Assembly (NCBI GenBank): GCA_000710935.1
Contig: BAYV01000013.1
Span: forward strand, 62,001-126,000
Origin: Iodidimonas nitroreducens
GTDB lineage: Bacteria > Pseudomonadota > Alphaproteobacteria > Sphingomonadales > Rhodothalassiaceae
Length of the DNA: 64,000 bases
Direction of reading: 5' to 3'
Below the pieces are notes generated by a model. It had not been told where the DNA came from, did no database searches, and saw nothing but the letters and a program-made list of their open reading frames with translations. The translations under genes and the position numbers were made by a program. Of this stretch, positions 1 through 64,000 are shown piece after piece (the stretch's first letter is position 1; each line of letters begins with the position of its first letter).

Positions 1-43
1 AAGTTGTGGCGGGAATTTGGGCAACGCCCCACGAAGGCCAAAG

Positions 44-72
44 CTTGCTTATGATTTAGCCTTGCTTATGAT
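44..72. repeat. 12-bp direct repeat upstream of the DUF4399 gene
   Basis: The 12-mer CTTGCTTATGAT occurs at 44-55 and again at 61-72, a 17-bp period, about 70 bp before the first gene. A tandem pair at this distance could be a regulator site, but nothing else supports that. It may be chance. Confidence 0.35.
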
Positions 73-140
73 CAGAACGGTCATACATAGCCTATATGTG
101 TATAAGCCATGAGGCTTTTTCATCTTGCAGGAGGATTGTT

Positions 141-584
141 ATGTTGTCGTCGTTAAAAGCACATCTCGCCCCCATGGCCGTGGTTGCCCTGATGGCCGGG
201 GGCTTTGGATCATCTGTGGCGATGGCCGATGATCACAAGGAAAAACCCAAGGCTTATATCGTCAATCTGGAGGATGGGGCCGTTGTTGAAAGCCCGGTTA
301 AAGTGGTTTTTGGGCTCAAGAATTATGGCGTGGCTCCGGCAGGGGTGGATAAAGAGGGCACGGGTCATCATCATCTGCTGATCAATGCGAGCTTATCTGA
401 TGAGGATATGACCTATCCCATCCCCGCCGACGATCAGCATCGCCATTTTGGCGGAGGGCAAACGCAGACGACTCTGGATCTGGAACCGGGTGACTATCGT
501 TTGCAGCTTGTTTTGGGGGATGCCAATCATGTGCCTATTGATCCGCCCATCGTCTCGAAACCCATCACCATCACGGTGAAATAA
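141..584 (+). CDS. DUF4399 periplasmic protein
   Basis: This 147-residue exported protein of unknown function belongs by its pattern to the DUF4399 family. The ATG at 141 is chosen because AGGAGG lies 6 bases upstream; an in-frame ATG at 96 has no such site. Residues 1 to about 30 form a Sec signal peptide ending AMA before DDHKEK. The mature part carries the family features: a YIVNLEDGAVVESPVKV strand, a GHHHLLIN histidine cluster and a second His-rich stretch DDQHRHFGGG, ending in a beta-rich GDYRLQLVLGDANH segment. The histidines would suit metal binding, which is inference. It stands alone in front of prfC with 98 bp between them. Confidence 0.85.
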   Translation: MLSSLKAHLAPMAVVALMAGGFGSSVAMADDHKEKPKAYIVNLEDGAVVESPVKVVFGLKNYGVAPAGVDKEGTGHHHLLINASLSDEDMTYPIPADDQHRHFGGGQTQTTLDLEPGDYRLQLVLGDANHVPIDPPIVSKPITITVK

Positions 585-682
585 GCCGCTAAAGGCGTTT
601 CTAGCGATTGAAACGACAAACGGCCCTTTCATATTTGTGCAAAGTCCTTAAATTGCGCGCAGATGTGAAAGGACGAACCCTC

Positions 683-2269
683 ATGACTCTGACCGAAGAT
701 ATTGGCAATCGCCGCACCTTTGCCATCATCTCTCATCCCGATGCCGGGAAAACCACGCTCACCGAAAAGCTTCTGCTTTTTGGGGGGGCCATTCAGCTTG
801 CCGGTGAAGTGCGTGCCCGTGGCGAGCGACGCCGGGCGCGATCCGATTGGATGAAGGTGGAGCAGGAGCGTGGCATTTCCGTTGCTTCATCGGTGATGAC
901 CTATGATTGGGAAGGCTGCACCTTTAATCTGCTGGATACCCCGGGCCATGAGGATTTTTCCGAAGATACCTATCGGGTGCTGACAGCGGTTGATAGCGCG
1001 GTGATGGTTCTGGATGCGGCGAAGGGGATTGAAACCCAAACCCGCAAATTGTTCGAAGTGTGCCGCCTGCGCGATATGCCGATTGCCACTTTTGTGAACA
1101 AGATGGACCGGGAAGCCCGCGATCCTTTTGATTTGCTTGATGAGGTGGAACAAACGCTGGCGCTTGATGTGTCGCCGGCATCCTGGCCGATCGGTATGGG
1201 GCGCGATTTCAAGGGCTGCTATGATCTGATTAATAATCGCCTGATTTTGATGCAGGCCGCCGACAAGAATATCCGCTCTGAGGGGATTTCTCTTTCTGGG
1301 CTTGATGATCCGCGCCTGGCCGATTATCTGCCGGAAGATAGCCTTCAAACCCTGCGCGAGCAGGTGGAAATGGTGCGCGGCCTTTGCAAGCCCTTTGATC
1401 TCCAATCTTATCTGGAAGGGCATTTGACTCCGGTTTTTTTCGGCAGTGCCCTAAACAGCTTTGGCGTGCGCGATCTTTTGTCAGGCCTGCGGGATTTTGC
1501 GCCTCCTCCCCGTTCGCATAAGGCCATTGAACGCCGGATCGAGCCCAACGAGGACAAATTTTCCGGTTTCGTTTTCAAGATTCAAGCCAATATGGACCCC
1601 AAGCATCGGGACCGCATGGCTTTCGTGCGGCTGGTCTCAGGCCGTTTCAAGCGGGGGATGAAGCTGCGCCATGTGCGCTCGGGCAAAACCATATCGGTGC
1701 ATAATGCGCAGCTTTTTCTGGCGCAGGATCGCGAGCTGGCGGAAACCGCAGTGGCCGGTGATATCATCGGCATTCCCAATCATGGGGGCTATAAAATCGG
1801 GGATAGCCTGACCGAAGGCGAAGACATCCGCTTCACCGGCATCCCAAGCTTTGCCCCTGAATTGATGCAGCGGGTGCGCCCCATCGATCCCATGCGCGCC
1901 AAGCATCTGGCCCGTGCTTTGGAGCAATTGGCTGAAGAAGGCGCGGCTTCGGTGTTCAAACCCTATCTGGGGGCCGATTGGATCGTGGGGGTGGTGGGCA
2001 GCCTGCAATTTGATGTGCTGGCCGCACGGATCGATACGGAATATAATATTCCCGTGCGTTTCGAGCCGACCGAGCTTTATACGGCCCGCTGGGTGGTTGG
2101 GGATGATCCCAAATTGCTGAAGCAGTTCATGGAAGCCAATCGCGCCTCTTTGGCCGAGGATCATAGCGGCCATCCGGTTTATCTGGCGCGCAATAGCTGG
2201 CACCTGAACAAGGGGCAGGATGATTGGCCCGATCTGCGCTTTCTTAAAACCAAGCAGGAGGTAGCATGA
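683..2269 (+). CDS. prfC: Peptide chain release factor 3 (RF3)
   Basis: RF3 is the class II release-factor GTPase that removes RF1/RF2 from the ribosome after termination. The product has 528 residues, the usual RF3 length, if translation starts at the ATG at 683, which follows AAAGGA; an extended frame from 608 adds 25 unrelated residues. The GTPase motifs are intact: SHPDAGKT (17-24), DTPGH (85-89) and NKMD (139-142). The switch I stretch SDWMKVEQERGISV is typical of RF3. The C-terminal half contains the expected GVVGSLQFDVLAARI segment and the ending RFLKTKQE. Its TGA overlaps the ATG of the next gene, so the two are probably co-translated. Confidence 0.97.
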   Translation: MTLTEDIGNRRTFAIISHPDAGKTTLTEKLLLFGGAIQLAGEVRARGERRRARSDWMKVEQERGISVASSVMTYDWEGCTFNLLDTPGHEDFSEDTYRVLTAVDSAVMVLDAAKGIETQTRKLFEVCRLRDMPIATFVNKMDREARDPFDLLDEVEQTLALDVSPASWPIGMGRDFKGCYDLINNRLILMQAADKNIRSEGISLSGLDDPRLADYLPEDSLQTLREQVEMVRGLCKPFDLQSYLEGHLTPVFFGSALNSFGVRDLLSGLRDFAPPPRSHKAIERRIEPNEDKFSGFVFKIQANMDPKHRDRMAFVRLVSGRFKRGMKLRHVRSGKTISVHNAQLFLAQDRELAETAVAGDIIGIPNHGGYKIGDSLTEGEDIRFTGIPSFAPELMQRVRPIDPMRAKHLARALEQLAEEGAASVFKPYLGADWIVGVVGSLQFDVLAARIDTEYNIPVRFEPTELYTARWVVGDDPKLLKQFMEANRASLAEDHSGHPVYLARNSWHLNKGQDDWPDLRFLKTKQEVA

Positions 2270-2934
2270 TAAAGCGGAGAACAGGGGCATTATGGGCCCT
2301 GATCATCGGATCGGTTTTTTTGACATCGGCCTGTATGGGGGCGGATGATCAAGACGCCCCGGATGCGGCCGCCATCGATCAGGCGCTTTCAGATCATTAT
2401 GAGCTGATCGCCATGGCCTTTGCCTCAAACAGGGATGAGGCCGAGAGGGCCGCCAACTCCATTGCTGATGGTGAACCTGAAGCTTCTCCTGATGCTGGCC
2501 CTGAAGCGGGTTCTGATCAATCCGCTGAGGAAAGCCGCAAGTGCACATCGATGGAGATTATCATCAATCGCATGGATGGCCGGGAAAGCCGGGAGCGTTT
2601 CACCATGCCCTGCCATCTTTTGGATCGGGCACAAAACAGCCTGAGCCAGGGCATGAAAGCCCTTGAAAAAGCACTTGAGGATGCGGGCCTTGCGGTTTCC
2701 AATTCTGTGTTTTCGGGGAAGCCCATGGCCTATCAGCGGGTGGAAAAGATTGCCTGTATCAAGGCGGTTGAAAAGCCCGGCTTCGTGTGTGATCTGCGGG
2801 TTTGGTTTGATGATGAAGGGCAAACGGTTTCGCGCTATCAAACGGCCCGTTTCGTTAAAGATCGCGATGGCTGGATCGCGCTGGAGGTCAGCGGTTCCCC
2901 TTTGAGCGGGGATGATGCGCCATCGGATTTTTGA
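2266..2934 (+). CDS. Hypothetical lipoprotein
   Basis: I do not recognise this 222-residue protein. It begins with a basic MIKRR, a hydrophobic stretch and a lipobox LTSAC (Cys about 23), so it should be a lipid-anchored periplasmic or outer-membrane protein. Residues about 65-90 are an acidic, Ala/Pro/Glu-rich low-complexity linker. The C-terminal domain has two cysteine pairs in contexts such as KCTSMEIII, MPCHLL, IACIKA and FVCDLRVWF, which could form disulfides. The start ATG overlaps the prfC stop (ATGA), so it is translationally coupled to RF3. No function is proposed. Confidence 0.75.
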   Translation: MIKRRTGALWALIIGSVFLTSACMGADDQDAPDAAAIDQALSDHYELIAMAFASNRDEAERAANSIADGEPEASPDAGPEAGSDQSAEESRKCTSMEIIINRMDGRESRERFTMPCHLLDRAQNSLSQGMKALEKALEDAGLAVSNSVFSGKPMAYQRVEKIACIKAVEKPGFVCDLRVWFDDEGQTVSRYQTARFVKDRDGWIALEVSGSPLSGDDAPSDF

Positions 2935-2972
2935 GGGGGTCTTTTTCTGGGGTGTCTTTAGGTGGGGGGTCT

Positions 2973-3179
2973 ATGGGAAAAAGTACGGAGCCTAAGAACG
3001 TGAAGCTTATGAACACGGCGCTTTTGCGGCTGCGCTATGTTTTGGAAGGGTTGGATGGTGCCGATCAGGCCATGCTGGTTGATCTTTTGGAGCGAAAGGC
3101 CGATCTGATCTTGCGGGATGAAGAGAAAACCGACCAAAGCCCGGCTTCATGCCCCCGCCTGTATGGCCATGATGGCTGA
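2973..3179 (+). CDS. Small hypothetical protein
   Basis: This 68-residue frame follows the lipoprotein gene. The ATG at 2973 is preferred because a G-rich GGTGGGGG stretch sits just upstream; the frame extends back to 2931, where it would overlap the preceding gene by 4 bases. The centre (NTALLRLRYVLEGLDGADQAMLVDLLERKADLIL) looks like a short amphipathic helical hairpin and the C-terminus is polar. No family is recognised. It may be a real small cytosolic protein at the end of the prfC operon, but evidence is limited to coding appearance and position. Confidence 0.5.
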   Translation: MGKSTEPKNVKLMNTALLRLRYVLEGLDGADQAMLVDLLERKADLILRDEEKTDQSPASCPRLYGHDG

Positions 3180-3208
3180 TTTTTTTAACCTGTTCAGTGA
3201 GCTTATGG

Positions 3209-4498
3209 TCAAAAGCTGAAGCTTAAAATGATGCTCAGCCCTTCATCATTATCGGATGTGCCCGCCAGATTGATCCGCAATTGGGTGGTCAGTTCGATCT
3301 TTTGCGCCGGGGCTTGGCGCGCCGATCCGCCAAAGGGCAGGGCTATCGTCAGCCCCGGTCCGCCTTCCAAAAGGGAGGTGCGCCCCGATCTGTCATCCTG
3401 CCACAGGCCAGATAAAAGCAGATGCGGCGTCAGGATGAAGCCGTTTTTTTGCCAGGATCGGCCGATGCGCCCTTCACCATTCATCTGCCAATCGGTTTTT
3501 TCAAACCCAATCCCTGCGATATCGCCAAAAACCGACCAGAAAAGCCAGGATGACCCCTGATGCGCCACGGGCCGTTCATAGCCCGCGCCCCATGAGCCAG
3601 AGACCCGAACCAACCAATCATCCCGGGCAAAATCCCCGACCGACACCAGCCGTTCTGCGCCCACTATGATGGCCTGAGAGGCAAAGGGCTTCAGTTTCAG
3701 GCCAAAGCCCGCCTGTTCGCTTTTGGCCTGTGGTAAGGGATCGGCCCCATCAACCGACCATAAAAGCCGCGCAAATCCGGCCATCCAGCGATCCGGTGAT
3801 CCCAGCCACAGGGGCAGGCGGCCATTGGCTTCGATGATCCCCTGACTTTGGCTCAGAACCCGATCCCCCAGCAACAGGCTTTCATCATCGGGGCCATCCG
3901 TGCGCCATAACAGGCTCGCCGATCCCCAGATGATGCGATCTAGGGCGCGCATTTCGCGCCGTGTTTGCTCTAAAATCAGGGGATCGTGATCAAGGCCGAG
4001 GGCTGTGATGAAATGGGTGCGCGCGCAGGCCATATCCCCGTCATGTCGGCATAAATAGGCCAATTGCCGATGATAAACCGGATGATCAGGGGCTTTTTCC
4101 ACCAATTGCGCAAAAACATCCCGGGCGGCAGGCTGATCGCCAGCAGCCAAAAAGGCATAGCCTGCGGATGCCAAACTTTCGGCTTTGGGGCGGATGGAAA
4201 AAGCCAGAAGAAAGGACTGCGCCGCTTGGGCATGGCGGGCGAGGGCGGATTGAATATGGCCCAGATCCAGCGCCCATTGATGGCGGCGCGCCTCATCTGC
4301 TGTTTGTTCAATCGCCAAAGCCAGGAAATGGGCAGCCATGGCCTGATCCCCTGCATTCAGCGCCTGATAGGCTTCCGTTGCCGCCTGATGGGCGGAAAGG
4401 GGCGGGTTCTGCGGCTTCACCCTGACCTCGATCTGGGCCGCTGTCGGCAAAGACTGCATCCAGCAAAAGGCTATGAGCAGGGCGCGCATGAAGATCAT
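3209..4498 (-). CDS. NfrA-like outer-membrane TPR protein
   Basis: The 429-residue product resembles a shortened NfrA (bacteriophage N4 adsorption protein A), the outer-membrane partner of NfrB in making or exporting a surface glycan. A signal peptide (about 1-22, ending TAAQ) precedes three or four TPR-like helical repeats (about 40-180). The C-terminal half carries the NfrA-type domain: GFGLKLKPFASQ, VGAERLVSVGDFARDDWLVRV and SWGAGYE, ending in alternating strands to a terminal SFSF, as expected for a beta-barrel or outer-membrane end. E. coli NfrA is more than twice as long. The start ATG overlaps the nfrB-like stop (ATGA), so the pair forms one operon with the glycosyltransferase first. 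Confidence 0.75.
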   Translation of the reverse strand: MIFMRALLIAFCWMQSLPTAAQIEVRVKPQNPPLSAHQAATEAYQALNAGDQAMAAHFLALAIEQTADEARRHQWALDLGHIQSALARHAQAAQSFLLAFSIRPKAESLASAGYAFLAAGDQPAARDVFAQLVEKAPDHPVYHRQLAYLCRHDGDMACARTHFITALGLDHDPLILEQTRREMRALDRIIWGSASLLWRTDGPDDESLLLGDRVLSQSQGIIEANGRLPLWLGSPDRWMAGFARLLWSVDGADPLPQAKSEQAGFGLKLKPFASQAIIVGAERLVSVGDFARDDWLVRVSGSWGAGYERPVAHQGSSWLFWSVFGDIAGIGFEKTDWQMNGEGRIGRSWQKNGFILTPHLLLSGLWQDDRSGRTSLLEGGPGLTIALPFGGSARQAPAQKIELTTQLRINLAGTSDNDEGLSIILSFSF

Positions 4499-5943
4499 CG
4501 CCTGCCCTCATGATCCGTTTGTTCCTCTAGATCACCGGCCAGATCAGCGGCCAGATCAGCGGGATCATCGGGAAACAGATGGCTGGTTTTTTCCCATTGC
4601 AGGGGCGTGCCATGAAAAAGATGCACCAGATAAAGCCGCAAAGCCCGCCAGGCGGCCGCACAATTCACCAGATTGCCGATGAAAACCCGGGGGATGGAGA
4701 ATAATCCCTGCTGCCAGCCATAAAGCCTGCCGGTATAAAAAGCGCGATGTCCGGCGCGATTGATCAGCAGCCCGGCATTCAAAAAAAGCAGCATCATCAA
4801 GGGGGAGCGGGGATCGATGATCGGCGGCATATCGGTCAGATGGGCGTGCCTCGCCCCTTCATAAAGCGCCAAAGCCAGCACAAGGACATAAGCCGCCACC
4901 CCCATAAAGGCGGTGAGAATGGCTTTGCGATCCCGCATCAGCATATAGCGCATGGCCAATGATCCGGGCCAGCCCTGACTTTTCCAGGATTGCAAAACGA
5001 TACCGATCAGCCAGCGGGATTTCTGGCTGACCGCCGCCTTGAAAGCCGTGGGAAAATATTCCCGCGTGGCGATCACCGCGCGCTGATCTTCGGATTCGGG
5101 CAGCCGCACGAAAATGCTGTTATAGCCCAGCTTTAAAAGCATCAGGGCCAGTTCATAATCCTCAGTCAGGCTGTGTTGGGGGAACGGCCCCGGCGCCTTT
5201 GATATTTGGGCGATATGGCTTAAGGCCTTGCGCGAAAAGGCGCAGCCAACGCCCGCACAGGGAATGCCCCCTGCCATCCATTCCCGCAGGACCAGATCTT
5301 TTTGATGGGATTCTGCAAATTCATCCAGATAATGCCCACCCACAAGGCTGCGAAGGGGCGGCGGCAGCGGGATCACCGGCAATTGGATAAGATCGGCCCG
5401 ATCGGCCAGATAATTGAAAAGCTGTAATTCATCGGGATGCACCACATCTTCGGCATCATGCAAAATGATCTGCTGGAAATCGTCATAGGCCGGATCGGCA
5501 ATCAGCGCCCGCCATAGATGGTTCAGGCAATCGCCTTTGCTGGTGGGGCCATCATGATCCAGACACAGGATTTTCAGCCAGCTCTGTTCACGATCCACCG
5601 CCCGTGCCTTAATGGCGGTCTCACGGTCATTGGGATAAACGCCTAAGAACACAACATAATGATCATAGCGCAGGCTGCGCCGAAGCCGTTTCAGCATCGG
5701 CGCTATCACATCGCTTTCATTCCATGCGGGCAGAAAAATAGCGATTGGCTTTTGTTTTTGCACAGGAAGGCTTTGCGAATTGGCGCGGGCAGATTTCCGG
5801 TAAATGGTCAGGGAGCGCGACAGGCTACGATAATGGGTTGCCAGGTCGATGAACAGATCATCAAGGCCAGACAGCAGGATCAGCGCAGCAATGATCCAGA
5901 CAAGGAGGTTTAGCCCCGCATGGAGCGCATCAGCAGCATCCAT
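4495..5943 (-). CDS. NfrB-like membrane glycosyltransferase, GT2
   Basis: This 482-residue inner-membrane family 2 glycosyltransferase should polymerise a nucleotide-sugar into a glycan. A membrane segment near 12-30 precedes the catalytic domain, which has all the processive GT2 motifs: LPAWNES (71-77), the DxD-type HDAEDVVH (162-169), LTEDYELAL (about 259-267) and QKSRW (307-311). Two or three membrane segments follow (about 342-360, 383-396). The segment HYRSLSR and the domain order are those of NfrB. E. coli NfrB is about 745 residues because of an added C-terminal MshEN domain that binds c-di-GMP; here the protein ends soon after the membrane segments, so that control appears absent. A G-rich ribosome site precedes the ATG. 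Confidence 0.8.
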   Translation of the reverse strand: MDAADALHAGLNLLVWIIAALILLSGLDDLFIDLATHYRSLSRSLTIYRKSARANSQSLPVQKQKPIAIFLPAWNESDVIAPMLKRLRRSLRYDHYVVFLGVYPNDRETAIKARAVDREQSWLKILCLDHDGPTSKGDCLNHLWRALIADPAYDDFQQIILHDAEDVVHPDELQLFNYLADRADLIQLPVIPLPPPLRSLVGGHYLDEFAESHQKDLVLREWMAGGIPCAGVGCAFSRKALSHIAQISKAPGPFPQHSLTEDYELALMLLKLGYNSIFVRLPESEDQRAVIATREYFPTAFKAAVSQKSRWLIGIVLQSWKSQGWPGSLAMRYMLMRDRKAILTAFMGVAAYVLVLALALYEGARHAHLTDMPPIIDPRSPLMMLLFLNAGLLINRAGHRAFYTGRLYGWQQGLFSIPRVFIGNLVNCAAAWRALRLYLVHLFHGTPLQWEKTSHLFPDDPADLAADLAGDLEEQTDHEGRR

Positions 5944-6007
5944 AAAGGCGCCCCCCGCCTGTTTTGATGAAGGGCCCTATCTAGGGGAACATAAATTGAA
6001 ATATCAA

Positions 6008-7006
6008 CTATAAAGAAATAAAAGATGCAGCATATTCAAGAATAAACAACATAAGAACGAGAATAGCGCAGGATATGGCGTATAATGTTCTTGAGATTGT
6101 AATATCCCTGATGCCGGGTTCAGCAAGCTGGCCACCGAAAAAATCGCCCTTGCGCTGATGGCTGCCGATACAGACGGGCCCCCCGAGCCGCACGCCTAAG
6201 CTGCCGCTGAAGACTGCGATGGCCGGGCTGAAAACGGGCCAGGCATAGCGGTGATTGCGGCACAGGATGCGCAAGGCCTGGATCGTGCGCCCGGGCCAGA
6301 GAACAAGGCTGCCCAAAAGCAGAAAGGGGGCCGAAAGCACAGTGGCGGGCAGCAGAAAGGCGGCGGAAAAGGCGCGGGGATAGGTGCCAAAGCTGCGCGC
6401 ATGATCGGATTGTTCATCGATCATGATGCTGGCGGTATCCAAAAGCTTATAGGCGATGAGTGCCGGAAACCCGCCCAGTACAAACCACAGGATCGGGGCA
6501 ATATGGCCCTGCACAAAACCCATGGCCCCGCTTTCGATGGCGGCGGCGGAAAGGGCGCTTTCGTTCATGCGGCTGGTATCGCGGCCGGTGAGTAGGGTGA
6601 GCATGGCGCGCCCTTCTTCAAGGCCTAAAGCGAGGCTGTTGGCCATCAGGCGCAAGCGTTCGAGCATGGGCCGTAAATTGATCAGGGATGCCAGAAACAT
6701 CGCTTTGATGATCCAGGCATAAGGAAATTGCGCGAGCGCAATGCTCAAGAGAAAGCCGCATAAAAGCCCGAAAATCAGCAGGAAAACAGCCACCGACAAA
6801 GAATCGGCGCGGCGCATCCTGTCATCATGGCTTGGTTGATTATAGCGGCTTTCCATCTTTGCGATCAGCCCGCTGGCCCATGTCATGGGGAAAGAAAAAA
6901 CCCGGCTGATGCGGCTGGAACTGCAAAAGATCAGATTGAACACAAGGGCCAGCACGATCACCATGGCGCCAGACAGGCTGGCAAAGGGGAGATCGCCCCC
7001 GGTCAT
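6008..7006 (-). CDS. cobD: Adenosylcobinamide-phosphate synthase CobD/CbiB
   Basis: CobD/CbiB attaches the aminopropanol (phosphate) arm to adenosylcobyric acid late in cobalamin synthesis and is an integral membrane protein. The 332-residue product has about five membrane segments and the family signature GRDTS (141-145) followed by AIESGAMGFVQGHIAPILW and YKLLDTASIMI. The start at 7006 gives an ATGA overlap with the DUF1289 gene; a longer frame to 7093 would overlap it by about 90 bases. No other cobalamin gene is in the window and no B12 riboswitch was recognised upstream. It may act in salvage or work with genes elsewhere. Confidence 0.88.
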   Translation of the reverse strand: MTGGDLPFASLSGAMVIVLALVFNLIFCSSSRISRVFSFPMTWASGLIAKMESRYNQPSHDDRMRRADSLSVAVFLLIFGLLCGFLLSIALAQFPYAWIIKAMFLASLINLRPMLERLRLMANSLALGLEEGRAMLTLLTGRDTSRMNESALSAAAIESGAMGFVQGHIAPILWFVLGGFPALIAYKLLDTASIMIDEQSDHARSFGTYPRAFSAAFLLPATVLSAPFLLLGSLVLWPGRTIQALRILCRNHRYAWPVFSPAIAVFSGSLGVRLGGPVCIGSHQRKGDFFGGQLAEPGIRDITISRTLYAISCAILVLMLFILEYAASFISL

Positions 7007-7188
7007 GATCGGTCTCGGGCCACAGGGCCGGGGCGGCGGCGCGGCAGCATGGCCAGTATCTGCTGTTTTTGCGCAGGCTTCAGCCGCGCCCAATGTTCAA
7101 TTTCCTGATCCGTGCGCCAGCAGCCGATGCACAGCCCCAAATCAGGCTCCAGCCTGCAGCGGTCGATACAGGGGGATTTGATGGCCAT
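7003..7188 (-). CDS. DUF1289 small cysteine protein
   Basis: The 61-residue protein has the DUF1289 pattern: SPCIDRCRLEPDLGLCIGC (four cysteines) followed by an RTDQEIEHWARL helix and QKQQILAMLPRR. The cysteine layout suggests a small metal or Fe-S binding fold, and the function is unknown. The start is uncertain: ATG at 7188 fits the usual family N-terminus (MAIKSPC), and in-frame ATGs at 7197 and 7245 are possible. Its stop overlaps the cobD start, so the two are co-translated. This pairing may be accidental. Confidence 0.8.
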   Translation of the reverse strand: MAIKSPCIDRCRLEPDLGLCIGCWRTDQEIEHWARLKPAQKQQILAMLPRRRPGPVARDRS

Positions 7189-7423
7189 AGCGATCATCCG
7201 TTTGTTTGGTCTTGCTGGCGAAGGCTTATGATCAGGCTTGTGCATTCAGATTGGCAGTGAGCATGGATTTCACAAGAGGACGAAATCATAACAGTTTATG
7301 ACGATATATCTCCCCTGAGGCAAGCGGCAGGTTGCCATCTGTTTTCTGGCGTGCACAATCACGATTGCGGCTGTGCTTTTTTAAAAGGGCGCTGTGTTTT
7401 TTATAGACCAGACAGGTGATGTT

Positions 7424-8590
7424 ATGGATTTTTCCTTGAACGATGAACAGAAAATGCTTCAAGCGGGGGCGGCGCGATTCATCAAGGAACAATATTCCTT
7501 TGAAAAACGCCGGGCGCTGGCCGCCTCGCCGGAAGGATTTTCTCGTGATCATTGGGCGAAATTCGCTGAATTGGGCTGGCTGGCCTTGCCCTTTGCCGAG
7601 GCCGCAACCGATGCCTCCACCGGGGGTGATGAGGTGGGCGGTTTAGGGGGCACAGCCATCGACACCATGCTTTTGATGGAGCAATTTGGCCAGGGGATGG
7701 TGCTTCTACCTTATCTTTCAACCATTCTTATGGCGGGTCGGGCGATCGAGGCCATGGGTTCGGCACAGCAACGGGCGCGGTTTCTGCCCCCCATCATGGC
7801 CGGTGATCTTTTTGCCAGCCTTGCTTTTGTGGAACCACAGGCCCGCTATGATCTGGCCGATGTTTCGACTGCCGCCAGCATCAGCGGCAAGGGATGGCGC
7901 CTTTCGGGGGCAAAAAGCATCGTGCTCAATGGCGATGTGGCGGATCTTCTGGTCGTTCCGGCGCGCACCGCCGGTGGGCGCACCGATGAACGCGGGCTTT
8001 CCTGTTTTCTGGTGGATAGCAAGGCCCCCGGGGTGCAGATTCGCACCGTGCCCAGCACCGATGGCGGGCGCGTGAGCGATATTGTGTTTGATGATGTGAA
8101 GCTTGATCCCGAAGCCCTGCTGGGCCCCGAAGATGGCGCGTTGCCTTTTTTATCCGCCCTTTTGGATCGCGCGGCCGCCGCCCTTTGTGCCGAGGCGATG
8201 GGGATCATCGATGCGGCGGTGGAAGCCACCCGTGCTTATTTGTTGCAGCGCAGCCAGTTTGGCCGTCCGCTCGCCAGCTTTCAGGCTTTGCAGCATCGCT
8301 TATCTGAAATGGTGATTGCGCAGGAACAAACCCGCTCTTTGGTTTATGTTGCCAGCATGCGGATTGGCGAGGATAACCCCGTTGAACGGGCCCGGGCGGT
8401 TTCTGCTGCCAAGGCGGAAATCAGCCGCAATGGCAGCATGATCCTTGCCAATGCCGTGCAATTGCATGGCGGCATGGGGGTTTCAGAAGAATTGAATGTG
8501 GGGACCTATTTCAAACGCCTGCACATGATCAATGCCCTGTTTGGTGATCGCGATTATCATGTGCGGCGCTATGCGGCTTTGGCGGCCTGA
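7424..8590 (+). CDS. Acyl-CoA dehydrogenase family protein
   Basis: The product is a 388-residue FAD-dependent acyl-CoA dehydrogenase, resembling the small subunit of pimeloyl-CoA dehydrogenase. The N-terminal helical domain starts MDFSLNDEQKMLQ, the middle beta domain has the ASLAFVEPQ and KSIVLNGDVADLLVVPAR stretches, and the C-terminal helical domain ends with RSQFGRPLASFQALQHRL and VQLHGGMGVSEEL, which bind FAD. The ATG at 7424 matches the family start; an upstream frame start at 7394 is unlikely. The large-subunit partner often beside such genes is not here, so substrate cannot be given. It converges on egtD with only 3 bp between stops. Confidence 0.88.
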   Translation: MDFSLNDEQKMLQAGAARFIKEQYSFEKRRALAASPEGFSRDHWAKFAELGWLALPFAEAATDASTGGDEVGGLGGTAIDTMLLMEQFGQGMVLLPYLSTILMAGRAIEAMGSAQQRARFLPPIMAGDLFASLAFVEPQARYDLADVSTAASISGKGWRLSGAKSIVLNGDVADLLVVPARTAGGRTDERGLSCFLVDSKAPGVQIRTVPSTDGGRVSDIVFDDVKLDPEALLGPEDGALPFLSALLDRAAAALCAEAMGIIDAAVEATRAYLLQRSQFGRPLASFQALQHRLSEMVIAQEQTRSLVYVASMRIGEDNPVERARAVSAAKAEISRNGSMILANAVQLHGGMGVSEELNVGTYFKRLHMINALFGDRDYHVRRYAALAA

Positions 8591-8593
8591 TCT

Positions 8594-9592
8594 TCAGGTG
8601 CGCAGAATATGCAGACTGAACAGGGATTGATCATCGGTCAGCACCTGTTGCGGGGCCCAGCCTGCTGAGCGGGCCAGATCGGCAAATTCTCCGATGCTGT
8701 ATTTGCAGCTTATTTCCGTGTGGATGCGCTCACCCGCCTTGAAATCGATCCGGGTGCCTGCCACCGTCACGCTTTGATCGCAAAGGCTTTCGATATGCAT
8801 TTCCACCTGATTTCGATCGGGATTGTAAAAAGCCACATGGCGAAAGGCATCAAGATCGAAATTGGCCCCACATTCGGTGTTTAATCGCCGGAGCACATTG
8901 AGATTGAATTGGGCGGTGACCCCCTTCGCATCATTATAGGCAGCATCAAGAATGGCCGGATCTTTTTTCAGATCCACACCGATCAGCAGCATCCCATCTG
9001 GGCCCAGCAGATGATGCATGATTTTCAAAAAGTCCACGGCGTCGGCACGGCTGAAATTGCCAATCGTTGACCCTGGGAAAAAGCCCAGCTTTCTATGGGG
9101 CGAGGTGTTGAGGGGGGCGGGCAGGGCATCAAGCCTTGTATAATCGGCACAGATGGCGGTGATATCCAGATCGGGATTTGCAGATGCTAATTCGGACGCC
9201 AGTTCCTGGGCCGCCAAAAGCAGATGATCCCCTGAAATATCGATGGCAACAAAACCGGCGGGATTATCGAGCCCATCGAGCAAAAGCCGCACTTTTTCAA
9301 GGGCACCCGCACCAAATTCGATGACCAGAGCATCAGGGCCCACGGCCGCGCCGATGTCTTTGCCATGGTCGCGCAAAAGGCGGCATTCCGTGCGGGTGGG
9401 ATAATATTCGGGCTGTTTGCAGATCTCTTCAAACAGGCGCGAACCATGGGCATCATAGAAAAATTTTGCCGGGATCGTTTTTTTGGCAGCCTTCAGGCCC
9501 GCAAGGGCAGCCTGTTCAAAAGACTCAGCTTCGGGCGCCAGATCAATGAAATGAACCGGGCTTTTGGTCGCTTGCGTCGTCTTTTTTTGCAT
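8594..9592 (-). CDS. egtD: L-histidine N-alpha-methyltransferase EgtD
   Basis: EgtD uses three SAM molecules to convert histidine to hercynine, the first step of ergothioneine synthesis. The 332-residue protein has the family signature FFYDAHGSRLFEEICKQ then PEYYPTRTE (about 44-68), the SAM loop EFGAGALEK (92-100) and a downstream LGFFPGSTIGNF. The start at 9592 overlaps the egtB stop as TGATG; the longer in-frame extension lies inside egtB. EgtB and EgtD together give hercynine and its sulfoxide conjugate. No EgtE or EgtC gene is adjacent; the glutathione-type or cysteine-type route cannot be decided from the sequence. Confidence 0.95.
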   Translation of the reverse strand: MQKKTTQATKSPVHFIDLAPEAESFEQAALAGLKAAKKTIPAKFFYDAHGSRLFEEICKQPEYYPTRTECRLLRDHGKDIGAAVGPDALVIEFGAGALEKVRLLLDGLDNPAGFVAIDISGDHLLLAAQELASELASANPDLDITAICADYTRLDALPAPLNTSPHRKLGFFPGSTIGNFSRADAVDFLKIMHHLLGPDGMLLIGVDLKKDPAILDAAYNDAKGVTAQFNLNVLRRLNTECGANFDLDAFRHVAFYNPDRNQVEMHIESLCDQSVTVAGTRIDFKAGERIHTEISCKYSIGEFADLARSAGWAPQQVLTDDQSLFSLHILRT

Positions 9593-10938
9593 CAGATATC
9601 CTTGGCCAGTCTTAATCCGGTGAATTGCCATTGGGCATGGGCGGGAAAGAAATTGCGATAGCTGGGCCGCCAATGTTTGGCGGGTGTCAGGCACGAAGCC
9701 CCCTTTAGCACATACTGATTGCACATGAATTTACCATTATATTCGCCAATCGCGCCGGGGGAAGGCTGAAAGCCCGGATAGGGGCCATAAGAGGAAGATG
9801 TCCAGGACCAAACCTCGCCCGCAAGCTGAAGCAAGGATGGGTTATCATCGGCATCCATGCGGCGATTTTGCGGCAGTTGCGCAGGCGCCGGGTGCAACCG
9901 GTGGCTGGCGATGATCGCGGCTTTGCGTTTCGCCTCATCATCATCTTGCATCGCTAAAAGCGTGGCACATTCAAGCTCATCCTCGCGCGGGAGGCGGGCC
10001 CCGGCCCATGTGGCAAACGCATCGGCTTCATAGAGATTGAGATGACAAACCGGCTCCGCCCAATTGATTGGTTGGCGGCCGTAAAGGGTGAAAATGCTCC
10101 AGTCGCCGTCTTTGCTTTGGGTCCAGTAAAGGGGGGCGCTGGCATGATGCCGGTTTACCCAGTCCCAGCCTTCAGACAACCATAGGGTGGGGGTGCGATA
10201 GCCACCATCTTCGATGAACTGCAGATAGTCGGCAGTGGTGACAAGGCGATTGTGCAAGGCATGATCATGGAGCCAGATCTGGTGCTGCGGTCCTTCATTA
10301 TCAAAGGCAAAACCAGTGCCATCATGGCCGATTTTTTTGAGACCACCGGTCATTTTTACCCAGCGCGCCTCGGGGGCTTGGGTGATCATTTTGGGAAAAG
10401 ACGGGGCATAGGTGGGGGCTGTGGGATTGCACGACAGGGCATGTTTGATATCGGTGAGCAGCAATTCCTGATGCTGCTGTTCATGATGGCAGCCCAATGT
10501 GATCAAAGCGGCGATGCGCGGCCATTGGGGATGCGCGCTCATTTGATCGAGAAAATCCGCCATGCGGTTATCGGTTGCCCGGCGATAATCCATCACTGTT
10601 TGCAAAGAGGGGCGGCTCAAAAGGCCGCGTTGCGGGCGCGGGTGGCGCGGCCCTTCGGCCTCATAATAAGAATTGAACAGATAGTGGAAATCCTCGTCAA
10701 ACACCGGATGATCGGGATCATAGGCTTTGAGAATAAAGGTTTCATAAAGCCAGGTGCTGTGGGCCAGATGCCATTTTGCCGGGCTGGCATCGGGCATGGA
10801 TTGGATTTGGGCATCTTCCGCCGAAAGGGGCGCCACAAGATTTTCGGTGGTCTTTCGCACATCAAAAAAATGCGCCTTCAGCGCTTGGGCATCCATCAGA
10901 TCAGCGGATAATAAATTTTGTTGATGAGGTGTTTGCAC
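9592..10938 (-). CDS. egtB: Ergothioneine sulfoxide synthase EgtB
   Basis: EgtB is a non-haem iron enzyme that forms the C-S bond between hercynine and a thiol donor. The N-terminal DinB-like domain supplies the iron ligands, seen as WHLAH (56-60) and HEQQH (152-156); the C-terminal FGE-sulfatase domain has GEVWSWTSSSYGPYPGF and the ending NFFPAHAQWQFTGLRLA. I chose a GTG start at 10938 because a clear AGGTGAG sits 6 bases upstream, giving 448 residues; the frame opens further to 11037 and an internal ATG lies at 10896. It is the first gene of an egtB-egtD operon divergent from the hydrolase at 11111. Confidence 0.93.
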   Translation of the reverse strand: MQTPHQQNLLSADLMDAQALKAHFFDVRKTTENLVAPLSAEDAQIQSMPDASPAKWHLAHSTWLYETFILKAYDPDHPVFDEDFHYLFNSYYEAEGPRHPRPQRGLLSRPSLQTVMDYRRATDNRMADFLDQMSAHPQWPRIAALITLGCHHEQQHQELLLTDIKHALSCNPTAPTYAPSFPKMITQAPEARWVKMTGGLKKIGHDGTGFAFDNEGPQHQIWLHDHALHNRLVTTADYLQFIEDGGYRTPTLWLSEGWDWVNRHHASAPLYWTQSKDGDWSIFTLYGRQPINWAEPVCHLNLYEADAFATWAGARLPREDELECATLLAMQDDDEAKRKAAIIASHRLHPAPAQLPQNRRMDADDNPSLLQLAGEVWSWTSSSYGPYPGFQPSPGAIGEYNGKFMCNQYVLKGASCLTPAKHWRPSYRNFFPAHAQWQFTGLRLAKDI

Positions 10939-11110
10939 GGGGAACTCACCTGATAAAATGGCAGGAAAGCGAGAGATTGGATAGGCCCGCAAATTCCTAT
11001 GGGTGAAGGGCTGCGCTACAAGATATAGGGTCTTCATTCTTTATGACAATGTGGATTTTTACACAAATGTTTAGCTAATGCCTGTAAAATATATGGGAAA
11101 AATCATTGAT

Positions 11111-12121
11111 ATGAGGGGGATGACGCGTCTTTCTTTGTTGGGCGGGTGGCTGATGGCGGTGGCCTGTAGCCCTGTGGTGCAGCCCTTTCAGCCGCCATCG
11201 GCGCCCATGGCGGGCAATATTCAGGATGAGATTTATCAGACCCCGGATGGCCGCGCTCTGCCGCTCAGAATCTGGCCTGATCCTGATCGGACGGCACCGC
11301 CAAGCTGCGCTGTGGTGCTGGCCTTGCATGGGTTCAATGATTATCGCGCCGCTTTTGATTGGTCGGCACCTTTGCTGGCTGATTGGGGCGTGCGGGTTTA
11401 TGCCTATGATCAGCGGGGCTTTGGTGAAAATCCGCGGGCCGGAATTTGGGCGGGGGCGGATGCCTTGCGTGCCGATGCCCAAGCCCTGATCGGTCTTTTG
11501 AAAGCCCGCCATCCTGATCTTCCGGTGATTTTACTGGGGGAAAGCATGGGCGCGGCGGTGTCGGTTCTGGCTTTGGCTCAGGATGACAAGAGCCCAAAGG
11601 CCGATGGCGCGGTGCTGGTATCTCCCGCCGCGTGGGGCTGGTCTGAGATGCCGTTTTTCTATCGGATGAGCCTATGGTTAGCTGCCCATATCGCCCCCGG
11701 ATGGGAACTGACCGGGCAGGGGCTAAAGCGTGTGGCATCGGATAATCGCGAGGCATTGATCAAAATGGGGCGCGATCCTCATGTGATCAAGGCGACGCGG
11801 GTGGATGCGATTTATGGGCTTGTTTCCCTGATGGAACAGGCGATGCAAGCGGCGCGTAGGCTGGATGTGCCGACCCTTGTGCTGATTGGCGAGAAAGACG
11901 AAATCCTGCCTATCGAGGCCATTGAGGCCATCGCCCACACGATTCCGGAAGAGCAGCGCATCATCCGGCGCTATGCAGATGGTTATCATCTGCTTTTGCG
12001 TGATCTTCAGCGGGATGATGTGGTTTCAGATATTGTTGCGTTCATCAATGATTTGGACGGATATGATCGGCGCTGTCAGAAAACGGTTCAGAAAATTCCC
12101 CCAGAAAATGCCTTAGAATAG
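11111..12121 (+). CDS. Alpha/beta-hydrolase lipoprotein (lysophospholipase-like)
   Basis: The 336-residue product is a serine hydrolase of the S33/Hydrolase_4 (monoacylglycerol lipase, lysophospholipase L2) type. An N-terminal signal with lipobox MAVAC (Cys 19) suggests anchoring to a membrane. The fold is shown by ALHGFNDYRAAF (oxyanion region), AYDQRGFGEN and the nucleophile elbow GESMG (Ser 145). The acid is likely in LIGEKDEILP and the base in DGYHLLLRD. The start is uncertain among ATGs at 11078, 11111 and 11120; 11111 keeps the signal peptide compact. Its 3' end overlaps the convergent small membrane-protein frame by 77 bp. Confidence 0.85.
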   Translation: MRGMTRLSLLGGWLMAVACSPVVQPFQPPSAPMAGNIQDEIYQTPDGRALPLRIWPDPDRTAPPSCAVVLALHGFNDYRAAFDWSAPLLADWGVRVYAYDQRGFGENPRAGIWAGADALRADAQALIGLLKARHPDLPVILLGESMGAAVSVLALAQDDKSPKADGAVLVSPAAWGWSEMPFFYRMSLWLAAHIAPGWELTGQGLKRVASDNREALIKMGRDPHVIKATRVDAIYGLVSLMEQAMQAARRLDVPTLVLIGEKDEILPIEAIEAIAHTIPEEQRIIRRYADGYHLLLRDLQRDDVVSDIVAFINDLDGYDRRCQKTVQKIPPENALE

Positions 12122-12275
12122 TCCAACCCAAAAGACTGCCGATCACGGCTCCCAAGCTTGCGGCGATCATGCAGATGAACAGGTCTGTATCAAAGATCGT
12201 GGTCATGAAAAAGGCAAAGGCGGCACCCGCTGCGGCGCTTAAAAGTCCGCAGGTCAGGATTGTGATCTGCGCCAT
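12045..12275 (-). CDS. Small two-helix membrane protein
   Basis: A 76-residue frame starting MAQITILTCGLLSAAAG contains two hydrophobic helices joined by a short IFDTDLF loop and a polar, acidic-basic tail. An AGGGG lies about 9 bases before the ATG at 12275. The last 77 bp overlap the end of the hydrolase gene on the other strand, which lowers confidence, although the hydrophobic, Gly/Ala-rich pattern is not typical of random antisense frames. No family is recognised. A longer start at 12341 is open but lacks a ribosome site. Confidence 0.5.
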   Translation of the reverse strand: MAQITILTCGLLSAAAGAAFAFFMTTIFDTDLFICMIAASLGAVIGSLLGWTILRHFLGEFSEPFSDSADHIRPNH

Positions 12276-12515
12276 GAAATTTATCCCCTGTTCTTTATTT
12301 GCCTTATAGCGTTTTAAGATCGTCCCTGCCTGATTGGACAATCACTTTAAAGCTTACCATTTTACAGCGATTCGGCACCATTATCCACAAATATTTTTGT
12401 ATTATATGATGTGCCCATTCTTAGTTTGGCATAGGATATGCATAATTAATGATTGTGGCATACGCATGACGTCCGCATCTTTGTTTGAATTTTCTGTATG
12501 TCTGGATTGTGATTT
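12276..12515. other. Intergenic stretch without clear gene
   Basis: This AT-rich stretch lies between the small membrane protein gene and a tiny membrane-protein frame. Short open frames exist on both strands, but none has a ribosome site or protein-like composition. Promoters for both flanking genes probably lie here, though no convincing -35/-10 pair was found by eye. Confidence 0.4.
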
Positions 12516-12641
12516 ATGGAAAAACCAACGAAAAGACAGGCGCTTTCTATATTGAGCCATCGCGCGGCTTTTCTGATCTGGCTCGCGGGCAGCCTGATCG
12601 GCTGGTTGGCTGTGATGCTCATCCTTGTTTTTATTCTGTAA
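12516..12641 (+). CDS. Tiny single-span membrane protein, 41 aa
   Basis: An ATG at 12516 opens a 41-residue frame ending in TAA at 12639-12641. The first 16 residues are basic and polar (MEKPTKRQ...LSHR); the rest is one continuous hydrophobic helix (AAFLIWLAGSLIGWLAVMLI and LVFIL to the end), the classic layout of a small membrane protein with positive inside. The ribosome site is weak (GGA 9 bases upstream). No family is recognised; the support is composition only. Confidence 0.4.
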   Translation: MEKPTKRQALSILSHRAAFLIWLAGSLIGWLAVMLILVFIL

Positions 12642-12907
12642 TATCGGTCATGGGGCATTCGGAATGCACCCATTATTTGATCAATGACAAAAATGGCTCC
12701 AAGCCTCTTGCCTATCGGGCTGGTTTGTTTTCGCTGGCGAATTTTTCGATAGGCTCTGGCAATAAACGGGAGCAGGTTGTCCGTAAATTTTACAAAAGAA
12801 CGCGGCAACGACAAAAATGTGTTATATTTTCTGACATTTCATGGTCATTTTTTTAAGTGTGATTTAAAAAACGGTGGTTCATGAAGGGTTTATAATATTT
12901 ACTTTAA
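12642..12907. other. AT-rich leader region before the PEP-CTERM gene
   Basis: No gene is credible here. The stretch is AT-rich and immediately precedes a -24/-12 promoter, so it is where upstream activator sites for PrsR would be expected. A short inverted element GTAAATTTTAC lies at about 12782-12792; whether it is an activator site cannot be told from one copy. Confidence 0.35.
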
Positions 12908-12923
12908 TGGCATGAGATTTGCA
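12908..12923 (+). promoter_or_regulatory. Sigma-54 (-24/-12) promoter
   Basis: TGGCATGAGATTTGCA matches the RpoN consensus TGGCAYGRNNNTTGCW at every specified position, with GG and GC exactly 10 bases apart. It sits 34 bp before the ATG of the VPLPA-CTERM gene, placing the start of transcription near 12935. The adjacent response regulator PrsR is a sigma-54 activator, and RpoN with PrsK/PrsR is known to drive PEP-CTERM genes in floc-forming bacteria, so the pairing is well supported. Confidence 0.85.
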
Positions 12924-12957
12924 TTTTTCAGTAAACGACTATCCATGAAATGGCAAA

Positions 12958-13674
12958 ATGATGCATCAGATGCGCGCAATGATCGCTAAAGTATCGGCAA
13001 AAGGATTGCGGGGCTTGTCCCTCCATCTTGTGGCTGCCGTGATTATGGTGCTCGGCTTGGTCCCGGTCAAAAGCCAGGCTACTGAGATCGTAGCGGGTGG
13101 GCTTGGCGATGGTAGCTGTGGAAATGCCACCGTCACGGCGCATGAAGCCAGCGGGGCTGTTGTTAATTTCAAAAGCTGTGTTGGGCGCTTGGCGGGGAAT
13201 GATGCCACAGGTGATGGCGATCCTCTTTTGTCATTGCTCAATGATGAGGATATTTTCGGCGCTACCGACTGGATCTTTTTCGGAAAAAGCGATGGCAATA
13301 ATCCTGCATTCCTCGCCAGCACTGATCAAACCAGCGGTATCTGGTCGCTTTGGGATGATACCGCAGCGATTGCCGGTCCATTCGTCATCAGTTTCAAGCA
13401 TGGTAATGGCTTTAGTGCCTTTTTCTTTGACGATCTGATCTCGGTGCGTGGGGGTGATTTTGCTTTGTCTTCGGCTCTTTCGGGGGGTGGCCGAAATAAC
13501 CGGGTCAATGCTTTGTCCCATGCGTCCGTGTTTTTGTCGCCAACCACCTCCACCACCGTCGCAGTCCCTTTGCCTGCGACCCTTGTTTTTCTGGGTTTTG
13601 GCCTGATCCTGCTGGGCTTGCTGGGCGGTCGTCGCAGCCGGTTGTGCCAGCTGATCAAAAAGGGTGCGGCATGA
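12958..13674 (+). CDS. PEP-CTERM (VPLPA) exported surface protein
   Basis: This 238-residue protein is an exosortase-type surface protein. It has an N-terminal signal peptide (to about SQA-TEI near residue 41), a beta-rich middle of unknown function with two cysteines (GSCGNATV and FKSCVGRL) and a C-terminal tripartite sorting signal: VPLPA (203-207), a 17-residue hydrophobic span and a basic cluster GGRRSR. A ten-residue tail LCQLIKKGAA follows the Arg cluster, longer than usual. The motif is recognised by an exosortase, which cleaves and attaches the protein to a surface glycan; none is in this window. ATGs at 12958, 12961 and 12979 are all possible starts. A sigma-54 promoter precedes it. 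Confidence 0.85.
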   Translation: MMHQMRAMIAKVSAKGLRGLSLHLVAAVIMVLGLVPVKSQATEIVAGGLGDGSCGNATVTAHEASGAVVNFKSCVGRLAGNDATGDGDPLLSLLNDEDIFGATDWIFFGKSDGNNPAFLASTDQTSGIWSLWDDTAAIAGPFVISFKHGNGFSAFFFDDLISVRGGDFALSSALSGGGRNNRVNALSHASVFLSPTTSTTVAVPLPATLVFLGFGLILLGLLGGRRSRLCQLIKKGAA

Positions 13675-13712
13675 TTTTGAGCTAAACAATCGGGAGGGGG
13701 AACTCCTGAGAA

Positions 13713-13754
13713 GAAGGGCGCGCCGCTTCAACCCCGGCTGCGCCCTTCGCCTTT
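13713..13754 (+). terminator. Hairpin terminator after the PEP-CTERM gene
   Basis: A perfect 9-bp stem, GAAGGGCGC (13713-13721) pairing with GCGCCCTTC (13740-13748), encloses an 18-base loop and is followed by GCCTTTT. It lies between two convergent genes and most likely ends transcription of the plus-strand gene. Confidence 0.65.
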
Positions 13755-13780
13755 TAGCGGTGATTTCAGGGGTGCTCGCT

Positions 13781-15127
13781 TTACCGCAAGCCATGCTCAT
13801 TGAGCAATTGATATAAAGTGGGCCGGCTCACATCAAGGAGACGCGCGGCCTCGGATATATTGCCATCGGTTTGGGCCATGGCTTTTTGGATCGAGTCCAG
13901 CTCGGCCCTCTGGCGGGCCATTTTGATGGTCAGGATCTGTTCATCGGGGCTTTCGGCAAGATCAAGATCAGCCGCTGAAATCCGGCCATTGGCGGTGGCA
14001 AGAGCCCGTTTGATCCGGCTTTGTAATTCGCGCACATTGCCGGGCCAGTGATAATGCGAGATCGCAGCCAATCCATCTCCGGCAAAACCGGGGTTTTTCA
14101 GCCCCTGTTCATGGCTCCATGTGTCGAGAAAATGATGGGCGATGAGCAGGGCATCTTCCGGCCGGTCCCGCAAAGGGGGGACCTGCACCACAGCTTCGCC
14201 AACCCGGTAATAAAGATCTTCGCGGAAATGCCCTTCGGCAATGGCTTTTTCCAGATCGCAATTGGTGGCACACACCATGCGAAAATTGATGGCAATCTGC
14301 TTTCGGCCGCCCACCCGTTCGATGGTTTTTTCTTGCAAGACCCGCAAAAGCTTGGCCTGCAAGGACAAAGGCAGATCGCCGATTTCATCAAGCATCAAAG
14401 TCCCTTCATGGGCCTGTTCGATCTTGCCGATGGTTGTTTTATGGGCCCCGGTGAAGGCCCCGCGTTCATAGCCAAAGAGTTCGGATTCCAACAGATTTTC
14501 AGGAATGGCTGCGCAATTGATGGCGATGAACGGGCCCTTGCTGCGTCGGCTCAGGCTATGCACCCCACGGGATAGCAATTCCTTGCCCGTGCCGCTGTCA
14601 CCGATGATCAAAACCGAGACATCGGTTTTCGCCAGACGCATGATTTGATCACCAATCGATTTCATTTTGGGGCTGGCGGTGATCAGGTCAGGGATCGCAT
14701 TGGCCTGACTTTCAAGCTGCAGGCGGCGATTATCCTGCTCCAGATCATAAAGCTTCAAGGCCCGACGCACGATCAACCGCAATTCATCCACATCCAGCGG
14801 CTTTTCATAAAAATCATAAGCCCCAAGCGAGACCGATTTCAAAGCATAGGACCGTTCCTTCTGCCCGGTCATGATGATCACTTTGGTATCGGGGCTGGCG
14901 GCCAGAATATCGCGCAAGGCCGATAAACCTTCGCTGGGGCCATCGGTATCGGGGGGCAGCCCAAGATCGAGCAAAACCACAGCAGGGGCTTCTTTTCGCA
15001 CGGCTTTGATGGCGCTTGGGCGATCGGCGCATAAGGTGCATTCCAGATCATCAAAGGCCCATTTCAATTGCCCCCTGATGCCCGGATCATCATCAACGAT
15101 CAGCAATGTTCGTGTTGGTTCATTCAT
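13781..15127 (-). CDS. prsR: PrsR, sigma-54 response regulator of PEP-CTERM genes
   Basis: The 448-residue protein is an NtrC-type activator with receiver, AAA+ and Fis-like DNA-binding domains. Receiver residues are DDD (12-14), the phospho-acceptor Asp 54 in VVLLDLGLPP, Thr 87 and Lys 109. The central domain has Walker A GDSGTGKE (176-183), the sigma-54 contact loop GAFTGA (223-228) and Walker B LMLDEIG (244-250). The C-terminal helix-turn-helix reads GNISEAARLLDVSRPTLYQL. The long linker QDNRRLQLES and the paired kinase are those of PrsR in PEP-CTERM systems. It lies 42 bp downstream of prsK in the same operon and faces the VPLPA-CTERM gene, its likely target. Confidence 0.93.
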   Translation of the reverse strand: MNEPTRTLLIVDDDPGIRGQLKWAFDDLECTLCADRPSAIKAVRKEAPAVVLLDLGLPPDTDGPSEGLSALRDILAASPDTKVIIMTGQKERSYALKSVSLGAYDFYEKPLDVDELRLIVRRALKLYDLEQDNRRLQLESQANAIPDLITASPKMKSIGDQIMRLAKTDVSVLIIGDSGTGKELLSRGVHSLSRRSKGPFIAINCAAIPENLLESELFGYERGAFTGAHKTTIGKIEQAHEGTLMLDEIGDLPLSLQAKLLRVLQEKTIERVGGRKQIAINFRMVCATNCDLEKAIAEGHFREDLYYRVGEAVVQVPPLRDRPEDALLIAHHFLDTWSHEQGLKNPGFAGDGLAAISHYHWPGNVRELQSRIKRALATANGRISAADLDLAESPDEQILTIKMARQRAELDSIQKAMAQTDGNISEAARLLDVSRPTLYQLLNEHGLR

Positions 15128-15169
15128 AAATCGAGACCATATCCCATCATAACCGGGTTTGCTAAAAAT

Positions 15170-17236
15170 TTACAAAAGGGCAGGAAAGCTGAGCCGCATG
15201 GTGGTGCCGGAGCCGGGGCTGCTGATCACATCCAGATCGCCCCCTTGTTCGCGGGCAAATTCTCGGCATTGAAAGGCACCAACGCCAAAGCCGCTGCGTT
15301 TGGTGGATCGGAAGGGCACAAAAAGGGTATCGCGAATGAATTCGGGGCTCATCCCGGCCCCATGATCGGTGATGTCGATGATGATCTTGTCGCCAATCAG
15401 ATCGAGGGAGACCTCGACCTCGTCTTCGCTTGTCTCGTTTTCGATAGGGTCGTCTTTGCAGGCCCCGGCTTCAAAGGCATTGGATAATAAATGGCCGATG
15501 GTGGCGCAAAACCGCTCTTTCGGTACATGGATCATCAAACTATGTGCGGCAGCATCGGCTTTCAGCACAGCCTTGCCACTGTTATTTTCGGCACGCTTGG
15601 CCAATTCATGCTGCAAGACCGGATAAACTGCAATTTCTTCGGGTTCTTCGGCCGATCCCTTGCCCGCTTCCACTTGGGTGAGACGGATGATCAGCTTTTG
15701 CATCCGCTCTACACTATGCTGGATGGTTTCATGCATATCACGCTGAAATTCCGGATTGGCGGAATGCTTGTCAAAATTTTTCAGCATCAGGGAAAGCTGG
15801 CTGATGATATTTTTAAGATCATGGGCAACAAAAGCATATTGCCGATTGAAGCGGGCAAATTGCCGATTTTCCTCCAGGATGGCTGCCGCTTTTGATTCCG
15901 CCAGAAAGCTTGCGCATTGCTGTGCCACCAAAAGCAGAAGATCTTCATCTTCCACATCGATTTTATTGGCCACCCGCGGATGAGTGAGGATGAGAAAACC
16001 ATTCAGATTTTGCAGATGGGGCAGGGGAATGACAATCCATGCCGCCCGATCTACATGAAAGGGGCTTTGCGCCAAACGCTGGTCATAAAGGCAATGAAGG
16101 GCGCCCTGATCATCTTGAAACAGATCAATGGATACAGGATGAGGGATATGCGTTGCGGGCCGGAAATTCCATGTTGCCTGCAAGCGCGGCCGATCCTGCT
16201 CCAAAACCCATAAAGCGCCACCGGGGCTTTCCAGAATTTCAGCACAGGCCTTGATGATCCGATATTCCAAAGAGCTGTTATTGCGCCCATCGGTGGCCAA
16301 AGTTCCCATCAGGCGACGCCATTCATGGGCATAATCATATTTTCGGCTGTAAAAATGCCGGGCAACAAAAAGTTTGATACGCGCCCGGGCGCTGCCCGAT
16401 GATAAAAAGAACAACAGCATCATCAGGGCAAAGAAAAGCAGACCGATCTGCAAGGGGAGGGCGGCATCTTCGGATAATTCGGGCAAAATAAGAGCCGCAG
16501 CCGCCACCAGAAGCAGATAAAAACCTACACCGATCAGGGTGAGAGAATAAAGAACTGCTTGCCGTGATACGAAAAAGGGATCGCGCCAGAATTTATAGCG
16601 CGCCGCACTGATGAATAAAAAGGGCACGATGGCAAGGTTCAGCAGTCCCCGAATACTATGATAGGCCGTGTTCATATCGCCCATGGCAAAAATCTGGGCA
16701 TGCACCACCAGATCATAGGCAAAGGCTATCCCTAGGGGAATACAGATGAATTTCAGATGCCAGCGTTCATAATCATTGGTGGCCTGAAAAACCCCCACAA
16801 GGGCAGCAAGCCCCAAAATCATACTGGAAAGATCAAGGATATAAATGATCTGACCCAAAAGCGCGGGGGCAATGCCAAAGCCCAGCAGGCTGATGATTTT
16901 GGAGAGAATCAAAAACGGGACTAAAATCCCGACGATCCTTTGAAGCCCCCCCGAAGTCTGGCTTGCAGTCTGGCCTGAAGTTTGGCCCGGGGATTGGGGC
17001 AAAAGGCTGACCAGAAAAAGGGCCCAGCCCAAAAAATGCGCAGTGTAAAGCAGCCAGGCCAGATGGGTTGAAAAGGGGAATGTGCCATAAATCTGGCTCA
17101 TGGCCCATAAACCATGGATGAAGGCAGCCATGGCAAACAGGCGGCTTTGACTTTGACGCCATCCTTTTCTCAGCAAAAGCAGGGCGAGCGCGATAAAGCC
17201 CACAGCCGTTAGTGCGAATGTCCAGAAATGGATCAT
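15170..17236 (-). CDS. prsK: PrsK, PEP-CTERM sensor histidine kinase
   Basis: The 688-residue product fits PrsK, the membrane sensor paired with PrsR. The first 290 residues hold about eight to ten membrane helices, with an odd Gln/Ser/Gly-rich loop (about 81-97, QSPGQTSGQTASQTSGG). A GAF domain follows (about 320-450). The kinase core shows the H-box AHDLKNII with His 472, the N-box LLSNAFEA (583-590), the G1 box DHGAGMS (624-630) and GFGVGAF (649-655). It is transcribed first, then prsR. The input signal is unknown; in described systems the pair controls exopolysaccharide-linked surface proteins. Confidence 0.92.
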   Translation of the reverse strand: MIHFWTFALTAVGFIALALLLLRKGWRQSQSRLFAMAAFIHGLWAMSQIYGTFPFSTHLAWLLYTAHFLGWALFLVSLLPQSPGQTSGQTASQTSGGLQRIVGILVPFLILSKIISLLGFGIAPALLGQIIYILDLSSMILGLAALVGVFQATNDYERWHLKFICIPLGIAFAYDLVVHAQIFAMGDMNTAYHSIRGLLNLAIVPFLFISAARYKFWRDPFFVSRQAVLYSLTLIGVGFYLLLVAAAALILPELSEDAALPLQIGLLFFALMMLLFFLSSGSARARIKLFVARHFYSRKYDYAHEWRRLMGTLATDGRNNSSLEYRIIKACAEILESPGGALWVLEQDRPRLQATWNFRPATHIPHPVSIDLFQDDQGALHCLYDQRLAQSPFHVDRAAWIVIPLPHLQNLNGFLILTHPRVANKIDVEDEDLLLLVAQQCASFLAESKAAAILEENRQFARFNRQYAFVAHDLKNIISQLSLMLKNFDKHSANPEFQRDMHETIQHSVERMQKLIIRLTQVEAGKGSAEEPEEIAVYPVLQHELAKRAENNSGKAVLKADAAAHSLMIHVPKERFCATIGHLLSNAFEAGACKDDPIENETSEDEVEVSLDLIGDKIIIDITDHGAGMSPEFIRDTLFVPFRSTKRSGFGVGAFQCREFAREQGGDLDVISSPGSGTTMRLSFPALL

Positions 17237-17337
17237 CCTGCGCGGTCCTCCTGCCCCTTGTTCCCTTTTTACACAGTTCTACAGCTTTGTTCTGAACGCA
17301 AGTCTTTCACAACATTTAAAATAAAGTGTTTGGTGCT

Positions 17338-17353
17338 TGGACAAGTCTTTGCT
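17338..17353 (+). promoter_or_regulatory. Possible sigma-54 promoter upstream of prsT
   Basis: TGGACAAGTCTTTGCT has the invariant GG and GC of a -24/-12 element at the right spacing and the TTTGCT of the -12 box, but departs from consensus at the two bases after GG. It lies 135 bp before the prsT start, in the divergent prsK-prsT spacer. It may be a weaker PrsR target. Confidence 0.4.
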
Positions 17354-17487
17354 GTGAGATGGATCAGTCTATGCTAATGTTTGACGAAGCACGGATCACA
17401 GGGTCACAGGATCGCGTGGGATGAAAAAGGGGCCGCAGTTTTCAAAGCCTGCGGATCCTATCCGAATCGGGGAATAAAGAGTCGAAG

Positions 17488-20271
17488 ATGACAGTCTCAA
17501 ATTTATTGAAACACTGGGTTTTATTGATCAGCCTGGCCGCGATTTCGGCCTGCACACCCGCCGACCCACAGCAGCGGGCCGAAAAATATTACGAATCAGG
17601 ATTGGAAAAATTTCAATCCGAAAAATACAATGCCGCTGTCATCGAATTGAAAAATGCCTTGCAGGAAAAGGCGGATTTTATCCCCGCCCGGCTTTTGCTG
17701 GGCCGACTTTATCTGCAAAATTATCAGATCACCGCCGCTAGGAAAGAATATGAACGTGCAAAGGAAGCGGGGGCTGCGCCATCCGAATATCTGGTTCCTT
17801 TGATGCGCGTTTATAATCTGGGCAGGGAATTTCCCAAAGCTTTGGGCCTTGTGGAGGCGGCTGCCCCCGATCTGGCGCGCGATCCCGATGTGATGGCCTA
17901 TCATGCCGATGCGCTTTTGGGTCAGGGGCGTGTGGGGGATGCACAGGATCTTTTGCAATCCGCACCGGCTCAAACGGCGGGGATTTTGGCGCGTCTCGGG
18001 CAGATCGCCCTAAGCCAGAATGAAACCGAAAAGGCGGCATCCTTATCACAACAGGCGTTGGAAGCCGGGCCCAAACAGTATGAAGCCAATCTGCTGGCCG
18101 GGCGTATGGCGATCATGGCGGAAAACAGGGATCAGGCCGAAGGCTATTTGCGCACGGCGCTTAAAGCCGATCCCGCATCGCCTTTGGCCACCATAAGCCT
18201 TGCCAGCCTTTTGATCGAACAAGGCGGGCTGGATGAGGCCTTGGGCTTGCTCGATGATTTGCGCCAGCGCGGGTTGAGCTCGGAGCAAAGCATTTATCTG
18301 CGTTCCTTGATTGCCCTGCAGCAGCAGAAATTTGAAATTGCCAAAACCGAATCCGAGCGTGTTCTGGCAAGTAATCCGCGCAGCCGCTCTGCCCTTTTGG
18401 TGGCCGGGATTGCCAATAGCGCCCTGGGGAATGATCAGATTGCGATCAATAATCTGCAACGCTTTGCCAAGGAAAGCATCGGCGATGATAATGTTCCCGA
18501 AGTGGCCAGCCGGGCTCTTGCCTGGTCGAATTTAAGGCTGGGCAATCCCTCGGATGCCTTGGCCGCCATTGCCCCCCTGGCCAGCACCGGGGGCGCGGGT
18601 GAAGACAATCTTGCCGCTTTGCGCCTGGCAACGGCCGCCGCCGTGCAATCGGGCAAGATGGATCAGGCGATCGGCTATCTTGAAAATGCCCTGGGGCGGA
18701 CGCCCGATAATCTGGCCTTAGCCACAGCCTTGGCTTCGCTCAAGCTTGGGATTGGCGATAAAGCCGGGGCAGAAGCGGCTTTAAAGCCTTTTTCCAACGG
18801 TGATCAACTGGATAGCGTGAATGATCGCATGCGTCTTGGGGTGACCTATGCGCGGGCTGGCAATCTTGATGAAGCCATGACTATTGCCAACGCCCTTATT
18901 ACCGATCATCCCGAGCGTGCAGCGGGCTATTTTCTGAAAGGGCTGGTGCACGGCACTCGGGGGGAATCGGCTGAAGGCATTGATCTTATTGAAAAAGCCA
19001 ATGCTCTTGAACCCTATAATCAGCCGGTGATCGTGGCCTTGATCAGGCTTTATCGTGAACAGGGTCGGCAGGATAAGGCCATCGGCTTGATTGAAACGGC
19101 GCTTAAAAAGGCACCGGAGTCAGCCGAGCTGAAATTAGGTCTGGCCCAGCTTTTGGCTGAATCAGGGCAAAATGAAAAGGTAGAGGCGCTGCTGCGCGAT
19201 GTGGTGGCGCAATATCCCGAACAGCAGGCCTATAAGCTCGCTTTGGGTCGCTATCTTTTGGCCAATGGGCAGGAAAAAGAAGCGCTTGATCTGGCCAAAG
19301 GGATTTTGAAGGCCAATCCCGATCAAACAGAAGCAATGGAGCTGGCGGGTCTTGCCGAGCAGATCATGGGTGATTCCGCTGCGGCCTTGCAGCGGTTTGA
19401 TCGGCTGGTGGCGCTTAATCCTGAAAATGCACGCAATCATGTTTTGCTGGCGCGCAGCCTTGTTGCTTCGGGTCGTATCGATGATGCCATCGCTTCTTTA
19501 CGTGAAAGCATCAGATTGAATGATGAATATAACAATGCGCGGGCCATATTAGCGCGGCTTTTGGCAGAAAAAGGGCAGACGAAAGAGGCGGATGATCTTC
19601 TTGTGGAATTGGAAAGTCGTTTGGGGGCAACCCCTGATTTTCTGGAATTGAAGGCCGAGATTTTCTTGCGGCTTGGGGAACAGGCCAAAGCAGCGGCGGC
19701 TATGGAGCGGGCTCATGCGCAGGCACCCACCGAAAAGCGGGCGCTTTCATTGTCGCAGATTCTTTGGTCGATCGGTGAAAAGGAAAAAGCGCTCGCAGCC
19801 CTCGAAGGCATGGAAACATTAGAATCAAACCTGCAGCGCGCCCAATTATTGAGCCAGATGGGCGAAAAAGAACGGGCGGCCCAGCTTTATGATGCGGTGT
19901 TGGATAAAAACCCTGAAAATCCGGTTTTGCTGAATAATTATGCTTGGCTTTTGTGGGAAATGGGGCGCACTGATCAGGCTTTCCAGCTTGCCAGCAAGGC
20001 GCGGAGGCTCGCCCCAAAATCCGCATCCATTCAAGATACCTATGGAGTGATCAGCTTATCACGCGGAAATTTGGGGCAGGCCTTGGCGGCCCATCGCGAA
20101 GCTTATAGCCTTGCCCCTGATAATCCCGACATTCAGATGAATTTGGCCAAAGCTCTGTTGGAAAATGGGAATAAAGAAGAAGTGCAGACATTGCTGGCGG
20201 ATTTAGGACGTAAAATCGATCCGGCTCGGCGCGACGAAGTGGCAGAGCTTCTTAAAAAAGCCCGGCAATAA
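17488..20271 (+). CDS. prsT: PrsT, TPR-repeat lipoprotein of the PEP-CTERM system
   Basis: This 927-residue protein starts with a signal peptide and lipobox AISAC (Cys 22) and is then almost wholly tetratricopeptide repeats, about twenty by eye, such as EKYNAAVIELKNALQEK and LNNYAWLLWEMGRTDQAFQL. Length, lipobox and repeats are those of PrsT, the lipoprotein always found with PrsK/PrsR and exosortase loci; it is thought to act in export or assembly of the exopolysaccharide. Starts ATG 17488, with AAGAGTCGAAG just before it. It is divergent from prsK with a 251-bp spacer that contains no gene. No exosortase, Wzx or Wzy gene is in the window. Confidence 0.92.
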   Translation: MTVSNLLKHWVLLISLAAISACTPADPQQRAEKYYESGLEKFQSEKYNAAVIELKNALQEKADFIPARLLLGRLYLQNYQITAARKEYERAKEAGAAPSEYLVPLMRVYNLGREFPKALGLVEAAAPDLARDPDVMAYHADALLGQGRVGDAQDLLQSAPAQTAGILARLGQIALSQNETEKAASLSQQALEAGPKQYEANLLAGRMAIMAENRDQAEGYLRTALKADPASPLATISLASLLIEQGGLDEALGLLDDLRQRGLSSEQSIYLRSLIALQQQKFEIAKTESERVLASNPRSRSALLVAGIANSALGNDQIAINNLQRFAKESIGDDNVPEVASRALAWSNLRLGNPSDALAAIAPLASTGGAGEDNLAALRLATAAAVQSGKMDQAIGYLENALGRTPDNLALATALASLKLGIGDKAGAEAALKPFSNGDQLDSVNDRMRLGVTYARAGNLDEAMTIANALITDHPERAAGYFLKGLVHGTRGESAEGIDLIEKANALEPYNQPVIVALIRLYREQGRQDKAIGLIETALKKAPESAELKLGLAQLLAESGQNEKVEALLRDVVAQYPEQQAYKLALGRYLLANGQEKEALDLAKGILKANPDQTEAMELAGLAEQIMGDSAAALQRFDRLVALNPENARNHVLLARSLVASGRIDDAIASLRESIRLNDEYNNARAILARLLAEKGQTKEADDLLVELESRLGATPDFLELKAEIFLRLGEQAKAAAAMERAHAQAPTEKRALSLSQILWSIGEKEKALAALEGMETLESNLQRAQLLSQMGEKERAAQLYDAVLDKNPENPVLLNNYAWLLWEMGRTDQAFQLASKARRLAPKSASIQDTYGVISLSRGNLGQALAAHREAYSLAPDNPDIQMNLAKALLENGNKEEVQTLLADLGRKIDPARRDEVAELLKKARQ

Positions 20272-20394
20272 ACCTGCATCCTTCTTTCATCACCTTGGTG
20301 CCCTTTATCAATCCGGACGCGTTGCAGCCCGAAGGGGTGCGCCGCAGCAGAGCCGGGGTTCATCTGGTTGAGGGCTGAGGATGGGAAAGAGTGG

Positions 20395-20416
20395 ACCCCG
20401 GGTCTCCGCCCGGGGT
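20395..20416 (+). terminator. GC-rich hairpin after prsT
   Basis: ACCCCGGG (20395-20402) and CCCGGGGT (20409-20416) pair perfectly around the 6-base loop TCTCCG. The U-tract after it is missing, so it may be an RNA-stabilising or dispersed palindrome rather than a true terminator. Similar GC-rich palindromes with a GTGGACCCCGGG beginning occur as dispersed repeats in alphaproteobacterial genomes. Confidence 0.5.
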
Positions 20417-20482
20417 GACGAAGTTAAAGAGGCTCGGGGTGGCGAAGAAGAAGGCTACGAGGTGACGAAGAAGGAGGCTACG
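20412..20482. repeat. Three imperfect ~23-bp direct repeats
   Basis: Immediately after the hairpin come three related units starting GGGGTGACGAAG (20412), GGGGTGGCGAAG (about 20437) and GAGGTGACGAAG (about 20459), each ending near GAGGCTC or AGGCTAC. The block is non-coding and separates the convergent prsT and amn genes. It is likely part of the same dispersed repeat as the hairpin. Confidence 0.55.
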
Positions 20483-20492
20483 ATAACCGCCC

Positions 20493-21971
20493 TTAGCGAA
20501 AGGCGGGTTCGTCGAAGCTTCGGAGCTTGCGCGAGTGGAGGGTGCCCGATGCCGCTTCATCGCGCAGCAATTCCATCGCCCGGATACCGATCTGCAAATG
20601 CTGGCTGACGCTTTTTTCATAAAATACATCGGCCATGCCCGGCAGCTTGATTTCACCGTGCAAAGGGCGATCCGAAACACATAAAAGCGTGCCATAAGGC
20701 ACCCGGAAGCGATAGCCATTGGCGGCAATGGTAGCGGATTCCATATCGATGGCAATCGCCCGCGATTGATTGAAACGCAGCGCCAGTTCATCGATCCGCA
20801 ATTCCCAGTTCCGATCATCGGTGGTGACAACGGTTCCGGTGCGCAGCCGGGCTTTCAGGGATTTGCCCTTCAGGCCGGTGGTTTCCGATACCGCATTGGC
20901 CAAAGCCACCTGCACCTCGGCAATGGTGGGCAGGGGAATGGCGGTGGGCAGGGCCCCATCCAGCACATGATCATCGCGCAGATAAGCATGGGCCAGCACA
21001 TAATCCCCCAGCCTTTGGCTGCCGCGCAGACCGCCGCAATGGCCCACCATCAGCCAGGCATGGCTGCGCAGAACCGCCAGATGATCGGTTACCGTTTTGG
21101 CATTGGATGGCCCCACACCAATATTGACCATACTGATCCCGCCACGCCCTTCGCGTACCAGATGATAGGCGGGCATCTGCGGGGGTTTGGCAATCAGATC
21201 TTTTGATGGTTTTTTTCCGCGCTGGGTGATCCGCCCCCCCGGTTCCACCAGCATATCATAGCGCCCGGCTTCCACTTCGTTTTTGCCAAATTCAATGAAT
21301 TCATCAACATAGCGCTGATAATTGGTAAAAAGAACGAAATGCTGGAAATGCTCGGGATCGGAGGCCGTGTAGTGGCGGATGCGATGCAGGGAATAATCAA
21401 TCCGCTCGGCTGAAAAAAGCGATAAAGGGGCCACTTTTTCCACGCCCTTGATGCGTTCGCCATCCACGATATCATCATTGGTGGCAACAAGATTGGGCAG
21501 GCTGAAACTATTCTTGATCTCGTTCCGGCGTTCGGGCGTGAGGCCGGATGCCGCCCGTTCAAGGGCAAAGGTGAGCGGGATCTGCGTATGGCTTTTGCCC
21601 ACCATGAAAATCGCCTCATGATGATTGATCAAAAGCTCCATCTGATCGAACAGATAATCCCGAAACAGATAAGGGCAGGTGATGTCGGTCCCATGAAAGC
21701 CATGGGTATTGACCTTGCCGAAAGCCAGATTACTGGTGCGCGATAATTTGCTGGGATCAACCTTTGCCGCCAGATAGGGATAATGCGCGGGCCGGGCCGG
21801 GCCCTCCAGGCGATTATCCAGAAAGGCATCGAAATCTTCCTTGATGGTGGCAATGGCATCTTCATAATGGCTGATCATGCGATCAATGGCTTGTTGCGCC
21901 GTTTCGCAGATCACCAGATCCGTGGCGGGGAAATCTTGCAACAATTGTGTGTCGATCTGATTTTTTTTCAT
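20493..21971 (-). CDS. amn: AMP nucleosidase
   Basis: The enzyme hydrolyses AMP to adenine and ribose 5-phosphate and so controls the adenylate pool and feeds pentose metabolism. The 492-residue length matches Amn (E. coli 484). The C-terminal phosphorylase-like domain shows NIGVGPSNAKTVTDHLAVLR, HCGGLRGSQRLGDYVLAHA and AIDMESATIAANGYRFRVPY; the N-terminal domain begins after MKKNQIDTQ. The typical alphaproteobacterial ending RKLRSFDEPAFR is present. AGGAT lies 6 bases before the ATG. It is the last gene of a five-gene nucleoside operon, 25 bp after nupC. Confidence 0.95.
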   Translation of the reverse strand: MKKNQIDTQLLQDFPATDLVICETAQQAIDRMISHYEDAIATIKEDFDAFLDNRLEGPARPAHYPYLAAKVDPSKLSRTSNLAFGKVNTHGFHGTDITCPYLFRDYLFDQMELLINHHEAIFMVGKSHTQIPLTFALERAASGLTPERRNEIKNSFSLPNLVATNDDIVDGERIKGVEKVAPLSLFSAERIDYSLHRIRHYTASDPEHFQHFVLFTNYQRYVDEFIEFGKNEVEAGRYDMLVEPGGRITQRGKKPSKDLIAKPPQMPAYHLVREGRGGISMVNIGVGPSNAKTVTDHLAVLRSHAWLMVGHCGGLRGSQRLGDYVLAHAYLRDDHVLDGALPTAIPLPTIAEVQVALANAVSETTGLKGKSLKARLRTGTVVTTDDRNWELRIDELALRFNQSRAIAIDMESATIAANGYRFRVPYGTLLCVSDRPLHGEIKLPGMADVFYEKSVSQHLQIGIRAMELLRDEAASGTLHSRKLRSFDEPAFR

Positions 21972-21996
21972 GATTTATCCTGAATTCCGTTCGGCA

Positions 21997-23220
21997 TTAT
22001 AGCGATAACAAAAAACTGGCCATGGCGGCGCTCATCAGATTTGAAAGCGTACCAGCCAAAATGGCCTTCAATCCCAGCCGGGCGATTTCTGATTTCCGAT
22101 CCGGCAGCATGGCGCCCAAGCCCCCGAAAATGATCGCCAGCGCCGGAAAATTGGCAAAGCCGCACAAGGCGAAGGTGATCACGGCAACACTATGGGCGCT
22201 TAGCGTATCCTGAATTTGCGCCAATTGCACATAAGCGATGAATTCGTTGAGGATGGTTTTCTGGCCCAGAAGATTTCCAGCCGCGGCCGCCTCATGCCAG
22301 GGGATCCCCATCAGATACATCAAAGGGGATAAAACAACACCCAGCACCAGTTCAAGGCTTAAATCTTCAAAACCCAAAAGCGATCCGATGCCACCGAAAA
22401 GATCATTCAGCAAAGCCAGCAAGGCCACAAAGGCCAAAAGCAGCGCCCCCACGCTGACGGCGATTTTAAGCCCGGACATGGCCCCATCGGCGGCGGCCTC
22501 GATCACATTGGCGGGTTTGTTCTTCGGATCAAAGCCGGTGGCATCAAGGGCTTTGATGGGTTCTTCCCGTTCATCAGGGGATTCCGGCATCAGCAATTTG
22601 GCCTGCAACAAGCCCCCCGGCGCTGCCATGAACGCCGCCGCCAGCAGATATTCCAGATTGATCCCAAGGCTGGCATAGCCCACCAATATGGCCCCCGATA
22701 CCGAAGACAGGCCCACCGCCATCACCGAAAAAAGCTGGGAATGGCTAAGGCTGGCAAGATATGGCCGCACCACCAGCGGGGCTTCCACCATGCCGACGAA
22801 AATATTGGCCGCCGCAGACAGGCTTTCCACAGGGCGCGCGCCGATGATTTTTTGCAGACCGCCGCCAATCAGCAAAACGATCCATTGCATGATCTTGAGA
22901 TAATATAAAACCGCAATGAGCGATGAAACGAACACGATCACCGGCAAAACCCGGAAGGCAAAAATAAAGCCTGAACTATCATTGCCTAAGGGGCCGAAAA
23001 GAAAGCTGATCCCTTCATCGGCATAGGTAACGATCGAGCCCACACCCAAGGCCACAGCGCCCAGAACATCCTTTCCCATCGGGATATAAAGGGCGAAAAT
23101 GGCGATCAGCGCCTGCAAGGCAAAGGCGCTGCCCACCACCCGAAACCGAATATGCCGCCAATTGCTCGAAGCCAAAACCCCAATGGCAAGTAAAAGCAGC
23201 ATACCGGCAAGAGCGATCAT
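21997..23220 (-). CDS. NupC-type concentrative nucleoside transporter
   Basis: The 407-residue protein is a CNT-family nucleoside:cation symporter in the inner membrane. It has about ten hydrophobic segments, the signature VGMVEAPLVVRPYL (about 142-155), the related ILVGYASLGIN and the C-terminal ALCGFANFPALAIIFGGLGAM typical of NupC. AAAGGAT precedes the ATG. It imports nucleosides for the enzymes encoded on either side. The 82-bp gap from the aldehyde dehydrogenase contains no gene. Confidence 0.94.
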   Translation of the reverse strand: MIALAGMLLLLAIGVLASSNWRHIRFRVVGSAFALQALIAIFALYIPMGKDVLGAVALGVGSIVTYADEGISFLFGPLGNDSSGFIFAFRVLPVIVFVSSLIAVLYYLKIMQWIVLLIGGGLQKIIGARPVESLSAAANIFVGMVEAPLVVRPYLASLSHSQLFSVMAVGLSSVSGAILVGYASLGINLEYLLAAAFMAAPGGLLQAKLLMPESPDEREEPIKALDATGFDPKNKPANVIEAAADGAMSGLKIAVSVGALLLAFVALLALLNDLFGGIGSLLGFEDLSLELVLGVVLSPLMYLMGIPWHEAAAAGNLLGQKTILNEFIAYVQLAQIQDTLSAHSVAVITFALCGFANFPALAIIFGGLGAMLPDRKSEIARLGLKAILAGTLSNLMSAAMASFLLSL

Positions 23221-23302
23221 TAAGGGATCCTTTATCTGGGGTCTAGGGTCAAGGACCTATGAAGCACGCCTATCATGCCTGCGTTCATGCCCCATTCTGG
23301 CC

Positions 23303-25693
23303 TTAATCACCATAAGGAAGCCAGACGTTTTTCACCTGTGTCGCCTCGCGCAGGAACTGACGCCCCTCGCCAAATTTTGGGGATGACCAATCCCGGGCTT
23401 TGCCATAATTCACCCAGCAGCGCTTCAGATTATCGGCCGATAACCGCTCCACCTGCTCGCTGCCTTTGGCCGTGCCAAAATACCAAAGCCCATCGACCTG
23501 ATCATGGCGTGCCAACACATCGGCGAGGCCATCGCGATGCCCGGTGACGATATTGACCGCGCCATCCGGCACATCGGATGTTTCAAGGATCTGATAGAAA
23601 TCGGTGGCGATGAGGGGAAAGCGCTGGGAGGGGACGATGACCGTACGATTGCCCATCGCCAGATGCGGTGCCAGCAATGAAATGAAGCTGAGGAGCGGGC
23701 TACGATCAGGGCAGAGCACCGCCGTTACCCCCAAAGGCTCGTTGATGGCAAGGGCGATATTGCGCAGGGGCGGATTATGAACCAGCCCATCAAATTTATC
23801 GGCCCAGGCCCCATAGCTGAACAGCCGGGAAATACTGGCCAGAACCTCGGCCTTGGCGGCTTTGGCGCTGGCCCCCGTGAGGCGGCTCAGGCGGTGGGCA
23901 AATTCTTCTTCGCGGATGGCCAGATTTTCAGCGATATAATAAAGGATCTGGGCCCGGTTATGGCCGGTGCTTTTGCTCCAGCCTTCAGCCTTGAAGGCGG
24001 CTTCCACGGCATCGCGGATGTCTTTCCGATTGCCATCACCCACAAGCCCGATCAGCTTGCCGCCCTGATCCATCACCGGCAGGCTATTGCCGCCATCGGG
24101 GCGCTTTTGTTTGCCCCCGATATAGATTTTCGCGGTGCGGTCGATCAGATCATGGGGTTTGCTCTGGGCTTTCGGAGCGGCTTTGGCCTCGATGATATCG
24201 CGGCCCGATGGCTGCCATTCATCACGCAGCTTCATATATTCATAAAGCCCTTCGCGGCCGCCCTCACGGCCAAAGCCGCTTTCGCGATAGCCGCCAAAGC
24301 CGCAGGCTGCATCGAACTGGTTGGTGCAGTTGATCCACAGCACACCGGCCTTCACCAGCCCGGAAATTTCAAGGGCACGATTGATATTTTCCGACCACAC
24401 GCTGGCCGATAGCCCATAGCGGGTATTATTGGCCAGATCGGCAGCTTCGGCCAGGGTGCGAAAGCTTGTGACCGTGAGAACGGGACCGAAGATTTCTTCG
24501 CGCGCGGCGATATTGGCGGGGGCCACATCGGTTAGAATGCTGGGCAGATAATAGCATCCCTTTTCGGGCGTGGGGATATCGGGCTGCCACAGCACCGCCC
24601 CTTCGCGCACCGATTGGCCGACCAGTTCATCGATCCTTTGATGCTGGATGGGATCGACGATGGCCCCCATATCGATGGCTTTATCAAGGGGCGAGCCAAG
24701 GCGGAAATTGCTCAGCCGGTGCTTGATCTTTTCGATCAGGCTGTCGGCCACCCCTTCCTCGACGATCAACCGCGAACCGGCACAGCACACCTGACCCTGA
24801 TTGAACCAGATGGCATCCACCAGCCCTTCCACGGCGCTATCAAGATCGGCATCATCAAAAACGATGAAGGGCGATTTGCCGCCCAGTTCCAAAGTCAGCT
24901 TTTTGCCGCTTCCAGCCGTTGAGCGGCGGATCAGGCGGCCCACATCGGTGGAGCCGGTGAAGGCGATTTTTGCCACATCTTCATGGCGCACCAGCAATTC
25001 GCCGGTTTCGCCCGCGCCGGTGACGATATTCACCACCCCATTGGGCAATCCGGCCTCGCGGCATAATTCGGCAAAATAAAGGGCGGTGAGGCTAGTATAT
25101 TCCGCCGGTTTCATCACCACACAATTGCCCATGGCTATTGCCGGGGCAATCTTCCAGGCCATCATCAACAAAGGGAAATTCCACGGAATGATCTGCCCCA
25201 CCACGCCCAAAGGCTCATAATCGGGCAGATCCTGTTCCATGAGTTGGGCCCAGCCCGCATGATGATAAAAATGCCGGGCCACGAGGGGGATATCGATATC
25301 GCGGCTTTCGCGGATCGGCTTGCCATTATCCATGCTTTCCAGAACCGCTAAAAACCGGCTGTTTTTCTGGATCAAACGGGCGAGGGCATAAAGATGGCGG
25401 GCGCGTTCATGGCCGCTCAGGCCCGACCATTTGGGATAGGCTTTTTTGGCGGCAGCCACGGCCTTGTCGATATCGGCGGGCCCGGCAATGGCGATCGAGG
25501 CGAGCAGATCGCCGGTAGCCGGATTGCGGCTTTCCAACGAATTGCGGGTGCCTTCGGGGGCCTGCCACTGGCCATCGATGAACAGATCAAAGCCGCCCTC
25601 GTGCCGGGCCAGCCAATCTGTGACATAATCGGATTGTTCGGGCGCGGGGCCATAGGACATGCTATCGAAAATCTCGGCTATTTTGGTTGACAT
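23303..25693 (-). CDS. Double-domain aldehyde dehydrogenase
   Basis: This 796-residue protein has a complete NAD(P)-dependent aldehyde dehydrogenase domain (about 30-490) and a second, partial one (about 510-796). The first has PWNFP with Asn 172, LELGGK with Glu 269 and GQVCCAG with catalytic Cys 303. In the second, PWNFP is replaced by CPDRSP and the sequence stops before any Cys loop, so it is probably structural. Such fused enzymes are common in alphaproteobacterial deo operons, where they would oxidise the acetaldehyde released by DeoC to acetate. It follows deoC by 9 bp in the operon. Confidence 0.9.
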   Translation of the reverse strand: MSTKIAEIFDSMSYGPAPEQSDYVTDWLARHEGGFDLFIDGQWQAPEGTRNSLESRNPATGDLLASIAIAGPADIDKAVAAAKKAYPKWSGLSGHERARHLYALARLIQKNSRFLAVLESMDNGKPIRESRDIDIPLVARHFYHHAGWAQLMEQDLPDYEPLGVVGQIIPWNFPLLMMAWKIAPAIAMGNCVVMKPAEYTSLTALYFAELCREAGLPNGVVNIVTGAGETGELLVRHEDVAKIAFTGSTDVGRLIRRSTAGSGKKLTLELGGKSPFIVFDDADLDSAVEGLVDAIWFNQGQVCCAGSRLIVEEGVADSLIEKIKHRLSNFRLGSPLDKAIDMGAIVDPIQHQRIDELVGQSVREGAVLWQPDIPTPEKGCYYLPSILTDVAPANIAAREEIFGPVLTVTSFRTLAEAADLANNTRYGLSASVWSENINRALEISGLVKAGVLWINCTNQFDAACGFGGYRESGFGREGGREGLYEYMKLRDEWQPSGRDIIEAKAAPKAQSKPHDLIDRTAKIYIGGKQKRPDGGNSLPVMDQGGKLIGLVGDGNRKDIRDAVEAAFKAEGWSKSTGHNRAQILYYIAENLAIREEEFAHRLSRLTGASAKAAKAEVLASISRLFSYGAWADKFDGLVHNPPLRNIALAINEPLGVTAVLCPDRSPLLSFISLLAPHLAMGNRTVIVPSQRFPLIATDFYQILETSDVPDGAVNIVTGHRDGLADVLARHDQVDGLWYFGTAKGSEQVERLSADNLKRCWVNYGKARDWSSPKFGEGRQFLREATQVKNVWLPYGD

Positions 25694-25702
25694 GAGGAGC
25701 CC

Positions 25703-26725
25703 TTATCCCATCGGGTGGCGATGTGCAGCCGAATAACGGCCGGTGACGAAATGTTCGAGCTGGCGCTCGATATCGGTGAGGAGGCGCGAGGCGCCAAATC
25801 TGAACAGGGTTGGCTCCAGCCAGTCGCGACCCAGTTCTTCCTTGACCAGAACCAGATATTGCACGGCATCTTTCGCCGTGGAAATCCCGCCCGCCGGTTT
25901 ATAGCCGATCTTATAGCCCGTGCGTTCGTAATAATCGCGGATGGCGCGCATCATGATCAGGCTGGTGGGCTGGGTGGCATTGATTTTTTCCATGCCGGTC
26001 GATGTTTTGATGAAATCGGCACCGGCCATCATCGCCACCATCGATGCCTTGGCGATCTTGGTGGCCGAACCCAGTTCGCCGGTGGCCAGAATGGCTTTCA
26101 GATGGGCATCCCCACAGGCCTCGCGAAAGGCTTTCACTTCTTCATATAAAGCCTGCCAGTTGCTGGTGAGCACATGACGACGGGAAATCACGATGTCGAT
26201 TTCCGATGCTCCGGCGGCCACGGATTCATGAATTTCCGCCAGGCGCAAATGAAAGGGCGATAAACCCGCCGGAAAGCCGGTGGAAACCGCCGCCACGGGA
26301 ATATGGCTGCCCTTCAGTGCCTCGACCGCGGTGGAGACCATTTCATGATACACACACACAGCGCCCACGGTGATCGGCCGATCGGCCATGCCCAAAGCGG
26401 CCATCAGATCGGGGCGCACGGGTTGGCGCGCCTTGGCACACAGGCGGCGCACCCGGCCCGGTGTATCATCACCCGACAAGGTGGTGAGATCGATGCAACT
26501 GATGGCTTTCAAAAGCCAGGCGGCCTGCCATTTCTTTTTCACCGAACGGCGGGCTTTCAGCGTATCGATCCGGCGTTCCACTGCCGATAGATTGACCCTG
26601 ATATGCTCGATCATGCCTGCATCGAAGGGAATAGCCGTATTGCGCATCATGGATGCATTATGACCCGCCCCATGGGGCAGATTTTGATCAAAGGGGGTTA
26701 ATGCCGTGACCTTTTGTTCACTCAC
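25703..26725 (-). CDS. deoC: Deoxyribose-phosphate aldolase
   Basis: DeoC splits 2-deoxyribose 5-phosphate into glyceraldehyde 3-phosphate and acetaldehyde. The Schiff-base lysine is in ADFIKTSTG (Lys 240), with the proton-relay lysine in GYKPAGG (Lys 276) and the aspartate in EIDIVIS (Asp 177). The start is uncertain: I chose GTG at 26725 because AAAGG lies about 9 bases upstream, giving 340 residues; the frame is open to a TTG at 26755, and ATGs occur near MMRNTAIPF. It is the second gene of the deoB-deoC-ALDH-nupC-amn operon. Confidence 0.93.
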   Translation of the reverse strand: MSEQKVTALTPFDQNLPHGAGHNASMMRNTAIPFDAGMIEHIRVNLSAVERRIDTLKARRSVKKKWQAAWLLKAISCIDLTTLSGDDTPGRVRRLCAKARQPVRPDLMAALGMADRPITVGAVCVYHEMVSTAVEALKGSHIPVAAVSTGFPAGLSPFHLRLAEIHESVAAGASEIDIVISRRHVLTSNWQALYEEVKAFREACGDAHLKAILATGELGSATKIAKASMVAMMAGADFIKTSTGMEKINATQPTSLIMMRAIRDYYERTGYKIGYKPAGGISTAKDAVQYLVLVKEELGRDWLEPTLFRFGASRLLTDIERQLEHFVTGRYSAAHRHPMG

Positions 26726-26768
26726 CAGATCGAACCTTTCGCATTCATTCTTCAACTATAAACAGCTT

Positions 26769-27986
26769 TCAAAAAAAGCGCTCACCGGCATCAAGGGGCG
26801 GCAATCCCAGATGATGGGCAAGGCTTTGGCCGATATCGGCAAAGCTTTGGCGTATGCCTATATCCTTAGCCCCCAGATCCGGCCCAAAAGCCAGAACGGG
26901 AATATATTCCCTTGTATGATCCGAACCCTCGGCGGTGGGATCGCAGCCATGATCGGCGGATAGCACCATCACATCCCCCGGTTTCAAGGCAGCGCGCAAT
27001 GCGGGCAATTGCCGATCAAAGGCTTCCAAAGCTGCAGCATAGCCCGGCACATTGCGGCGATGGCCATAGAGCATATCGAAATCCACAAAATTGGCAAAAA
27101 CAATGGACCCATCGGAGGCGGTTTCGATTTGCTCGATAAGGCGTTCAAAAACCGCCTGATTGCCATGCGCCTTGATGGAGCGGCTGATCCCCGATCCTGC
27201 AAAAATATCGCTGATCTTGCCAATCGAGATGACCTCGCGGCCATGATCCTTGCTGATATCGAGCAAGGTGGGCGCATGGGGCGGGGTTGCCAGATCGCGG
27301 CGATTGCCCGTTCGCTCGAAAGTGTCGGGGTGTTCACCCAGAAAGGGGCGGGCGATCACCCGGCCGATATGATAATCATCCACCAGTTCCCGGGCGATGG
27401 CGCACAGCTCATAAAGACGATCCAGACCAAAATGGGTTTCATGGGCGGCAATCTGGAACACACTATCCGCCGATGTGTAAACAATGGGCTTGCCGGTTTT
27501 GATATGCTCTTCACCCAGTTCGGCGATGATGCTGGTGCCCGATGCATGGCAATTCCCTAGAACACCGGGGATGTTGGCCCGGCTGATCAGATCATTGATT
27601 AATTGATCAGGAAAGCAGGGGGTTTCTTTGGGGAAATAGCCCCAATCGAACAGAACGGGCAAACCCATCATTTCCCAATGGCCGCTGGGGGTATCCTTGC
27701 CTTTGCTGCGCTCTGCCGCTGCGCCGTGAAGCCCGGTGGTGGTGCTTGGCAAAATCATATGGGCGGGCAGGGTGCCGCCAGCCGTGCGCGCTGCATGGCC
27801 CAGGCCCAAAGCCAATAAATTGGGAATGTTGAGCGGGCCTTGGCGCAGGCCGGGCTGATCGGCGGCGCCATCGGCACAGGCCTGGGCGATATGGCAAAAG
27901 GTATTGGACCCCTGATCGCCGAAAACGGCGGCATCGGGGGCTTCACCGATACCAAAGGAGTCGAGAACGGCAATGATCGCACGCAC
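26769..27986 (-). CDS. deoB: Phosphopentomutase
   Basis: DeoB interconverts (deoxy)ribose 1-phosphate and 5-phosphate, linking nucleoside phosphorolysis to DeoC and the pentose pathway. The 405-residue length is normal for DeoB. Metal-binding alkaline-phosphatase-fold motifs are visible: IAVLDSFGIGEAPDA at the start, LPSTTTGLHGA for the phospho-acceptor, FVDFDMLYGHRR and LSADHGCDPT near the C-terminus. The start is a GTG at 27986 preceded by GGGGA 8 bases upstream. It is the first gene of the minus-strand operon and divergent from the GntR regulator. Confidence 0.95.
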   Translation of the reverse strand: MRAIIAVLDSFGIGEAPDAAVFGDQGSNTFCHIAQACADGAADQPGLRQGPLNIPNLLALGLGHAARTAGGTLPAHMILPSTTTGLHGAAAERSKGKDTPSGHWEMMGLPVLFDWGYFPKETPCFPDQLINDLISRANIPGVLGNCHASGTSIIAELGEEHIKTGKPIVYTSADSVFQIAAHETHFGLDRLYELCAIARELVDDYHIGRVIARPFLGEHPDTFERTGNRRDLATPPHAPTLLDISKDHGREVISIGKISDIFAGSGISRSIKAHGNQAVFERLIEQIETASDGSIVFANFVDFDMLYGHRRNVPGYAAALEAFDRQLPALRAALKPGDVMVLSADHGCDPTAEGSDHTREYIPVLAFGPDLGAKDIGIRQSFADIGQSLAHHLGLPPLDAGERFF

Positions 27987-28315
27987 GGGCTTTCCCCAGA
28001 TTTGTCACTCTTTTAATCGTCATTCGATTTTAGCCATTTGCAAGATCATGAGCAGCTATGATCAGGGATAAAAATGGCCATGGCCTTTTACAAAGCCACT
28101 GTTCAATGACTGTGGCAAAAATTGACCGAAAAGTCAAAAAACAAATTGCGATAACAAGGCGCATATAGCCCCATCATAGCAACAGATGTGGATGAAAAAG
28201 ACAAGGCTTGTTCCAAACGCCAGAATTTTGTTAACAATATAAACAGATATTGCTATCAAAAAAAATGGCTATGATCGGACCATCATCATAAAAAACCAGC
28301 GGGGACGGATCGACC
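27987..28315. other. Divergent deoB-gntR control region
   Basis: This 329-bp spacer holds no gene. It contains several symmetric elements: GGCCATGGCC at about 28076-28085, GCCAC and GTGGC arms near 28095-28116, and TTGTTAACAA at 28228-28237. As it separates two divergent transcription units of one pathway, it should hold both promoters and the operator. Confidence 0.6.
28228..28237. promoter_or_regulatory. Candidate FadR/GntR-type operator
   Basis: TTGTTAACAA is a perfect 10-bp palindrome that fits the TNGTNNNACNA-like half-site rule of FCD-subfamily GntR regulators (T-GT then AC-A). It lies 79 bp upstream of the adjacent GntR gene and in the shared spacer with deoB. One copy in an AT-rich spacer could arise by chance. 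Confidence 0.4.
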
Positions 28316-29098
28316 ATGAATGGGGACCCAAAGGCAACAAAATCATTGGGGCGTGCTGCGCGCAAGTCGGTGCCTCAAAACCCCGTTAATATGGCAGGCA
28401 CAAAGCCCAATATCAAGGAAGCCGAAGATCCATCAGAGCGGGTGTATCGCGATATCGCCAAAGCGGTATTGGAACAGCGCCTGCAGCCGGGAACCAAGCT
28501 GGGGGAACAATTGCTGTGCGAGATATTTAATGTAAACAGGCCGGTCATCCGTCGGGCCCTGATGCGGCTTTCCTATGAAACTCTGGTCGAAATCCGGCCC
28601 CATCGCGGGGCGTTTGTGGCCAGCCCCACGCCCCTTGATGCCCGGCAGATTTTCGAAGCGCGAAGGGCTTTGGAAGATTGGGTGGTGCGCATCTGTGCAG
28701 AACGGATCGATCCAAATGCCCTCCAATCCCTGACACAGCATGTGGCCATCGAGCAGGAGGCGCGTTTATCCGATGATCGTGTGCGCTGGATCAGGCTTTC
28801 GGGGCAGTTTCATCTTGAATTGGCCGCCGCTACGGGCAATAGCCGCATCCAGCGTTATCTTGAAGATCTGATCGCACAAACATCGCTGATCATCAGCCTT
28901 TATGGCGGAGCCGAGCGGGTGGCTTGTGAGGATAATGATCATAGCGAGATCGTTGCGGCCATCGCCCGCGCCGATGCCGATCATGCCATCAGCCTGATGC
29001 GTGCCCATCTGGCCGCCTGCGAGGCCGGATTATCCTTTGAAGAAAAAGGCCATGCCACCGATCTGCGGGCGATCTTTCCTGTTTCGGGCAAGCGGTGA
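28316..29098 (+). CDS. GntR-family regulator, FCD subfamily
   Basis: The 260-residue protein has an N-terminal winged helix (about 40-105; SERVYRDIAKAVLEQRL, PGTKLGEQLLCEIF, VNRPVIRRALMRL) and a C-terminal FCD ligand domain (about 115-240). The FCD metal/ligand histidines are likely those in GQFHLELAAAT, NDHSEIVAAI and MRAHLAACE. GGGGAC precedes the ATG. Being divergent from deoB and directly upstream of punA, it is probably the local regulator of nucleoside catabolism; the effector is unknown. The first 35 residues are polar and may be disordered. Confidence 0.9.
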   Translation: MNGDPKATKSLGRAARKSVPQNPVNMAGTKPNIKEAEDPSERVYRDIAKAVLEQRLQPGTKLGEQLLCEIFNVNRPVIRRALMRLSYETLVEIRPHRGAFVASPTPLDARQIFEARRALEDWVVRICAERIDPNALQSLTQHVAIEQEARLSDDRVRWIRLSGQFHLELAAATGNSRIQRYLEDLIAQTSLIISLYGGAERVACEDNDHSEIVAAIARADADHAISLMRAHLAACEAGLSFEEKGHATDLRAIFPVSGKR

Positions 29099-29141
29099 TA
29101 AGCTTTTTATAAGTTCAACATTTTGCAAACAGAGACTGTTC

Positions 29142-29963
29142 ATGACCTCATTCGATATCGATGCCAGTGCCAAAGCCATCAAGGCGCATTATTCTAAAGC
29201 ATTTCCCAAAACCGCCCTGATCTTAGGCAGCGGGCTGGGAAAATTTGGTGAAAATATGGAATTGGAAGCAGTGATCGATTATGCCGATATTCCAGATTTT
29301 CCGGTTTCAACCGTTGCCGGCCATAGCGGCAGGCTTTTGATCGGCACGGTGGGCACAACCCCGCTCGTTTGCATGCAGGGCCGGATGCATCTTTATGAGG
29401 GCTATCCGGCGCAACGCTTGGCCATTCCTGTTCGCACTCTGAAAACCTTAGGCGTGGAACGGATCATCATCACCAATGCCGCAGGCAGCACGCGCCCTGA
29501 AATGGGGCCGGGGTCTTTGATGATGATCGCCGATCATATCAATTTTTCCGCGCAAAATCCCTTGATCGGGGCGAATGATGATCGCTTTGGGGATCGCTTT
29601 TTCGATATGTCGGATGCTTGGAACAGCGAATTGCGCGCAGCCCTTGCCGCGGTAGCCAAGGCAGAGGGGATCGATCTTCACAGCGGGGTTTATCTGCAGG
29701 TAGCCGGGCCCAATTTTGAAACCCCTGCGGAAGTACGGATGTTTGCGGCCTTTGGGGCGGATGCGATTGGTATGTCAACGGTGCCGGAATGTTTGGTGGC
29801 CCATCATGCGGGGATGAAGGTGGTGGGGATTTCGGTGATCACCAATCTGGCCGCCGGGATTGCCAGCCATGCCTTAAGCCATGAGGAAACGATTTCCGAA
29901 GCCAATAAAGCCTATGAAGACATGAAGCGGCTTTTGACCCGCTTTCTGGCTGATCTCTCCTGA
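29142..29963 (+). CDS. Purine nucleoside phosphorylase (PunA/XapA type)
   Basis: The enzyme phosphorolyses purine (deoxy)nucleosides to base and (deoxy)ribose 1-phosphate, the substrate for DeoB. The 273-residue protein is of the trimeric low-molecular-mass class: LILGSGLG and VAGHSGRLLIG bind phosphate, with MQGRMHLYEGY, ITNAAGST, GPNFETPAEVRM and GADAIGMSTVPE as further signatures. The ATG at 29142 gives the usual N-terminus; the open frame upstream overlaps the regulator gene. It follows that gene by 43 bp and is probably co-transcribed with it. It converges on ioxF with 19 bp between stops. Confidence 0.94.
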   Translation: MTSFDIDASAKAIKAHYSKAFPKTALILGSGLGKFGENMELEAVIDYADIPDFPVSTVAGHSGRLLIGTVGTTPLVCMQGRMHLYEGYPAQRLAIPVRTLKTLGVERIIITNAAGSTRPEMGPGSLMMIADHINFSAQNPLIGANDDRFGDRFFDMSDAWNSELRAALAAVAKAEGIDLHSGVYLQVAGPNFETPAEVRMFAAFGADAIGMSTVPECLVAHHAGMKVVGISVITNLAAGIASHALSHEETISEANKAYEDMKRLLTRFLADLS

Positions 29964-29982
29964 TCTCAGCGGATAGGGCGGT

Positions 29983-30672
29983 TCAGCGGCGGATGCGGCT
30001 TTTCAGGGCGGCGGCCATCAAAGAGGGCGGTGTTTGGGGGGAGAAATGCGTCAGATATGCCCCCTCGCGGCCCATCAGCATGATATTGGTCGTATGATCA
30101 ATGAGATAGCTGCTATAGGCTTCATCGGTGGTTTTGGAAAAACGCACGGCATAGGCGGTGGCCATCCGCTTGATATCCGGCACCGTGCCGGTGATGCCGG
30201 TGAAGGCGGGGTGAAAGCTTTCAAGATATTGGCCCAGCTTTTCCGGGGTATCGCGCTCGGGATCAAGGGTGACAAAGATAGGCGCGATTTGCGCCGCCAA
30301 TTCAGGGTCATCCTGTTCCAGCGCATAAAGGCTATTGGAAACCGCCAATAATGACATCGGACACACATCGGGGCAAAAGCTGTAGCCAAATACGATCAGC
30401 ATATAGCGGCCGCGAAAATCCTGCGCCGTGACGGGGGCACCATCCACCCCGATGAGGGAAAAAGCCCCCCCCACCGGCGCATCAAGATCGACCTCGCCTT
30501 CAGGATTGGTCGGGTCTTTTGTTTTCAAGGCATCGCCTTGGGCCTTTTGATCTGTTGCGCTTGGATTGGCGGAAAATAGATCTGGCATGGTTTTATAAAC
30601 AATAAAAACAGCCAGAAATGAAATCCCTGCCACCACCAAAGGCAGCAGGGTTTGTTTCCGAAACAGGCTCAC
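29983..30672 (-). CDS. ioxF: IoxF, Sco1/SenC-type copper protein
   Basis: The 229-residue protein is a membrane-anchored Sco1/SenC protein, likely a copper chaperone or thiol reductant for the iodide oxidase. One N-terminal membrane helix (about 8-26) precedes the thioredoxin-like domain. The copper ligands are complete: CPDVCP (Cys 100, Cys 104) and His 193 in IDHTTN. I chose a GTG start at 30672 because it makes a GTGA overlap with the ioxE stop, as at the ioxD-ioxE junction; a TTG at 30684 is the alternative. It is the last gene of the iox block. Confidence 0.9.
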   Translation of the reverse strand: MSLFRKQTLLPLVVAGISFLAVFIVYKTMPDLFSANPSATDQKAQGDALKTKDPTNPEGEVDLDAPVGGAFSLIGVDGAPVTAQDFRGRYMLIVFGYSFCPDVCPMSLLAVSNSLYALEQDDPELAAQIAPIFVTLDPERDTPEKLGQYLESFHPAFTGITGTVPDIKRMATAYAVRFSKTTDEAYSSYLIDHTTNIMLMGREGAYLTHFSPQTPPSLMAAALKSRIRR

Positions 30673-32486
30673 GGTACAATCCAATCCGATACAGGTTCGA
30701 CGCCTTTGCGATTTGTTGCATCGAACTTGACGATATAGGCCCCTTTTGATCCAAAGCGCTGGCCAGAACCCAAGGATAGGCGCGGATGGGGACCGGGATC
30801 AAAACCCACGCCGATATCATGTTCGATTAATTCGATGAGATAGCTGCCATAATAATCGCTGAGCAAATGGCCCATGGCAAAAGAGATGGTTTTCACCGCA
30901 TAATAAGCCTGTAATTGCATGGTCCAATCAGGGATCGGCAATTTTCGGGCCCGCAGCCAGGCGCGAATCCGATAGGCATCGGCATGATAGGCATCGGGTT
31001 TATCATAGGGATAGATGGCTCGCACATGGCCCCATTGGCCTTCGGGAAGTTGGGCTTGCATCGCCGCGATCGAGGCCGAGGGCACATAGATCATGAGATC
31101 GCCGGGGAGCGATGTTTCAGCCAAAGCTTTAGCCGCAGCTTCAGGCGCAGTGCCGGGCCACAGGATAAGGGTTGAGGAGGGATTTTTGCCCGCCACAGCC
31201 GCCTTGATGGCCTTTCTCCATGCCTTTTCTAGGGATTTTTCTGGGGCTTTTCCCGATTTCACCTTCTGGCTTTTGATTTTCTGCTCGGGAGCCCGCTTTT
31301 CCATGGCGCTGGCAAACCGCTCAGCCGGTTTCCGGCCTTCGGCATCCTGATGATAAATCTGCCGGATCGTGCCTTTTTCTGGGGCGTTCTCCAGATTCTG
31401 GCCTAAATGGTCTGCAAGCGCATCGGCTTCCAGCAGCAAGGCACGTGAGAAATAAATTGTGAAGCTATCCGGCCCGGTATTTTCCGATGGTAATTGGGTG
31501 ATGGGCAGGATGCAGGGCATTCTTTTGGCATCACAAAATGCGGCGATGGGGGCGTAATCCCCTTCAACCAAAGCACTGGCAACCAGAAATGCAGGCTGTT
31601 TTTGATAATAGCGCTCCAGTTGTTCGGGCCAGCTTTTCGGATCACCGGTCAGCCGCCAGACAGCAATATCCCAATCGCGATAGGAATCCTGGAATTCGGA
31701 TCGATAATAGGGTGAATAGCCGGGGCGGGCTTTATCGGTATGATAGGATTTTGATTTCCAGTCGGCATAGGCGGTGATCACGCCGGTAAAGGCTTCAGCG
31801 CGTTCCGGGTCCACCGGGCCGGCGACGATGGTGGCCAAATGCAATTTCTCAGGCTCTACGCCCTTGTCATAGCTGGGGTAGGTTTCTTTCAAAAAAGCAT
31901 AAAGATTGGCGACATCGGTATCGCTTAATTCATAGCGCGGCATGGCGGGGTTCAAAGCCCGGCCCACGGGATCAACCCCTTCGCGAATGGCGGCCCCCAG
32001 ATGATCAAGCTCATAAGCCGGGCGCAAGCGGCCACGGCGCGCATCATGAACAAAAAGCGGGCCTTGGGGTTCCTTGTAATATTCTTTGAAGCGTTCATTG
32101 CGCAAAGCACGATCGGCTTTGCGTTCGGTAAACAGATAGCTAGCATTGATCGGGGGCACATAAACGCCGCCCTCGCTCGATCCCATCCCGCTGGGGCGAT
32201 GACAACTGACACAGGTCATTTGCGCACCACTGATCTGGATATCTCCGCCTGTGATGCCGGAAATCACGGAGCCATCAGCACTGATCCCGTCATAATAAAG
32301 GCGCTTGCCAAGGGCGGGGTCGCCTTTCGGTGCGGAGGCGGGGCCTTGGGCATGGACGCCCGAAGCGGTGACGCCACTGAAAACAAGGGCAAGAACAAAA
32401 AAATGAAAGCGGATTTTGGGAAAGCGGAGCCGAGATAAACGAATTGGGAGACCAAACATCAACACTACTCTGACTAAGGGGATCAC
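30669..32486 (-). CDS. ioxE: IoxE, cytochrome c with periplasmic-binding-like domain
   Basis: The 605-residue exported protein begins with a signal peptide (about 28-46, ending VHAQ). A c-type cytochrome domain follows with a single haem site CVSCH (92-96) and a likely axial Met in NPAMPRYELSD. From about residue 210 to the end it resembles a type 1 periplasmic solute-binding protein: LHLATIVAGPVD at the start and SKGAYIVKFD near the end. A Lys-rich stretch (about 385-410) breaks the middle. The start is a GTG at 32486 that overlaps the ioxD stop (GTGA); an ATG at 32459 is possible. It probably carries electrons from the iodide oxidase or transfers them on, which is inference. Confidence 0.85.
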   Translation of the reverse strand: MIPLVRVVLMFGLPIRLSRLRFPKIRFHFFVLALVFSGVTASGVHAQGPASAPKGDPALGKRLYYDGISADGSVISGITGGDIQISGAQMTCVSCHRPSGMGSSEGGVYVPPINASYLFTERKADRALRNERFKEYYKEPQGPLFVHDARRGRLRPAYELDHLGAAIREGVDPVGRALNPAMPRYELSDTDVANLYAFLKETYPSYDKGVEPEKLHLATIVAGPVDPERAEAFTGVITAYADWKSKSYHTDKARPGYSPYYRSEFQDSYRDWDIAVWRLTGDPKSWPEQLERYYQKQPAFLVASALVEGDYAPIAAFCDAKRMPCILPITQLPSENTGPDSFTIYFSRALLLEADALADHLGQNLENAPEKGTIRQIYHQDAEGRKPAERFASAMEKRAPEQKIKSQKVKSGKAPEKSLEKAWRKAIKAAVAGKNPSSTLILWPGTAPEAAAKALAETSLPGDLMIYVPSASIAAMQAQLPEGQWGHVRAIYPYDKPDAYHADAYRIRAWLRARKLPIPDWTMQLQAYYAVKTISFAMGHLLSDYYGSYLIELIEHDIGVGFDPGPHPRLSLGSGQRFGSKGAYIVKFDATNRKGVEPVSDWIVP

Positions 32487-33202
32487 TGATGGGCGGCAGC
32501 TTTGTGCTGCAAAACGCTTTCAAATTCGTTCATCAGGGCAGCCTTGCTCAAAAGCCCATCCAGCCGCACCCAATCTTTCCCCGGTTCGGCCCGCAGATAG
32601 GTATAGGGCCGGTGATACATTTTATTGCCGCTTTCATAAAGGGCATCAAACGCCTTGATCGCCAAACGCACCTCGGCCAAAGAGCCGGTGAGGAAAATCC
32701 AGTTTTCCGGCGCATTATAGCGCTTTGCATAGCTCAAAAGCCGCTCTGGCGTATCATATTCGGGATCGATCGAGATGGAAATGAGGCGTGTTTCGGGATC
32801 GAGGTCCGTCATCGGGGCGATGGATTGCGCAAAACTGGCCGATAAAACCGGGCACACCGTGGCGCAGCTGGTGAAGATGAACTGCAAAGCCACCGGGCCG
32901 GGCTGGGCCAGTATCTGGGCCAGATCATGGGCTTTACCATGCTGATCCACAAGCTGTACGGATGAAACATCATAAGCGCCGATGCTCGCCTTATAATTCC
33001 GACCGGGCTTTGTGGGGCCGTTATACATGTGGAATTTCTGTTCACCATGGCCCATCACATGCTCATTCTGGCCATGCTGGCTATGATCCATCGTGCTATG
33101 ATCAGCTTGGGCGCGCGCCGGAACAGACATAGCAGTAAAACCAAGGGCCATGCAGCCAAGCGCCATGATCTTCGAAAGTGTTTTTGCCGGGGTCTGTTCC
33201 AT
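32483..33202 (-). CDS. ioxD: IoxD, Sco1/SenC-type copper chaperone
   Basis: The 239-residue periplasmic protein has a signal peptide (to about ARAQ, residue 32) and a Sco domain with intact ligands TSCATVCP (Cys 113, Cys 117) and His 197 in KMYHRPY. Between them lies a His/Met-rich stretch just after the signal (about 34-60, including STMDHSQHGQNEHVMGHGEQ), a typical copper-binding tail. AAGGGA lies 8 bases before the ATG. It follows a strong intercistronic hairpin and opens the ioxDEF sub-block. It likely loads copper into IoxA. Confidence 0.9.
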   Translation of the reverse strand: MEQTPAKTLSKIMALGCMALGFTAMSVPARAQADHSTMDHSQHGQNEHVMGHGEQKFHMYNGPTKPGRNYKASIGAYDVSSVQLVDQHGKAHDLAQILAQPGPVALQFIFTSCATVCPVLSASFAQSIAPMTDLDPETRLISISIDPEYDTPERLLSYAKRYNAPENWIFLTGSLAEVRLAIKAFDALYESGNKMYHRPYTYLRAEPGKDWVRLDGLLSKAALMNEFESVLQHKAAAHQ

Positions 33203-33232
33203 CGTTTAATCCCTTCAATGCAGAATGACATC

Positions 33233-33271
33233 CGTATAAAACGCAAAAGCTGCCGGGCCTGAGCCCGGCAG
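33233..33271 (-). terminator. Hairpin between ioxC and ioxD (attenuator-like)
   Basis: A perfect 9-bp stem, CTGCCGGGC (33250-33258) with GCCCGGCAG (33263-33271) and a four-base loop, lies 46 bp after the ioxC stop. Read on the minus strand it is followed by CTTTTGCGTTTTA, a broken U-tract. It could partly end transcription, so that ioxABC is made in excess of ioxDEF, or protect the ioxABC mRNA. Confidence 0.7.
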
Positions 33272-33316
33272 TGTGGTTACCAATTAAAACCCTTTAACGT
33301 CAGCAGCATAACCGCC

Positions 33317-35251
33317 TCAGTGAACCGACCAGATGGCAACGCCATGATGGAAAGGATCGAACTGATAATAGCGCAGACGCTGTGCAGGATCGTAGCGGAA
33401 TTCGACTTCCACTTCATGCTTGCCCAAGCCATCTTCGGTGACCTGATTGGCAAACTGGGTGAAATCGGTTTGCAGTTCCTGCTGGATGATCACGCCTTTT
33501 TGTCCGGCTGTCATGGCCTGTGCTTCGGCAACATTGGAAGCAAGACCACCCAAACCGGCCATCGTGGCGGCGTCACCCAGAATACCAGCCTGTGTGAAGC
33601 CCCCTTCAGGACGCACAGCCGGGGGAACAACCGCAGGATTGACCGTATTGGGCATCCAGTTGGTGCGCCCAAAGGTGAACCATGGGCCCTGGCCATTCAA
33701 AGGCAGGGTGTTATGGAAGGTATTTTCCCAACCCCGAAGACCTCCGAAATCGACGCTGAAATACCCATGCGGGAAATAATCACCATTATAAAGGGTGACA
33801 TTGAGTGTCGTCCCGCGGGTTGTCCATTCGTCGAAGCGACCTTGTGAGCCGGTGGTGCCGTCATGCCCGGTCAACATCCCATAGATGGTGTTGTTGACAT
33901 AGAACAAGGTGCTGTCGGCGGTGAGATCAGGCGTGACCCCACGTGGCAGTTTATTGCGGTTTTTCCAATCAAAGAACGCTTCTTCGATTTCCTTCACAAG
34001 CAGAGCCGCCGTGCTGGTTTCCGTGCGGCCATTGAAGTTGTATTCCCGCAGGGCTTTCAAGGCCAGCCACATGCGCTTGGCAGGTGCCAGATCGCCAATC
34101 ATCCCGATGGCAGCCAGCTTGGCGGCTTCGCTGGACGAAGGCGCTTCGCCAAAGACATCGATTTCCCATTGCGGAATGGATTTTCCACCCGGTGCCTTCA
34201 GGGCATTTTCAATGGCCTGAATGCGGGATGGATGGACGCGCCATCCCCAATGATAGGTCAGATTCCAAAAGCGCCCGGGGGCCATCTTGAAATCAAACTC
34301 ATAGCGTTCGCCTTCATTCATCGGAAAGAAGGAGCCATCCAGTGCCACTGAGGGCACACCTACGCCACCGCGCAGATTGGGATCATCGAAATACATCACG
34401 AAGGGGGCCCAATCTTCATGACCTCTTTTCACGACATCGACGACATAATTGATGGTCCATTCTTCATCGAGCACATTGCTGGGATCGATGGAGAAAGTAT
34501 CCGAAAGGATGAAATGCCGCCCCCAAACCTGATGAACCGTGACCGAATTGGTTTCGGGATCAACAGATTTGATCTGTTCCGGGCCTTTGTAATTGAGCAA
34601 AGGCATGCCGCTATAGACGCGATTGATCGGGTTTCCTTCCAGAATATCGAGCGCAAACTGGATATCTTCCTGATCAACACGGGTGGCGACACGCTCGCCA
34701 ATCTGGCCCGCTGCATCATCGCCGCGCGGAACTTCACTATCACCGCGACGCGGATCAGTGGGAACGCGCAAACCACCATGGAAGCGGGTTTGGGTTGTGG
34801 CCCATAATTCGCGCCAATTAGTGGCTTCCTTCAGGCGTTTGATCACCCGCGCCAGATCTTCTTCCGGACCACGATCATCAGCCAGAACGCTGACAACGGG
34901 ATCGGGATGAAGATTATAAGGGTTTTCCGGCGTTGAGTTCAGCGTATTGGGAATTTCATTCCCTGCTGAATCGAGCGCATTGCCAAAGATCGTCGGCAAC
35001 AGGTTCGATGGATTGGTGCTATCCGCTCCCAGTGTTTCTGAAGGCGGGAAAGGATGACCCGCGCCCGAAAGCGCTTCGGCCGATCCGGTTTTATAGATCG
35101 TTTTTGTGCCGTCATTGACCACTTCCATTGTGCGATCAGCCGGCAGGGGCTGGAAAGGCGCCCCATCCTGAGCGAATGCCGCGCCGGTTCCCGCCAGCAT
35201 AACTGCCGGCAAAAGAACCTTGGCCATCCGCCTGTCGAGTTTCGTTCTCAT
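33317..35251 (-). CDS. ioxC: IoxC, secreted component of the iodide-oxidising enzyme
   Basis: This 644-residue exported protein matches IoxC by position and size: in iodide-oxidising Alphaproteobacteria, IoxC co-purifies with the multicopper oxidase IoxA. I recognise no common domain. A signal peptide ends near AFAQ (residue 28); the mature protein is Trp/Tyr/Asn-rich with strand-like segments such as GHEDWAPFVMYFDDPNL and FWNLTYHWGWRVHP, and ends FDPFHHGVAIWSVH. GGAG lies 7 bases before the ATG at 35251. An open frame continues far upstream, across ioxB, but its translation is not protein-like. Its role may be structural or in substrate binding. Confidence 0.85.
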   Translation of the reverse strand: MRTKLDRRMAKVLLPAVMLAGTGAAFAQDGAPFQPLPADRTMEVVNDGTKTIYKTGSAEALSGAGHPFPPSETLGADSTNPSNLLPTIFGNALDSAGNEIPNTLNSTPENPYNLHPDPVVSVLADDRGPEEDLARVIKRLKEATNWRELWATTQTRFHGGLRVPTDPRRGDSEVPRGDDAAGQIGERVATRVDQEDIQFALDILEGNPINRVYSGMPLLNYKGPEQIKSVDPETNSVTVHQVWGRHFILSDTFSIDPSNVLDEEWTINYVVDVVKRGHEDWAPFVMYFDDPNLRGGVGVPSVALDGSFFPMNEGERYEFDFKMAPGRFWNLTYHWGWRVHPSRIQAIENALKAPGGKSIPQWEIDVFGEAPSSSEAAKLAAIGMIGDLAPAKRMWLALKALREYNFNGRTETSTAALLVKEIEEAFFDWKNRNKLPRGVTPDLTADSTLFYVNNTIYGMLTGHDGTTGSQGRFDEWTTRGTTLNVTLYNGDYFPHGYFSVDFGGLRGWENTFHNTLPLNGQGPWFTFGRTNWMPNTVNPAVVPPAVRPEGGFTQAGILGDAATMAGLGGLASNVAEAQAMTAGQKGVIIQQELQTDFTQFANQVTEDGLGKHEVEVEFRYDPAQRLRYYQFDPFHHGVAIWSVH

Positions 35252-35294
35252 TACGTCACTCCATTGATTCCGTTTGAGCCTCAAAAGCGCTGCT

Positions 35295-35954
35295 TCAAAG
35301 CGTTGCGCGGTGATTCCACGCATAGGCGCTCTTTCCCGGAAGGGAAGGACCGGCCAATTGTGGAGCAGCAGGCTTTTTGCTGGGCAGCATCCATGAGATG
35401 CGGTGAACGGCATCCTGCGTGGTGATCTTGGCGGGGAAAGTGCCCCAGATCCGTGCATTGCCGGTAGCATTGCCATAGAAAACCAGACGGCCCATGCCGA
35501 CGCTGGCACCACGATTGAAGTGGTACATGCGTTGCGCAAGCATCGCTGGTTCTTCTCCGGCAGCGCGCATGAACATCCAGCCATCCGGGGCATTGAATTC
35601 CCGGGCATGTTCGGCCAAACGCTCGACCGTATCATTGATGGGGTCCACGGTGATCGAGGTGATGAAAACATCACGCCCGACCTTGTCGCCCAATCCTTCC
35701 ACGATCTTGGCAATATGCGCCGTTTGGCTGTGCATCTTGTCATCATCGATCGAGAAGAAATTGACCATGAAAATCTTGTTTTGCATGCGATCTTCATAGA
35801 ACCGCACCGGTTCGCCGGTATGAGACACCGCACGCACATCAGGGAAGCCACAGCGGACATTGAGATCAAGCTGGTGCACCGAGGTGGGTGTCAGGCTCTC
35901 GTTCGGGCCGCATTGTGCGGCGCCGCTTAACAACTGTCGTCTTGTTGTAGACAT
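35295..35954 (-). CDS. ioxB: IoxB, Sco-like protein lacking the copper cysteines
   Basis: The 219-residue protein has the Sco/thioredoxin-like fold but not its catalytic cysteines. Where IoxD has FTSCATVC, IoxB reads FFSIDDDK (66-73), so both Cys are replaced; the third ligand position is retained as His 145 in QRMYHFN. The N-terminus MSTTRRQLLSGAAQCG looks like the start of a Tat signal, but no hydrophobic core follows, so export is doubtful by itself; it might be carried with IoxA. AAAGGA lies 11 bases before the ATG at 35954; an upstream ATG is not needed. It sits between ioxA and ioxC with gaps of 38 and 43 bp. Confidence 0.85.
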   Translation of the reverse strand: MSTTRRQLLSGAAQCGPNESLTPTSVHQLDLNVRCGFPDVRAVSHTGEPVRFYEDRMQNKIFMVNFFSIDDDKMHSQTAHIAKIVEGLGDKVGRDVFITSITVDPINDTVERLAEHAREFNAPDGWMFMRAAGEEPAMLAQRMYHFNRGASVGMGRLVFYGNATGNARIWGTFPAKITTQDAVHRISWMLPSKKPAAPQLAGPSLPGKSAYAWNHRATL

Positions 35955-35992
35955 CGAATTGTCATCCTTTTCGAAAAGTTTCGGTGAGGGGA

Positions 35993-37819
35993 TCAGTCGC
36001 CCTGACCCGGCTCCACAAGATCCCAACGCACCATCATGGCGTGATCCTCATGCACCACATTGTGGCAATGCATGATGTAAGGACCGAGGAAATCGCGCCA
36101 GCGACCGAAGAATTTCACTTCATCGCCCGGTCCGAGTTCCACCACGTCTTTCTTGGTGTCGAGGAAGCTGAAGGGCTCCACCGGCTTGCCATTGACTTCA
36201 AAAATCTGGAATTCTTCCATATGCGTATGCACAGGATGCGCCCAGCTATCGCCGGTATTGCGCCAGGTCCAGATTTCCGCACTGCCTTGCTCGATCTTGG
36301 CATCAGCACGGTTTGGATCCATCAACTCGCCATTGACGGTGAAGAGGCCACTGTCATAGTCGAAGGTCCAGATGCGTTCGCGACGCACTTCGCTGAAATC
36401 GATGGCTGGCTGACGACGCATGAAATCGGGGATCCGCGATGGATCTTCGACATCACCCGCCTGCACGCGGAACTGCATGATCATATCGCCTTCATCGAGC
36501 TGACGGCCGCTTTGACCGGCGCCATCTTCGCGCATGCCCAAACGGTTGACGATGTAGACATTGTCACCGGCATTGAAATTCGAGAAATCGATGATCACGT
36601 CCGAGCGATTGGCCACCCAAAGCTTGAGGGTTTCCGATTCGATCGGTGTTTCACGCAGATTGCCGTCGTTCGACAGGATGATCCAGTTGGTTGCCCTTTG
36701 GGCATTGGGATCGGCACTGTCTGTGGCCAGATGCAGTTCATAGAGTCGGCTTGGGCCGCCATTCAGAATACGGAAGCGATATTTGCGGCGTTTCACATCC
36801 AGATAAGGCTGGATGGTGCGGTTCACCGTCATGGTATCGCCCAGCATCCCAAAGGTTGTGTGCTGGAAGCTTGGCAGATATTCGCCTTCGATATTCTGAA
36901 TATCGGGGGAGAAGAAATCCCAGACCACCTGACCATTTTCATCGAACTGAACGTCATGGATGATGAGGGGGATGTCGTATTCCCCGCTGGGCAGCCGGAA
37001 GGCATCGGGATTGGGATCATTTTCGTTGTCGGAATCTTTCTCGTCGAACAGGAGATAGAAACCGGCATGACCCGCATACACATTGGTGGCCGTGAAATCG
37101 AGGCGATGATCATGATACCACAAGGTGGTCATGCGCTCATCGTCATTCTTACCGGATTGATCGCCCGCCGGGAAGTTTGCGTAATGATGATCCCAGAATT
37201 CGCCGGGATTGAAATAATCCTGGGGGATACCATCCGATTCCGACGCCGTATGGCCGTTATGCAGATGGATTGAAAAGCTGGGAACCGCGAAATTCACGTT
37301 ACCCGTGCCGATTTCCGGATGTTCATTGATGCGACGAACGAAAACAGGCTCGCCATATTTGGCCTTATAGGTCGGCCCCGGTGCGATATTGGTAAAGTTC
37401 GGACCGGTGAAGGTATAATGCCACGATCCCTGATTATAGGGGGGCTGTGGATGATACACCCAGCGCGATTCCTGCAAACGTTCATAATAGAACTTTTGCG
37501 GCGCAAATTTATCGAACAACTGATGCCGTTCGGGATCAGGCGCCATGCCGCCCAATATGGGATCAAGCAGATCAGATTGTGGCACGGATTGCGCAACAGG
37601 CATCCGAAACAGGGGGGCCGTAAAAGGGGTGACTTTAGGGCTTGGTCGGGACACCCATGATGGCCTGAATGTTTGAGGGAAAATAAGCCCGGTTTGTGGG
37701 AAATTACCGGGTGTGCGCTCGATAACATGCTGTTTCGGCGCACTCATTGCATACTTCGACGCGAGGCCCGCACCAGCGGCAGCGGCACCCAGCTTCAAAG
37801 CATCTCGCCTTTTGAACAT
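35993..37819 (-). CDS. ioxA: IoxA, iodide-oxidising multicopper oxidase
   Basis: IoxA oxidises iodide to I2 with oxygen as acceptor, extracellularly or at the envelope. The 608-residue protein has a Tat signal (FKRRDALKLGAAAAGAGLA) and the four multicopper-oxidase copper motifs: HLHNGH (185-190), WYHDH (234-238), HPVHTH (528-533) and HCHNVVHEDHAMM (584-596), giving type 1 ligands Cys 585, His 590 and Met 595. HLHNG instead of the common HxHG is a visible variant. GGAG lies about 9 bases before the ATG. The set of neighbours (three Sco-like proteins, cytochrome, IoxC) is what separates it from laccase or bilirubin oxidase. Confidence 0.9.
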   Translation of the reverse strand: MFKRRDALKLGAAAAGAGLASKYAMSAPKQHVIERTPGNFPQTGLIFPQTFRPSWVSRPSPKVTPFTAPLFRMPVAQSVPQSDLLDPILGGMAPDPERHQLFDKFAPQKFYYERLQESRWVYHPQPPYNQGSWHYTFTGPNFTNIAPGPTYKAKYGEPVFVRRINEHPEIGTGNVNFAVPSFSIHLHNGHTASESDGIPQDYFNPGEFWDHHYANFPAGDQSGKNDDERMTTLWYHDHRLDFTATNVYAGHAGFYLLFDEKDSDNENDPNPDAFRLPSGEYDIPLIIHDVQFDENGQVVWDFFSPDIQNIEGEYLPSFQHTTFGMLGDTMTVNRTIQPYLDVKRRKYRFRILNGGPSRLYELHLATDSADPNAQRATNWIILSNDGNLRETPIESETLKLWVANRSDVIIDFSNFNAGDNVYIVNRLGMREDGAGQSGRQLDEGDMIMQFRVQAGDVEDPSRIPDFMRRQPAIDFSEVRRERIWTFDYDSGLFTVNGELMDPNRADAKIEQGSAEIWTWRNTGDSWAHPVHTHMEEFQIFEVNGKPVEPFSFLDTKKDVVELGPGDEVKFFGRWRDFLGPYIMHCHNVVHEDHAMMVRWDLVEPGQGD

Positions 37820-38445
37820 AAGGATTTCTCCAGGTTGACGTGTCGATCCGCGATTCCCTGAAGACGGATGCCATCAGGGTTGTGAGAAAGCTTTGCATGC
37901 ATGGCGCGAAATTCACGCGAAGCATGATCTGATCAAGCGATTTGAATGCGGTGGGGAAACAGCTTTAAAGATGTGTTTGGCCGTGTATAACGAGATTTTA
38001 TCGTCATTATCTACGAAACACTTTTAAAGCGATCATTATCTATGAACTACCCGCATTAAGACTCATATTCACTCAACCAAAAAGGGCCGCACTCACTGTT
38101 GTCATTTTTCGCCTTATTGTGAATTAATGCAAGCCCATATTTCGCCACATTCTTAAAAATAGACAAATCAATGCTGTTGTATGTATTTTATACATAAGAA
38201 ACAATAATTTATATTCACATTGCATTTATGTTATTGCGTTGAAACATTTAGAAATACACCATATAGATGTTCTGAAGGTTGTGGGATGTCTGCGCTTTTC
38301 GGTAGAATCAACTGCATTTCACGAATTTGTGTCTGACGATCTATAGTTAAAAAAATTAACAAGTTTTTTAACACTCATGATGATAGGATGTGTTTAGAAT
38401 AAATCCTTAAAGTATTGTTAACACTCTGGCCGGAATGTGCGATAG
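37820..38445. other. AT-rich divergent spacer between ioxA and gspE
   Basis: This 626-bp region has no credible gene and is far more AT-rich than its surroundings, especially 37970-38430. It must hold the promoters of the ioxABCDEF and gsp operons. Visible elements are the inverted pair at 38346-38372 and a 9-bp direct repeat TTAACACTC at 38368-38376 and 38418-38426, exactly 50 bp apart. Confidence 0.7.
38346..38372. promoter_or_regulatory. Inverted repeat upstream of gspE
   Basis: GTTAAAAAA (38346-38354) and TTTTTTAAC (38364-38372) are perfect inverted halves around a 9-base spacer that itself contains ATTAAC. The element lies 74 bp before gspE. In such AT-rich DNA it could be an operator or simply composition. 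Confidence 0.35.
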
Positions 38446-40161
38446 ATGAAGACCATGGAAACGCCTTTGGCTGATCGCGATGAACGCTTGGCGGCCTTGC
38501 TGATGGATGCTGGCCGGATCGAGCATTCAACGATCGAGCGTGCGCGCCTCATTGCTCAGACTACGGGGGATTCTCTCCCTCTTGTCTTGCTGAAACTCGG
38601 CATGATGGCGGAGCGGGATCTGGCGATGGCTTTGGCCCGCTGCCATGGGCTGAAGCTTGTGGAACAAGATGCTTTCCCCGCACAGGCGATCCCGGGCTTA
38701 TCGCTGAGCACCCGCTTCTTGCGCGAAGAGCGTGTTTTGCCCCTTGCCCTCACTGATGATCGCCTTGATCTGGCGATGGCTGATCCCGGGGATGATTTTG
38801 TTCGGCAGTCATTAGCGATGATTGCCGATGTGCCGGTGGTGTTGCATGTGGGGCTGCCTACAGAAATCGAGCAGGCGATTGATCGACTCTATGGCTCGGT
38901 GCAGGCGACCGAAGATCAAATGGATCGCACTCATAATGCTGCTGAAGACGAGGGGTTTGAAACCGATATCGAACGCTTGCGCGATCTGGCCAGCGAAGCG
39001 CCGGTGGTGCGGTTGGTCAGCCGGATGATCGAGGATGCGATCGATTTGCGCGCCTCGGATATTCATCTGGAGCCTTATGAGCAGCGTTTGCGCCTTCGCT
39101 ATCGGGTCGATGGCGTTTTGCAAGACGGTGAAGCGCCACCCTTACGCCTGAAATCGGCCATCGTTTCGCGTCTGAAGATCATGGCCAAGCTCAATATCGC
39201 CGAGCGTCGCCTGCCGCAGGATGGGCGGATCAAGCTGGCGGTTCGCGGCTCTGCCATTGATCTGCGTGTCTCCACCTTGCCGTCTCTTTTTGGTGAAGGC
39301 GTGGTTTTGCGGGTGCTCAATCAGGATCAGTTGAGCCTTGAGTTCGGGGCCTTGGGCATTGGCGGCAAAACCCTTGAGCGGTTGCTGGAAGGCCTGCAGC
39401 GCCCCAATGGTATTTTTCTGGTCACCGGGCCCACGGGTTCGGGAAAAACCACCACCCTTTATGCGGCGCTTTCCCGCTTGAATGAAGCAGGCACCAAGAT
39501 CGTGACCGTGGAAGATCCGGTTGAATATCAGCTTGATGGGGTCAATCAGATACAGGTGAAGCCCGCTATTGGTTTGACCTTTGCCAATGCCTTACGCGCC
39601 ATTTTGCGCCAGGATCCCGATATCATCCTGATCGGTGAAATTCGCGATCTGGAAACAGCGCGGATTGCTGCCCAGGCGGCGCTGACCGGGCATCTGGTGT
39701 TGTCCACTTTGCACACCAATAGCGCTGCGGCTTCGGTTACCCGCTTGATGGATATGGGGCTTGAAAGCTATCTGGTCACCGCCACGCTGAATGGCGTTGT
39801 GGCCCAAAGATTGGTGCGCCGCCTGTGTGATGCGTGCAAAACGCCTTATGCCATCAGCCCGGAGCTTTATGATAAGCTGGGCTTGAAGAAACTGGGGGCG
39901 CTTTTATCTGCCACCCTTTATCAGCCCATGGGTTGTGATCACTGCCATCAAAGCGGCTATCGCGGCCGCACCAGCCTTGTGGAAATTCTGGTGATCGATG
40001 ATCATCTGCGCCGGATTATCCTGAAAGATGGGGATGCATCAGAAGTGCAGCGGGCGGCGCTGGAAGCCGGGATGGTGACCCTTTATGAGGATGGTATGAA
40101 GAAAGCCCTGGCCGGAGAAACGTCGGTCGAAGAAGTGCTCCGCACGGCGCGGGATGGGTGA
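38446..40161 (+). CDS. gspE: Type II secretion ATPase GspE
   Basis: GspE is the hexameric cytoplasmic ATPase that drives the pseudopilus of the type II secretion system. The 571-residue protein has an N-terminal GspE_N/MshEN-like domain (about 10-150), Walker A GPTGSGKT (328-335), the Asp box TVEDPVEYQ, Walker B IILIGEIRD (393-401) and the His box TGHLVLSTLHTN. The zinc-binding tetracysteine is CDAC (461-464) with CDHC (497-500). ATGs at 38446 and 38455 are both possible starts. It opens the plus-strand gsp operon and overlaps gspF if the first ATG of that frame is used. Confidence 0.95.
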   Translation: MKTMETPLADRDERLAALLMDAGRIEHSTIERARLIAQTTGDSLPLVLLKLGMMAERDLAMALARCHGLKLVEQDAFPAQAIPGLSLSTRFLREERVLPLALTDDRLDLAMADPGDDFVRQSLAMIADVPVVLHVGLPTEIEQAIDRLYGSVQATEDQMDRTHNAAEDEGFETDIERLRDLASEAPVVRLVSRMIEDAIDLRASDIHLEPYEQRLRLRYRVDGVLQDGEAPPLRLKSAIVSRLKIMAKLNIAERRLPQDGRIKLAVRGSAIDLRVSTLPSLFGEGVVLRVLNQDQLSLEFGALGIGGKTLERLLEGLQRPNGIFLVTGPTGSGKTTTLYAALSRLNEAGTKIVTVEDPVEYQLDGVNQIQVKPAIGLTFANALRAILRQDPDIILIGEIRDLETARIAAQAALTGHLVLSTLHTNSAAASVTRLMDMGLESYLVTATLNGVVAQRLVRRLCDACKTPYAISPELYDKLGLKKLGALLSATLYQPMGCDHCHQSGYRGRTSLVEILVIDDHLRRIILKDGDASEVQRAALEAGMVTLYEDGMKKALAGETSVEEVLRTARDG

Positions 40162-40165
40162 TTTT

Positions 40166-41425
40166 ATGGCTGTTTTCAGCTATCGCGCCGTGGATCAATC
40201 GGGTCGGCTTGTGGAAGGCACCTTTCATGGGGCGGATCAGGCGGCCCTGATCGCGCATTTGCGGGGGCAGGGCTTGCAGCCGGTGCAGATGACCGATCTC
40301 AGCCGAAAAGATGCCGGGATTTTTTCGGGTGGTCTTTTCTCTCGCGCCGGGCGCCTGGGCTTTTCGCTGGATCAGGCAAAGGCTAAAAAGCTGACATCTG
40401 GCGGTTTGGCGATGATGAGCCGTGAATTGGCCACCCTTCTCGATGCCGGATTGCCATTGGAGCAGGGTCTGCAGATGCTGGCACAGCAGGATGGCGGGCG
40501 CACAGTGGCAGCAAAGGTTGCGGGTGGCTTGCTGGAAAAGGTTCGGTCCGGCGCGTCTTTTGCCGATGCCTTGCAAGATCAAAGTGAGAATTTCCCCGGC
40601 CATTTCATCGGACTTGTGCGCGCGGGCGAGGCGGGCGGCACCCTTGATCGGGTTCTGCTCAAGCTGGCCGATAGTTTGGAGCGGAGCCATGCCCTGGCGC
40701 AGGATATCCGCTCGGCCCTCAATTATCCGATCCTGATTCTGGTGGCTTCGGGAGGGGCGGTTCTGGTCCTGCTTTTGGGGGTGATCCCGGAATTCGAGCC
40801 GCTGTTCAGCAGCGCGGGCAATGCCTTGCCGATGTCGGCGCGGATCGTGATGGGGGCTTCGCGGCTTTTGCAGAAATTCTGGTGGGCTTTGCCGCTGGCG
40901 ATTATCATTTTTTACATTATTATGCGGTTTATTTCGGCGGATGCATCCTTGCGGGCGCGGATTCAGGGGCTATGGCTGGATTTGCCCTTGATCGGCCCTT
41001 TGATGCGGAAAATCGAGGCGGCGCGTTTTTGTGGCACTTTGGGAACCTTGATCGAGAATGGTGTGGATGTGGTGCCGGCCTTGCAGATGAGTGGAAAAAC
41101 CTTATCCAATGCCCGTTTGGTGCGGGCTGTGGAGCAGGTGGTACCGCGCTTGCGCCGGGGTGAGGGTTTGGCCGAACCGCTGGTTGAAGCCGGGGTGCTG
41201 CCCCCCCTTGCGGCGCGCCTCATTCGGGTGGGGGAGCAAAGCGGTCGCCTTGATGTTATGCTTTTGACCACGGCGCGCATCTATGAAGGGGAAATCGGCC
41301 GCGAAACCCGCAAACTCGTTTCGCTGCTGGTGCCGATGGTGACTTTGTTTCTGGGTATTCTTGTGGCGGGGATCATCGGGTCCATCCTATCGGCGATTCT
41401 CACCTCTTATGATTTGCCTTTTTAG
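40166..41425 (+). CDS. gspF: Type II secretion inner-membrane protein GspF
   Basis: GspF is the polytopic inner-membrane platform protein. The 419-residue product starts MAVFSYRAVDQSGRLVEG, typical of GspF, and has two T2SSF domains, each with membrane segments (about 170-195, 215-240, 375-400) and signatures such as MMSRELATLLDAGLPLEQG and RFCGTLGTLIENGVDVVPAL. The ATG at 40166 is preferred because GGGTG lies 5 bases upstream; the frame opens at 40154, inside gspE. It follows gspE by 4 bp. Confidence 0.95.
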   Translation: MAVFSYRAVDQSGRLVEGTFHGADQAALIAHLRGQGLQPVQMTDLSRKDAGIFSGGLFSRAGRLGFSLDQAKAKKLTSGGLAMMSRELATLLDAGLPLEQGLQMLAQQDGGRTVAAKVAGGLLEKVRSGASFADALQDQSENFPGHFIGLVRAGEAGGTLDRVLLKLADSLERSHALAQDIRSALNYPILILVASGGAVLVLLLGVIPEFEPLFSSAGNALPMSARIVMGASRLLQKFWWALPLAIIIFYIIMRFISADASLRARIQGLWLDLPLIGPLMRKIEAARFCGTLGTLIENGVDVVPALQMSGKTLSNARLVRAVEQVVPRLRRGEGLAEPLVEAGVLPPLAARLIRVGEQSGRLDVMLLTTARIYEGEIGRETRKLVSLLVPMVTLFLGILVAGIIGSILSAILTSYDLPF

Positions 41426-41434
41426 GAGATGGGC

Positions 41435-41938
41435 ATGAAACCCCTGTTCATCACCCAAGGCGCGCAGCGGTCTTCCTGTCGGCAGGCGGTTGAGAGCGGC
41501 TTCACCCTGATGGAAATGCTGGTGGTGATGGCGGTGATGGGGATTGTGGCGGCTTTGGCCATGCCGCGTTTTCATCATGCCCTGCCGGGCCTGGATTACA
41601 CCCATGCCGTGCATAATCTGGCCTCCGCCCTGCGGCAAACCCGTGCAGCGGCTATTTCTTCGGGGCAAATGCGCAGTCTGGAACTGGATATCGATGATGC
41701 CGTCTATCGCTATCCGGGCGTTCCCAAAGCCGACATTCCGGCCGGGATCGATATCGATCTTGTGGCCGGGCGCGAAGGGTTGTCCCGTGTCGATCAACGG
41801 GCACGCTTTGATTTTTATCCCGATGGGTCGTCGGCGGGGGGGCGGATTGCTTTGGCTCAAGGGGATCGGCTGTCAATCCTTGCGATCGATTGGTTGACCG
41901 GACGCATCGAGATCAAGGATGACGCCGATGGTTTTTAA
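41435..41938 (+). CDS. gspH: Type II secretion pseudopilin GspH
   Basis: GspH is a minor pseudopilin at the tip of the T2SS pseudopilus. The 167-residue protein carries the prepilin peptidase site VESG-FTLMEMLVVMA (cleavage after Gly 22, with Glu at +5) followed by one hydrophobic helix and a beta-rich domain with FYPDGSSAGGRI near the end, the GspH hallmark. The ATG at 41435 lies 6 bases after AGGAG; the ATG at 41429 touches that site. It lies directly after gspF. Confidence 0.9.
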   Translation: MKPLFITQGAQRSSCRQAVESGFTLMEMLVVMAVMGIVAALAMPRFHHALPGLDYTHAVHNLASALRQTRAAAISSGQMRSLELDIDDAVYRYPGVPKADIPAGIDIDLVAGREGLSRVDQRARFDFYPDGSSAGGRIALAQGDRLSILAIDWLTGRIEIKDDADGF

Positions 41939-42029
41939 AGGCACGACCTATTCAAAAAAGAGTGTTCCTTTAATTTCGCACTTGCTAAAGATGCATTTCG
42001 GATTTGGGGCATGATCAGGGTTCTCGTCC

Positions 42030-43217
42030 ATGCGTTTTGATATCAATCAGCTTGGCCGCACGGCGAAACAGCTCTTCTCATGGTGGATGAGGGAACTGGC
42101 AGGCCTGTTGCCGGTGGCTTGGCTGGCACGCGCCGGTCAATGGCGGCGGACCCTTGTGTTCGAGATCGGTCAGGATCAGGTTACGGCTCGCCTTTATAAG
42201 GGCAATGGCCCTTGTGCCCTATCGGGTCAAGACCGTGGGCCAACGGACCATAAAGACGAAGGCAGCGTGATTTTCGAGGCTCCTTATGATCGCGACCGAC
42301 CTGCCGCTTTGGCTGATGCCCTTAATCACCCGAGCCTTCAGGCTTTGCCCGAAGTGGATCAGGTGCATGTGCTGATCCCCAAGGATCGGGTTTTGAGCCG
42401 CGCCATCCATCTGCCCTTGGCGGCCCGCGATAGCCTGGCGCAGGCTGTTTTATTCGATCTGGATCGCCAAACGCCTTTCCAGCCGGAGCAGGTTTATATC
42501 GGGTTGAAAAATCCGCTGATCGATCAAGCCGCCGGGCGCATTAATCTGAGCATCGATCTCATGCGCCGGGAAGATTTAAATCCTCTTCTTGATGCTTTGA
42601 AGCAGGCCGGGGTCAAGCCGGATGCTTTGCGGGCCTCGGTTTTGGGGGCGGATCTTTTGCCGGATCATCATCGCCTTGAAAAGCCCGGTTTTTCGCGTCT
42701 TAAAACGGTATCGATCCTGCTGCTGGCGGGTCTTTTGCTGCTGGCTTATTGGCTACCCCAAAATCGGCTGGACGAGGCCCGCGCGAATTTATCCCAAGAG
42801 CTTTTGGAAACCCGTAAGAAAGCTTTGGCGGTCGATGATCTGATGCGTGATCTTGAGGCTTTGCAAAATCGCCAGACCCTTCTTTTTGAGCGCAGAGCGG
42901 CAGAGCCGATGGCCCTGACCTTAATGAACAGCTTGAGCAAAGCCCTGCCCATGGATGTTTTTCTGATCGAATTTTCATATGAAAATGGGGTGGTCTCTCT
43001 CACCGGATTTGCGGATCGGGCCTCCACTGTTTTATCGGCGGTGGAAGATATCGATCTTTTTCATCAGGCGCGTTTTGTGGCCCCGGTCACCCAGGATCAG
43101 CGCATTGGCCGCGAGCGGTTCAGCCTGGCTGCGGATATTTTCATGCCCAAGGCAGGAACGCCGCAAAATGCGGCCATCAAAAACGACAGCGCAGCGCGTG
43201 TGAGGGGCGGGCGATGA
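42030..43217 (+). CDS. gspL: Type II secretion protein GspL
   Basis: GspL links the ATPase GspE to the inner-membrane platform. The 395-residue product has a cytoplasmic actin-like part (AVLFDLDRQTPFQPEQVYI near 145), one membrane helix (TVSILLLAGLLLLAYW, about 232-247) and a periplasmic coiled-coil and ferredoxin-like part (LTLMNSLSKALPMDVFLIEF). This is the PilN-type GspL variant found in Alphaproteobacteria. A 91-bp spacer without a gene separates it from gspH; its stop overlaps the gspM start (ATGA). Confidence 0.85.
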   Translation: MRFDINQLGRTAKQLFSWWMRELAGLLPVAWLARAGQWRRTLVFEIGQDQVTARLYKGNGPCALSGQDRGPTDHKDEGSVIFEAPYDRDRPAALADALNHPSLQALPEVDQVHVLIPKDRVLSRAIHLPLAARDSLAQAVLFDLDRQTPFQPEQVYIGLKNPLIDQAAGRINLSIDLMRREDLNPLLDALKQAGVKPDALRASVLGADLLPDHHRLEKPGFSRLKTVSILLLAGLLLLAYWLPQNRLDEARANLSQELLETRKKALAVDDLMRDLEALQNRQTLLFERRAAEPMALTLMNSLSKALPMDVFLIEFSYENGVVSLTGFADRASTVLSAVEDIDLFHQARFVAPVTQDQRIGRERFSLAADIFMPKAGTPQNAAIKNDSAARVRGGR

Positions 43218-43801
43218 TCAAAACTCCTTCCTTATTTGTGCGCAGGATTTCGGCTGTTGGGCTGGTTTTTCTGGCCATTGCGGTTTCCTATGAACTGGTG
43301 ATCGCCCCCATCGTGTTTGATTATCGGGCCGGTGTGGCCCAGCTTGAAAAAGATGCCGCCCTTCTCCGGCGCTATCAAAAAGTGGCGCTGTCTGTTGATG
43401 AGGTGGAAGCGCTGAGCCGCGAGGTGCGAAAAGGTCAGGCCCTAAGCGGGGTCTTTTTATCCGAAAGTACGGATTCGCTGGCCGCCGCCCGCTTGCAAAC
43501 TCTGCTTGGGCAAATAGTGACCGCAGCGGGTGGCGATGTGCGATCCCTGCAGGGCCTGCCGGTCGTGGTGCGGGATGGCTTGTCGCGCATTCCCATGCGG
43601 CTGCAATTCATGTCGGATATTCGCGGATTATCCGATCTTTTGTATCGCATCGAAAGCAGCCAGCCGATGATTTTTGTGGATCAATTGCAGATCAGAACGC
43701 GGCTGGAGCGCACATCGGTCAGGGGCGATGATCTTGAGGTGGGGCAGAATTTCCTGATTGAACTGGTGGTCTCGTCCTATCGCCTGCGGGGTGAAGAATG
43801 A
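43214..43801 (+). CDS. gspM: Type II secretion protein GspM
   Basis: GspM binds GspL in the inner membrane. The 195-residue protein has one N-terminal membrane helix (about 14-32), a coiled-coil stretch (VAQLEKDAALLRRYQKVALS) and a small ferredoxin-like domain ending VVSSYRLRGEE. Sequence similarity within this family is weak; order and topology carry the call. It overlaps gspL and the GspC/N-like gene by 4 bases each. Confidence 0.8.
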   Translation: MIKTPSLFVRRISAVGLVFLAIAVSYELVIAPIVFDYRAGVAQLEKDAALLRRYQKVALSVDEVEALSREVRKGQALSGVFLSESTDSLAAARLQTLLGQIVTAAGGDVRSLQGLPVVVRDGLSRIPMRLQFMSDIRGLSDLLYRIESSQPMIFVDQLQIRTRLERTSVRGDDLEVGQNFLIELVVSSYRLRGEE

Positions 43802-44457
43802 CCCGGCGTTTGTGGCCTCAATTGGTGCCTTTGGGTCTGGTGGCCCTGATGCTGATCATTTTGGCAGCTTTGGCCCTGCGCACGCCGCCTGATTTCACCC
43901 AAAACATGCCGGTTGATGAGGATGCATCGGCTTTCATGGGGGCAGATAACAAAACTGCCGAACCGGTGCCACCTGCAGCCCCGGGCCAAAGCACTTTTGC
44001 CGCGATCATAGAACGCAATCTGTTTGCCATCGATCGCAAGCCGCCTTTGGTGCGGACCGTGGCAAGCTCGGGCCCGGCGGCGGCAAGTACCGAGCTTGCG
44101 CTTGTCGGTGTCATCATGGGGGATGCGGGCGGATCGGCCATCGTTGAAGATAAAAAATCAAAGGATATGTCGATCATCGGGCAGGGCGAAAGCTATAGGG
44201 GATGGGAATTGCTGGCGGTCAGCCAATGGGGGGCAAGCTTTATCCGCAATGGCGAGCGTCTCTCCTTGAGCCTGCAATTTGCCCCGGGTGCGGAGGGGGT
44301 GGGGTCTGATCCCTATCAATTGGGGATGCCCGCGCATCTGGTAAAGCCCCGCTCGGTGATTACCCCGCGCCGGGGGGATGCGAATGGCAATCCCGTTCCG
44401 GCTTCGCGTCAAAACAAAGATCCCGATCGCCTTGATCGCCGCGGTTCAGGCGGATGA
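43798..44457 (+). CDS. Type II secretion GspC/GspN-like protein
   Basis: The 219-residue protein has one N-terminal membrane helix (about 9-28) and a periplasmic homology-region domain (about 65-160) with ERNLFAIDRKP, LALVGVIMG and SIIGQGESYRGWELL, the pattern of GspC HR domains that contact the GspD secretin. There is no PDZ domain; a basic, polar tail ends the protein. In Alphaproteobacteria such short forms are annotated as GspC or GspN. It overlaps gspM; gspD starts 13 bp after its stop. Confidence 0.82.
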   Translation: MTRRLWPQLVPLGLVALMLIILAALALRTPPDFTQNMPVDEDASAFMGADNKTAEPVPPAAPGQSTFAAIIERNLFAIDRKPPLVRTVASSGPAAASTELALVGVIMGDAGGSAIVEDKKSKDMSIIGQGESYRGWELLAVSQWGASFIRNGERLSLSLQFAPGAEGVGSDPYQLGMPAHLVKPRSVITPRRGDANGNPVPASRQNKDPDRLDRRGSGG

Positions 44458-44470
44458 GCCCACAACAAAA

Positions 44471-46858
44471 ATGAGACATAACATCGTGTGTACAGCAAGC
44501 ATTGAACGATCCTATCGCAGCCCCGCACGGGCCTTTCATCGGCTTGTGCCTTTTTGTCTGCTGATTTTGTTGGCGGCCTGCGGACAGGATCTGGTGCGGG
44601 GTTCGCATAGCAATGATCGGGCCTCTCCGCCGCCGGGTTTGTTTGAGGAAAGCGAGCAGCAGCGCAGCACGCGGGAGGCCTATGAAACCACCCGGATTGA
44701 TAGCAGCGATCCTCAAAGAGACCCGAATTCATTGCCCCCAACCGAGGCCGAAATCTATCGCGGCAGTGGCCAATTTACCAATGATGCTCAAAACGACAGA
44801 GGGCAGCCCGCCAAAGACGCGGGCTTTGCCGAGGTGCGGGAGCGCGAAGGCACCTATAGCCTCAATTTTGCCAATGCCGACATTCGCAAGGTTGTGGATG
44901 CCGTTCTGGGGGAAGCCTTGTCTTTGCCCTATATGATTGATAGTGCCGTTTCAGGCACGATCACCGCCCGCAGCGCCCGCGCCTTGCCCGCTGAACAGGT
45001 GATCCCGGCTTTGGAAGATATTCTGGCCATCAATCGCGTGGCGCTGGTGGAACGTTCGGGGGTTTATCATGTGGTGCCCATCGAGGCGACCACCGGCAAT
45101 GCCCCCCTTCTGAGCGGACGCGAAAGCGTGCGCGATGGTTTTGGTATTCATATCATTCCTTTGCAATATGTCTCTGCCGATGAAATGCAGGTGAGTCTTG
45201 AGCCCTTTTTGGCTCCGGGGCGAGGCTTGCAGGCCGATAATGCCCGCAATCTGTTGTTGTTTCGCGGGCCTTCGGTTGAAGCCAATGATATTGTCGCCCT
45301 GGTTGAAACCTTTGATGTGAACTGGCTTCAGGGCATGTCTTTTGCCATCCTGCCTTTGCAACATGCCGATGTGGGGGATGTGATCAGCGAGATGGAGGCG
45401 ATCTTTGCCAAGGGTAGCGAAGAACAGCCCGGACCAACCGATGGGGTGATCCGTCTCTTGCCGATTGAACGGATGAATGCCGTTCTGGCGATCAGCCGTC
45501 AGGCGCAATATCTGGTCAGCGCCAAGCAATGGGCGGAACGCCTTGATCGTGGTGGCGGCACGGATGGCCAGCGGATGCTTTATGTGTATCATTTGAAAAA
45601 CGCTCGGGCATCTGAAATTGGCGAGGTTCTGGGCGAATTATTCGATGTCCGCACCGTGGGCGAGGGGGCGGGCCAAAGCGGCGGCGGCCTGGCTCCGGGT
45701 CGGCAGTCTGGCGGCCTTTCGGGTACCAGCGGTTCGGGCAATACGGCCTCATCAGATGATGGGTCGGGGGCTGCTGGCTCTGGCCGGGGTGGGGTGTCTG
45801 GCAATAATGGTGGGGCTTTATCGGCAGCAGCCCGGACATCCACGGGCGGTGGGGGTCGCGCATCCGGCGCGGGTGGCAATAGCGGTTCAGCCTTTTCTTC
45901 GGAAAATGGCGATGGCCCACGCCTGATCGCTGATGATCGCAATGATGCCATGCTGATTTTGGCAACGGCGCAGGAATTTCGCATGATCGAATCCACGATC
46001 AAGCGTTTGGATGTCTCTCCCTTGCAGGTTTTGATCGAGGCAACGATTGCCGAGGTTACCCTGAACGATGCTTTGAATTTTGGCGTACGCTGGTTTTTCG
46101 ATGCCGGGAATGAAAATACCCAGAATGTGAGTTTTTCAGATGTATCAAACGGCGCGGTGGCCCCTACATTTCCCGGATTTTCCTATTTCTTTGAAAGCAA
46201 TAGCGCCCGAGCGGCGCTCAATGCCTTAAGCGAAATCACCGATGTGACCGTGGTATCATCGCCGCAATTGATGGTTCTGGATAATAAAACGGCCCGGTTG
46301 CAGGTGGGGGATCAGGTGCCCGTGCCGGTGCAGCAATCGGTTTCGACCCAGGATCCCGATGCCCCTATCGTCAATTCCATTCAGTTTCAGGATACGGGTG
46401 TCATTCTTGAGGTCACCCCCCATGTGAATGCCAGCGGGCTGGTGGTTCTGGATGTTTTGCAAGAGGTATCGGATGTGGTGCCCACAACATCTTCGGGGAT
46501 CGATGCCCCCACCATTCAGCAACGCACGATCAGTTCATCGGTGGCGGTGCAAACCGGGGAAACCATTGCATTGGGTGGCCTGATCCGGGATCGTTCCACC
46601 AGCAATGATACCGGTGTGCCGATCCTGATGAATATTCCGTTTTTTGGTAATTTGTTCAAAAGTAAAACCTTGGGCAATGAACGCACGGAATTGCTGGTGA
46701 TGCTGACCCCGCGGGTGGTGCGCGATCAGGCCGAAGCTCGTGAGGTGACCCAGGAACTGCGCAGGCGGATGAAGGGGCTGGAACGGCTGAAAGAGAATTT
46801 TGGCCTGCCCAAAAGCGAGCCTGACGACATGAAAAGCGAGCAAGCCGGGCCCAACTGA
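44471..46858 (+). CDS. gspD: Type II secretion secretin GspD, lipoprotein form
   Basis: GspD forms the outer-membrane channel. From the ATG at 44471 the protein has 795 residues, with a signal peptide and lipobox LLAAC (Cys about 36), so it may be self-piloting. N0-N3 domains follow (NFADADIRKVVDAVLGEAL-like strand pattern, FGIHIIPLQYVSADEMQVSLEPFL, VYHLKNARASEIGEVL). A Gly/Ser-rich insert (about 395-475) splits the N3 domain. The secretin core has VPVPVQQSVS, GVILEVTPHVN, GETIALGGLIRD and GVPILMNIPFFGNLF with TELLVMLTPRVV. The frame opens at 44378, inside the upstream gene, and the ribosome site at 44471 is weak. Confidence 0.94.
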   Translation: MRHNIVCTASIERSYRSPARAFHRLVPFCLLILLAACGQDLVRGSHSNDRASPPPGLFEESEQQRSTREAYETTRIDSSDPQRDPNSLPPTEAEIYRGSGQFTNDAQNDRGQPAKDAGFAEVREREGTYSLNFANADIRKVVDAVLGEALSLPYMIDSAVSGTITARSARALPAEQVIPALEDILAINRVALVERSGVYHVVPIEATTGNAPLLSGRESVRDGFGIHIIPLQYVSADEMQVSLEPFLAPGRGLQADNARNLLLFRGPSVEANDIVALVETFDVNWLQGMSFAILPLQHADVGDVISEMEAIFAKGSEEQPGPTDGVIRLLPIERMNAVLAISRQAQYLVSAKQWAERLDRGGGTDGQRMLYVYHLKNARASEIGEVLGELFDVRTVGEGAGQSGGGLAPGRQSGGLSGTSGSGNTASSDDGSGAAGSGRGGVSGNNGGALSAAARTSTGGGGRASGAGGNSGSAFSSENGDGPRLIADDRNDAMLILATAQEFRMIESTIKRLDVSPLQVLIEATIAEVTLNDALNFGVRWFFDAGNENTQNVSFSDVSNGAVAPTFPGFSYFFESNSARAALNALSEITDVTVVSSPQLMVLDNKTARLQVGDQVPVPVQQSVSTQDPDAPIVNSIQFQDTGVILEVTPHVNASGLVVLDVLQEVSDVVPTTSSGIDAPTIQQRTISSSVAVQTGETIALGGLIRDRSTSNDTGVPILMNIPFFGNLFKSKTLGNERTELLVMLTPRVVRDQAEAREVTQELRRRMKGLERLKENFGLPKSEPDDMKSEQAGPN

Positions 46859-47275
46859 ATGCAGCTTTTTGCGGCCAGAAGCAGAATGCACACATCCTCT
46901 AAGGGCTTCACCCTGATCGAGGTGTTGGTAGCCTTTACCATAGCCTCGATCATGCTTGTGGCTTTGCTTCAGGGCATGGGGCGGGGATTGCGCAGCATTG
47001 ATCGGGCCGATGATCGGCAAATATTGGTGAATGCCGCGCAAAACCAGATGGCCCGCCTGGGCCGCCAGATTGAACTGCGCCCGGGCATAGAAAGCGGGGA
47101 GGGCGATGGCTATCGCTGGCGGGTGTCGATATCTGATCCGCCCCCTGATCTGGCATCGGATCAGATTGCCGGTGGGCAGCTTCGCCTGCTGATGATCGAG
47201 ATTAGCGTGAGCGATGGATCGGGGGCTGAATTTCATCTGCAAACCATGCGTTTGGTTGAAAGCGAGGTGCCATGA
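46859..47275 (+). CDS. gspI: Type II secretion pseudopilin GspI
   Basis: GspI is a minor pseudopilin that nucleates the tip with GspJ and GspK. The 138-residue protein has the prepilin site SSKG-FTLIEVLVAFTIAS (Gly 16, Glu at +5). The following helix (IMLVALLQGMGRGLRS) and the short beta domain with GYRWRVSISDPP match GspI. The ATG at 46859 directly follows the gspD stop; a second ATG at 46886 would shorten the leader. It overlaps gspJ by 4 bases. Confidence 0.9.
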   Translation: MQLFAARSRMHTSSKGFTLIEVLVAFTIASIMLVALLQGMGRGLRSIDRADDRQILVNAAQNQMARLGRQIELRPGIESGEGDGYRWRVSISDPPPDLASDQIAGGQLRLLMIEISVSDGSGAEFHLQTMRLVESEVP

Positions 47276-47940
47276 TGCGCCAGGCTCGATCAACACAGGC
47301 GGGCTTTACCCTTGTGGAACTGATTGTTGCCCTCACCCTTGTGGGCCTGTTATCGGCGGGCCTTTTTACGGCCCTGCGCTTTACCAGCAAGGCGTGGTTT
47401 GCCGGGGAAGCCCGGATCAGCCAAAGCATCGATGCCGATGCTGTGCGCTCGTTCATCCGCCATAGCCTGAGCCGGGCGCAGGCGATCAGCATTTCCCATA
47501 ATGGCAAAGATCAGGCGCCATCCTTTGTCGGTGATCGCACCAGTCTCAGCTTTGCCAGCACCATGCCGATGGGGGTGGGGATTGGTGGGCTTTATCTGTT
47601 TCAATTGGAAAGCGGGCCCGCTGGTGCTTCTTTCACCATCGATTGGGCGCTGATCAGACCGGATCGGCTCATTGCCATCGAGGATGGCCGGGAAAGACCG
47701 CGCCTTCTTTTTACGGATAACCCCTATGTGGAATTTCGCTATTTCGGGCTGAGCGATGATGATCTCAATGCCGGGCTTTCCCCGCGCTGGTATGATCGCT
47801 GGCAGGGCAGTTTTCGCCTGCCGCAATTGGTTGAAATGCGTTTTCTCGATGCGGGGGGGGCTGCGGTGGCCCCCGATCTGATCATCGCCCCGATGATGGC
47901 GCCAAGCCGAGACCGGGGCCCGGGCATAGGATCAAATTAA
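47272..47940 (+). CDS. gspJ: Type II secretion pseudopilin GspJ
   Basis: GspJ is a minor tip pseudopilin. The 222-residue product has the prepilin site TQAG-FTLVELIVALTLVG (Gly 11, Glu at +5) and a larger beta domain with VEFRYFGLSDDD and PQLVEMRFLDAGG, as in GspJ. The start overlaps gspI as ATGA. It ends the plus-strand run and its last 4 bases overlap the end of the convergent gspK. Confidence 0.9.
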   Translation: MMRQARSTQAGFTLVELIVALTLVGLLSAGLFTALRFTSKAWFAGEARISQSIDADAVRSFIRHSLSRAQAISISHNGKDQAPSFVGDRTSLSFASTMPMGVGIGGLYLFQLESGPAGASFTIDWALIRPDRLIAIEDGRERPRLLFTDNPYVEFRYFGLSDDDLNAGLSPRWYDRWQGSFRLPQLVEMRFLDAGGAAVAPDLIIAPMMAPSRDRGPGIGSN

Positions 47941-48899
47941 AAACCGCTTGTGCTCTCGCTTTCAAGGATCATGCCCTGCTGCCATGATCTTATGCGATAG
48001 CGTTCGGTGCCTCCGGAAAGCTGGACCACGGCGCGTCTTTGAAACAGGCCATTGCCGGGGGTGCGCGCGGTGCTGGTGATATGAAAAATGCTGCGCGCCG
48101 GGCCGGTAAGATAAGGATTGGGGGCTGATGCAGCACGATCCGCCAGGCTGATGATCGTGCCCGAGGCATAGGCAGCCCGTTCGCCCTCGCTTAACCCCGG
48201 AATAGCCGCCAGAACATCGGGTGGGGCCGATGTGGGATCAACGGCGCGCCCCCCCGATTGCACCGTGGCGACCTGTGACAGGCGCAGAACCAGATCATGG
48301 GTCATGCCCGGGATTTGCAATAATTCTTCAAATTGAATCATTGGCGCATCGCGGGACTCATATGCAAGGCCCGCAGCCCGATAATCGGCATCTTCGGCAC
48401 CGAAAGGGCGTGGCCGATCATCGCTATCACGGAAATCGGCAATGCGTGCAGCCAGAATATCCGCTCGATCCGGGCTTTCACCCATGCTGATGAGCAGGCT
48501 GCGCATCAAAATTTCATCGGCGGCATTGAGATCGACCAGCCCCCCTGCATCCTGCACCGCGATGCTGATTTCGGCATCATCGATCTGCACGCGGCGGGGC
48601 GTGCCATTCACCGCAATGGCCGATTGCGGGCCTTCGGCTTCATAATTGATGGTGAGCAATTGCCCGATGGCCCAGAAAACGGCCCCATCGGCCAAAGCTT
48701 CGGCCTCGGCCTGATCGCTGCGGGCAATCAGCGTGCGGGTTTCGCTGCGGGTGGTGCTAAGAAACCCGGCAATGATCAAAGAGATCAATGTTAAAACCCA
48801 CAAGACGAGAATGAGGGCAAAGCCACCATGACGAGCGCCTTGATCGGCGGAGGAAAAGCCTGATGCCGACGAAAGATCGGCGGATGGATCGATGATCAA
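47937..48899 (-). CDS. gspK: Type II secretion minor pseudopilin GspK
   Basis: GspK caps the pseudopilus. The 320-residue protein has a hydrophobic N-terminal helix in GGFALILVLWVLTLISLI with Val/Leu rather than Glu at +5, a normal feature of GspK. Two helix-hairpin-helix-like segments follow: LVDLNAADEILMRSLL and IQFEELLQIPGMTHDLV. The C-terminal domain ends RRAVVQLSGGTERYRIRSW. It overlaps the gspG stop by 4 bases (ATGA) and runs opposite to the other gsp genes. Confidence 0.9.
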   Translation of the reverse strand: MIIDPSADLSSASGFSSADQGARHGGFALILVLWVLTLISLIIAGFLSTTRSETRTLIARSDQAEAEALADGAVFWAIGQLLTINYEAEGPQSAIAVNGTPRRVQIDDAEISIAVQDAGGLVDLNAADEILMRSLLISMGESPDRADILAARIADFRDSDDRPRPFGAEDADYRAAGLAYESRDAPMIQFEELLQIPGMTHDLVLRLSQVATVQSGGRAVDPTSAPPDVLAAIPGLSEGERAAYASGTIISLADRAASAPNPYLTGPARSIFHITSTARTPGNGLFQRRAVVQLSGGTERYRIRSWQQGMILESESTSGF

Positions 48900-49342
48900 C
48901 TGCTGCTCCAGTTATTGACATCCGCATTTTCACCCTCGCCCCCCGGCGCATCATCGGCTCCCAGCGAATAGATATCCACATCCATGCCCATCTGGCTGGG
49001 GAAGCGATAATGATAGGGGCGGCCCCAGGGATCGATCAGGCCTTCGGGCTTATCGATATAGGGGCCATTCCAGCCCCGTGCCCCGGTTGGTTCTTTGATC
49101 AGGGCCTGCAATCCTTCTGCTGTGGTGGGATAGCGCCCGGTTTCCAGTCGGTAAAGATCGAGCGCGCCTGAAAGATTATTGATCTGGATATTGGCCCCAT
49201 CGGTTTTCGCCCCCGACAGATATTTCAAAACGCGGGGAACGGCAAAAGAGGCCAGCAACCCAAGAATCGCCAGCACTACCAGCAATTCCATCAAGGTGAA
49301 GCCGGATTGTTTTTTTCTGGTCTGTCGTGTCGTCGCGCTCAT
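48896..49342 (-). CDS. gspG: Type II secretion major pseudopilin GspG
   Basis: GspG is the main subunit of the pseudopilus. The 148-residue protein has the prepilin site KQSG-FTLMELLVVLAILGLL (Glu at +5) and the family-defining C-terminal region RYPTTAEGLQALIKEP, GWNGPYIDK, DPWGRPYHYRFPS and IYSLGADDAPGGEGENADV, whose acidic end binds calcium. GAGG lies 8 bases before the ATG at 49342. It is first in a two-gene gspG-gspK operon convergent with gspE-J. The prepilin peptidase GspO needed to mature it is not in the window. Confidence 0.96.
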   Translation of the reverse strand: MSATTRQTRKKQSGFTLMELLVVLAILGLLASFAVPRVLKYLSGAKTDGANIQINNLSGALDLYRLETGRYPTTAEGLQALIKEPTGARGWNGPYIDKPEGLIDPWGRPYHYRFPSQMGMDVDIYSLGADDAPGGEGENADVNNWSSS

Positions 49343-49552
49343 GAAATCATCCTCATTGGCAGAGTTTCTTGTGCAAACTATAAGGGAAAAACACAAGAAC
49401 AGGTAAATCTTTGGTGTCAATCATAATGATAAGTTTGGATTTTTGAAACAGGCGCGATCTTGCCCCACAGCCCATCTGGGGATAAAGCTGGGGGCGTTGA
49501 TCAGGGCTGGCAGGCCGCGCCCATCAAGATGAATATATAAAGGAATGATGAC

Positions 49553-50143
49553 ATGACAAAGTCCGCGGGCGTGCAAATCTCGAAAGAAGAAGCGGCGGCG
49601 CGCGATGCGGTGCGAACCCTGATCCGCTGGTCGGGGGAAGACCCTGATCGCGAAGGGCTGCGCGATACGCCCGAACGGGTGGTCCGTGCCTTTCTGGAAT
49701 ATTTCCGGGGTTATGAAGAAGATCCGGTGATTTATCTGTCGCGGACTTTTGAAGAAGTCTCGGGCTATGATGAAGTGGTTTTGCTGCGCAACATTCCTTT
49801 CGTTTCGCATTGCGAACATCATCTGGCGCCCATCATCGGTAAGGCGCATGTGGCCTATCTGCCTCATGATAAGGTGGTGGGGATTTCCAAATTGGCACGG
49901 GTGGTTCATGCCTATGCCCGGCGGATGCAGGTGCAGGAACGCCTGACCGCCCAGATTGGCGATTGTATCACAAAAGTGCTTGAACCCGAGGGCGTGGCTG
50001 TGGTTATCGAGGCCACCCATGGCTGCATGACCTGCCGGGGCGTGGAAACTCCCGAGGTGATCATGACCACAAGCCGGATGACCGGCGTTTTTCGTGAAGA
50101 TGATAAGGCCCGGCGCGAGGTTTTATCCCTGATGGGTTTTTGA
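49553..50143 (+). CDS. folE: GTP cyclohydrolase I FolE
   Basis: FolE converts GTP to 7,8-dihydroneopterin triphosphate, the first step of folate synthesis. The 196-residue protein has the zinc ligands in SHCEHHLAP and HGCMTCRGV, and the signatures [23 protein letters not shown] (central) and [15 protein letters not shown] near the N-terminus. AAAGGA lies 10 bases before the ATG. The 210 bp upstream, shared with the divergent gspG, shows no recognisable riboswitch. The 177 bp downstream, before the peptidase gene, contains no gene. Confidence 0.96.
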
Positions 50144-50320
50144 TCGGGCCTTTCATCCTGCCAAATGGTGAGCGCGGGATTGCGCGCGGGAGGTCTTGCC
50201 TTCGGGCGATGAACGCAGCACTGTGCTTTGGGGACTGTTTTGGCAGATTAGAAAAGGCCACAGCCGGTCGATCTTTGGGTCAGCCCGGCCTTGATGGCTT
50301 TCAGGATATGGGAATTGCAT

Positions 50321-52585
50321 ATGGTTTCGATGGTCGCGTTTTTTAAAGCCCTTGTCGGTTTTGTTTTTTTGATGGGGATGATGATGCCCGCATTTTCGTA
50401 TGCCGAAGATCTGACCATCGCCCGGATGGTTGGCAGCCCCGCGCTTGATGGGCCAAAGGTGAATGGCCTGAAGCTTGCGCCCGATGGCAGCCGGGTCACC
50501 TTTTTAAAGGGCAAGGAGCGGGATTTCCGCATTCAGGACCTGTGGGAATATCATATCGAAACGGGTGAAACCCGGCTTTTAGTGGATAGCGATGATATTT
50601 TGGGGGGTGTGGCCGAAGACCTGAGCGAGGTGGAAAAAGCCCGCCGGGAACGCCAGCGCATTTCCGCCAGCGGCATTGTTCAGTATCAATTTTCCAAAGA
50701 TGGACAAAGCCTTCTCTTTCCCTTGGGCGGGGATCTTCATGTCTATGATATCAAGGCAGGCAAAGCGAAAAGGCTGACGGAAACCGAGGGCTTTGAAACG
50801 GATGCCAAATTCTCGCCCAAAGGCGCCTATGTGTCGTTCATCCGCGATCAGAATCTGTTTGTCGTGAATGTCAAAAACGGCGTTGAAAAGCAGCTCACTC
50901 ATGAGGGCAGCGGCCCTGTTCTGATGGGTATGGCGGAATTTGTGGCACAGGAAGAAATGGATCGCGATACCGGCTATTGGTGGGCCCCCGATGAAAGCCA
51001 TATCGCCTTCACCCGGGTTGATGAAAGCCCGGTGCAGGTCGTTGATCGTTATGAACTTTCGGAAAATGGCGGGGTCACGACCATTGCCCAGCGCTATCCT
51101 TTTGCCGGAACCGCCAATGTGCTCATCGAACTGGGCGTGGTCAGCCTCGAAAGCGGAGAAATCGACTGGATCAATCTGGGCGAGGAAAAGGATATTTATC
51201 TGGCGCGGGTGAATTGGCTGCCCGATAGCCGCCATCTGGCCTTTCAAAGGGAAAGCCGCGATCAAAAGCGCCTCGATCTGGTTTTTTCCCATATCAGTTC
51301 GGGCAAGCAATGGGTGGCCATCACCGAAAGGGCGGAAAGCTGGATCAATCTGCATCATGATCTGAAATTTCTCGAAAACAGTGATCGGTTCATCTGGTCA
51401 TCGGAAAAAAGCGGGTTTCGGCATCTGTATCTCCATGATCTGGAAGGCCGCGAAATCGGCGCGCTGACCGCCGGGGACTGGGTGGCGGCCAAGCTGGAGC
51501 GCGTGGATGGAGAGGCAGGCGCCGTTTATTTTTCGGGCTTCAAGGATGGCCCCACCGAGCGGCATCTTTATCAGGCAACGCTTGAGCCCGATCCCCAATC
51601 CATCACCCGTCTCACCAAGGAAGAAGGCTGGCATGATATCAGCCTCTCGGATGATGCGTCTGTGTTTGTGGATAGCTATTCAGCACCGCGCACGCCGCCG
51701 CGGGTGGCCCTTAAAACCATCAAGGGTGATCTGGTCACCTGGATCGAGAAGAATGAATTGGATGCCGATCATCCTTATGCGCCCTTTCTTGATCATCATG
51801 CCACAAGCAGCTTTGGCACCATCAAGGCTGAAGATGGTACGGATCTTTATTATGAACTGATGAAACCGGCGGATTTCGACGAAGCGAAAACCTATCCCGC
51901 GATCATCAATGTTTATGGCGGACCGGGGGTGCAAAGGGTGCGGAAAAGCTGGTCCATCGATTTCGATCAGATCCTCACCCGCAATGGCTATATCGTTTTA
52001 AAGCTGGATAATCGCGGTTCCGCCAATAGGGGCAAGGCTTTTGAGGATGTGCTGTACCGCAAGATGGGCCATAGCGAAGTGATCGATCAGGTGGCGGGGG
52101 CGAAATATCTGGCGGCACAGGATTATATCGATGGCGCACGCATCGGCGTTTATGGCTGGTCTTATGGCGGCTATATGACGATCCATCTGCTGGCGCAGGC
52201 CCCCGATGTTTTCAAGGCCGGGATGTCTGTGGCACCGGTTTCTGATTGGCGCCTATATGATACCCATTATACCGAACGCTATCTTGGCCAGCCTGATGCA
52301 AAGGATGAGGCATCAAAAGCTGGGCGCGATGTTTATGCCGAGGCATCGGTTTTTGGCCATCTTGGCGATATGAAGCCCAACAGCCTGCGGCTGGTGCATG
52401 GGATGGCCGATGATAATGTGTTTTTCGATCATGCGGTGAAGCTGATGTCGGTTCTGCAAAATGAGGGCATCGGCTTTGAATTGATGACCTATCCCGGTAA
52501 AAAGCATCGCATCAGCGGTGAGGCGACCCGGGCGCATCTATGGTCTGGGGCACTGGATTTCTTTGATCGAAAGCTGAAGCCTTGA
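50321..52585 (+). CDS. Secreted DPP-IV-like S9 family peptidase
   Basis: The 754-residue protein is a prolyl oligopeptidase family exopeptidase of the dipeptidyl peptidase IV type. A signal peptide (about 1-27, ending SYAE) targets it to the periplasm or beyond. The N-terminal beta-propeller holds EFVAQEEMDRDTGYWW, whose Glu pair binds the free amino end of the substrate. The catalytic triad is Ser 624 in GWSYGG, Asp 707 in HGMADDNVFF and His 739 in PGKKHRI. The ATG at 50321 follows GGGA by 7 bases; the frame also allows 50294 and 50330. Its stop abuts that of modC on the other strand. Confidence 0.93.
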   Translation: MVSMVAFFKALVGFVFLMGMMMPAFSYAEDLTIARMVGSPALDGPKVNGLKLAPDGSRVTFLKGKERDFRIQDLWEYHIETGETRLLVDSDDILGGVAEDLSEVEKARRERQRISASGIVQYQFSKDGQSLLFPLGGDLHVYDIKAGKAKRLTETEGFETDAKFSPKGAYVSFIRDQNLFVVNVKNGVEKQLTHEGSGPVLMGMAEFVAQEEMDRDTGYWWAPDESHIAFTRVDESPVQVVDRYELSENGGVTTIAQRYPFAGTANVLIELGVVSLESGEIDWINLGEEKDIYLARVNWLPDSRHLAFQRESRDQKRLDLVFSHISSGKQWVAITERAESWINLHHDLKFLENSDRFIWSSEKSGFRHLYLHDLEGREIGALTAGDWVAAKLERVDGEAGAVYFSGFKDGPTERHLYQATLEPDPQSITRLTKEEGWHDISLSDDASVFVDSYSAPRTPPRVALKTIKGDLVTWIEKNELDADHPYAPFLDHHATSSFGTIKAEDGTDLYYELMKPADFDEAKTYPAIINVYGGPGVQRVRKSWSIDFDQILTRNGYIVLKLDNRGSANRGKAFEDVLYRKMGHSEVIDQVAGAKYLAAQDYIDGARIGVYGWSYGGYMTIHLLAQAPDVFKAGMSVAPVSDWRLYDTHYTERYLGQPDAKDEASKAGRDVYAEASVFGHLGDMKPNSLRLVHGMADDNVFFDHAVKLMSVLQNEGIGFELMTYPGKKHRISGEATRAHLWSGALDFFDRKLKP

Positions 52586-53323
52586 TCATGATGGCTGCGG
52601 AATGCCCATCGCCCTCAGCGCTTCAGGCTGCGAAAGCACATCCGGAACCGGGCCATGGGCGATCATCTGCCCGTCTTCGATCACCATGATCTGGTCGGCA
52701 AGGCGTTCGGCCTCGTGCATATCATGGGTGACGAGGATGATCGGCATGATCTGATCGGGAGCATGGTGGCTCTGCCGCAGTTGATGGCGCAAGGCGATGA
52801 TTTCGCCATAAAGGCCTTCGCGGGTGCGGCGATCGAGGGCGGCAAAAGGTTCATCGAGCAAAAGCGCCTTGGGGCGTCGGGCCAGCGCTCGAGCCAGAGC
52901 CACACGCTGTTGCTGGCCGTTGGAAAGGGCTGCGGGCTTGCGCTTTTCCAGCCCTTTTAAATTCACCAAAGCGAGCAGCCTTTCCGCCTCGGCCATTTTT
53001 TCGCCCGAGCCCAGATCATCGATGGCGCAGGCCACATTCTGGATCGCCGACATATGCGGAAAAAGGGCATAGGATTGAAACACCATTCCCACCCGCCTTT
53101 GGCGCGGGGGCAGATTGATAGCACGATCCGTATCGAGCCACAGGTCGTCAGAAACCGATAGGCGCGCCATGGCCGGGGTGTAAAGTCCGGCGATCGTGCG
53201 CAGGATGGTGGTTTTCCCCGCCCCTGAATGGCCCACTAAAGCCAGCATTGCCCCTGGTTCGAGTTGCAAATCAATGGCGAGGGGGATGGGGCTTTCGGCC
53301 TTGATGCTCAGCTTCAAAGTCAT
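52586..53323 (-). CDS. modC: Molybdate ABC transporter ATPase ModC, short form
   Basis: ModC is the ATPase of the molybdate importer. The 245-residue protein has Walker A GHSGAGKT (31-38), the Q-loop in VFQSYALFPH, a signature LSNGQ (133-137) with Asn in place of Gly, Walker B ALLLDEP and the H-loop in LVTHDMHEA. Usual ModC proteins (about 350) carry a C-terminal molybdate-binding TOBE domain; here the protein ends after the ATPase domain. The start overlaps the modB stop as ATGA, and a longer frame to 53359 lies within modB. Because of the missing TOBE it could be called simply an ABC ATPase, but its neighbours fix the substrate. Confidence 0.88.
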   Translation of the reverse strand: MTLKLSIKAESPIPLAIDLQLEPGAMLALVGHSGAGKTTILRTIAGLYTPAMARLSVSDDLWLDTDRAINLPPRQRRVGMVFQSYALFPHMSAIQNVACAIDDLGSGEKMAEAERLLALVNLKGLEKRKPAALSNGQQQRVALARALARRPKALLLDEPFAALDRRTREGLYGEIIALRHQLRQSHHAPDQIMPIILVTHDMHEAERLADQIMVIEDGQMIAHGPVPDVLSQPEALRAMGIPQPS

Positions 53324-53991
53324 CGCGACATCCTCCACCCCAAGCGCCCCGACAGCCATGTGGTGAGGGCGATGGTAAAGAGTGAAAGGGTCACCAAAAA
53401 GCCCGACATTAAAGCCGCGCCCCGTTGATCGAAGCTTTGCACCCGATCATAAATGGCAATGGCGATGGTTTTTGTTTCGCCGGGAATGGCCCCGCCCACC
53501 ATTAAAACAATGCCAAATTCGCCCAATGTATGGGCAAATGTCAGCACCATGGCGGTGAGAATCCCCGGCCAGGCAATGGGAAGCTCGATCAGCCAAAGAC
53601 TGCGCCAGGGCGAGAGGCCGCATGTTTGAGCCGCTTCACGCAGATCTTTGGGGATGGCTTCAAATCCCCTTTGTGCGGGCTGGATCGCAAAGGGCAGATT
53701 GAACAGAACGGACGCCACCACCAATCCTTCAAAGCTGAAGACCAAAGAATGACCGAATGTGTTTTGCCAGAAGGCGCCGATCCAGGATGCCTTGCCAAAT
53801 CCAACCAGCAGATAAAATCCAAACACTGTGGGCGGCAAAACCAAAGGCAGCATGATCAGGGCTTCGGCCAGCGCTTTTCCCCGAAAATTGCGATAAGCCA
53901 GCAGCCTGCTGATCAGCAAGGTGATAGGGAGCAGGATGGCGACCGTCCATCCCGCCAAGCGCAGAGACAGCCAAAGCGCCGTCCAATCCAT
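53320..53991 (-). CDS. modB: Molybdate ABC transporter permease ModB
   Basis: ModB forms the membrane channel of the molybdate importer. The 223-residue product has five or six hydrophobic segments and the conserved permease loop EAAQTCGLSPWRSLWLIELP followed by HTLGEFGIVLMVGG, the ModB signature. GETKTIAIAIYDRVQ near residue 175 is also typical. It follows modA by 3 bp and overlaps modC. Confidence 0.94.
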   Translation of the reverse strand: MDWTALWLSLRLAGWTVAILLPITLLISRLLAYRNFRGKALAEALIMLPLVLPPTVFGFYLLVGFGKASWIGAFWQNTFGHSLVFSFEGLVVASVLFNLPFAIQPAQRGFEAIPKDLREAAQTCGLSPWRSLWLIELPIAWPGILTAMVLTFAHTLGEFGIVLMVGGAIPGETKTIAIAIYDRVQSFDQRGAALMSGFLVTLSLFTIALTTWLSGRLGWRMSR

Positions 53992-53994
53992 GGC

Positions 53995-54822
53995 TCAGGA
54001 CTCCGGCAGACTGAAGCCATAATCACGCATGATCGCGCGGGCTTTCTCGGTGTTCATATAGGCGTAAAAATCTTCGGCGATGGCCCCGGCACCCTTCAGA
54101 CGCACCATGCGCTGGCGCAAAGGCTGATGCCAATCGGCCGGGATCAGGGCATAGCGGCCGCGTGTTTTAAGCTGAGGCGAGAGTGCCAAAGAATAAGCGA
54201 TGATGCCGCCTTCGCTATTGCCGGAAAGGGCAAATTGCGCCGCTTGGCTCACATTTTCACCCAGCACTAAAAAGGGCTCGATGGCTGGCCAGATGCCTTT
54301 ATGGATCAGGGCTTCCTTTGCCCGCGCGCCATAAGGGGCATGATCGGGATTGGCGATGGCAAAATGGGCGATGGCCTTTTCATCAAGCAGACTTGCCAGA
54401 TGATCGAGATGGGCATCGGTTTTCAGCTTTGAACCATGGGGGACCATCAAAACGATGCGCCCTTCGGCATAAAGATCGCCTTCATCCATGGTAAGGCCCA
54501 ATCGGTGAAGATCGGCGATATAGGCTTCATCGGCGGCCATGAAGATCTGATAGGGCGCGCCCTGGCGGATCTGCTGCGCGAATTGTCCGGTGGAGCCATA
54601 AGAAACCCGGACCTTATGGCCGGTATCCTTTTCAAAAGTCGTGATGATATCAGACAGGGCAAAGCGCAGATCAGAAGCGGCGGCAATGACCGGAGATCGA
54701 TCCTGCGCGGCTGCAAGGCCATAAAAAGCCAAAGATAATACCGCCACCACCATCAACCGAAGCACAGCCGCCCTGAAAGCGGGCAGGGGGTGATAATGGC
54801 TAAGGCAGCAAAAATTCGGCAT
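53995..54822 (-). CDS. modA: Molybdate-binding periplasmic protein ModA
   Basis: ModA captures molybdate (and tungstate) in the periplasm. The 275-residue protein has a signal peptide (about 18-40, ending AAAQ) with a long n-region, then the binding-protein pattern VIAAASDLRFALSDI, VSYGSTGQFAQQI, IFMAADEAYIADL and IANPDHAPYGARAKEAL. Serine residues in AASDL and GSTG are likely oxyanion ligands. The ATG at 54822 follows GGAG by 12 bases; an internal ATG before VVAVLSLAF is an alternative. A perfect palindrome lies 17-38 bp upstream of the start. Confidence 0.94.
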   Translation of the reverse strand: MPNFCCLSHYHPLPAFRAAVLRLMVVAVLSLAFYGLAAAQDRSPVIAAASDLRFALSDIITTFEKDTGHKVRVSYGSTGQFAQQIRQGAPYQIFMAADEAYIADLHRLGLTMDEGDLYAEGRIVLMVPHGSKLKTDAHLDHLASLLDEKAIAHFAIANPDHAPYGARAKEALIHKGIWPAIEPFLVLGENVSQAAQFALSGNSEGGIIAYSLALSPQLKTRGRYALIPADWHQPLRQRMVRLKGAGAIAEDFYAYMNTEKARAIMRDYGFSLPES

Positions 54823-54838
54823 CGGGTCAATATCTCCG

Positions 54839-54860
54839 GTTATGTTTCGTCAAACATAAC
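54839..54860. promoter_or_regulatory. Perfect 22-bp palindrome, candidate ModE operator
   Basis: GTTATGTTT (54839-54847) and AAACATAAC (54852-54860) are exact inverted halves around CGTC. The site lies between the modE stop and the modA start, where a ModE repressor would block modABC when molybdate is plentiful. GTTAT/ATAAC ends resemble known molybdate boxes, which typically have TATATA inner arms; the inner arms here differ. Confidence 0.7.
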
Positions 54861-54887
54861 ACATCGGATGGCTGCTTGCTGCAACCC

Positions 54888-55280
54888 TTATTCCTCGATG
54901 GCCTGATCTTTGAGCAGGGAGGAGAGAGCCATAAGGCTGGCCACACTGCTGAAGGCAGCATCATTTTGTACTTGGCGATAAAGGTTCAAAACCGCTTTGC
55001 CATTCGGGGTGAGCAGGGCACCGCCACCCCCCGGTCCGCCCCGGCTGCTTTCCACAAGGGGATCGCGGAACATGGCATTCAGGTCTTCGATCAACATCCA
55101 TGCCCGTTTATAGCTCATGCCCATGGCCCGCCCGGCAGCGGAAATCGAGCCTTTTTGCGCAATCTGATCGAGCAGGGCGGCCTTGCCCGGGCCAATCATG
55201 GCCTTGGGCCCGAAAACAATCCGGATATGCAGGCGGGGCGGTTCGTTTATGTTGATCATCTCGTCAGCTTTTAAGCCCAT
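54888..55280 (-). CDS. ModE-like molybdate regulator, DNA-binding domain only
   Basis: The 130-residue protein is the winged-helix domain of ModE. LLDQIAQKGSISAAGRAMGMSYKRAWMLIEDL is the LysR-like helix-turn-helix and SSRGGPGGGGALLTPNGKAVL is the wing, both typical. The C-terminal di-TOBE molybdate sensor of full ModE (about 260 residues) is absent, so sensing must be by another means or by this domain. ATGs at 55280 and 55259 are possible starts; AGGG lies 5 bases before the first. It precedes modABC in the same direction with 65 bp between, including the palindrome. Confidence 0.88.
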   Translation of the reverse strand: MGLKADEMININEPPRLHIRIVFGPKAMIGPGKAALLDQIAQKGSISAAGRAMGMSYKRAWMLIEDLNAMFRDPLVESSRGGPGGGGALLTPNGKAVLNLYRQVQNDAAFSSVASLMALSSLLKDQAIEE

Positions 55281-55326
55281 TGCGCCCTGCTCGTGTTGAT
55301 GCCGGATCAGCCTTGGAATCTATCAG

Positions 55327-55355
55327 CAAAAGGCCCCAGGAAGCGAAGCCTTTTG
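55327..55355 (-). terminator. Hairpin between the Met-rich protein gene and modE
   Basis: CAAAAGGC (55327-55334) and GCCTTTTG (55348-55355) form a perfect 8-bp stem with a 13-base loop, 22 bp after the stop of the upstream minus-strand gene. The TTTT lies within the stem, so it is a modest terminator candidate. Confidence 0.5.
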
Positions 55356-55377
55356 CATGTTCAAAAAGGCATTTGGA

Positions 55378-55842
55378 TCAATGGGCTGTTTGCGATGATG
55401 CGTGTTGGCGCTCTTCCAGCTTGGTAAAAATTGCGCCCATCACCAACCCATAGATAACATGCAGAACAAAGGTCATGATCGGTGCCATGATCCCCATATT
55501 CAGGCCAAAAACCCCGGCTCCGGCCATGGGCATGGGTAGGATCATCATCAAAAGCCATGCCGCAATCGAAAAAGAAATGCCTTTCATCATAGAGCTGCTG
55601 CCCGGCCATAGCTTCAGGCCGGCCACGAACAAAGCCCCCCAGATGATCGATCCGATGACAAAATGCATCACCCAGCCAATCATTGGATTGGCAGGCATTT
55701 GAAGCATATTTGCACTCATGCCCGAAAGCATCTTGATCACATTCAGTTCCGGCATGATTCCCATAGCACCTTTCATCAGCATGATTGCTGAAAGCACCAC
55801 AGTGGCAATAAATGCCGCAATGATTCCATTGATGTATGACAT
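55378..55842 (-). CDS. Methionine-rich four-helix membrane protein
   Basis: This 154-residue protein has four hydrophobic helices (about 5-25, 55-77, 87-110 and 118-142) and a short polar C-terminus ERQHASSQTAH. Methionine is strikingly frequent, about one residue in seven, including MLMKGAMGIMPE and MMILPMPMAGAG. The layout resembles the DUF6789 family of unknown function. Its N-terminal segment MSYINGIIAAFIATVVLSAI is well formed. A role in metal handling is conceivable from the methionines but not supported otherwise. It is monocistronic by position. Confidence 0.75.
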   Translation of the reverse strand: MSYINGIIAAFIATVVLSAIMLMKGAMGIMPELNVIKMLSGMSANMLQMPANPMIGWVMHFVIGSIIWGALFVAGLKLWPGSSSMMKGISFSIAAWLLMMILPMPMAGAGVFGLNMGIMAPIMTFVLHVIYGLVMGAIFTKLEERQHASSQTAH

Positions 55843-56116
55843 GTGATTATCCTGTTCCTGTTAGCACTTTTATCGAATTACAAGGGTCACCCCTTTCGCA
55901 AAAACGATTTTCATTATGAAATGTTCCCCAATCCCGCATAACCCAATGCCCTGCAGCTTTTGATTGCAGTTGACGAGCGGATATCTGAGCGCAAGACGTA
56001 TAAATCTCACCGTCATTGGAAGGTCATAATAGCGATACAGGAATGACATTAACCGTCTCTAGCTGTGCCTTGGTGGTGTTTCACCGCACGAACAATAGCA
56101 CAAAGGGGAAACGGTC

Positions 56117-58465
56117 ATGTTATCGAAGGCTCATAGACGGTCGGCCTTATTATCAGGGATTGCCCTGATTTCTATTATCAATGGGGTATCAAACAGCGCT
56201 TGGGCGCAGCAGTCTGTCGAGACGGATGCGGCGGATCGAGGCATGCTGGAGGAAATCATCGTCACTGCGCAAAAGCGCGAGCAGGCGGCCATCGATGTGC
56301 CAATCACCATGACGACCTTCAGCCCGGAATTTCTGGCCCGCCAGGGGATCGATGAAATGGACCGCCTGTCGGATTTCATCCCGGGCGTGCGGATTGATGA
56401 GCAAAGCGTCAATAATCCTGCGATCAATGTGCGCGGGATCACGACCGATAATGGCGCCGCCACCACCCAGCCCCGGGTTTCGGTGTTCCAGGATGGGGTG
56501 GATATCAGCCGTCCGCGTGGATCATCGATTGCCTTGTTCGATCTGGAGCGGGTCGAGGTTTTGAAAGGGCCGCAAAGCACGCTTTTGGGCCGGGGCGCGA
56601 TGGTGGGGGCGATCAATTTCATTTCAGCCCGGCCTGAGAATACCACCAATGGCTCATTTGCGGCTGAAGTGGGGGATTTCGACCGGCGCAAGATCGAGGG
56701 GCATTTCAACACCCCGATCATTGATGATCTGTTGTTATTCCGCATCGCCGGGCAATATCGCGAGCGGGATGGCCATATCAAAAACATCACCGGTGAAGCG
56801 CAATCGCAAAATCCCAATGCAAGGCTTAGGGGCAGCGATTTGCAGGGCATCGGCACCTTTGCCCTGCGGGGATCCCTTGCTTATACCCCGGAAAGCCCGT
56901 TTTCCACGACCCTGATCATTAATTATCAAAATGATGATCAGCCCGGCACATCCTTTAAAAGCACGGTGGTGGCGCCTACGGGCGGCGATACCAGCCCTTT
57001 CAGCTTTGCCGAATTCGATCAGGGTGCCGATCTTGGTATCGAGCGTGAACTTTGGAGCGCAACCCTCAATAGCCGCTATGAGATTTCCGATGTTTTAGGC
57101 TTCAGTGCGATCACCAGTTGGCGGACGTTCGATGCCGTTGAACTCTTTGATGCCGATGGGTTTCAGGCGCGCTTTTTGGAATTTATCGAAGATGCATCAA
57201 GCGATCAGTTGAGCCATGAAATGCGGCTCGATTATGATGCGGGCAATGGTTTTGCCGGTTTTATCGGGGCCAATTTCTTTTATGAAAAGGGCACCCAGCG
57301 CGTTGTTTCGGTCACCGATGAGCGGGTGTTTGCCAATCTGATACTTGGAACCCCTTTTGTGGGGGCGGATGGCCAGGTTAATCTTGTGCCCGGCTTTCCC
57401 GATGATCCCTTCATCGAAGAACAAACCAATCGGGGTGAAAATTACAGCTATGATCTGTTCGGCGATGCCTCTTGGGCGGTAACCGATCGGCTGGAATTGA
57501 CCGGTGGTGTGCGCTTTTCATTTTCGGATGTGGAAAGTGCGCTGATTGTGCCGGATTTCTCACCTAACCGCGCGCCCAGCTTCCCCAATAATTTTGTTTT
57601 GCCCTTGTTCCGCATCGGCGCGGCGGGCAGCGGGATCGATGAAAGGGATGAAACCTTTACCGGTATCACCGGTCGCATCGCGGCCCGCTATGCGCTCACC
57701 GATACGCTCAATGCCTATATCAGCTATGCGCGCGGTCGGCGGCCCGAAACTTTGGAAGAGCAAGGGGCCACCAATCTGATCGAGATTTTCAAGGAAGAAA
57801 CCCTCAATAGCTATGAAGCCGGGCTGAAATCCAGCTTCCTTGGCGGCCGGATGACCCTTGATGCGGCTGTTTTCTACTATGATTTCAATAATTTCCTGAC
57901 AACTATCGACAATCCGGAGACCACGACTTTGGATGCCATCACATCCGATGATGGAGAAGCCAGCACTATTGGTTTTGAGGCGGATCTGCGCTGGCAGGTG
58001 ATCCCGGAATTGTTCTTCTTTGCCAATTATGGCTTTCTTGATTCCAAAATATCAGGAGATGAAGCCAAATTCGGGCCGAAAGATACGGTTGGTTTCGTTG
58101 CGGGGGATCGCTTTCGGATCAGCCCCAAACATTCTTTTGCCATCGGGGCCGATCTATTGGTGCCCATCGGCAAAGGGGTGAGCTTTTACCTCAATCCCAG
58201 CTATACCTATACCAGCCGTATCTTTTTCACTGATGATAATCAGCAAAGCGGCGGCGTTAATCAGCAGCCTTCTTTTGGGCTTGCAGATTTGCGCGGGGGC
58301 TTTCAGGTGCGGGATGGCCAGCTTTCCATCGGGGGCTTTGTGGAAAATGCCTTCGATAAGAATTTCCTGATTGATAGCGGAAATACAGGTGGTGGATTTG
58401 GCTTGCCGACCCAGATTGCCGGGCCGCCCCGGATGTTCGGCCTTGAGGTGCGCGGGCGTTTCTAG
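56117..58465 (+). CDS. TonB-dependent outer-membrane receptor
   Basis: The 782-residue product is a TonB-dependent receptor. A signal peptide ends near SAWA-QQSV (residue 31). The plug starts with the TonB-box region LEEIIVTAQKREQAAIDVPI and continues through RGITTDNGAATTQP, LERVEVLKGPQSTLLGRGA to about 190; the rest is a 22-strand-type barrel ending in the aromatic terminus LEVRGRF. AAAGGGG precedes the ATG. The substrate cannot be stated; plug type and family resemble receptors for siderophores or other small organics. The 274-bp upstream spacer has no gene. Confidence 0.93.
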   Translation: MLSKAHRRSALLSGIALISIINGVSNSAWAQQSVETDAADRGMLEEIIVTAQKREQAAIDVPITMTTFSPEFLARQGIDEMDRLSDFIPGVRIDEQSVNNPAINVRGITTDNGAATTQPRVSVFQDGVDISRPRGSSIALFDLERVEVLKGPQSTLLGRGAMVGAINFISARPENTTNGSFAAEVGDFDRRKIEGHFNTPIIDDLLLFRIAGQYRERDGHIKNITGEAQSQNPNARLRGSDLQGIGTFALRGSLAYTPESPFSTTLIINYQNDDQPGTSFKSTVVAPTGGDTSPFSFAEFDQGADLGIERELWSATLNSRYEISDVLGFSAITSWRTFDAVELFDADGFQARFLEFIEDASSDQLSHEMRLDYDAGNGFAGFIGANFFYEKGTQRVVSVTDERVFANLILGTPFVGADGQVNLVPGFPDDPFIEEQTNRGENYSYDLFGDASWAVTDRLELTGGVRFSFSDVESALIVPDFSPNRAPSFPNNFVLPLFRIGAAGSGIDERDETFTGITGRIAARYALTDTLNAYISYARGRRPETLEEQGATNLIEIFKEETLNSYEAGLKSSFLGGRMTLDAAVFYYDFNNFLTTIDNPETTTLDAITSDDGEASTIGFEADLRWQVIPELFFFANYGFLDSKISGDEAKFGPKDTVGFVAGDRFRISPKHSFAIGADLLVPIGKGVSFYLNPSYTYTSRIFFTDDNQQSGGVNQQPSFGLADLRGGFQVRDGQLSIGGFVENAFDKNFLIDSGNTGGGFGLPTQIAGPPRMFGLEVRGRF

Positions 58466-58488
58466 ATAACCGCGCAGGCTTGTCAATC

Positions 58489-58538
58489 AGCCGCGTGCCC
58501 GGATCATCAAAGGGATGAGAGGGGCACGCGGTTGTTTT
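58489..58538 (+). terminator. Rho-independent terminator of the TonB receptor gene
   Basis: CCGCGTGCCC (58491-58500) pairs perfectly with GGGCACGCGG (58522-58531), followed by TTGTTTTTGG. The stem is 10 bp with a 21-base loop, 25 bp after the receptor stop codon. Confidence 0.8.
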
Positions 58539-58546
58539 TGGCTCAT

Positions 58547-59161
58547 CTATTCTTTGAACAGCATGAACAGCGTGGGATCATCAGGGGCCCCGGTCGCGGG
58601 AAGCCCACGCGCAGCCTGAAAGCGGGTGATCGCCGATTTCAAATCATCCTCGCCTTGCGCCGATGGATTGTGAAAGCCCAGTTCGGCCAAGCGTTCGCGG
58701 ATGCGATCAAGGGTGCTGCGATAAAGCCGCATGGAATTGCTGGCCCCCGCAATCTCGACAAGGGGGCTTTCAGTTTTCACCGCATCGGGCTTTAAGCTTT
58801 TGGTCATGGCATAAACTGCCGCGAAAAAAGGCTCATCGGCATTGGCGCTACACCAGTTTTTCAAGGAAATCGCGATATAGCCATCCGATTGCCAATCAAC
58901 GATATCATAAATGCCGGTTTCATATTGATTGACCGCGGTGAGATAGCCCGAAGCCCAGCCGAAATAGGCATCGATCCGATCATCGCGGGCATCGAGGGAT
59001 TCGACAAAAGCGCTGCATTTCGCAAGCCCCATGCCCTTGATCGCCAGATTGCCGTCTTTATCGGCGGCCTGTGCGGCACCCCCACCAAAAGCGGTGGCGG
59101 CAAACAGGAAACCGCTGAGCACGAGGCTCAGCGGCAGTTTTTTGGAAGGGGTATTAATCAT
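58547..59161 (-). CDS. Secreted protein with peptidoglycan-binding-like domain
   Basis: The 204-residue protein has a signal peptide (about 1-33, AAQA-ADK). The central domain has one Cys pair in GLAKCSAFVES and KNWCSAN, probably a disulfide, and the pattern of a small Rap1a/HdeA-like helical domain, which I cannot name with confidence. The last 55 residues (RIRERLAELGF, DDLKSAITRFQAARGLPATG) match a PG_binding_1 domain. It should sit in the periplasm at the cell wall. It shares its orientation with the nuclease gene, whose stop lies 7 bp upstream of its start, so the two may be co-transcribed. Confidence 0.8.
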   Translation of the reverse strand: MINTPSKKLPLSLVLSGFLFAATAFGGGAAQAADKDGNLAIKGMGLAKCSAFVESLDARDDRIDAYFGWASGYLTAVNQYETGIYDIVDWQSDGYIAISLKNWCSANADEPFFAAVYAMTKSLKPDAVKTESPLVEIAGASNSMRLYRSTLDRIRERLAELGFHNPSAQGEDDLKSAITRFQAARGLPATGAPDDPTLFMLFKE

Positions 59162-59168
59162 AAAATAC

Positions 59169-61577
59169 TCATGACCTTAAGGCTAAAGACCGTTTGCGGG
59201 ACAAGGCGACCAGAAGGAAGAATCCGACCAGAAACAGCAGCAGGCTTGAGACCGTAGGAATATCAACAAGCTGTGGCAGCAAGAAGCTGGCAAGGACCGG
59301 ATCATGATCAGCAAAGAATTCCAAAAGGCCGCTATTGAGATGAACGATATCGATCAGTGGATTTTGCTGCAAAAGCTGTGACGAGATCAAGATATGATCG
59401 AGAAGCTGCGCATTGCCTTCAAAAATGAAGGAAAAGAGATCTTCGGGCGTCAGCTGCAATTGTGCCAGATTGGTCAGGATCTGATTGGTCGTCAGTCCGG
59501 TCAGGGCCAAAAGGGGTGCCATGAACTGAAACTCGTTCAGATCGCCCAAAGCAATGATATTGGCCGTGGGGTTGTCTGACAGCAGACCTTCGATGAAGCT
59601 GTTGACCAAGGTTGCCTGAGCCACACGCTTGTCTTCACCGCCATTGATTGATGGCTGCACGGTTCCAAACAAAGGCGATGATCCACCTTTCGAGGTGAAG
59701 TGATTATTGACGATGGTCACTTCATGGCCATTGAACACAAAGGTGCCCACCAGTGGCTTGCGGGCATTGTCGAAAGCGGGATCGCTATCGGAACCGGGCA
59801 GGGTCATCAAAGATCCGGGAACCAGATCCACACGATCAGGATTATAAAGGAATGCCGTGCGGATATTCGCCCCCGGCTCGCCACCGCTGGTGTTATTCAC
59901 CGGGGCGATTTCAGCAAATTCAAGGCGGGGCCCCCCGGCCTCGACAATGGCATCGATCAGCAACTGCAAAGTCAGGGCTGCTGATGTGGTGCCATCATTG
60001 GTGGGGCCGCTGCCATCCTGGATTTCCTGCAGGCCAATGATATCGGGGCTGAGCAGGCCATCCACGATCTGCCGCGCCAGCCCGGCAAATTTTTCGGGGC
60101 CATCGGATGGATCGAGATTAAGCACATTATAGGTGGCAACGCTCAAGCGATCACCGCCCACCGCAATGCTGGCAGTTTCCGGGGCGATGGAACCAGCAGT
60201 CGCCACAGGGGCTTCGGTTGCCAGTAATTCAAAATTGCCGAAATTGAAGGCAATGACACCCGTGACATCGCCAAGCGTGTCGCCCATCTGAACGGATGGG
60301 TTATTGCCCGCCAGCAGGCTGTCATCGATCTGCAGGCGTTCAGGATTGAAATCGCCTTCGGATATGGTGATGCCGCCTTGTGCATTCATGCCGGTGGCAT
60401 TGGCGCCCTGATCGGCGACCGCGAAAATTTCACCAAATTGATTGGTGGTCGCCACCGCCTGGGCATCCGATAAAGTCACCCGCATGCCTTCAAGGCTTTC
60501 AAAGAAATCGATGCCATCGGTTTCAGGATTGAAAGTGGCGAAATTATCACTGTCGATGCTTTGGGTGGGGGCCTGGCGTCCGCCATTGCCAATGATGGTG
60601 GCTGTGGGCAGGGCATTGCCCTGGCTTTCCACCGTGATGAGGGGGCCGGTGATCTGGGTGCCAGACAGATTATTGCTCGATGCGCCACCCGGGGTGAATT
60701 CACCCACCGTTCCATTGATCGAAACACTATCCCCCAGCGCAACATCGGGGGCCGTGCCGGTGAAAACGAACAGGGCATCTGATGTGGCATCATCGCCATC
60801 ACCAATTGGATCCTGAACATAAAAGCCATTATTGGCCAGAACGGTCACGATCCCGCTGGTTTCCACCTGCTGATCAACAAAGGATGAAAGATGCCCGGCG
60901 CCCTGAATGGTGGGAATGCTCACCGCTTCGGCAACAGGTGGGGGCGGTGGGGGCGGGGGTTCACTGCCTTCGCCATCCAGTGTTTGATTGCTGTTCACAG
61001 CGCCTGCGGTATTGGCCGCCGGGGCGTCCCATTGAAAGGCGGTGGTCAAACGGCCCGATGCATCGGTCGTGAGGTCGCCACCACTGATATTGCCGCTCAC
61101 CTGCACAGAAAAGCCGATCGGCGTGCTGCTGGTTTCCCTGACACCGATATCGGTGCTGCTAAGACCCAAAGCCGCGCCAGAGGTGGCGGTGAATGTGCCC
61201 TCATAGCTTAAAAACTGCACGACCCGGCCGGTATTATCCACCAGCGCCATGCCATCGGGTCCGCCATTCTGGATGCCATTGGTGTCGAAATTCAGGGTTT
61301 CAAAGCCAAAACCATTGAGATCATTGCCCAAGATGCCGCCGAGATTGATGGTGTTATAAACGGCACCACCATTGCCATTGATCAATTCAACCGACCAGCC
61401 GCTGAGATCGGTACCGGCAAGACCCGCGATTTCGATGAATTCACCCTGATCCCTGCCATCATTATCATAGTGCACTTCATTGAAAAACGGCGTGGCTAAG
61501 GCGGGCGCGGCACTGCCCGTTAGAATAGCGGCTGCGGAAAGCGCCGATAAAAATCTGGAACGACGAAGATACTTCAT
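59169..61577 (-). CDS. Secreted nuclease with lamin-tail domain and C-terminal anchor
   Basis: The 802-residue protein has a signal peptide (to about ALA-TPF, residue 29), a lamin-tail domain (about 30-150; FNEVHYDNDGRDQGEFIEIAG), a proline linker (PPPPPPPP near 210), an OB-fold domain as in extracellular nucleases (about 220-460) and an endonuclease/exonuclease/phosphatase domain (about 470-760) with VATYNVLNL, GLQEIQ, NNHFTSKGG, ALGDLNEF and LLDHILIS. The ending is a sorting-type signal: IPTVSS (773-778), a hydrophobic span and SRKR. It should degrade extracellular DNA or RNA at the surface. The ATG follows GGGGGAAACC. Confidence 0.93.
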   Translation of the reverse strand: MKYLRRSRFLSALSAAAILTGSAAPALATPFFNEVHYDNDGRDQGEFIEIAGLAGTDLSGWSVELINGNGGAVYNTINLGGILGNDLNGFGFETLNFDTNGIQNGGPDGMALVDNTGRVVQFLSYEGTFTATSGAALGLSSTDIGVRETSSTPIGFSVQVSGNISGGDLTTDASGRLTTAFQWDAPAANTAGAVNSNQTLDGEGSEPPPPPPPPVAEAVSIPTIQGAGHLSSFVDQQVETSGIVTVLANNGFYVQDPIGDGDDATSDALFVFTGTAPDVALGDSVSINGTVGEFTPGGASSNNLSGTQITGPLITVESQGNALPTATIIGNGGRQAPTQSIDSDNFATFNPETDGIDFFESLEGMRVTLSDAQAVATTNQFGEIFAVADQGANATGMNAQGGITISEGDFNPERLQIDDSLLAGNNPSVQMGDTLGDVTGVIAFNFGNFELLATEAPVATAGSIAPETASIAVGGDRLSVATYNVLNLDPSDGPEKFAGLARQIVDGLLSPDIIGLQEIQDGSGPTNDGTTSAALTLQLLIDAIVEAGGPRLEFAEIAPVNNTSGGEPGANIRTAFLYNPDRVDLVPGSLMTLPGSDSDPAFDNARKPLVGTFVFNGHEVTIVNNHFTSKGGSSPLFGTVQPSINGGEDKRVAQATLVNSFIEGLLSDNPTANIIALGDLNEFQFMAPLLALTGLTTNQILTNLAQLQLTPEDLFSFIFEGNAQLLDHILISSQLLQQNPLIDIVHLNSGLLEFFADHDPVLASFLLPQLVDIPTVSSLLLFLVGFFLLVALSRKRSLALRS

Positions 61578-61704
61578 GGTTTCCCCCTTGATTGAATGAC
61601 CCGCATGAAAGCTATCGTCTGTTTATGACAGCAACAAGACCATTTTTAACACTTTGTTAATATTTTTAGCAGGGGATCAAATTTTTGTATCATATCGGGA
61701 CAAT

Positions 61705-61742
61705 TAAAATAAAAACCCCGGCCTGTGGTGAAACAGACCGGG
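61705..61742 (-). terminator. Rho-independent terminator after bdhA
   Basis: The arms CCCGG-C-CTGT (61717-61726) and ACAG-A-CCGGG (61733-61742) form a stem with one internal mismatch and a 6-base loop; read on the minus strand it is followed by GGTTTTTATTTTAATT. It lies about 97 bp after the bdhA stop. Confidence 0.75.
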
Positions 61743-61838
61743 ATCATTGAGAAAGGGTTTGAGCGTCTATGTTCCGAATCGGGTTCAGGATAAACCGAAA
61801 GACGGCTTGATTTTAAACCCGGATAGGGCGGCTTTGGA

Positions 61839-62621
61839 TCATTCCATCACCCAGCCATGGCTGACGATCAGGGATTGCCCGGTCAGTGCCTTTGATTGGC
61901 TGCCTGCGAAAAACAACACCGCCTGTGCCACATCTTCCACGGTGGTGAATTCCCCATCCACGGTATTTTTCAGCATCACATTTTTGACGACATCATCCTC
62001 GCTGATGCCCAGGGCCTTGGCCTGTTCGGGGATCTGCTTATCCACCAAAGGCGTGCGTACAAAGCCGGGGCACACCACATTGGCCCGCACATTATGCTTG
62101 GCCCCTTCCTTTGCCAGCACCCGCGCCAATCCCAAAAGCCCATGCTTTGCCGTAACATAAGCCGATTTCAGGGGTGAGGCTTCTTTGGAATGAACCGAGC
62201 CCATATAAATGATCGAGCCGGATTTCGCCGGATACATATATTTCAAACAGGCTTTGGTGGTGAGAAAGGCACCATCAAGATGCACGGCCAGCATCAATTT
62301 CCATTGATCGAAGGGAAACTCTTCGATGGGATGGACGATCTGCACCCCGGCATTGCTGACCAGACAATCGATCCGCCCATAGGTTTGATGCACTTTGTCG
62401 ATGCCCGCATTCACCTGATCTTCTTTGGTGACATCCATTTCGATGGCCAAAGCCCTGCCGCCCTGAGCGATGATCTCATCGGCGGTTTTTTGGGCGGCAT
62501 CCATTTTCAGATCGGCGATCACCACCGTTGCCCCTTCCTTTACAAAGGCAAGGGCGATTTCCTTGCCAATGCCGCTGGCTGAACCGGTGATGATGGCGAT
62601 CTGATCTTTAAAGCGGGTCAT
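61839..62621 (-). CDS. bdhA: 3-hydroxybutyrate dehydrogenase (SDR family)
   Basis: The enzyme interconverts 3-hydroxybutyrate and acetoacetate with NAD and belongs to poly-hydroxybutyrate or ketone-body use. The 260-residue SDR protein has the cofactor site GSASGIG (13-19), NAG (90-92), and the catalytic Ser 142, Tyr 155 and Lys 159 (GSVHSKEAS and SAYVTAKHG). The segment [21 protein letters not shown] and the ending VSHGWVME are characteristic of 3-hydroxybutyrate dehydrogenases. It lies 70 bp after the patatin gene in the same direction; the two commonly occur together. Confidence 0.92.
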
Positions 62622-62691
62622 AAACTATCCTTTTGAAATCGAATGATTGGGGGCAGGGGGCAAAGCCACCGATGCCATGGTTGCATTGTTT

Positions 62692-63867
62692 TCAGGAAGC
62701 TTTCAGGGGTGCGGACTGCTTCTTTTTTATCTCGGCTATCAGGCGATCATGGATCACATCGAAAAGCCGCACGCCCTTGTTTTCATGATTGGGCGCAAGC
62801 CAGGGCTGGGCTTCCATGGTGATGCGGGCATCGGATAAGCCCTGTTGCCAGCGCCTGTCCATGGTTGTGCGGCTGAAATCATAATCCTTCGATGCGCCTT
62901 GTGGCTCTGTGGGCCGATAAATGATTTGCACGATATCCATTTCGGTTACGCAGCCATGGGCATAAAGGCGTTTGGCCTCGGGGCTATCGGCCAGTTCCTT
63001 GGGCAGAAGCTTATGCAATTCATTGATGGCGTGGCGCACATCATGTTTTTGCGCAAAGGCATCGGTATTCACCCGGGTGCGGCTGCTATAGCGGATATCC
63101 TTTTCCCGTTCCGATACCATATTCAGATCCTGGGGCAGGGGGCCAAAGGCTTGAAATACATCGACCTGAAAGGTCAATCGGCTGCGGCGGGGATAGTAAT
63201 CAAGCACATATTGCAAGGGCGTGTTGGAAACCAGCCCGCCATCCCAATAATATTGGCCATCGATTTCAACCGGCGGAAAGCCGGGCGGCAGGGCACCGCT
63301 GGCCATGATATGTTCGGGCCGAATGGTGATATCGCGATTATCGAAATAGGCAAAACGACCGGTTTCTACATTCACCGCCCCCACGCTGAGGCGCATTTCA
63401 TCGGGATGATTGATACGCTCGAAATCCACGAGATCAAGCAGGGTTTGCTTTAAGGCATCGGTGGAATAATAGCTGCTGGGCTTTTCCGGGGCCAGCCAAT
63501 CGCTAAGGCTGAGGGGCTTGAAAAATCCCGGCTGGCCAAACATCAAAGCCATATTGGCGCCAAGGGATTTTTGCAAAACGCGCAAAGGGCCGGATGGTGC
63601 TGCGGGCCAAAGGGCGGTGGGGGCGGTGATCAGGCTCCAGAAATCACGCAAGCGGGCCACCCGATCCTTAGGCTCATTGCCGGCGATGATCGCGGCATTG
63701 ATGGCCCCGATGGAAATCCCCGCTACCCAATCAGGCTGATAATCCGTGCCGTCCATCGCTTCATACACACCGGCCTGATAGCTGCCGAGCGCGCCACCCC
63801 CTTGCAGAACGAGGGCGGTTTTCTTGTCATAAGCGGACGCTTTGGTTTTCGAATTCATCTGAGCCAT
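62692..63867 (-). CDS. Patatin-like phospholipase family protein
   Basis: The 391-residue protein has the patatin catalytic dyad: the oxyanion loop LQGGGALGSYQAG (21-33), the nucleophile elbow GISIG (Ser 52) and the Asp motif YWDGGLVSNTPL (about 208-219). A C-terminal extension after about 280 fits the DUF3734 subgroup that is often encoded beside 3-hydroxybutyrate dehydrogenase, and a role in lipid or PHB granule turnover is a family-based guess. ATGs at 63867 and 63858 (MNSKTK) are both possible. It precedes bdhA in a two-gene operon. Confidence 0.9.
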   Translation of the reverse strand: MAQMNSKTKASAYDKKTALVLQGGGALGSYQAGVYEAMDGTDYQPDWVAGISIGAINAAIIAGNEPKDRVARLRDFWSLITAPTALWPAAPSGPLRVLQKSLGANMALMFGQPGFFKPLSLSDWLAPEKPSSYYSTDALKQTLLDLVDFERINHPDEMRLSVGAVNVETGRFAYFDNRDITIRPEHIMASGALPPGFPPVEIDGQYYWDGGLVSNTPLQYVLDYYPRRSRLTFQVDVFQAFGPLPQDLNMVSEREKDIRYSSRTRVNTDAFAQKHDVRHAINELHKLLPKELADSPEAKRLYAHGCVTEMDIVQIIYRPTEPQGASKDYDFSRTTMDRRWQQGLSDARITMEAQPWLAPNHENKGVRLFDVIHDRLIAEIKKKQSAPLKAS

Positions 63868-64000
63868 AAAAAATCCTGCGTGAGTGATGCCTTTAAATAG
63901 GTGAGGTCATAGGCATTTGCACTATGCGCCCTTAAATGTGATCCTGATTTGTCATATGATAGGATGCGGCAGCCGATTCTGGTGGTGCGATGCGATTGCG

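Follow-up and report, generated by a model that had tools for sequence, protein, structure and literature searches.

Does the run of six genes on the minus strand of this Iodidimonas nitroreducens contig encode the iodide-oxidizing enzyme and its assembly factors, and how could their products work together? In the window, meaning the whole 64,000-nucleotide stretch that was analyzed, six consecutive open reading frames (ORFs) with zero internal stops occupy positions 29983-37819, all on the minus strand and transcribed in the order ioxA, ioxB, ioxC, ioxD, ioxE, ioxF, with overlaps of a few bases between IoxD and IoxE and between IoxE and IoxF (Table 1). A preliminary description had claimed a six-gene iox cluster here, and its ORFs, order, strand, and coordinates all held. 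Its further claim, that order and content match the iox cluster of iodide-oxidizing Alphaproteobacteria, was borne out in Iodidimonas muriae and in two genomes of the sister genus (G387 and G388), where the same six genes follow one another in the same order. Chance is excluded because all six proteins recur with their order unchanged in I. muriae and the two sister-genus genomes. We also considered that a generic laccase operon had been over-read in the preliminary description, and rejected this, as IoxC and the entire gene order recur.

Table 1. Features of the iox locus and its surroundings (window coordinates)
Feature	Position	Strand	Description
ioxF	29983..30684	-	Sco protein, 233 aa, CPDVC, N-terminal hydrophobic anchor
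ioxE	30669..32486	-	Cytochrome c (CVSCH) fused to a periplasmic-binding-protein-like domain, 605 aa
ioxD	32483..33202	-	Sco protein, 239 aa, CATVC, His-rich N-terminal stretch
GC-rich hairpin with T-rich tail	33250..33271	-	Just behind ioxC, dividing ABC from DEF
ioxC	33317..35251	-	Exported second subunit, 644 aa, 71.1 kDa, no known domain
ioxB	35295..35954	-	Sco-fold protein, 219 aa, without CxxxC
ioxA	35993..37819	-	Tat-type multicopper oxidase, 608 aa, iodide-oxidizing subunit
Divergent intergenic region ioxA-gspE	37820..38445		AT-rich
Type II secretion genes gspE, F, pseudopilin, L, M, D, K	38446..48899		Candidate export route

This is the iox cluster, complete and very probably in its reference copy itself. 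The genome comprises 3,083,831 bp in 108 contigs and carries pufLM and narG; for Iodidimonas Q-1, the draft genome paper likewise describes nar genes and a cluster for photosynthesis (PMC4082002), and both were reported absent from the other described Iodidimonas (PMC9415286; PMC10556733). From these features we infer that the source genome is that of Q-1. I. muriae drops out as the source, since its IoxC shares 79% identity with the one in the window. Strain Q-1 oxidizes iodide, IoxA and IoxC are both present in the enzyme purified from it, and secreted IoxA with IoxC has been described to oxidize iodide using O2 (PMC9415286). The published iox clusters of Iodidimonas run from A to F and are flanked by gsp genes (PMC9415286). 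Compared with the iox genes and IOX of Q-1 (Suzuki 2012; Ehara 2014), as far as the review PMC9415286 presents them, the window has the same six genes, order, orientation, and gsp flank, an IoxC that is likewise 71 kDa, and no essential difference other than an IoxA ORF longer than 62 kDa implies. The locus as a whole is almost certainly best explained as the published ioxABCDEF of Iodidimonas Q-1, together with the mechanism of working, assembly, and export that we propose below. Both the observation and its interpretation were correct, yet already known, so that the finding as originally given adds little; what the present comparison contributes is a core of ioxA, ioxB, and ioxC, an IoxB without copper site, a hairpin behind ioxC, and an ioxABC locus in an ammonia oxidizer.

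The N-terminus of IoxA, MFKRRDALKLG, holds a twin-arginine motif, and the four copper motifs lie at residues 185 (HLH), 236 (HDH), 531 (HTH), and 584 (HCHNVVHEDHAMM), with a Pfam match to Cu-oxidase_2 (E 4e-15). The full ORF computes to 69.6 kDa and a start at Met73 to 61.7 kDa, and the published IoxA mass of 62 kDa (review PMC9415286) fits the Met73 start better than the full ORF. Nonetheless, the longer ORF is probably correct, since relatives share the full N-terminus including the twin-arginine motif. IoxC, encoded two genes after ioxA, has a computed mass equal to the published value, and the possibility raised in the preliminary description that it would have no match to known IoxC did not materialize. 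Searches with the single sequence and with a profile gave zero matches in Pfam, NCBIfam, and PDB. Conserved histidines are found in a HH...H pattern at the C-terminus and in a YHWGWR stretch, mostly retained in the distant clusters of genomes G719 and G476, and as a guess they could bind the zinc that purified IOX is reported to contain. An AlphaFold model of IoxC from a two-sequence alignment was unusable (mean pLDDT 30), as was that of IoxE (mean pLDDT 38).

Three members of the SCO1/SenC family are present in the cluster, namely IoxB, IoxD, and IoxF, whose matches to SCO1-SenC in Pfam have E-values of 6e-6, 1.5e-17, and 3e-44, respectively. IoxE has a cytochrome c domain by both Pfam and its CVSCH motif, and its second half was recognized as binding-protein-like through the G387 homologue, which scores 34.2 bits against Peripla_BP_6, where the Pfam cut-off is 31.7 bits. 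These results agree with the earlier account of a Tat-exported multicopper oxidase with all four copper motifs, a large secreted third protein, a Sco protein (IoxD), a cytochrome-binding-protein chimera (IoxE), and a complete Sco protein (IoxF). For IoxB, which had been called a Cys-less Sco protein, membership of the Sco family and the missing CxxxC stood, and the word Cys-less did not, as two cysteines are present outside the motif.

IoxC was found in five of seven genomes of the family (Q-1, I. muriae, G386, G387, and G388). The identities between I. muriae (NZ_BMOV01000001) and Q-1 fall from 93% for IoxA, 89% for IoxB, and 79% for IoxC to 60% for IoxD, 59% for IoxE, and 65% for IoxF; in both, the gsp genes stand divergent to the six iox genes. 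Two different ioxC genes occur in the genome G386, probably that of I. gelatinilytica; they share 70% and 59% identity with the Q-1 gene and lie in loci on two contig ends (L014, C12:1-3391, and L020, C1:1-12000), one of them upstream of ioxA. This suggests an extra ioxC in tandem, although the assembly breaks between the two copies, and the duplication may itself have broken the assembly. An even draw of 385 genomes from the class contained IoxC in the source genome only, although Roseovarius, where the literature reports IoxC, was apparently not in that draw. In a search toward Roseovarius by way of plasmid-borne photosynthesis genes of Rhodobacterales, eight candidate genomes all lacked a pufQ of that kind. 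A draw of 398 genomes from the phylum contained it in two further genomes, and a draw of 399 genomes from the order of one of those two returned the same two again, so that in the draws made IoxC is rare outside the family.

The distant clusters differ in what follows ioxC. G719 has ioxA-B-C-D-E with no adjacent ioxF, and in G476 (L045 5428-14385) genes of the RND metal-efflux type come after ioxA, ioxB, and ioxC, while ioxD, ioxE, and ioxF are absent from the 18 kb read around them. Judged by gene content, the comparison indicates that the core of the cluster is ioxA-ioxB-ioxC and that D, E, and F make up a second module, which is missing or incomplete beside the core in distant relatives.

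More distant relatives of IoxA, with 30-40% identity, are encoded beside a Sco gene on plasmids of Skermanella, Limimaricola, Fuscovulum, Comamonadaceae, and Paraburkholderia. These pairs resemble IoxA-IoxB in that the oxidase gene is followed by the Sco gene, either directly or after one small gene. Their Sco proteins retain CxxxC, unlike IoxB, and four of the five have a cytochrome c motif. IoxC had no match in the collection of plasmid records. The small gene, found in Paraburkholderia and Comamonadaceae (L052 5034-5519, L048 5637-6122), separates the genes for the IoxA-like oxidase and the Sco-cytochrome c protein; its product, a hypothetical protein of 161 aa, may be a further partner in the sister system. 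On the Fuscovulum plasmid (L047 1768-6918), secretion genes of the GspE, PilN, and PilO types directly adjoin the distant IoxA-like oxidase and its Sco-cytochrome c protein.

An iodide oxidase is not the only way to read IoxA. The enzyme could be a general extracellular laccase or bilirubin-oxidase-like protein that oxidizes iodide by accident and has a phenol or a metal as its natural substrate. Among proteins of solved structure, bilirubin oxidase (2xll, E 3.5e-51) and CotA (1gsk, E 1e-44) come closest to it in sequence, in a PDB sequence library that contains no IoxA relatives; both are, like IoxA, multicopper oxidases across most of their length, and neither is known to have an IoxC, an IoxB, or an iox-type neighborhood. 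Purified IOX also oxidizes phenols and ABTS (PMC9415286). However, in a tree of 16 oxidases, which included E. coli CueO as well as Priestia, Leuconostoc, Streptomyces, and archaeal enzymes and did not include CotA or bilirubin oxidase, the IoxC-linked IoxA proteins formed one clade (support 98/97) that joined the oxidase-Sco pairs at 100/99, apart from CueO and from one oxidase each of Leuconostoc and Priestia, and IoxA has been reported to be phylogenetically distinct from CotA (PMC9415286). The preliminary description had named a position of IoxA in a laccase or bilirubin-oxidase clade as evidence that would speak against it; the nearest structures touch on that point, but in the tree of 16 oxidases the IoxC-linked IoxA proteins have a clade of their own, and we consider an accidental activity of a general oxidase improbable. 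Even less credible, in our view, is that IoxB is a decaying, functionless Sco copy and that IoxD, IoxE, and IoxF are the only assembly factors. In none of the six clusters for which a full-length IoxB was read does this protein have CxxxC, the copper site of a classical copper-delivering Sco protein; IoxD and IoxF have the motif. In Iodidimonadaceae, moreover, the N-terminus of IoxB retains the twin arginine and is missing the hydrophobic stretch; perhaps the protein is still exported, carried along with IoxA. Against decay, each of these six clusters retains IoxB at its place between ioxA and ioxC, and its identity between Q-1 and I. muriae is above that of IoxC, IoxD, IoxE, and IoxF. In G719 and G476, its N-terminus is full and Tat-like.

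The question of how an iodide-oxidizing IoxA-IoxC enzyme leaves the cell leads to the type II secretion genes, which start 626 bases from ioxA in the divergent direction. Export of IOX by the gsp system was raised as an idea and left open in a review (PMC9415286). I. muriae, G387, and G388 all share the divergent gsp-ioxA layout, which thus occurs in both Iodidimonadaceae genera, while other flanks change; within the region between ioxA and gspE, conservation with I. muriae is limited to the last ~50 bases before ioxA. This conserved arrangement, along with the GspE gene that neighbors the oxidase and Sco genes on the Fuscovulum plasmid, supports export of IOX by the gsp system, and IOX likely passes the outer membrane through the adjacent type II secretion system. 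It is unproven, because the genome has four secretins and there are no gsp genes near the G719 and G476 clusters. The same two observations would fit type II genes that are unrelated neighbors of ioxA, with IOX leaving by another route, an account to which we give real weight without preferring it, as it does not readily explain a layout retained in two genera or the Fuscovulum gene order.

The stem of the hairpin behind ioxC is found at the same place in I. muriae, behind both copies in G386, and in G387 and G388, that is, in every Iodidimonadaceae copy. At one position it varies between C-G, T-G, and T-A forms, all of which preserve pairing. It occurs once in the window, and in the other loci compared only behind ioxC; in G719, a hairpin after ioxC was not clear. 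The simplest reading is a partial terminator, which would make the ABC message more abundant than the DEF message. Promoter-like matches in the region were at chance level only.

Taken together, we propose the following mechanism. IoxA would fold with its copper and exit via Tat, and IoxC would exit via Sec. In the complex of the two, active outside the cell as published for Q-1, the type 1 copper of IoxA would take electrons from iodide and O2 would be reduced to water, with I2 as the product. Judging from their domains, IoxD and IoxF, as Sco proteins with a copper-binding CxxxC, may supply or reduce periplasmic copper, and IoxE, with its cytochrome c and binding-protein parts, may handle electrons or a ligand for the copper step. 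IoxB, having the Sco fold minus the copper site, could be an assembly partner specific to IoxA-IoxC. The type II secretion system would then carry IOX across the outer membrane, and the hairpin after ioxC would provide more of the enzyme subunits (ABC) than of the assembly factors (DEF). The roles of IoxC and IoxE are still called unclear in the literature, and the comparison sharpens such parts; the three-gene core, the IoxB without copper site, and the hairpin each offer a simple mutant test.

The ABC core also bears on iodide oxidation in other bacteria. Three amoA copies are present in G476, and it is therefore most likely an ammonia oxidizer. A 2025 paper posed as open questions whether the operon is present in its entirety in ammonia oxidizers that carry homologues of ioxA and ioxC, and whether this accounts for nitrification-linked marine iodide oxidation (PMC12335899). 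The G476 locus speaks to this, as the neighborhood there holds A, B, and C. As a joint proposal, tentative and rather doubtful in its entirety, IoxB lost its copper site in the IoxC lineage and became a dedicated partner of IoxA-IoxC, ioxABC alone is enough to oxidize iodide, and ammonia oxidizers that carry ioxABC oxidize iodide by it, independently of ammonia oxidation.

The surroundings at the other end of the cluster differ between the two Iodidimonas species. Directly downstream of ioxF in the window (25703-29963) are nucleoside-salvage genes with a GntR-type regulator, among them deoC-like, phosphopentomutase-like, and purine nucleoside phosphorylase genes. Whereas in Q-1 the nucleoside phosphorylase follows ioxF directly, I. 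muriae has a phosphate-transporter-like set in between (L005 15298-18643), consisting of a binding protein, two permeases, and an ATPase, which is absent from that place in the window.

Follow-up and report, generated by a model that had tools for sequence, protein, structure and literature searches.

The iox cluster of Iodidimonas and its three SCO-type proteins, IoxB, IoxD and IoxF, are already known, and a review presents them together, as homologues of a SCO1/SenC family "known to bind copper", in passages that do not set IoxB apart (PMC9415286). The cluster of Iodidimonas nitroreducens raises the question of what the first of these proteins, which lacks the CxxxC motif, does beside a multicopper oxidase. 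We addressed this question in a stretch of 64,000 nucleotides of that genome, referred to here as the window, and in related loci from other bacteria.

The iox cluster and its second gene

Open reading frames, Pfam matches and locus comparison define a six-gene iox cluster in the window, in the order A-B-C-D-E-F, entirely on the minus strand and with the multicopper oxidase gene first; the order described in print is the same (PMC9415286). IoxA (35993-37819) matches Pfam Cu-oxidase_2, contains four copper motifs and has, by hydropathy, its own Tat signal, MFKRRDALKLGAAAAGAGLAS. IoxC (33317-35251; 644 aa), a subunit of the purified enzyme (PMC9415286), matches no Pfam or NCBIfam profile, even with the threshold relaxed to E 1, and is found wherever a cysteine-less IoxB can be read. 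Downstream lie ioxD (32483-33202) and ioxF (29983-30684), which encode SCO1/SenC proteins with an intact CxxxC motif and histidine, and, between them, ioxE (30669-32486), which encodes a protein with a cytochrome c domain (Pfam). On the opposite strand next to ioxA, genes of general secretion pathway type (GspE-like, GspF-like and prepilin-like) were recognized by eye (38446-41938); type II secretion genes also adjoin a plasmid locus of Fuscovulum that carries a multicopper oxidase (MCO) and a SCO gene (L027).

The ioxB gene (35295-35954, minus strand) lies between ioxA and ioxC and encodes 219 residues from its ATG. Its sole Pfam match is SCO1-SenC (PF02630), at 26.7 bits against a cut-off of 22.8, compared with 150.8 bits for IoxF and 64.2 bits for IoxD; two further proteins, P0007 and P0008, score 23.2 and 39.5 bits with the same profile. 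A degenerate, Tat-like N-terminus (residues 1-36; 35847-35954) is followed by a predicted SCO/thioredoxin-fold domain (residues 37-191; 35382-35846, with the Pfam match at 43-122) and by a C-terminal tail (residues 192-219; 35298-35381; AGP..., ...NHRA) that aligns among Iodidimonadaceae IoxB proteins and in part with that of genome G793.

The CxxxC cysteines are absent from IoxB in three lineages

The original prediction, made from the letters of the window, held that IoxB has lost both copper/redox cysteines, and this proved correct. The only cysteines of the protein are C15 and C35, and alignments place residues 69-75 (IDDDKMH; 35730-35750) at the CxxxC position of other SCO proteins, with D71 and H75 standing where 15 of 15 CxxxC-bearing partners have cysteine. 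Nor is the loss peculiar to the window: both cysteines are absent from all nine IoxB proteins in which the motif can be read, which represent three lineages, whereas both cysteines and the histidine are retained by every one of the 29 remaining SCO proteins that were aligned with them. The nine comprise the IoxB of the window, that of its closest named relative I. muriae (L005; 89% identical), those of two more Iodidimonadaceae (G411, 61%; G389, 56%), that of G793, and four of a Nitrosomonas type (G564, G1008, G1014 and G1046). Since G793 IoxB contains no cysteine at all, a site rebuilt from cysteines cannot be general. A frameshift restoring the motif was not found; length and motif are identical in I. 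muriae, and dN/dS between the two genes is 0.063.

These proteins come from searches of several kinds. IoxC matched three of 398 genomes phylum-wide, namely the window's own and two from beyond the class that carry iox clusters (G793 and G564). G564 IoxB matched 36 of the 125 genomes of its family (E ≤ 1e-8), and among these many matches 14 loci were read (L063-L076), three of them cysteine-less (G1008, G1014 and G1046, near G564) and 11 with CxxxC. A class-wide search with IoxB matched 10 of 385 genomes; the loci read besides the window's IoxB (L008, L009, L011, L013 and L015) hold CxxxC-bearing SCO proteins, and L010, L012, L014 and L016, translated from the wrong strand, were excluded. Our counts also omit L006/L033, where IoxC is present and the contig begins within IoxB (49 residues, motif invisible), and L067, which is identical to L066; L056, L059, L060 and L061 have CxxxC and stand outside the alignment. 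Searches of plasmids and of phages with IoxC gave no match, and two scans of viral contigs returned one SCO protein. Rhodobacterales (Roseovarius) iox clusters were sought by 16S, and the signature matched none of 172 genomes; with Pseudosulfitobacter 16S as the query, none of 47 genomes exceeded 86% identity over a long match. One Rhodobacterales lead, G164, was dropped, having only a 61-base 16S match at 97% and plasmid matches headed by Azospirillum. The iox clusters sampled include none from Roseovarius. A separate curiosity is L056 (G831, contig 5), in which a single open frame encodes two tandem SCO domains, each with CxxxC.

The ligand histidine is also missing in Iodidimonadaceae

H145 (35520-35522) had been read as the copper ligand, kept in an M-Y-H context, and here our results depart from the original prediction. 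Three alignments place the canonical ligand position at G153-R156 (GMGR; 35487-35498), which includes no histidine. When SCO proteins encoded beside multicopper oxidases serve as intermediates, hardly any gaps remain between residue 37 and the loop, and the canonical histidine aligns with G153 or M154; profile-profile comparison of IoxB with IoxD puts it on R156. H145 lies 8-11 residues upstream, on the helix preceding the loop (136-149 in our model), and is present in five of the nine IoxB proteins. The pairing of M-Y-H with M-Y-H, obtained with MAFFT from IoxB and IoxD only, needs nearby gaps of 10 and 15 columns and was rejected; one of the two alignments that show it also misplaces the CxxxC motif, and other MAFFT runs of IoxB with IoxD/IoxF only give registers in the histidine loop that disagree with one another. 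By alignment, all three SCO copper ligands are missing in the window's IoxB and its Iodidimonadaceae relatives. In the five IoxB proteins of other lineages the canonical position is uncertain, and a histidine near it in G793 and in the Nitrosomonas type may be the old ligand.

The predicted structure has an SCO-like core. An AF2 model computed from nine aligned sequences, seven of them SCO paralogues or homologues, has a mean pLDDT of 62 and 70-88 in the core; IoxB sequences alone, the window's and that of I. muriae, gave a pLDDT of 38. Residues 1-28, 150-157, 160-175 and 194-219 are all below 50, a range that covers the N-terminal cysteines, the histidine loop and the tail. With the model as query, Foldseek gave 12 PDB matches at E ≤ 1e-3, every one a Sco-type or Sco-like entry, and the best Z from VIA is 9.2 over 127 residues. 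The model indicates that IoxB has an SCO-type thioredoxin fold. The window's IoxB is thus an SCO1/SenC protein by profile and predicted fold that lacks the CxxxC, the ligand histidine and the anchor or export signal of the family.

IoxB is under strong purifying selection

Measured against I. muriae, the window's iox genes have a dN/dS (NG86; approximate, with dS of about 1 to 2) of 0.049 for ioxA, 0.063 for ioxB, 0.109 for ioxC, 0.138 for ioxF, 0.171 for ioxE and 0.180 for ioxD. After ioxA, ioxB is the most constrained gene of the cluster, and it is more constrained than the cysteine-bearing ioxD and ioxF; these encode proteins of the same SCO1/SenC family in the same operon, but they keep CxxxC and the histidine, and their dN/dS exceeds that of ioxB two- to threefold. 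Third codon positions hold 90 of the 121 differences between the two ioxB genes. ioxB is a working gene under strong purifying selection and not a pseudogene.

In Iodidimonadaceae the export signal was lost after the cysteines

A Tat-like N-terminus without a hydrophobic core had also been predicted, and hydropathy agrees: the best 12-residue Kyte-Doolittle mean in the window's IoxB is 0.07. Twin arginines occur in all nine IoxB proteins (at residues 5-6 in the window). The four Iodidimonadaceae proteins retain them and lack the core (0.07-0.71), so none of the four has the arginine pair followed by a hydrophobic core that marks a Tat substrate, whereas the five proteins of other lineages, at 1.57-2.23, have complete Tat signals. 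Six MCO rows were left out of the hydropathy comparison: A_G389, T_L082 and T_L085 (wrong arginine pair or extended ORF) and three from plasmids. With no hydrophobic stretch in its residues 1-36, the window's IoxB likewise lacks the membrane anchor or export signal of SCO proteins. In G793 and G564 both IoxA and IoxB carry Tat signals; in Iodidimonadaceae IoxA alone does, in the rows that were correctly read. An in-frame stop lies ten codons upstream of the G411 ioxB start, which rules out a longer signal there. On this distribution, the loss of the signal core is a second loss, later than that of the cysteines. C15 and C35 are conserved in all four Iodidimonadaceae proteins. The Nitrosomonas-type proteins have one linker cysteine (TC[ST]PA), conserved in four of four.

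IoxB derives from SCO proteins encoded beside multicopper oxidases

In profile comparisons, IoxB is closest to MCO-linked SCO proteins (E 1.5e-30), ahead of IoxD (4.4e-17) and IoxF (7e-6). These relatives are of two kinds. The first are SCO-cytochrome c fusions on plasmids (L026-L029), encoded after the MCO gene, with one small gene intervening in L028 and L029; their SCO domain is 31-38% identical to IoxB, but they keep CxxxC and the histidine and have a C-terminal cytochrome c domain (Pfam for L026 only). The second, from the family to which G564 belongs (Nitrosomonas-like L066-L076), are SCO proteins with a Tat signal, 36-40% identical to G564 IoxB; they, and a protein of G882 (L054, with KR for RR), share with IoxB the MCO-SCO gene order and the type of N-terminal signal, but retain CxxxC and NHTGM, and none of the eight such loci retrieved has ioxC. 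In the SCO tree, IoxB falls into one group with both MCO-linked kinds (94/79); support for a single IoxB branch within it is weak, at 64/19 with all sequences and 89/89 with fewer. These comparisons establish, at the level of sequence, that the ancestors of IoxB were SCO proteins that had CxxxC, were exported through Tat and had their genes next to those of related multicopper oxidases.

The cysteine loss goes together with ioxC. In the MCO tree, the nine oxidases that are accompanied by ioxC are gathered in a single clade (100/99), and every cysteine-less SCO protein that we read adjoins an oxidase of this clade. ioxC stands beside the cysteine-less IoxB in nine of nine loci (truncated by the end of the stretch in L087) and beside a CxxxC-bearing SCO protein in none of 12 (L078-L085 and L026-L029; in L078 only about 1.4 kb past the SCO gene is covered). 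The coincidence of the two characters probably reflects one evolutionary event rather than twenty-one independent observations.

We also observed a large gene for an animal-type haem peroxidase near nine of the 12 MCO-SCO pairs that keep CxxxC (seven of the eight Tat-SCO loci, L078-L085, and two of the four plasmid loci, L026 and L027); RTX repeats were confirmed with Pfam in L080 only. No such gene lies near ioxC in any of nine loci, the window included. MCO, SCO protein and secreted peroxidase form an apparent module, and it looks as if ioxC takes the peroxidase's place in iox clusters.

A-B-C loci in Nitrosomonas-like bacteria

Within the stretches examined, the four Nitrosomonas-like loci have no ortholog-level match to IoxD, IoxE or IoxF, which identifies A-B-C as the common core; an IoxD query finds only the ioxB gene in them. 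In G564, a single-contig genome, ioxA, ioxB and ioxC lie together, no separate homologue of IoxD, IoxE or IoxF occurs in the 17 kb around them, and ioxE is only weakly matched elsewhere in the genome (E 2.3e-4). The same genome has three ammonia monooxygenase (PF02461) matches. PF02461 was found in two of the seven genomes tried and in none of the drafts G1008, G1014 and G1046, so that for these three "Nitrosomonas-like" is inferred. Published work leaves it open whether the ammonia oxidisers that have homologues of ioxA and ioxC carry the complete operon (PMC12335899), a point to which the G564 locus is relevant. In L051, L077 and L086, a CusB/HlyD-type and then an AcrB-type efflux gene follow ioxA-B-C in place of ioxD-E-F; L087 ends before this point.

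What IoxB may do

Because the cysteine loss is general and selection on ioxB is almost as tight as on ioxA, the best reading is that IoxB is unable to take up copper as SCO proteins do and serves as a partner or scaffold. Of the original proposal, this part is supported, and the retained copper histidine is not. IoxB may also travel with folded IoxA, and in Iodidimonadaceae its N-terminus is in keeping with that. We consider it somewhat better than an even chance that IoxB is an SCO-domain protein without a copper/redox site, kept as a metal-free assembly partner of IoxA and probably of IoxC. Such a protein would have given up copper carriage and SCO-type thiol chemistry and would bind folded apo-IoxA in a metal-free manner, either to keep it loadable by other proteins or to present it to IoxC; copper might come from IoxD/IoxF in six-gene clusters and from other periplasmic donors in A-B-C loci. 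Iodidimonadaceae IoxB has no usable signal peptide, and its meeting with IoxA, if any, must therefore be cytoplasmic; it might then cross the membrane on the Tat signal of IoxA or act before export. In the other lineages, IoxB would be exported through its own Tat signal.

Several observations weigh against this partner role. The passages of PMC9415286 on the purified enzyme report IoxA and IoxC and do not mention IoxB, which is hence no proven stable subunit. Linker cysteines are conserved within lineages and the loop past the last long helix retains histidine and methionine (and is rich in both in G793), which leaves room for another metal site, and G793 and the Nitrosomonas type may keep the old ligand near its canonical place. 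To these are added the weak branch support for IoxB, the co-occurrence with ioxC as a probably single event, and the low mean pLDDT of the model.

The closest precedent is Arabidopsis HCC2, a SCO homologue that likewise has neither the CxxxC cysteines nor the copper histidine and that persists next to an intact paralogue, HCC1, just as IoxB persists next to IoxD and IoxF (PMC3971200). The absence of all three copper ligands is shared by the window's IoxB and its three Iodidimonadaceae relatives, a resemblance in kind. HCC2 differs from IoxB in being mitochondrial, in acting in the UV-B stress response, in belonging to no oxidase operon and in keeping five other cysteines, where G793 IoxB has none. 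A looser parallel is offered by the cutFOG operon of Rhodobacter capsulatus, whose accessory proteins CutF and CutG, like IoxB, share a locus with a multicopper oxidase, and in which oxidase activity did not change significantly when the Cu motifs of CutG were mutated (PMC8456105); unlike IoxB, neither is a SCO protein, and CutG is a CopG homologue.

It is possible, although we would not expect it, that Iodidimonadaceae IoxB is a cytoplasmic chaperone for IoxA, akin to Tat-proofreading proteins and never exported. The missing core after the twin arginines in all four proteins, the full Tat signal of IoxA and the upstream stop in G411 are in keeping with this idea; the retention of the arginine pair in the same four proteins after the core was lost is not. 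The complete Tat signals of the five other IoxB proteins also speak against it, and make the periplasm the ancestral place of action.

That IoxB donates copper, or zinc, from a relocated site made of C15/C35 and/or the histidine and methionine of the 143-156 loop appears unlikely. Such a site could draw on C15, C35 and H145, conserved throughout the four Iodidimonadaceae, on the single linker cysteine and loop histidine of the four Nitrosomonas-type proteins and on the His/Met-rich loop of G793, and both metals have been reported in purified IOX (PMC9415286). No candidate position is common to the three lineages, however, given that G793 lacks cysteine and H145 is not universal, and the model is too uncertain around the N-terminal cysteines for their geometry to be judged. 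Within a single lineage such a site is still conceivable.

We regard it as highly improbable that IoxB is a relic in the course of being lost that survives by chance. Both metal cysteines are gone, and in Iodidimonadaceae the signal core as well, but the low dN/dS and the predominance of third-position differences point the other way, the six-gene order is intact in the window, L005, L030 and L031, and IoxB is present in all nine IoxA-IoxC loci in which its place can be read. Although the window's genome is a draft of 108 contigs, an assembly or gene-calling error can be dismissed as the source of the cysteine-less reading, which is already refuted by the same class of loss in the separately assembled L005, G411, G389, G793, G564, G1008, G1014 and G1046.

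The metal-free partner role can be extended into a history, which we offer as a speculative and rather doubtful one: a copper chaperone would have become a structural partner as its multicopper oxidase recruited IoxC and turned into an iodide oxidase, and Iodidimonas would now export an IoxA-IoxB complex through Tat, with IoxB's own signal lost and copper added later by IoxD/IoxF. Were this history true, the Nitrosomonas-like A-B-C loci would be minimal iodide oxidases.

IoxB stands apart from IoxD and IoxF, yet recurs with IoxA and IoxC in every lineage sampled. The number of SCO copies is a poor count of copper donors and calls for caution, and the maturation of iodide oxidase becomes testable gene by gene.
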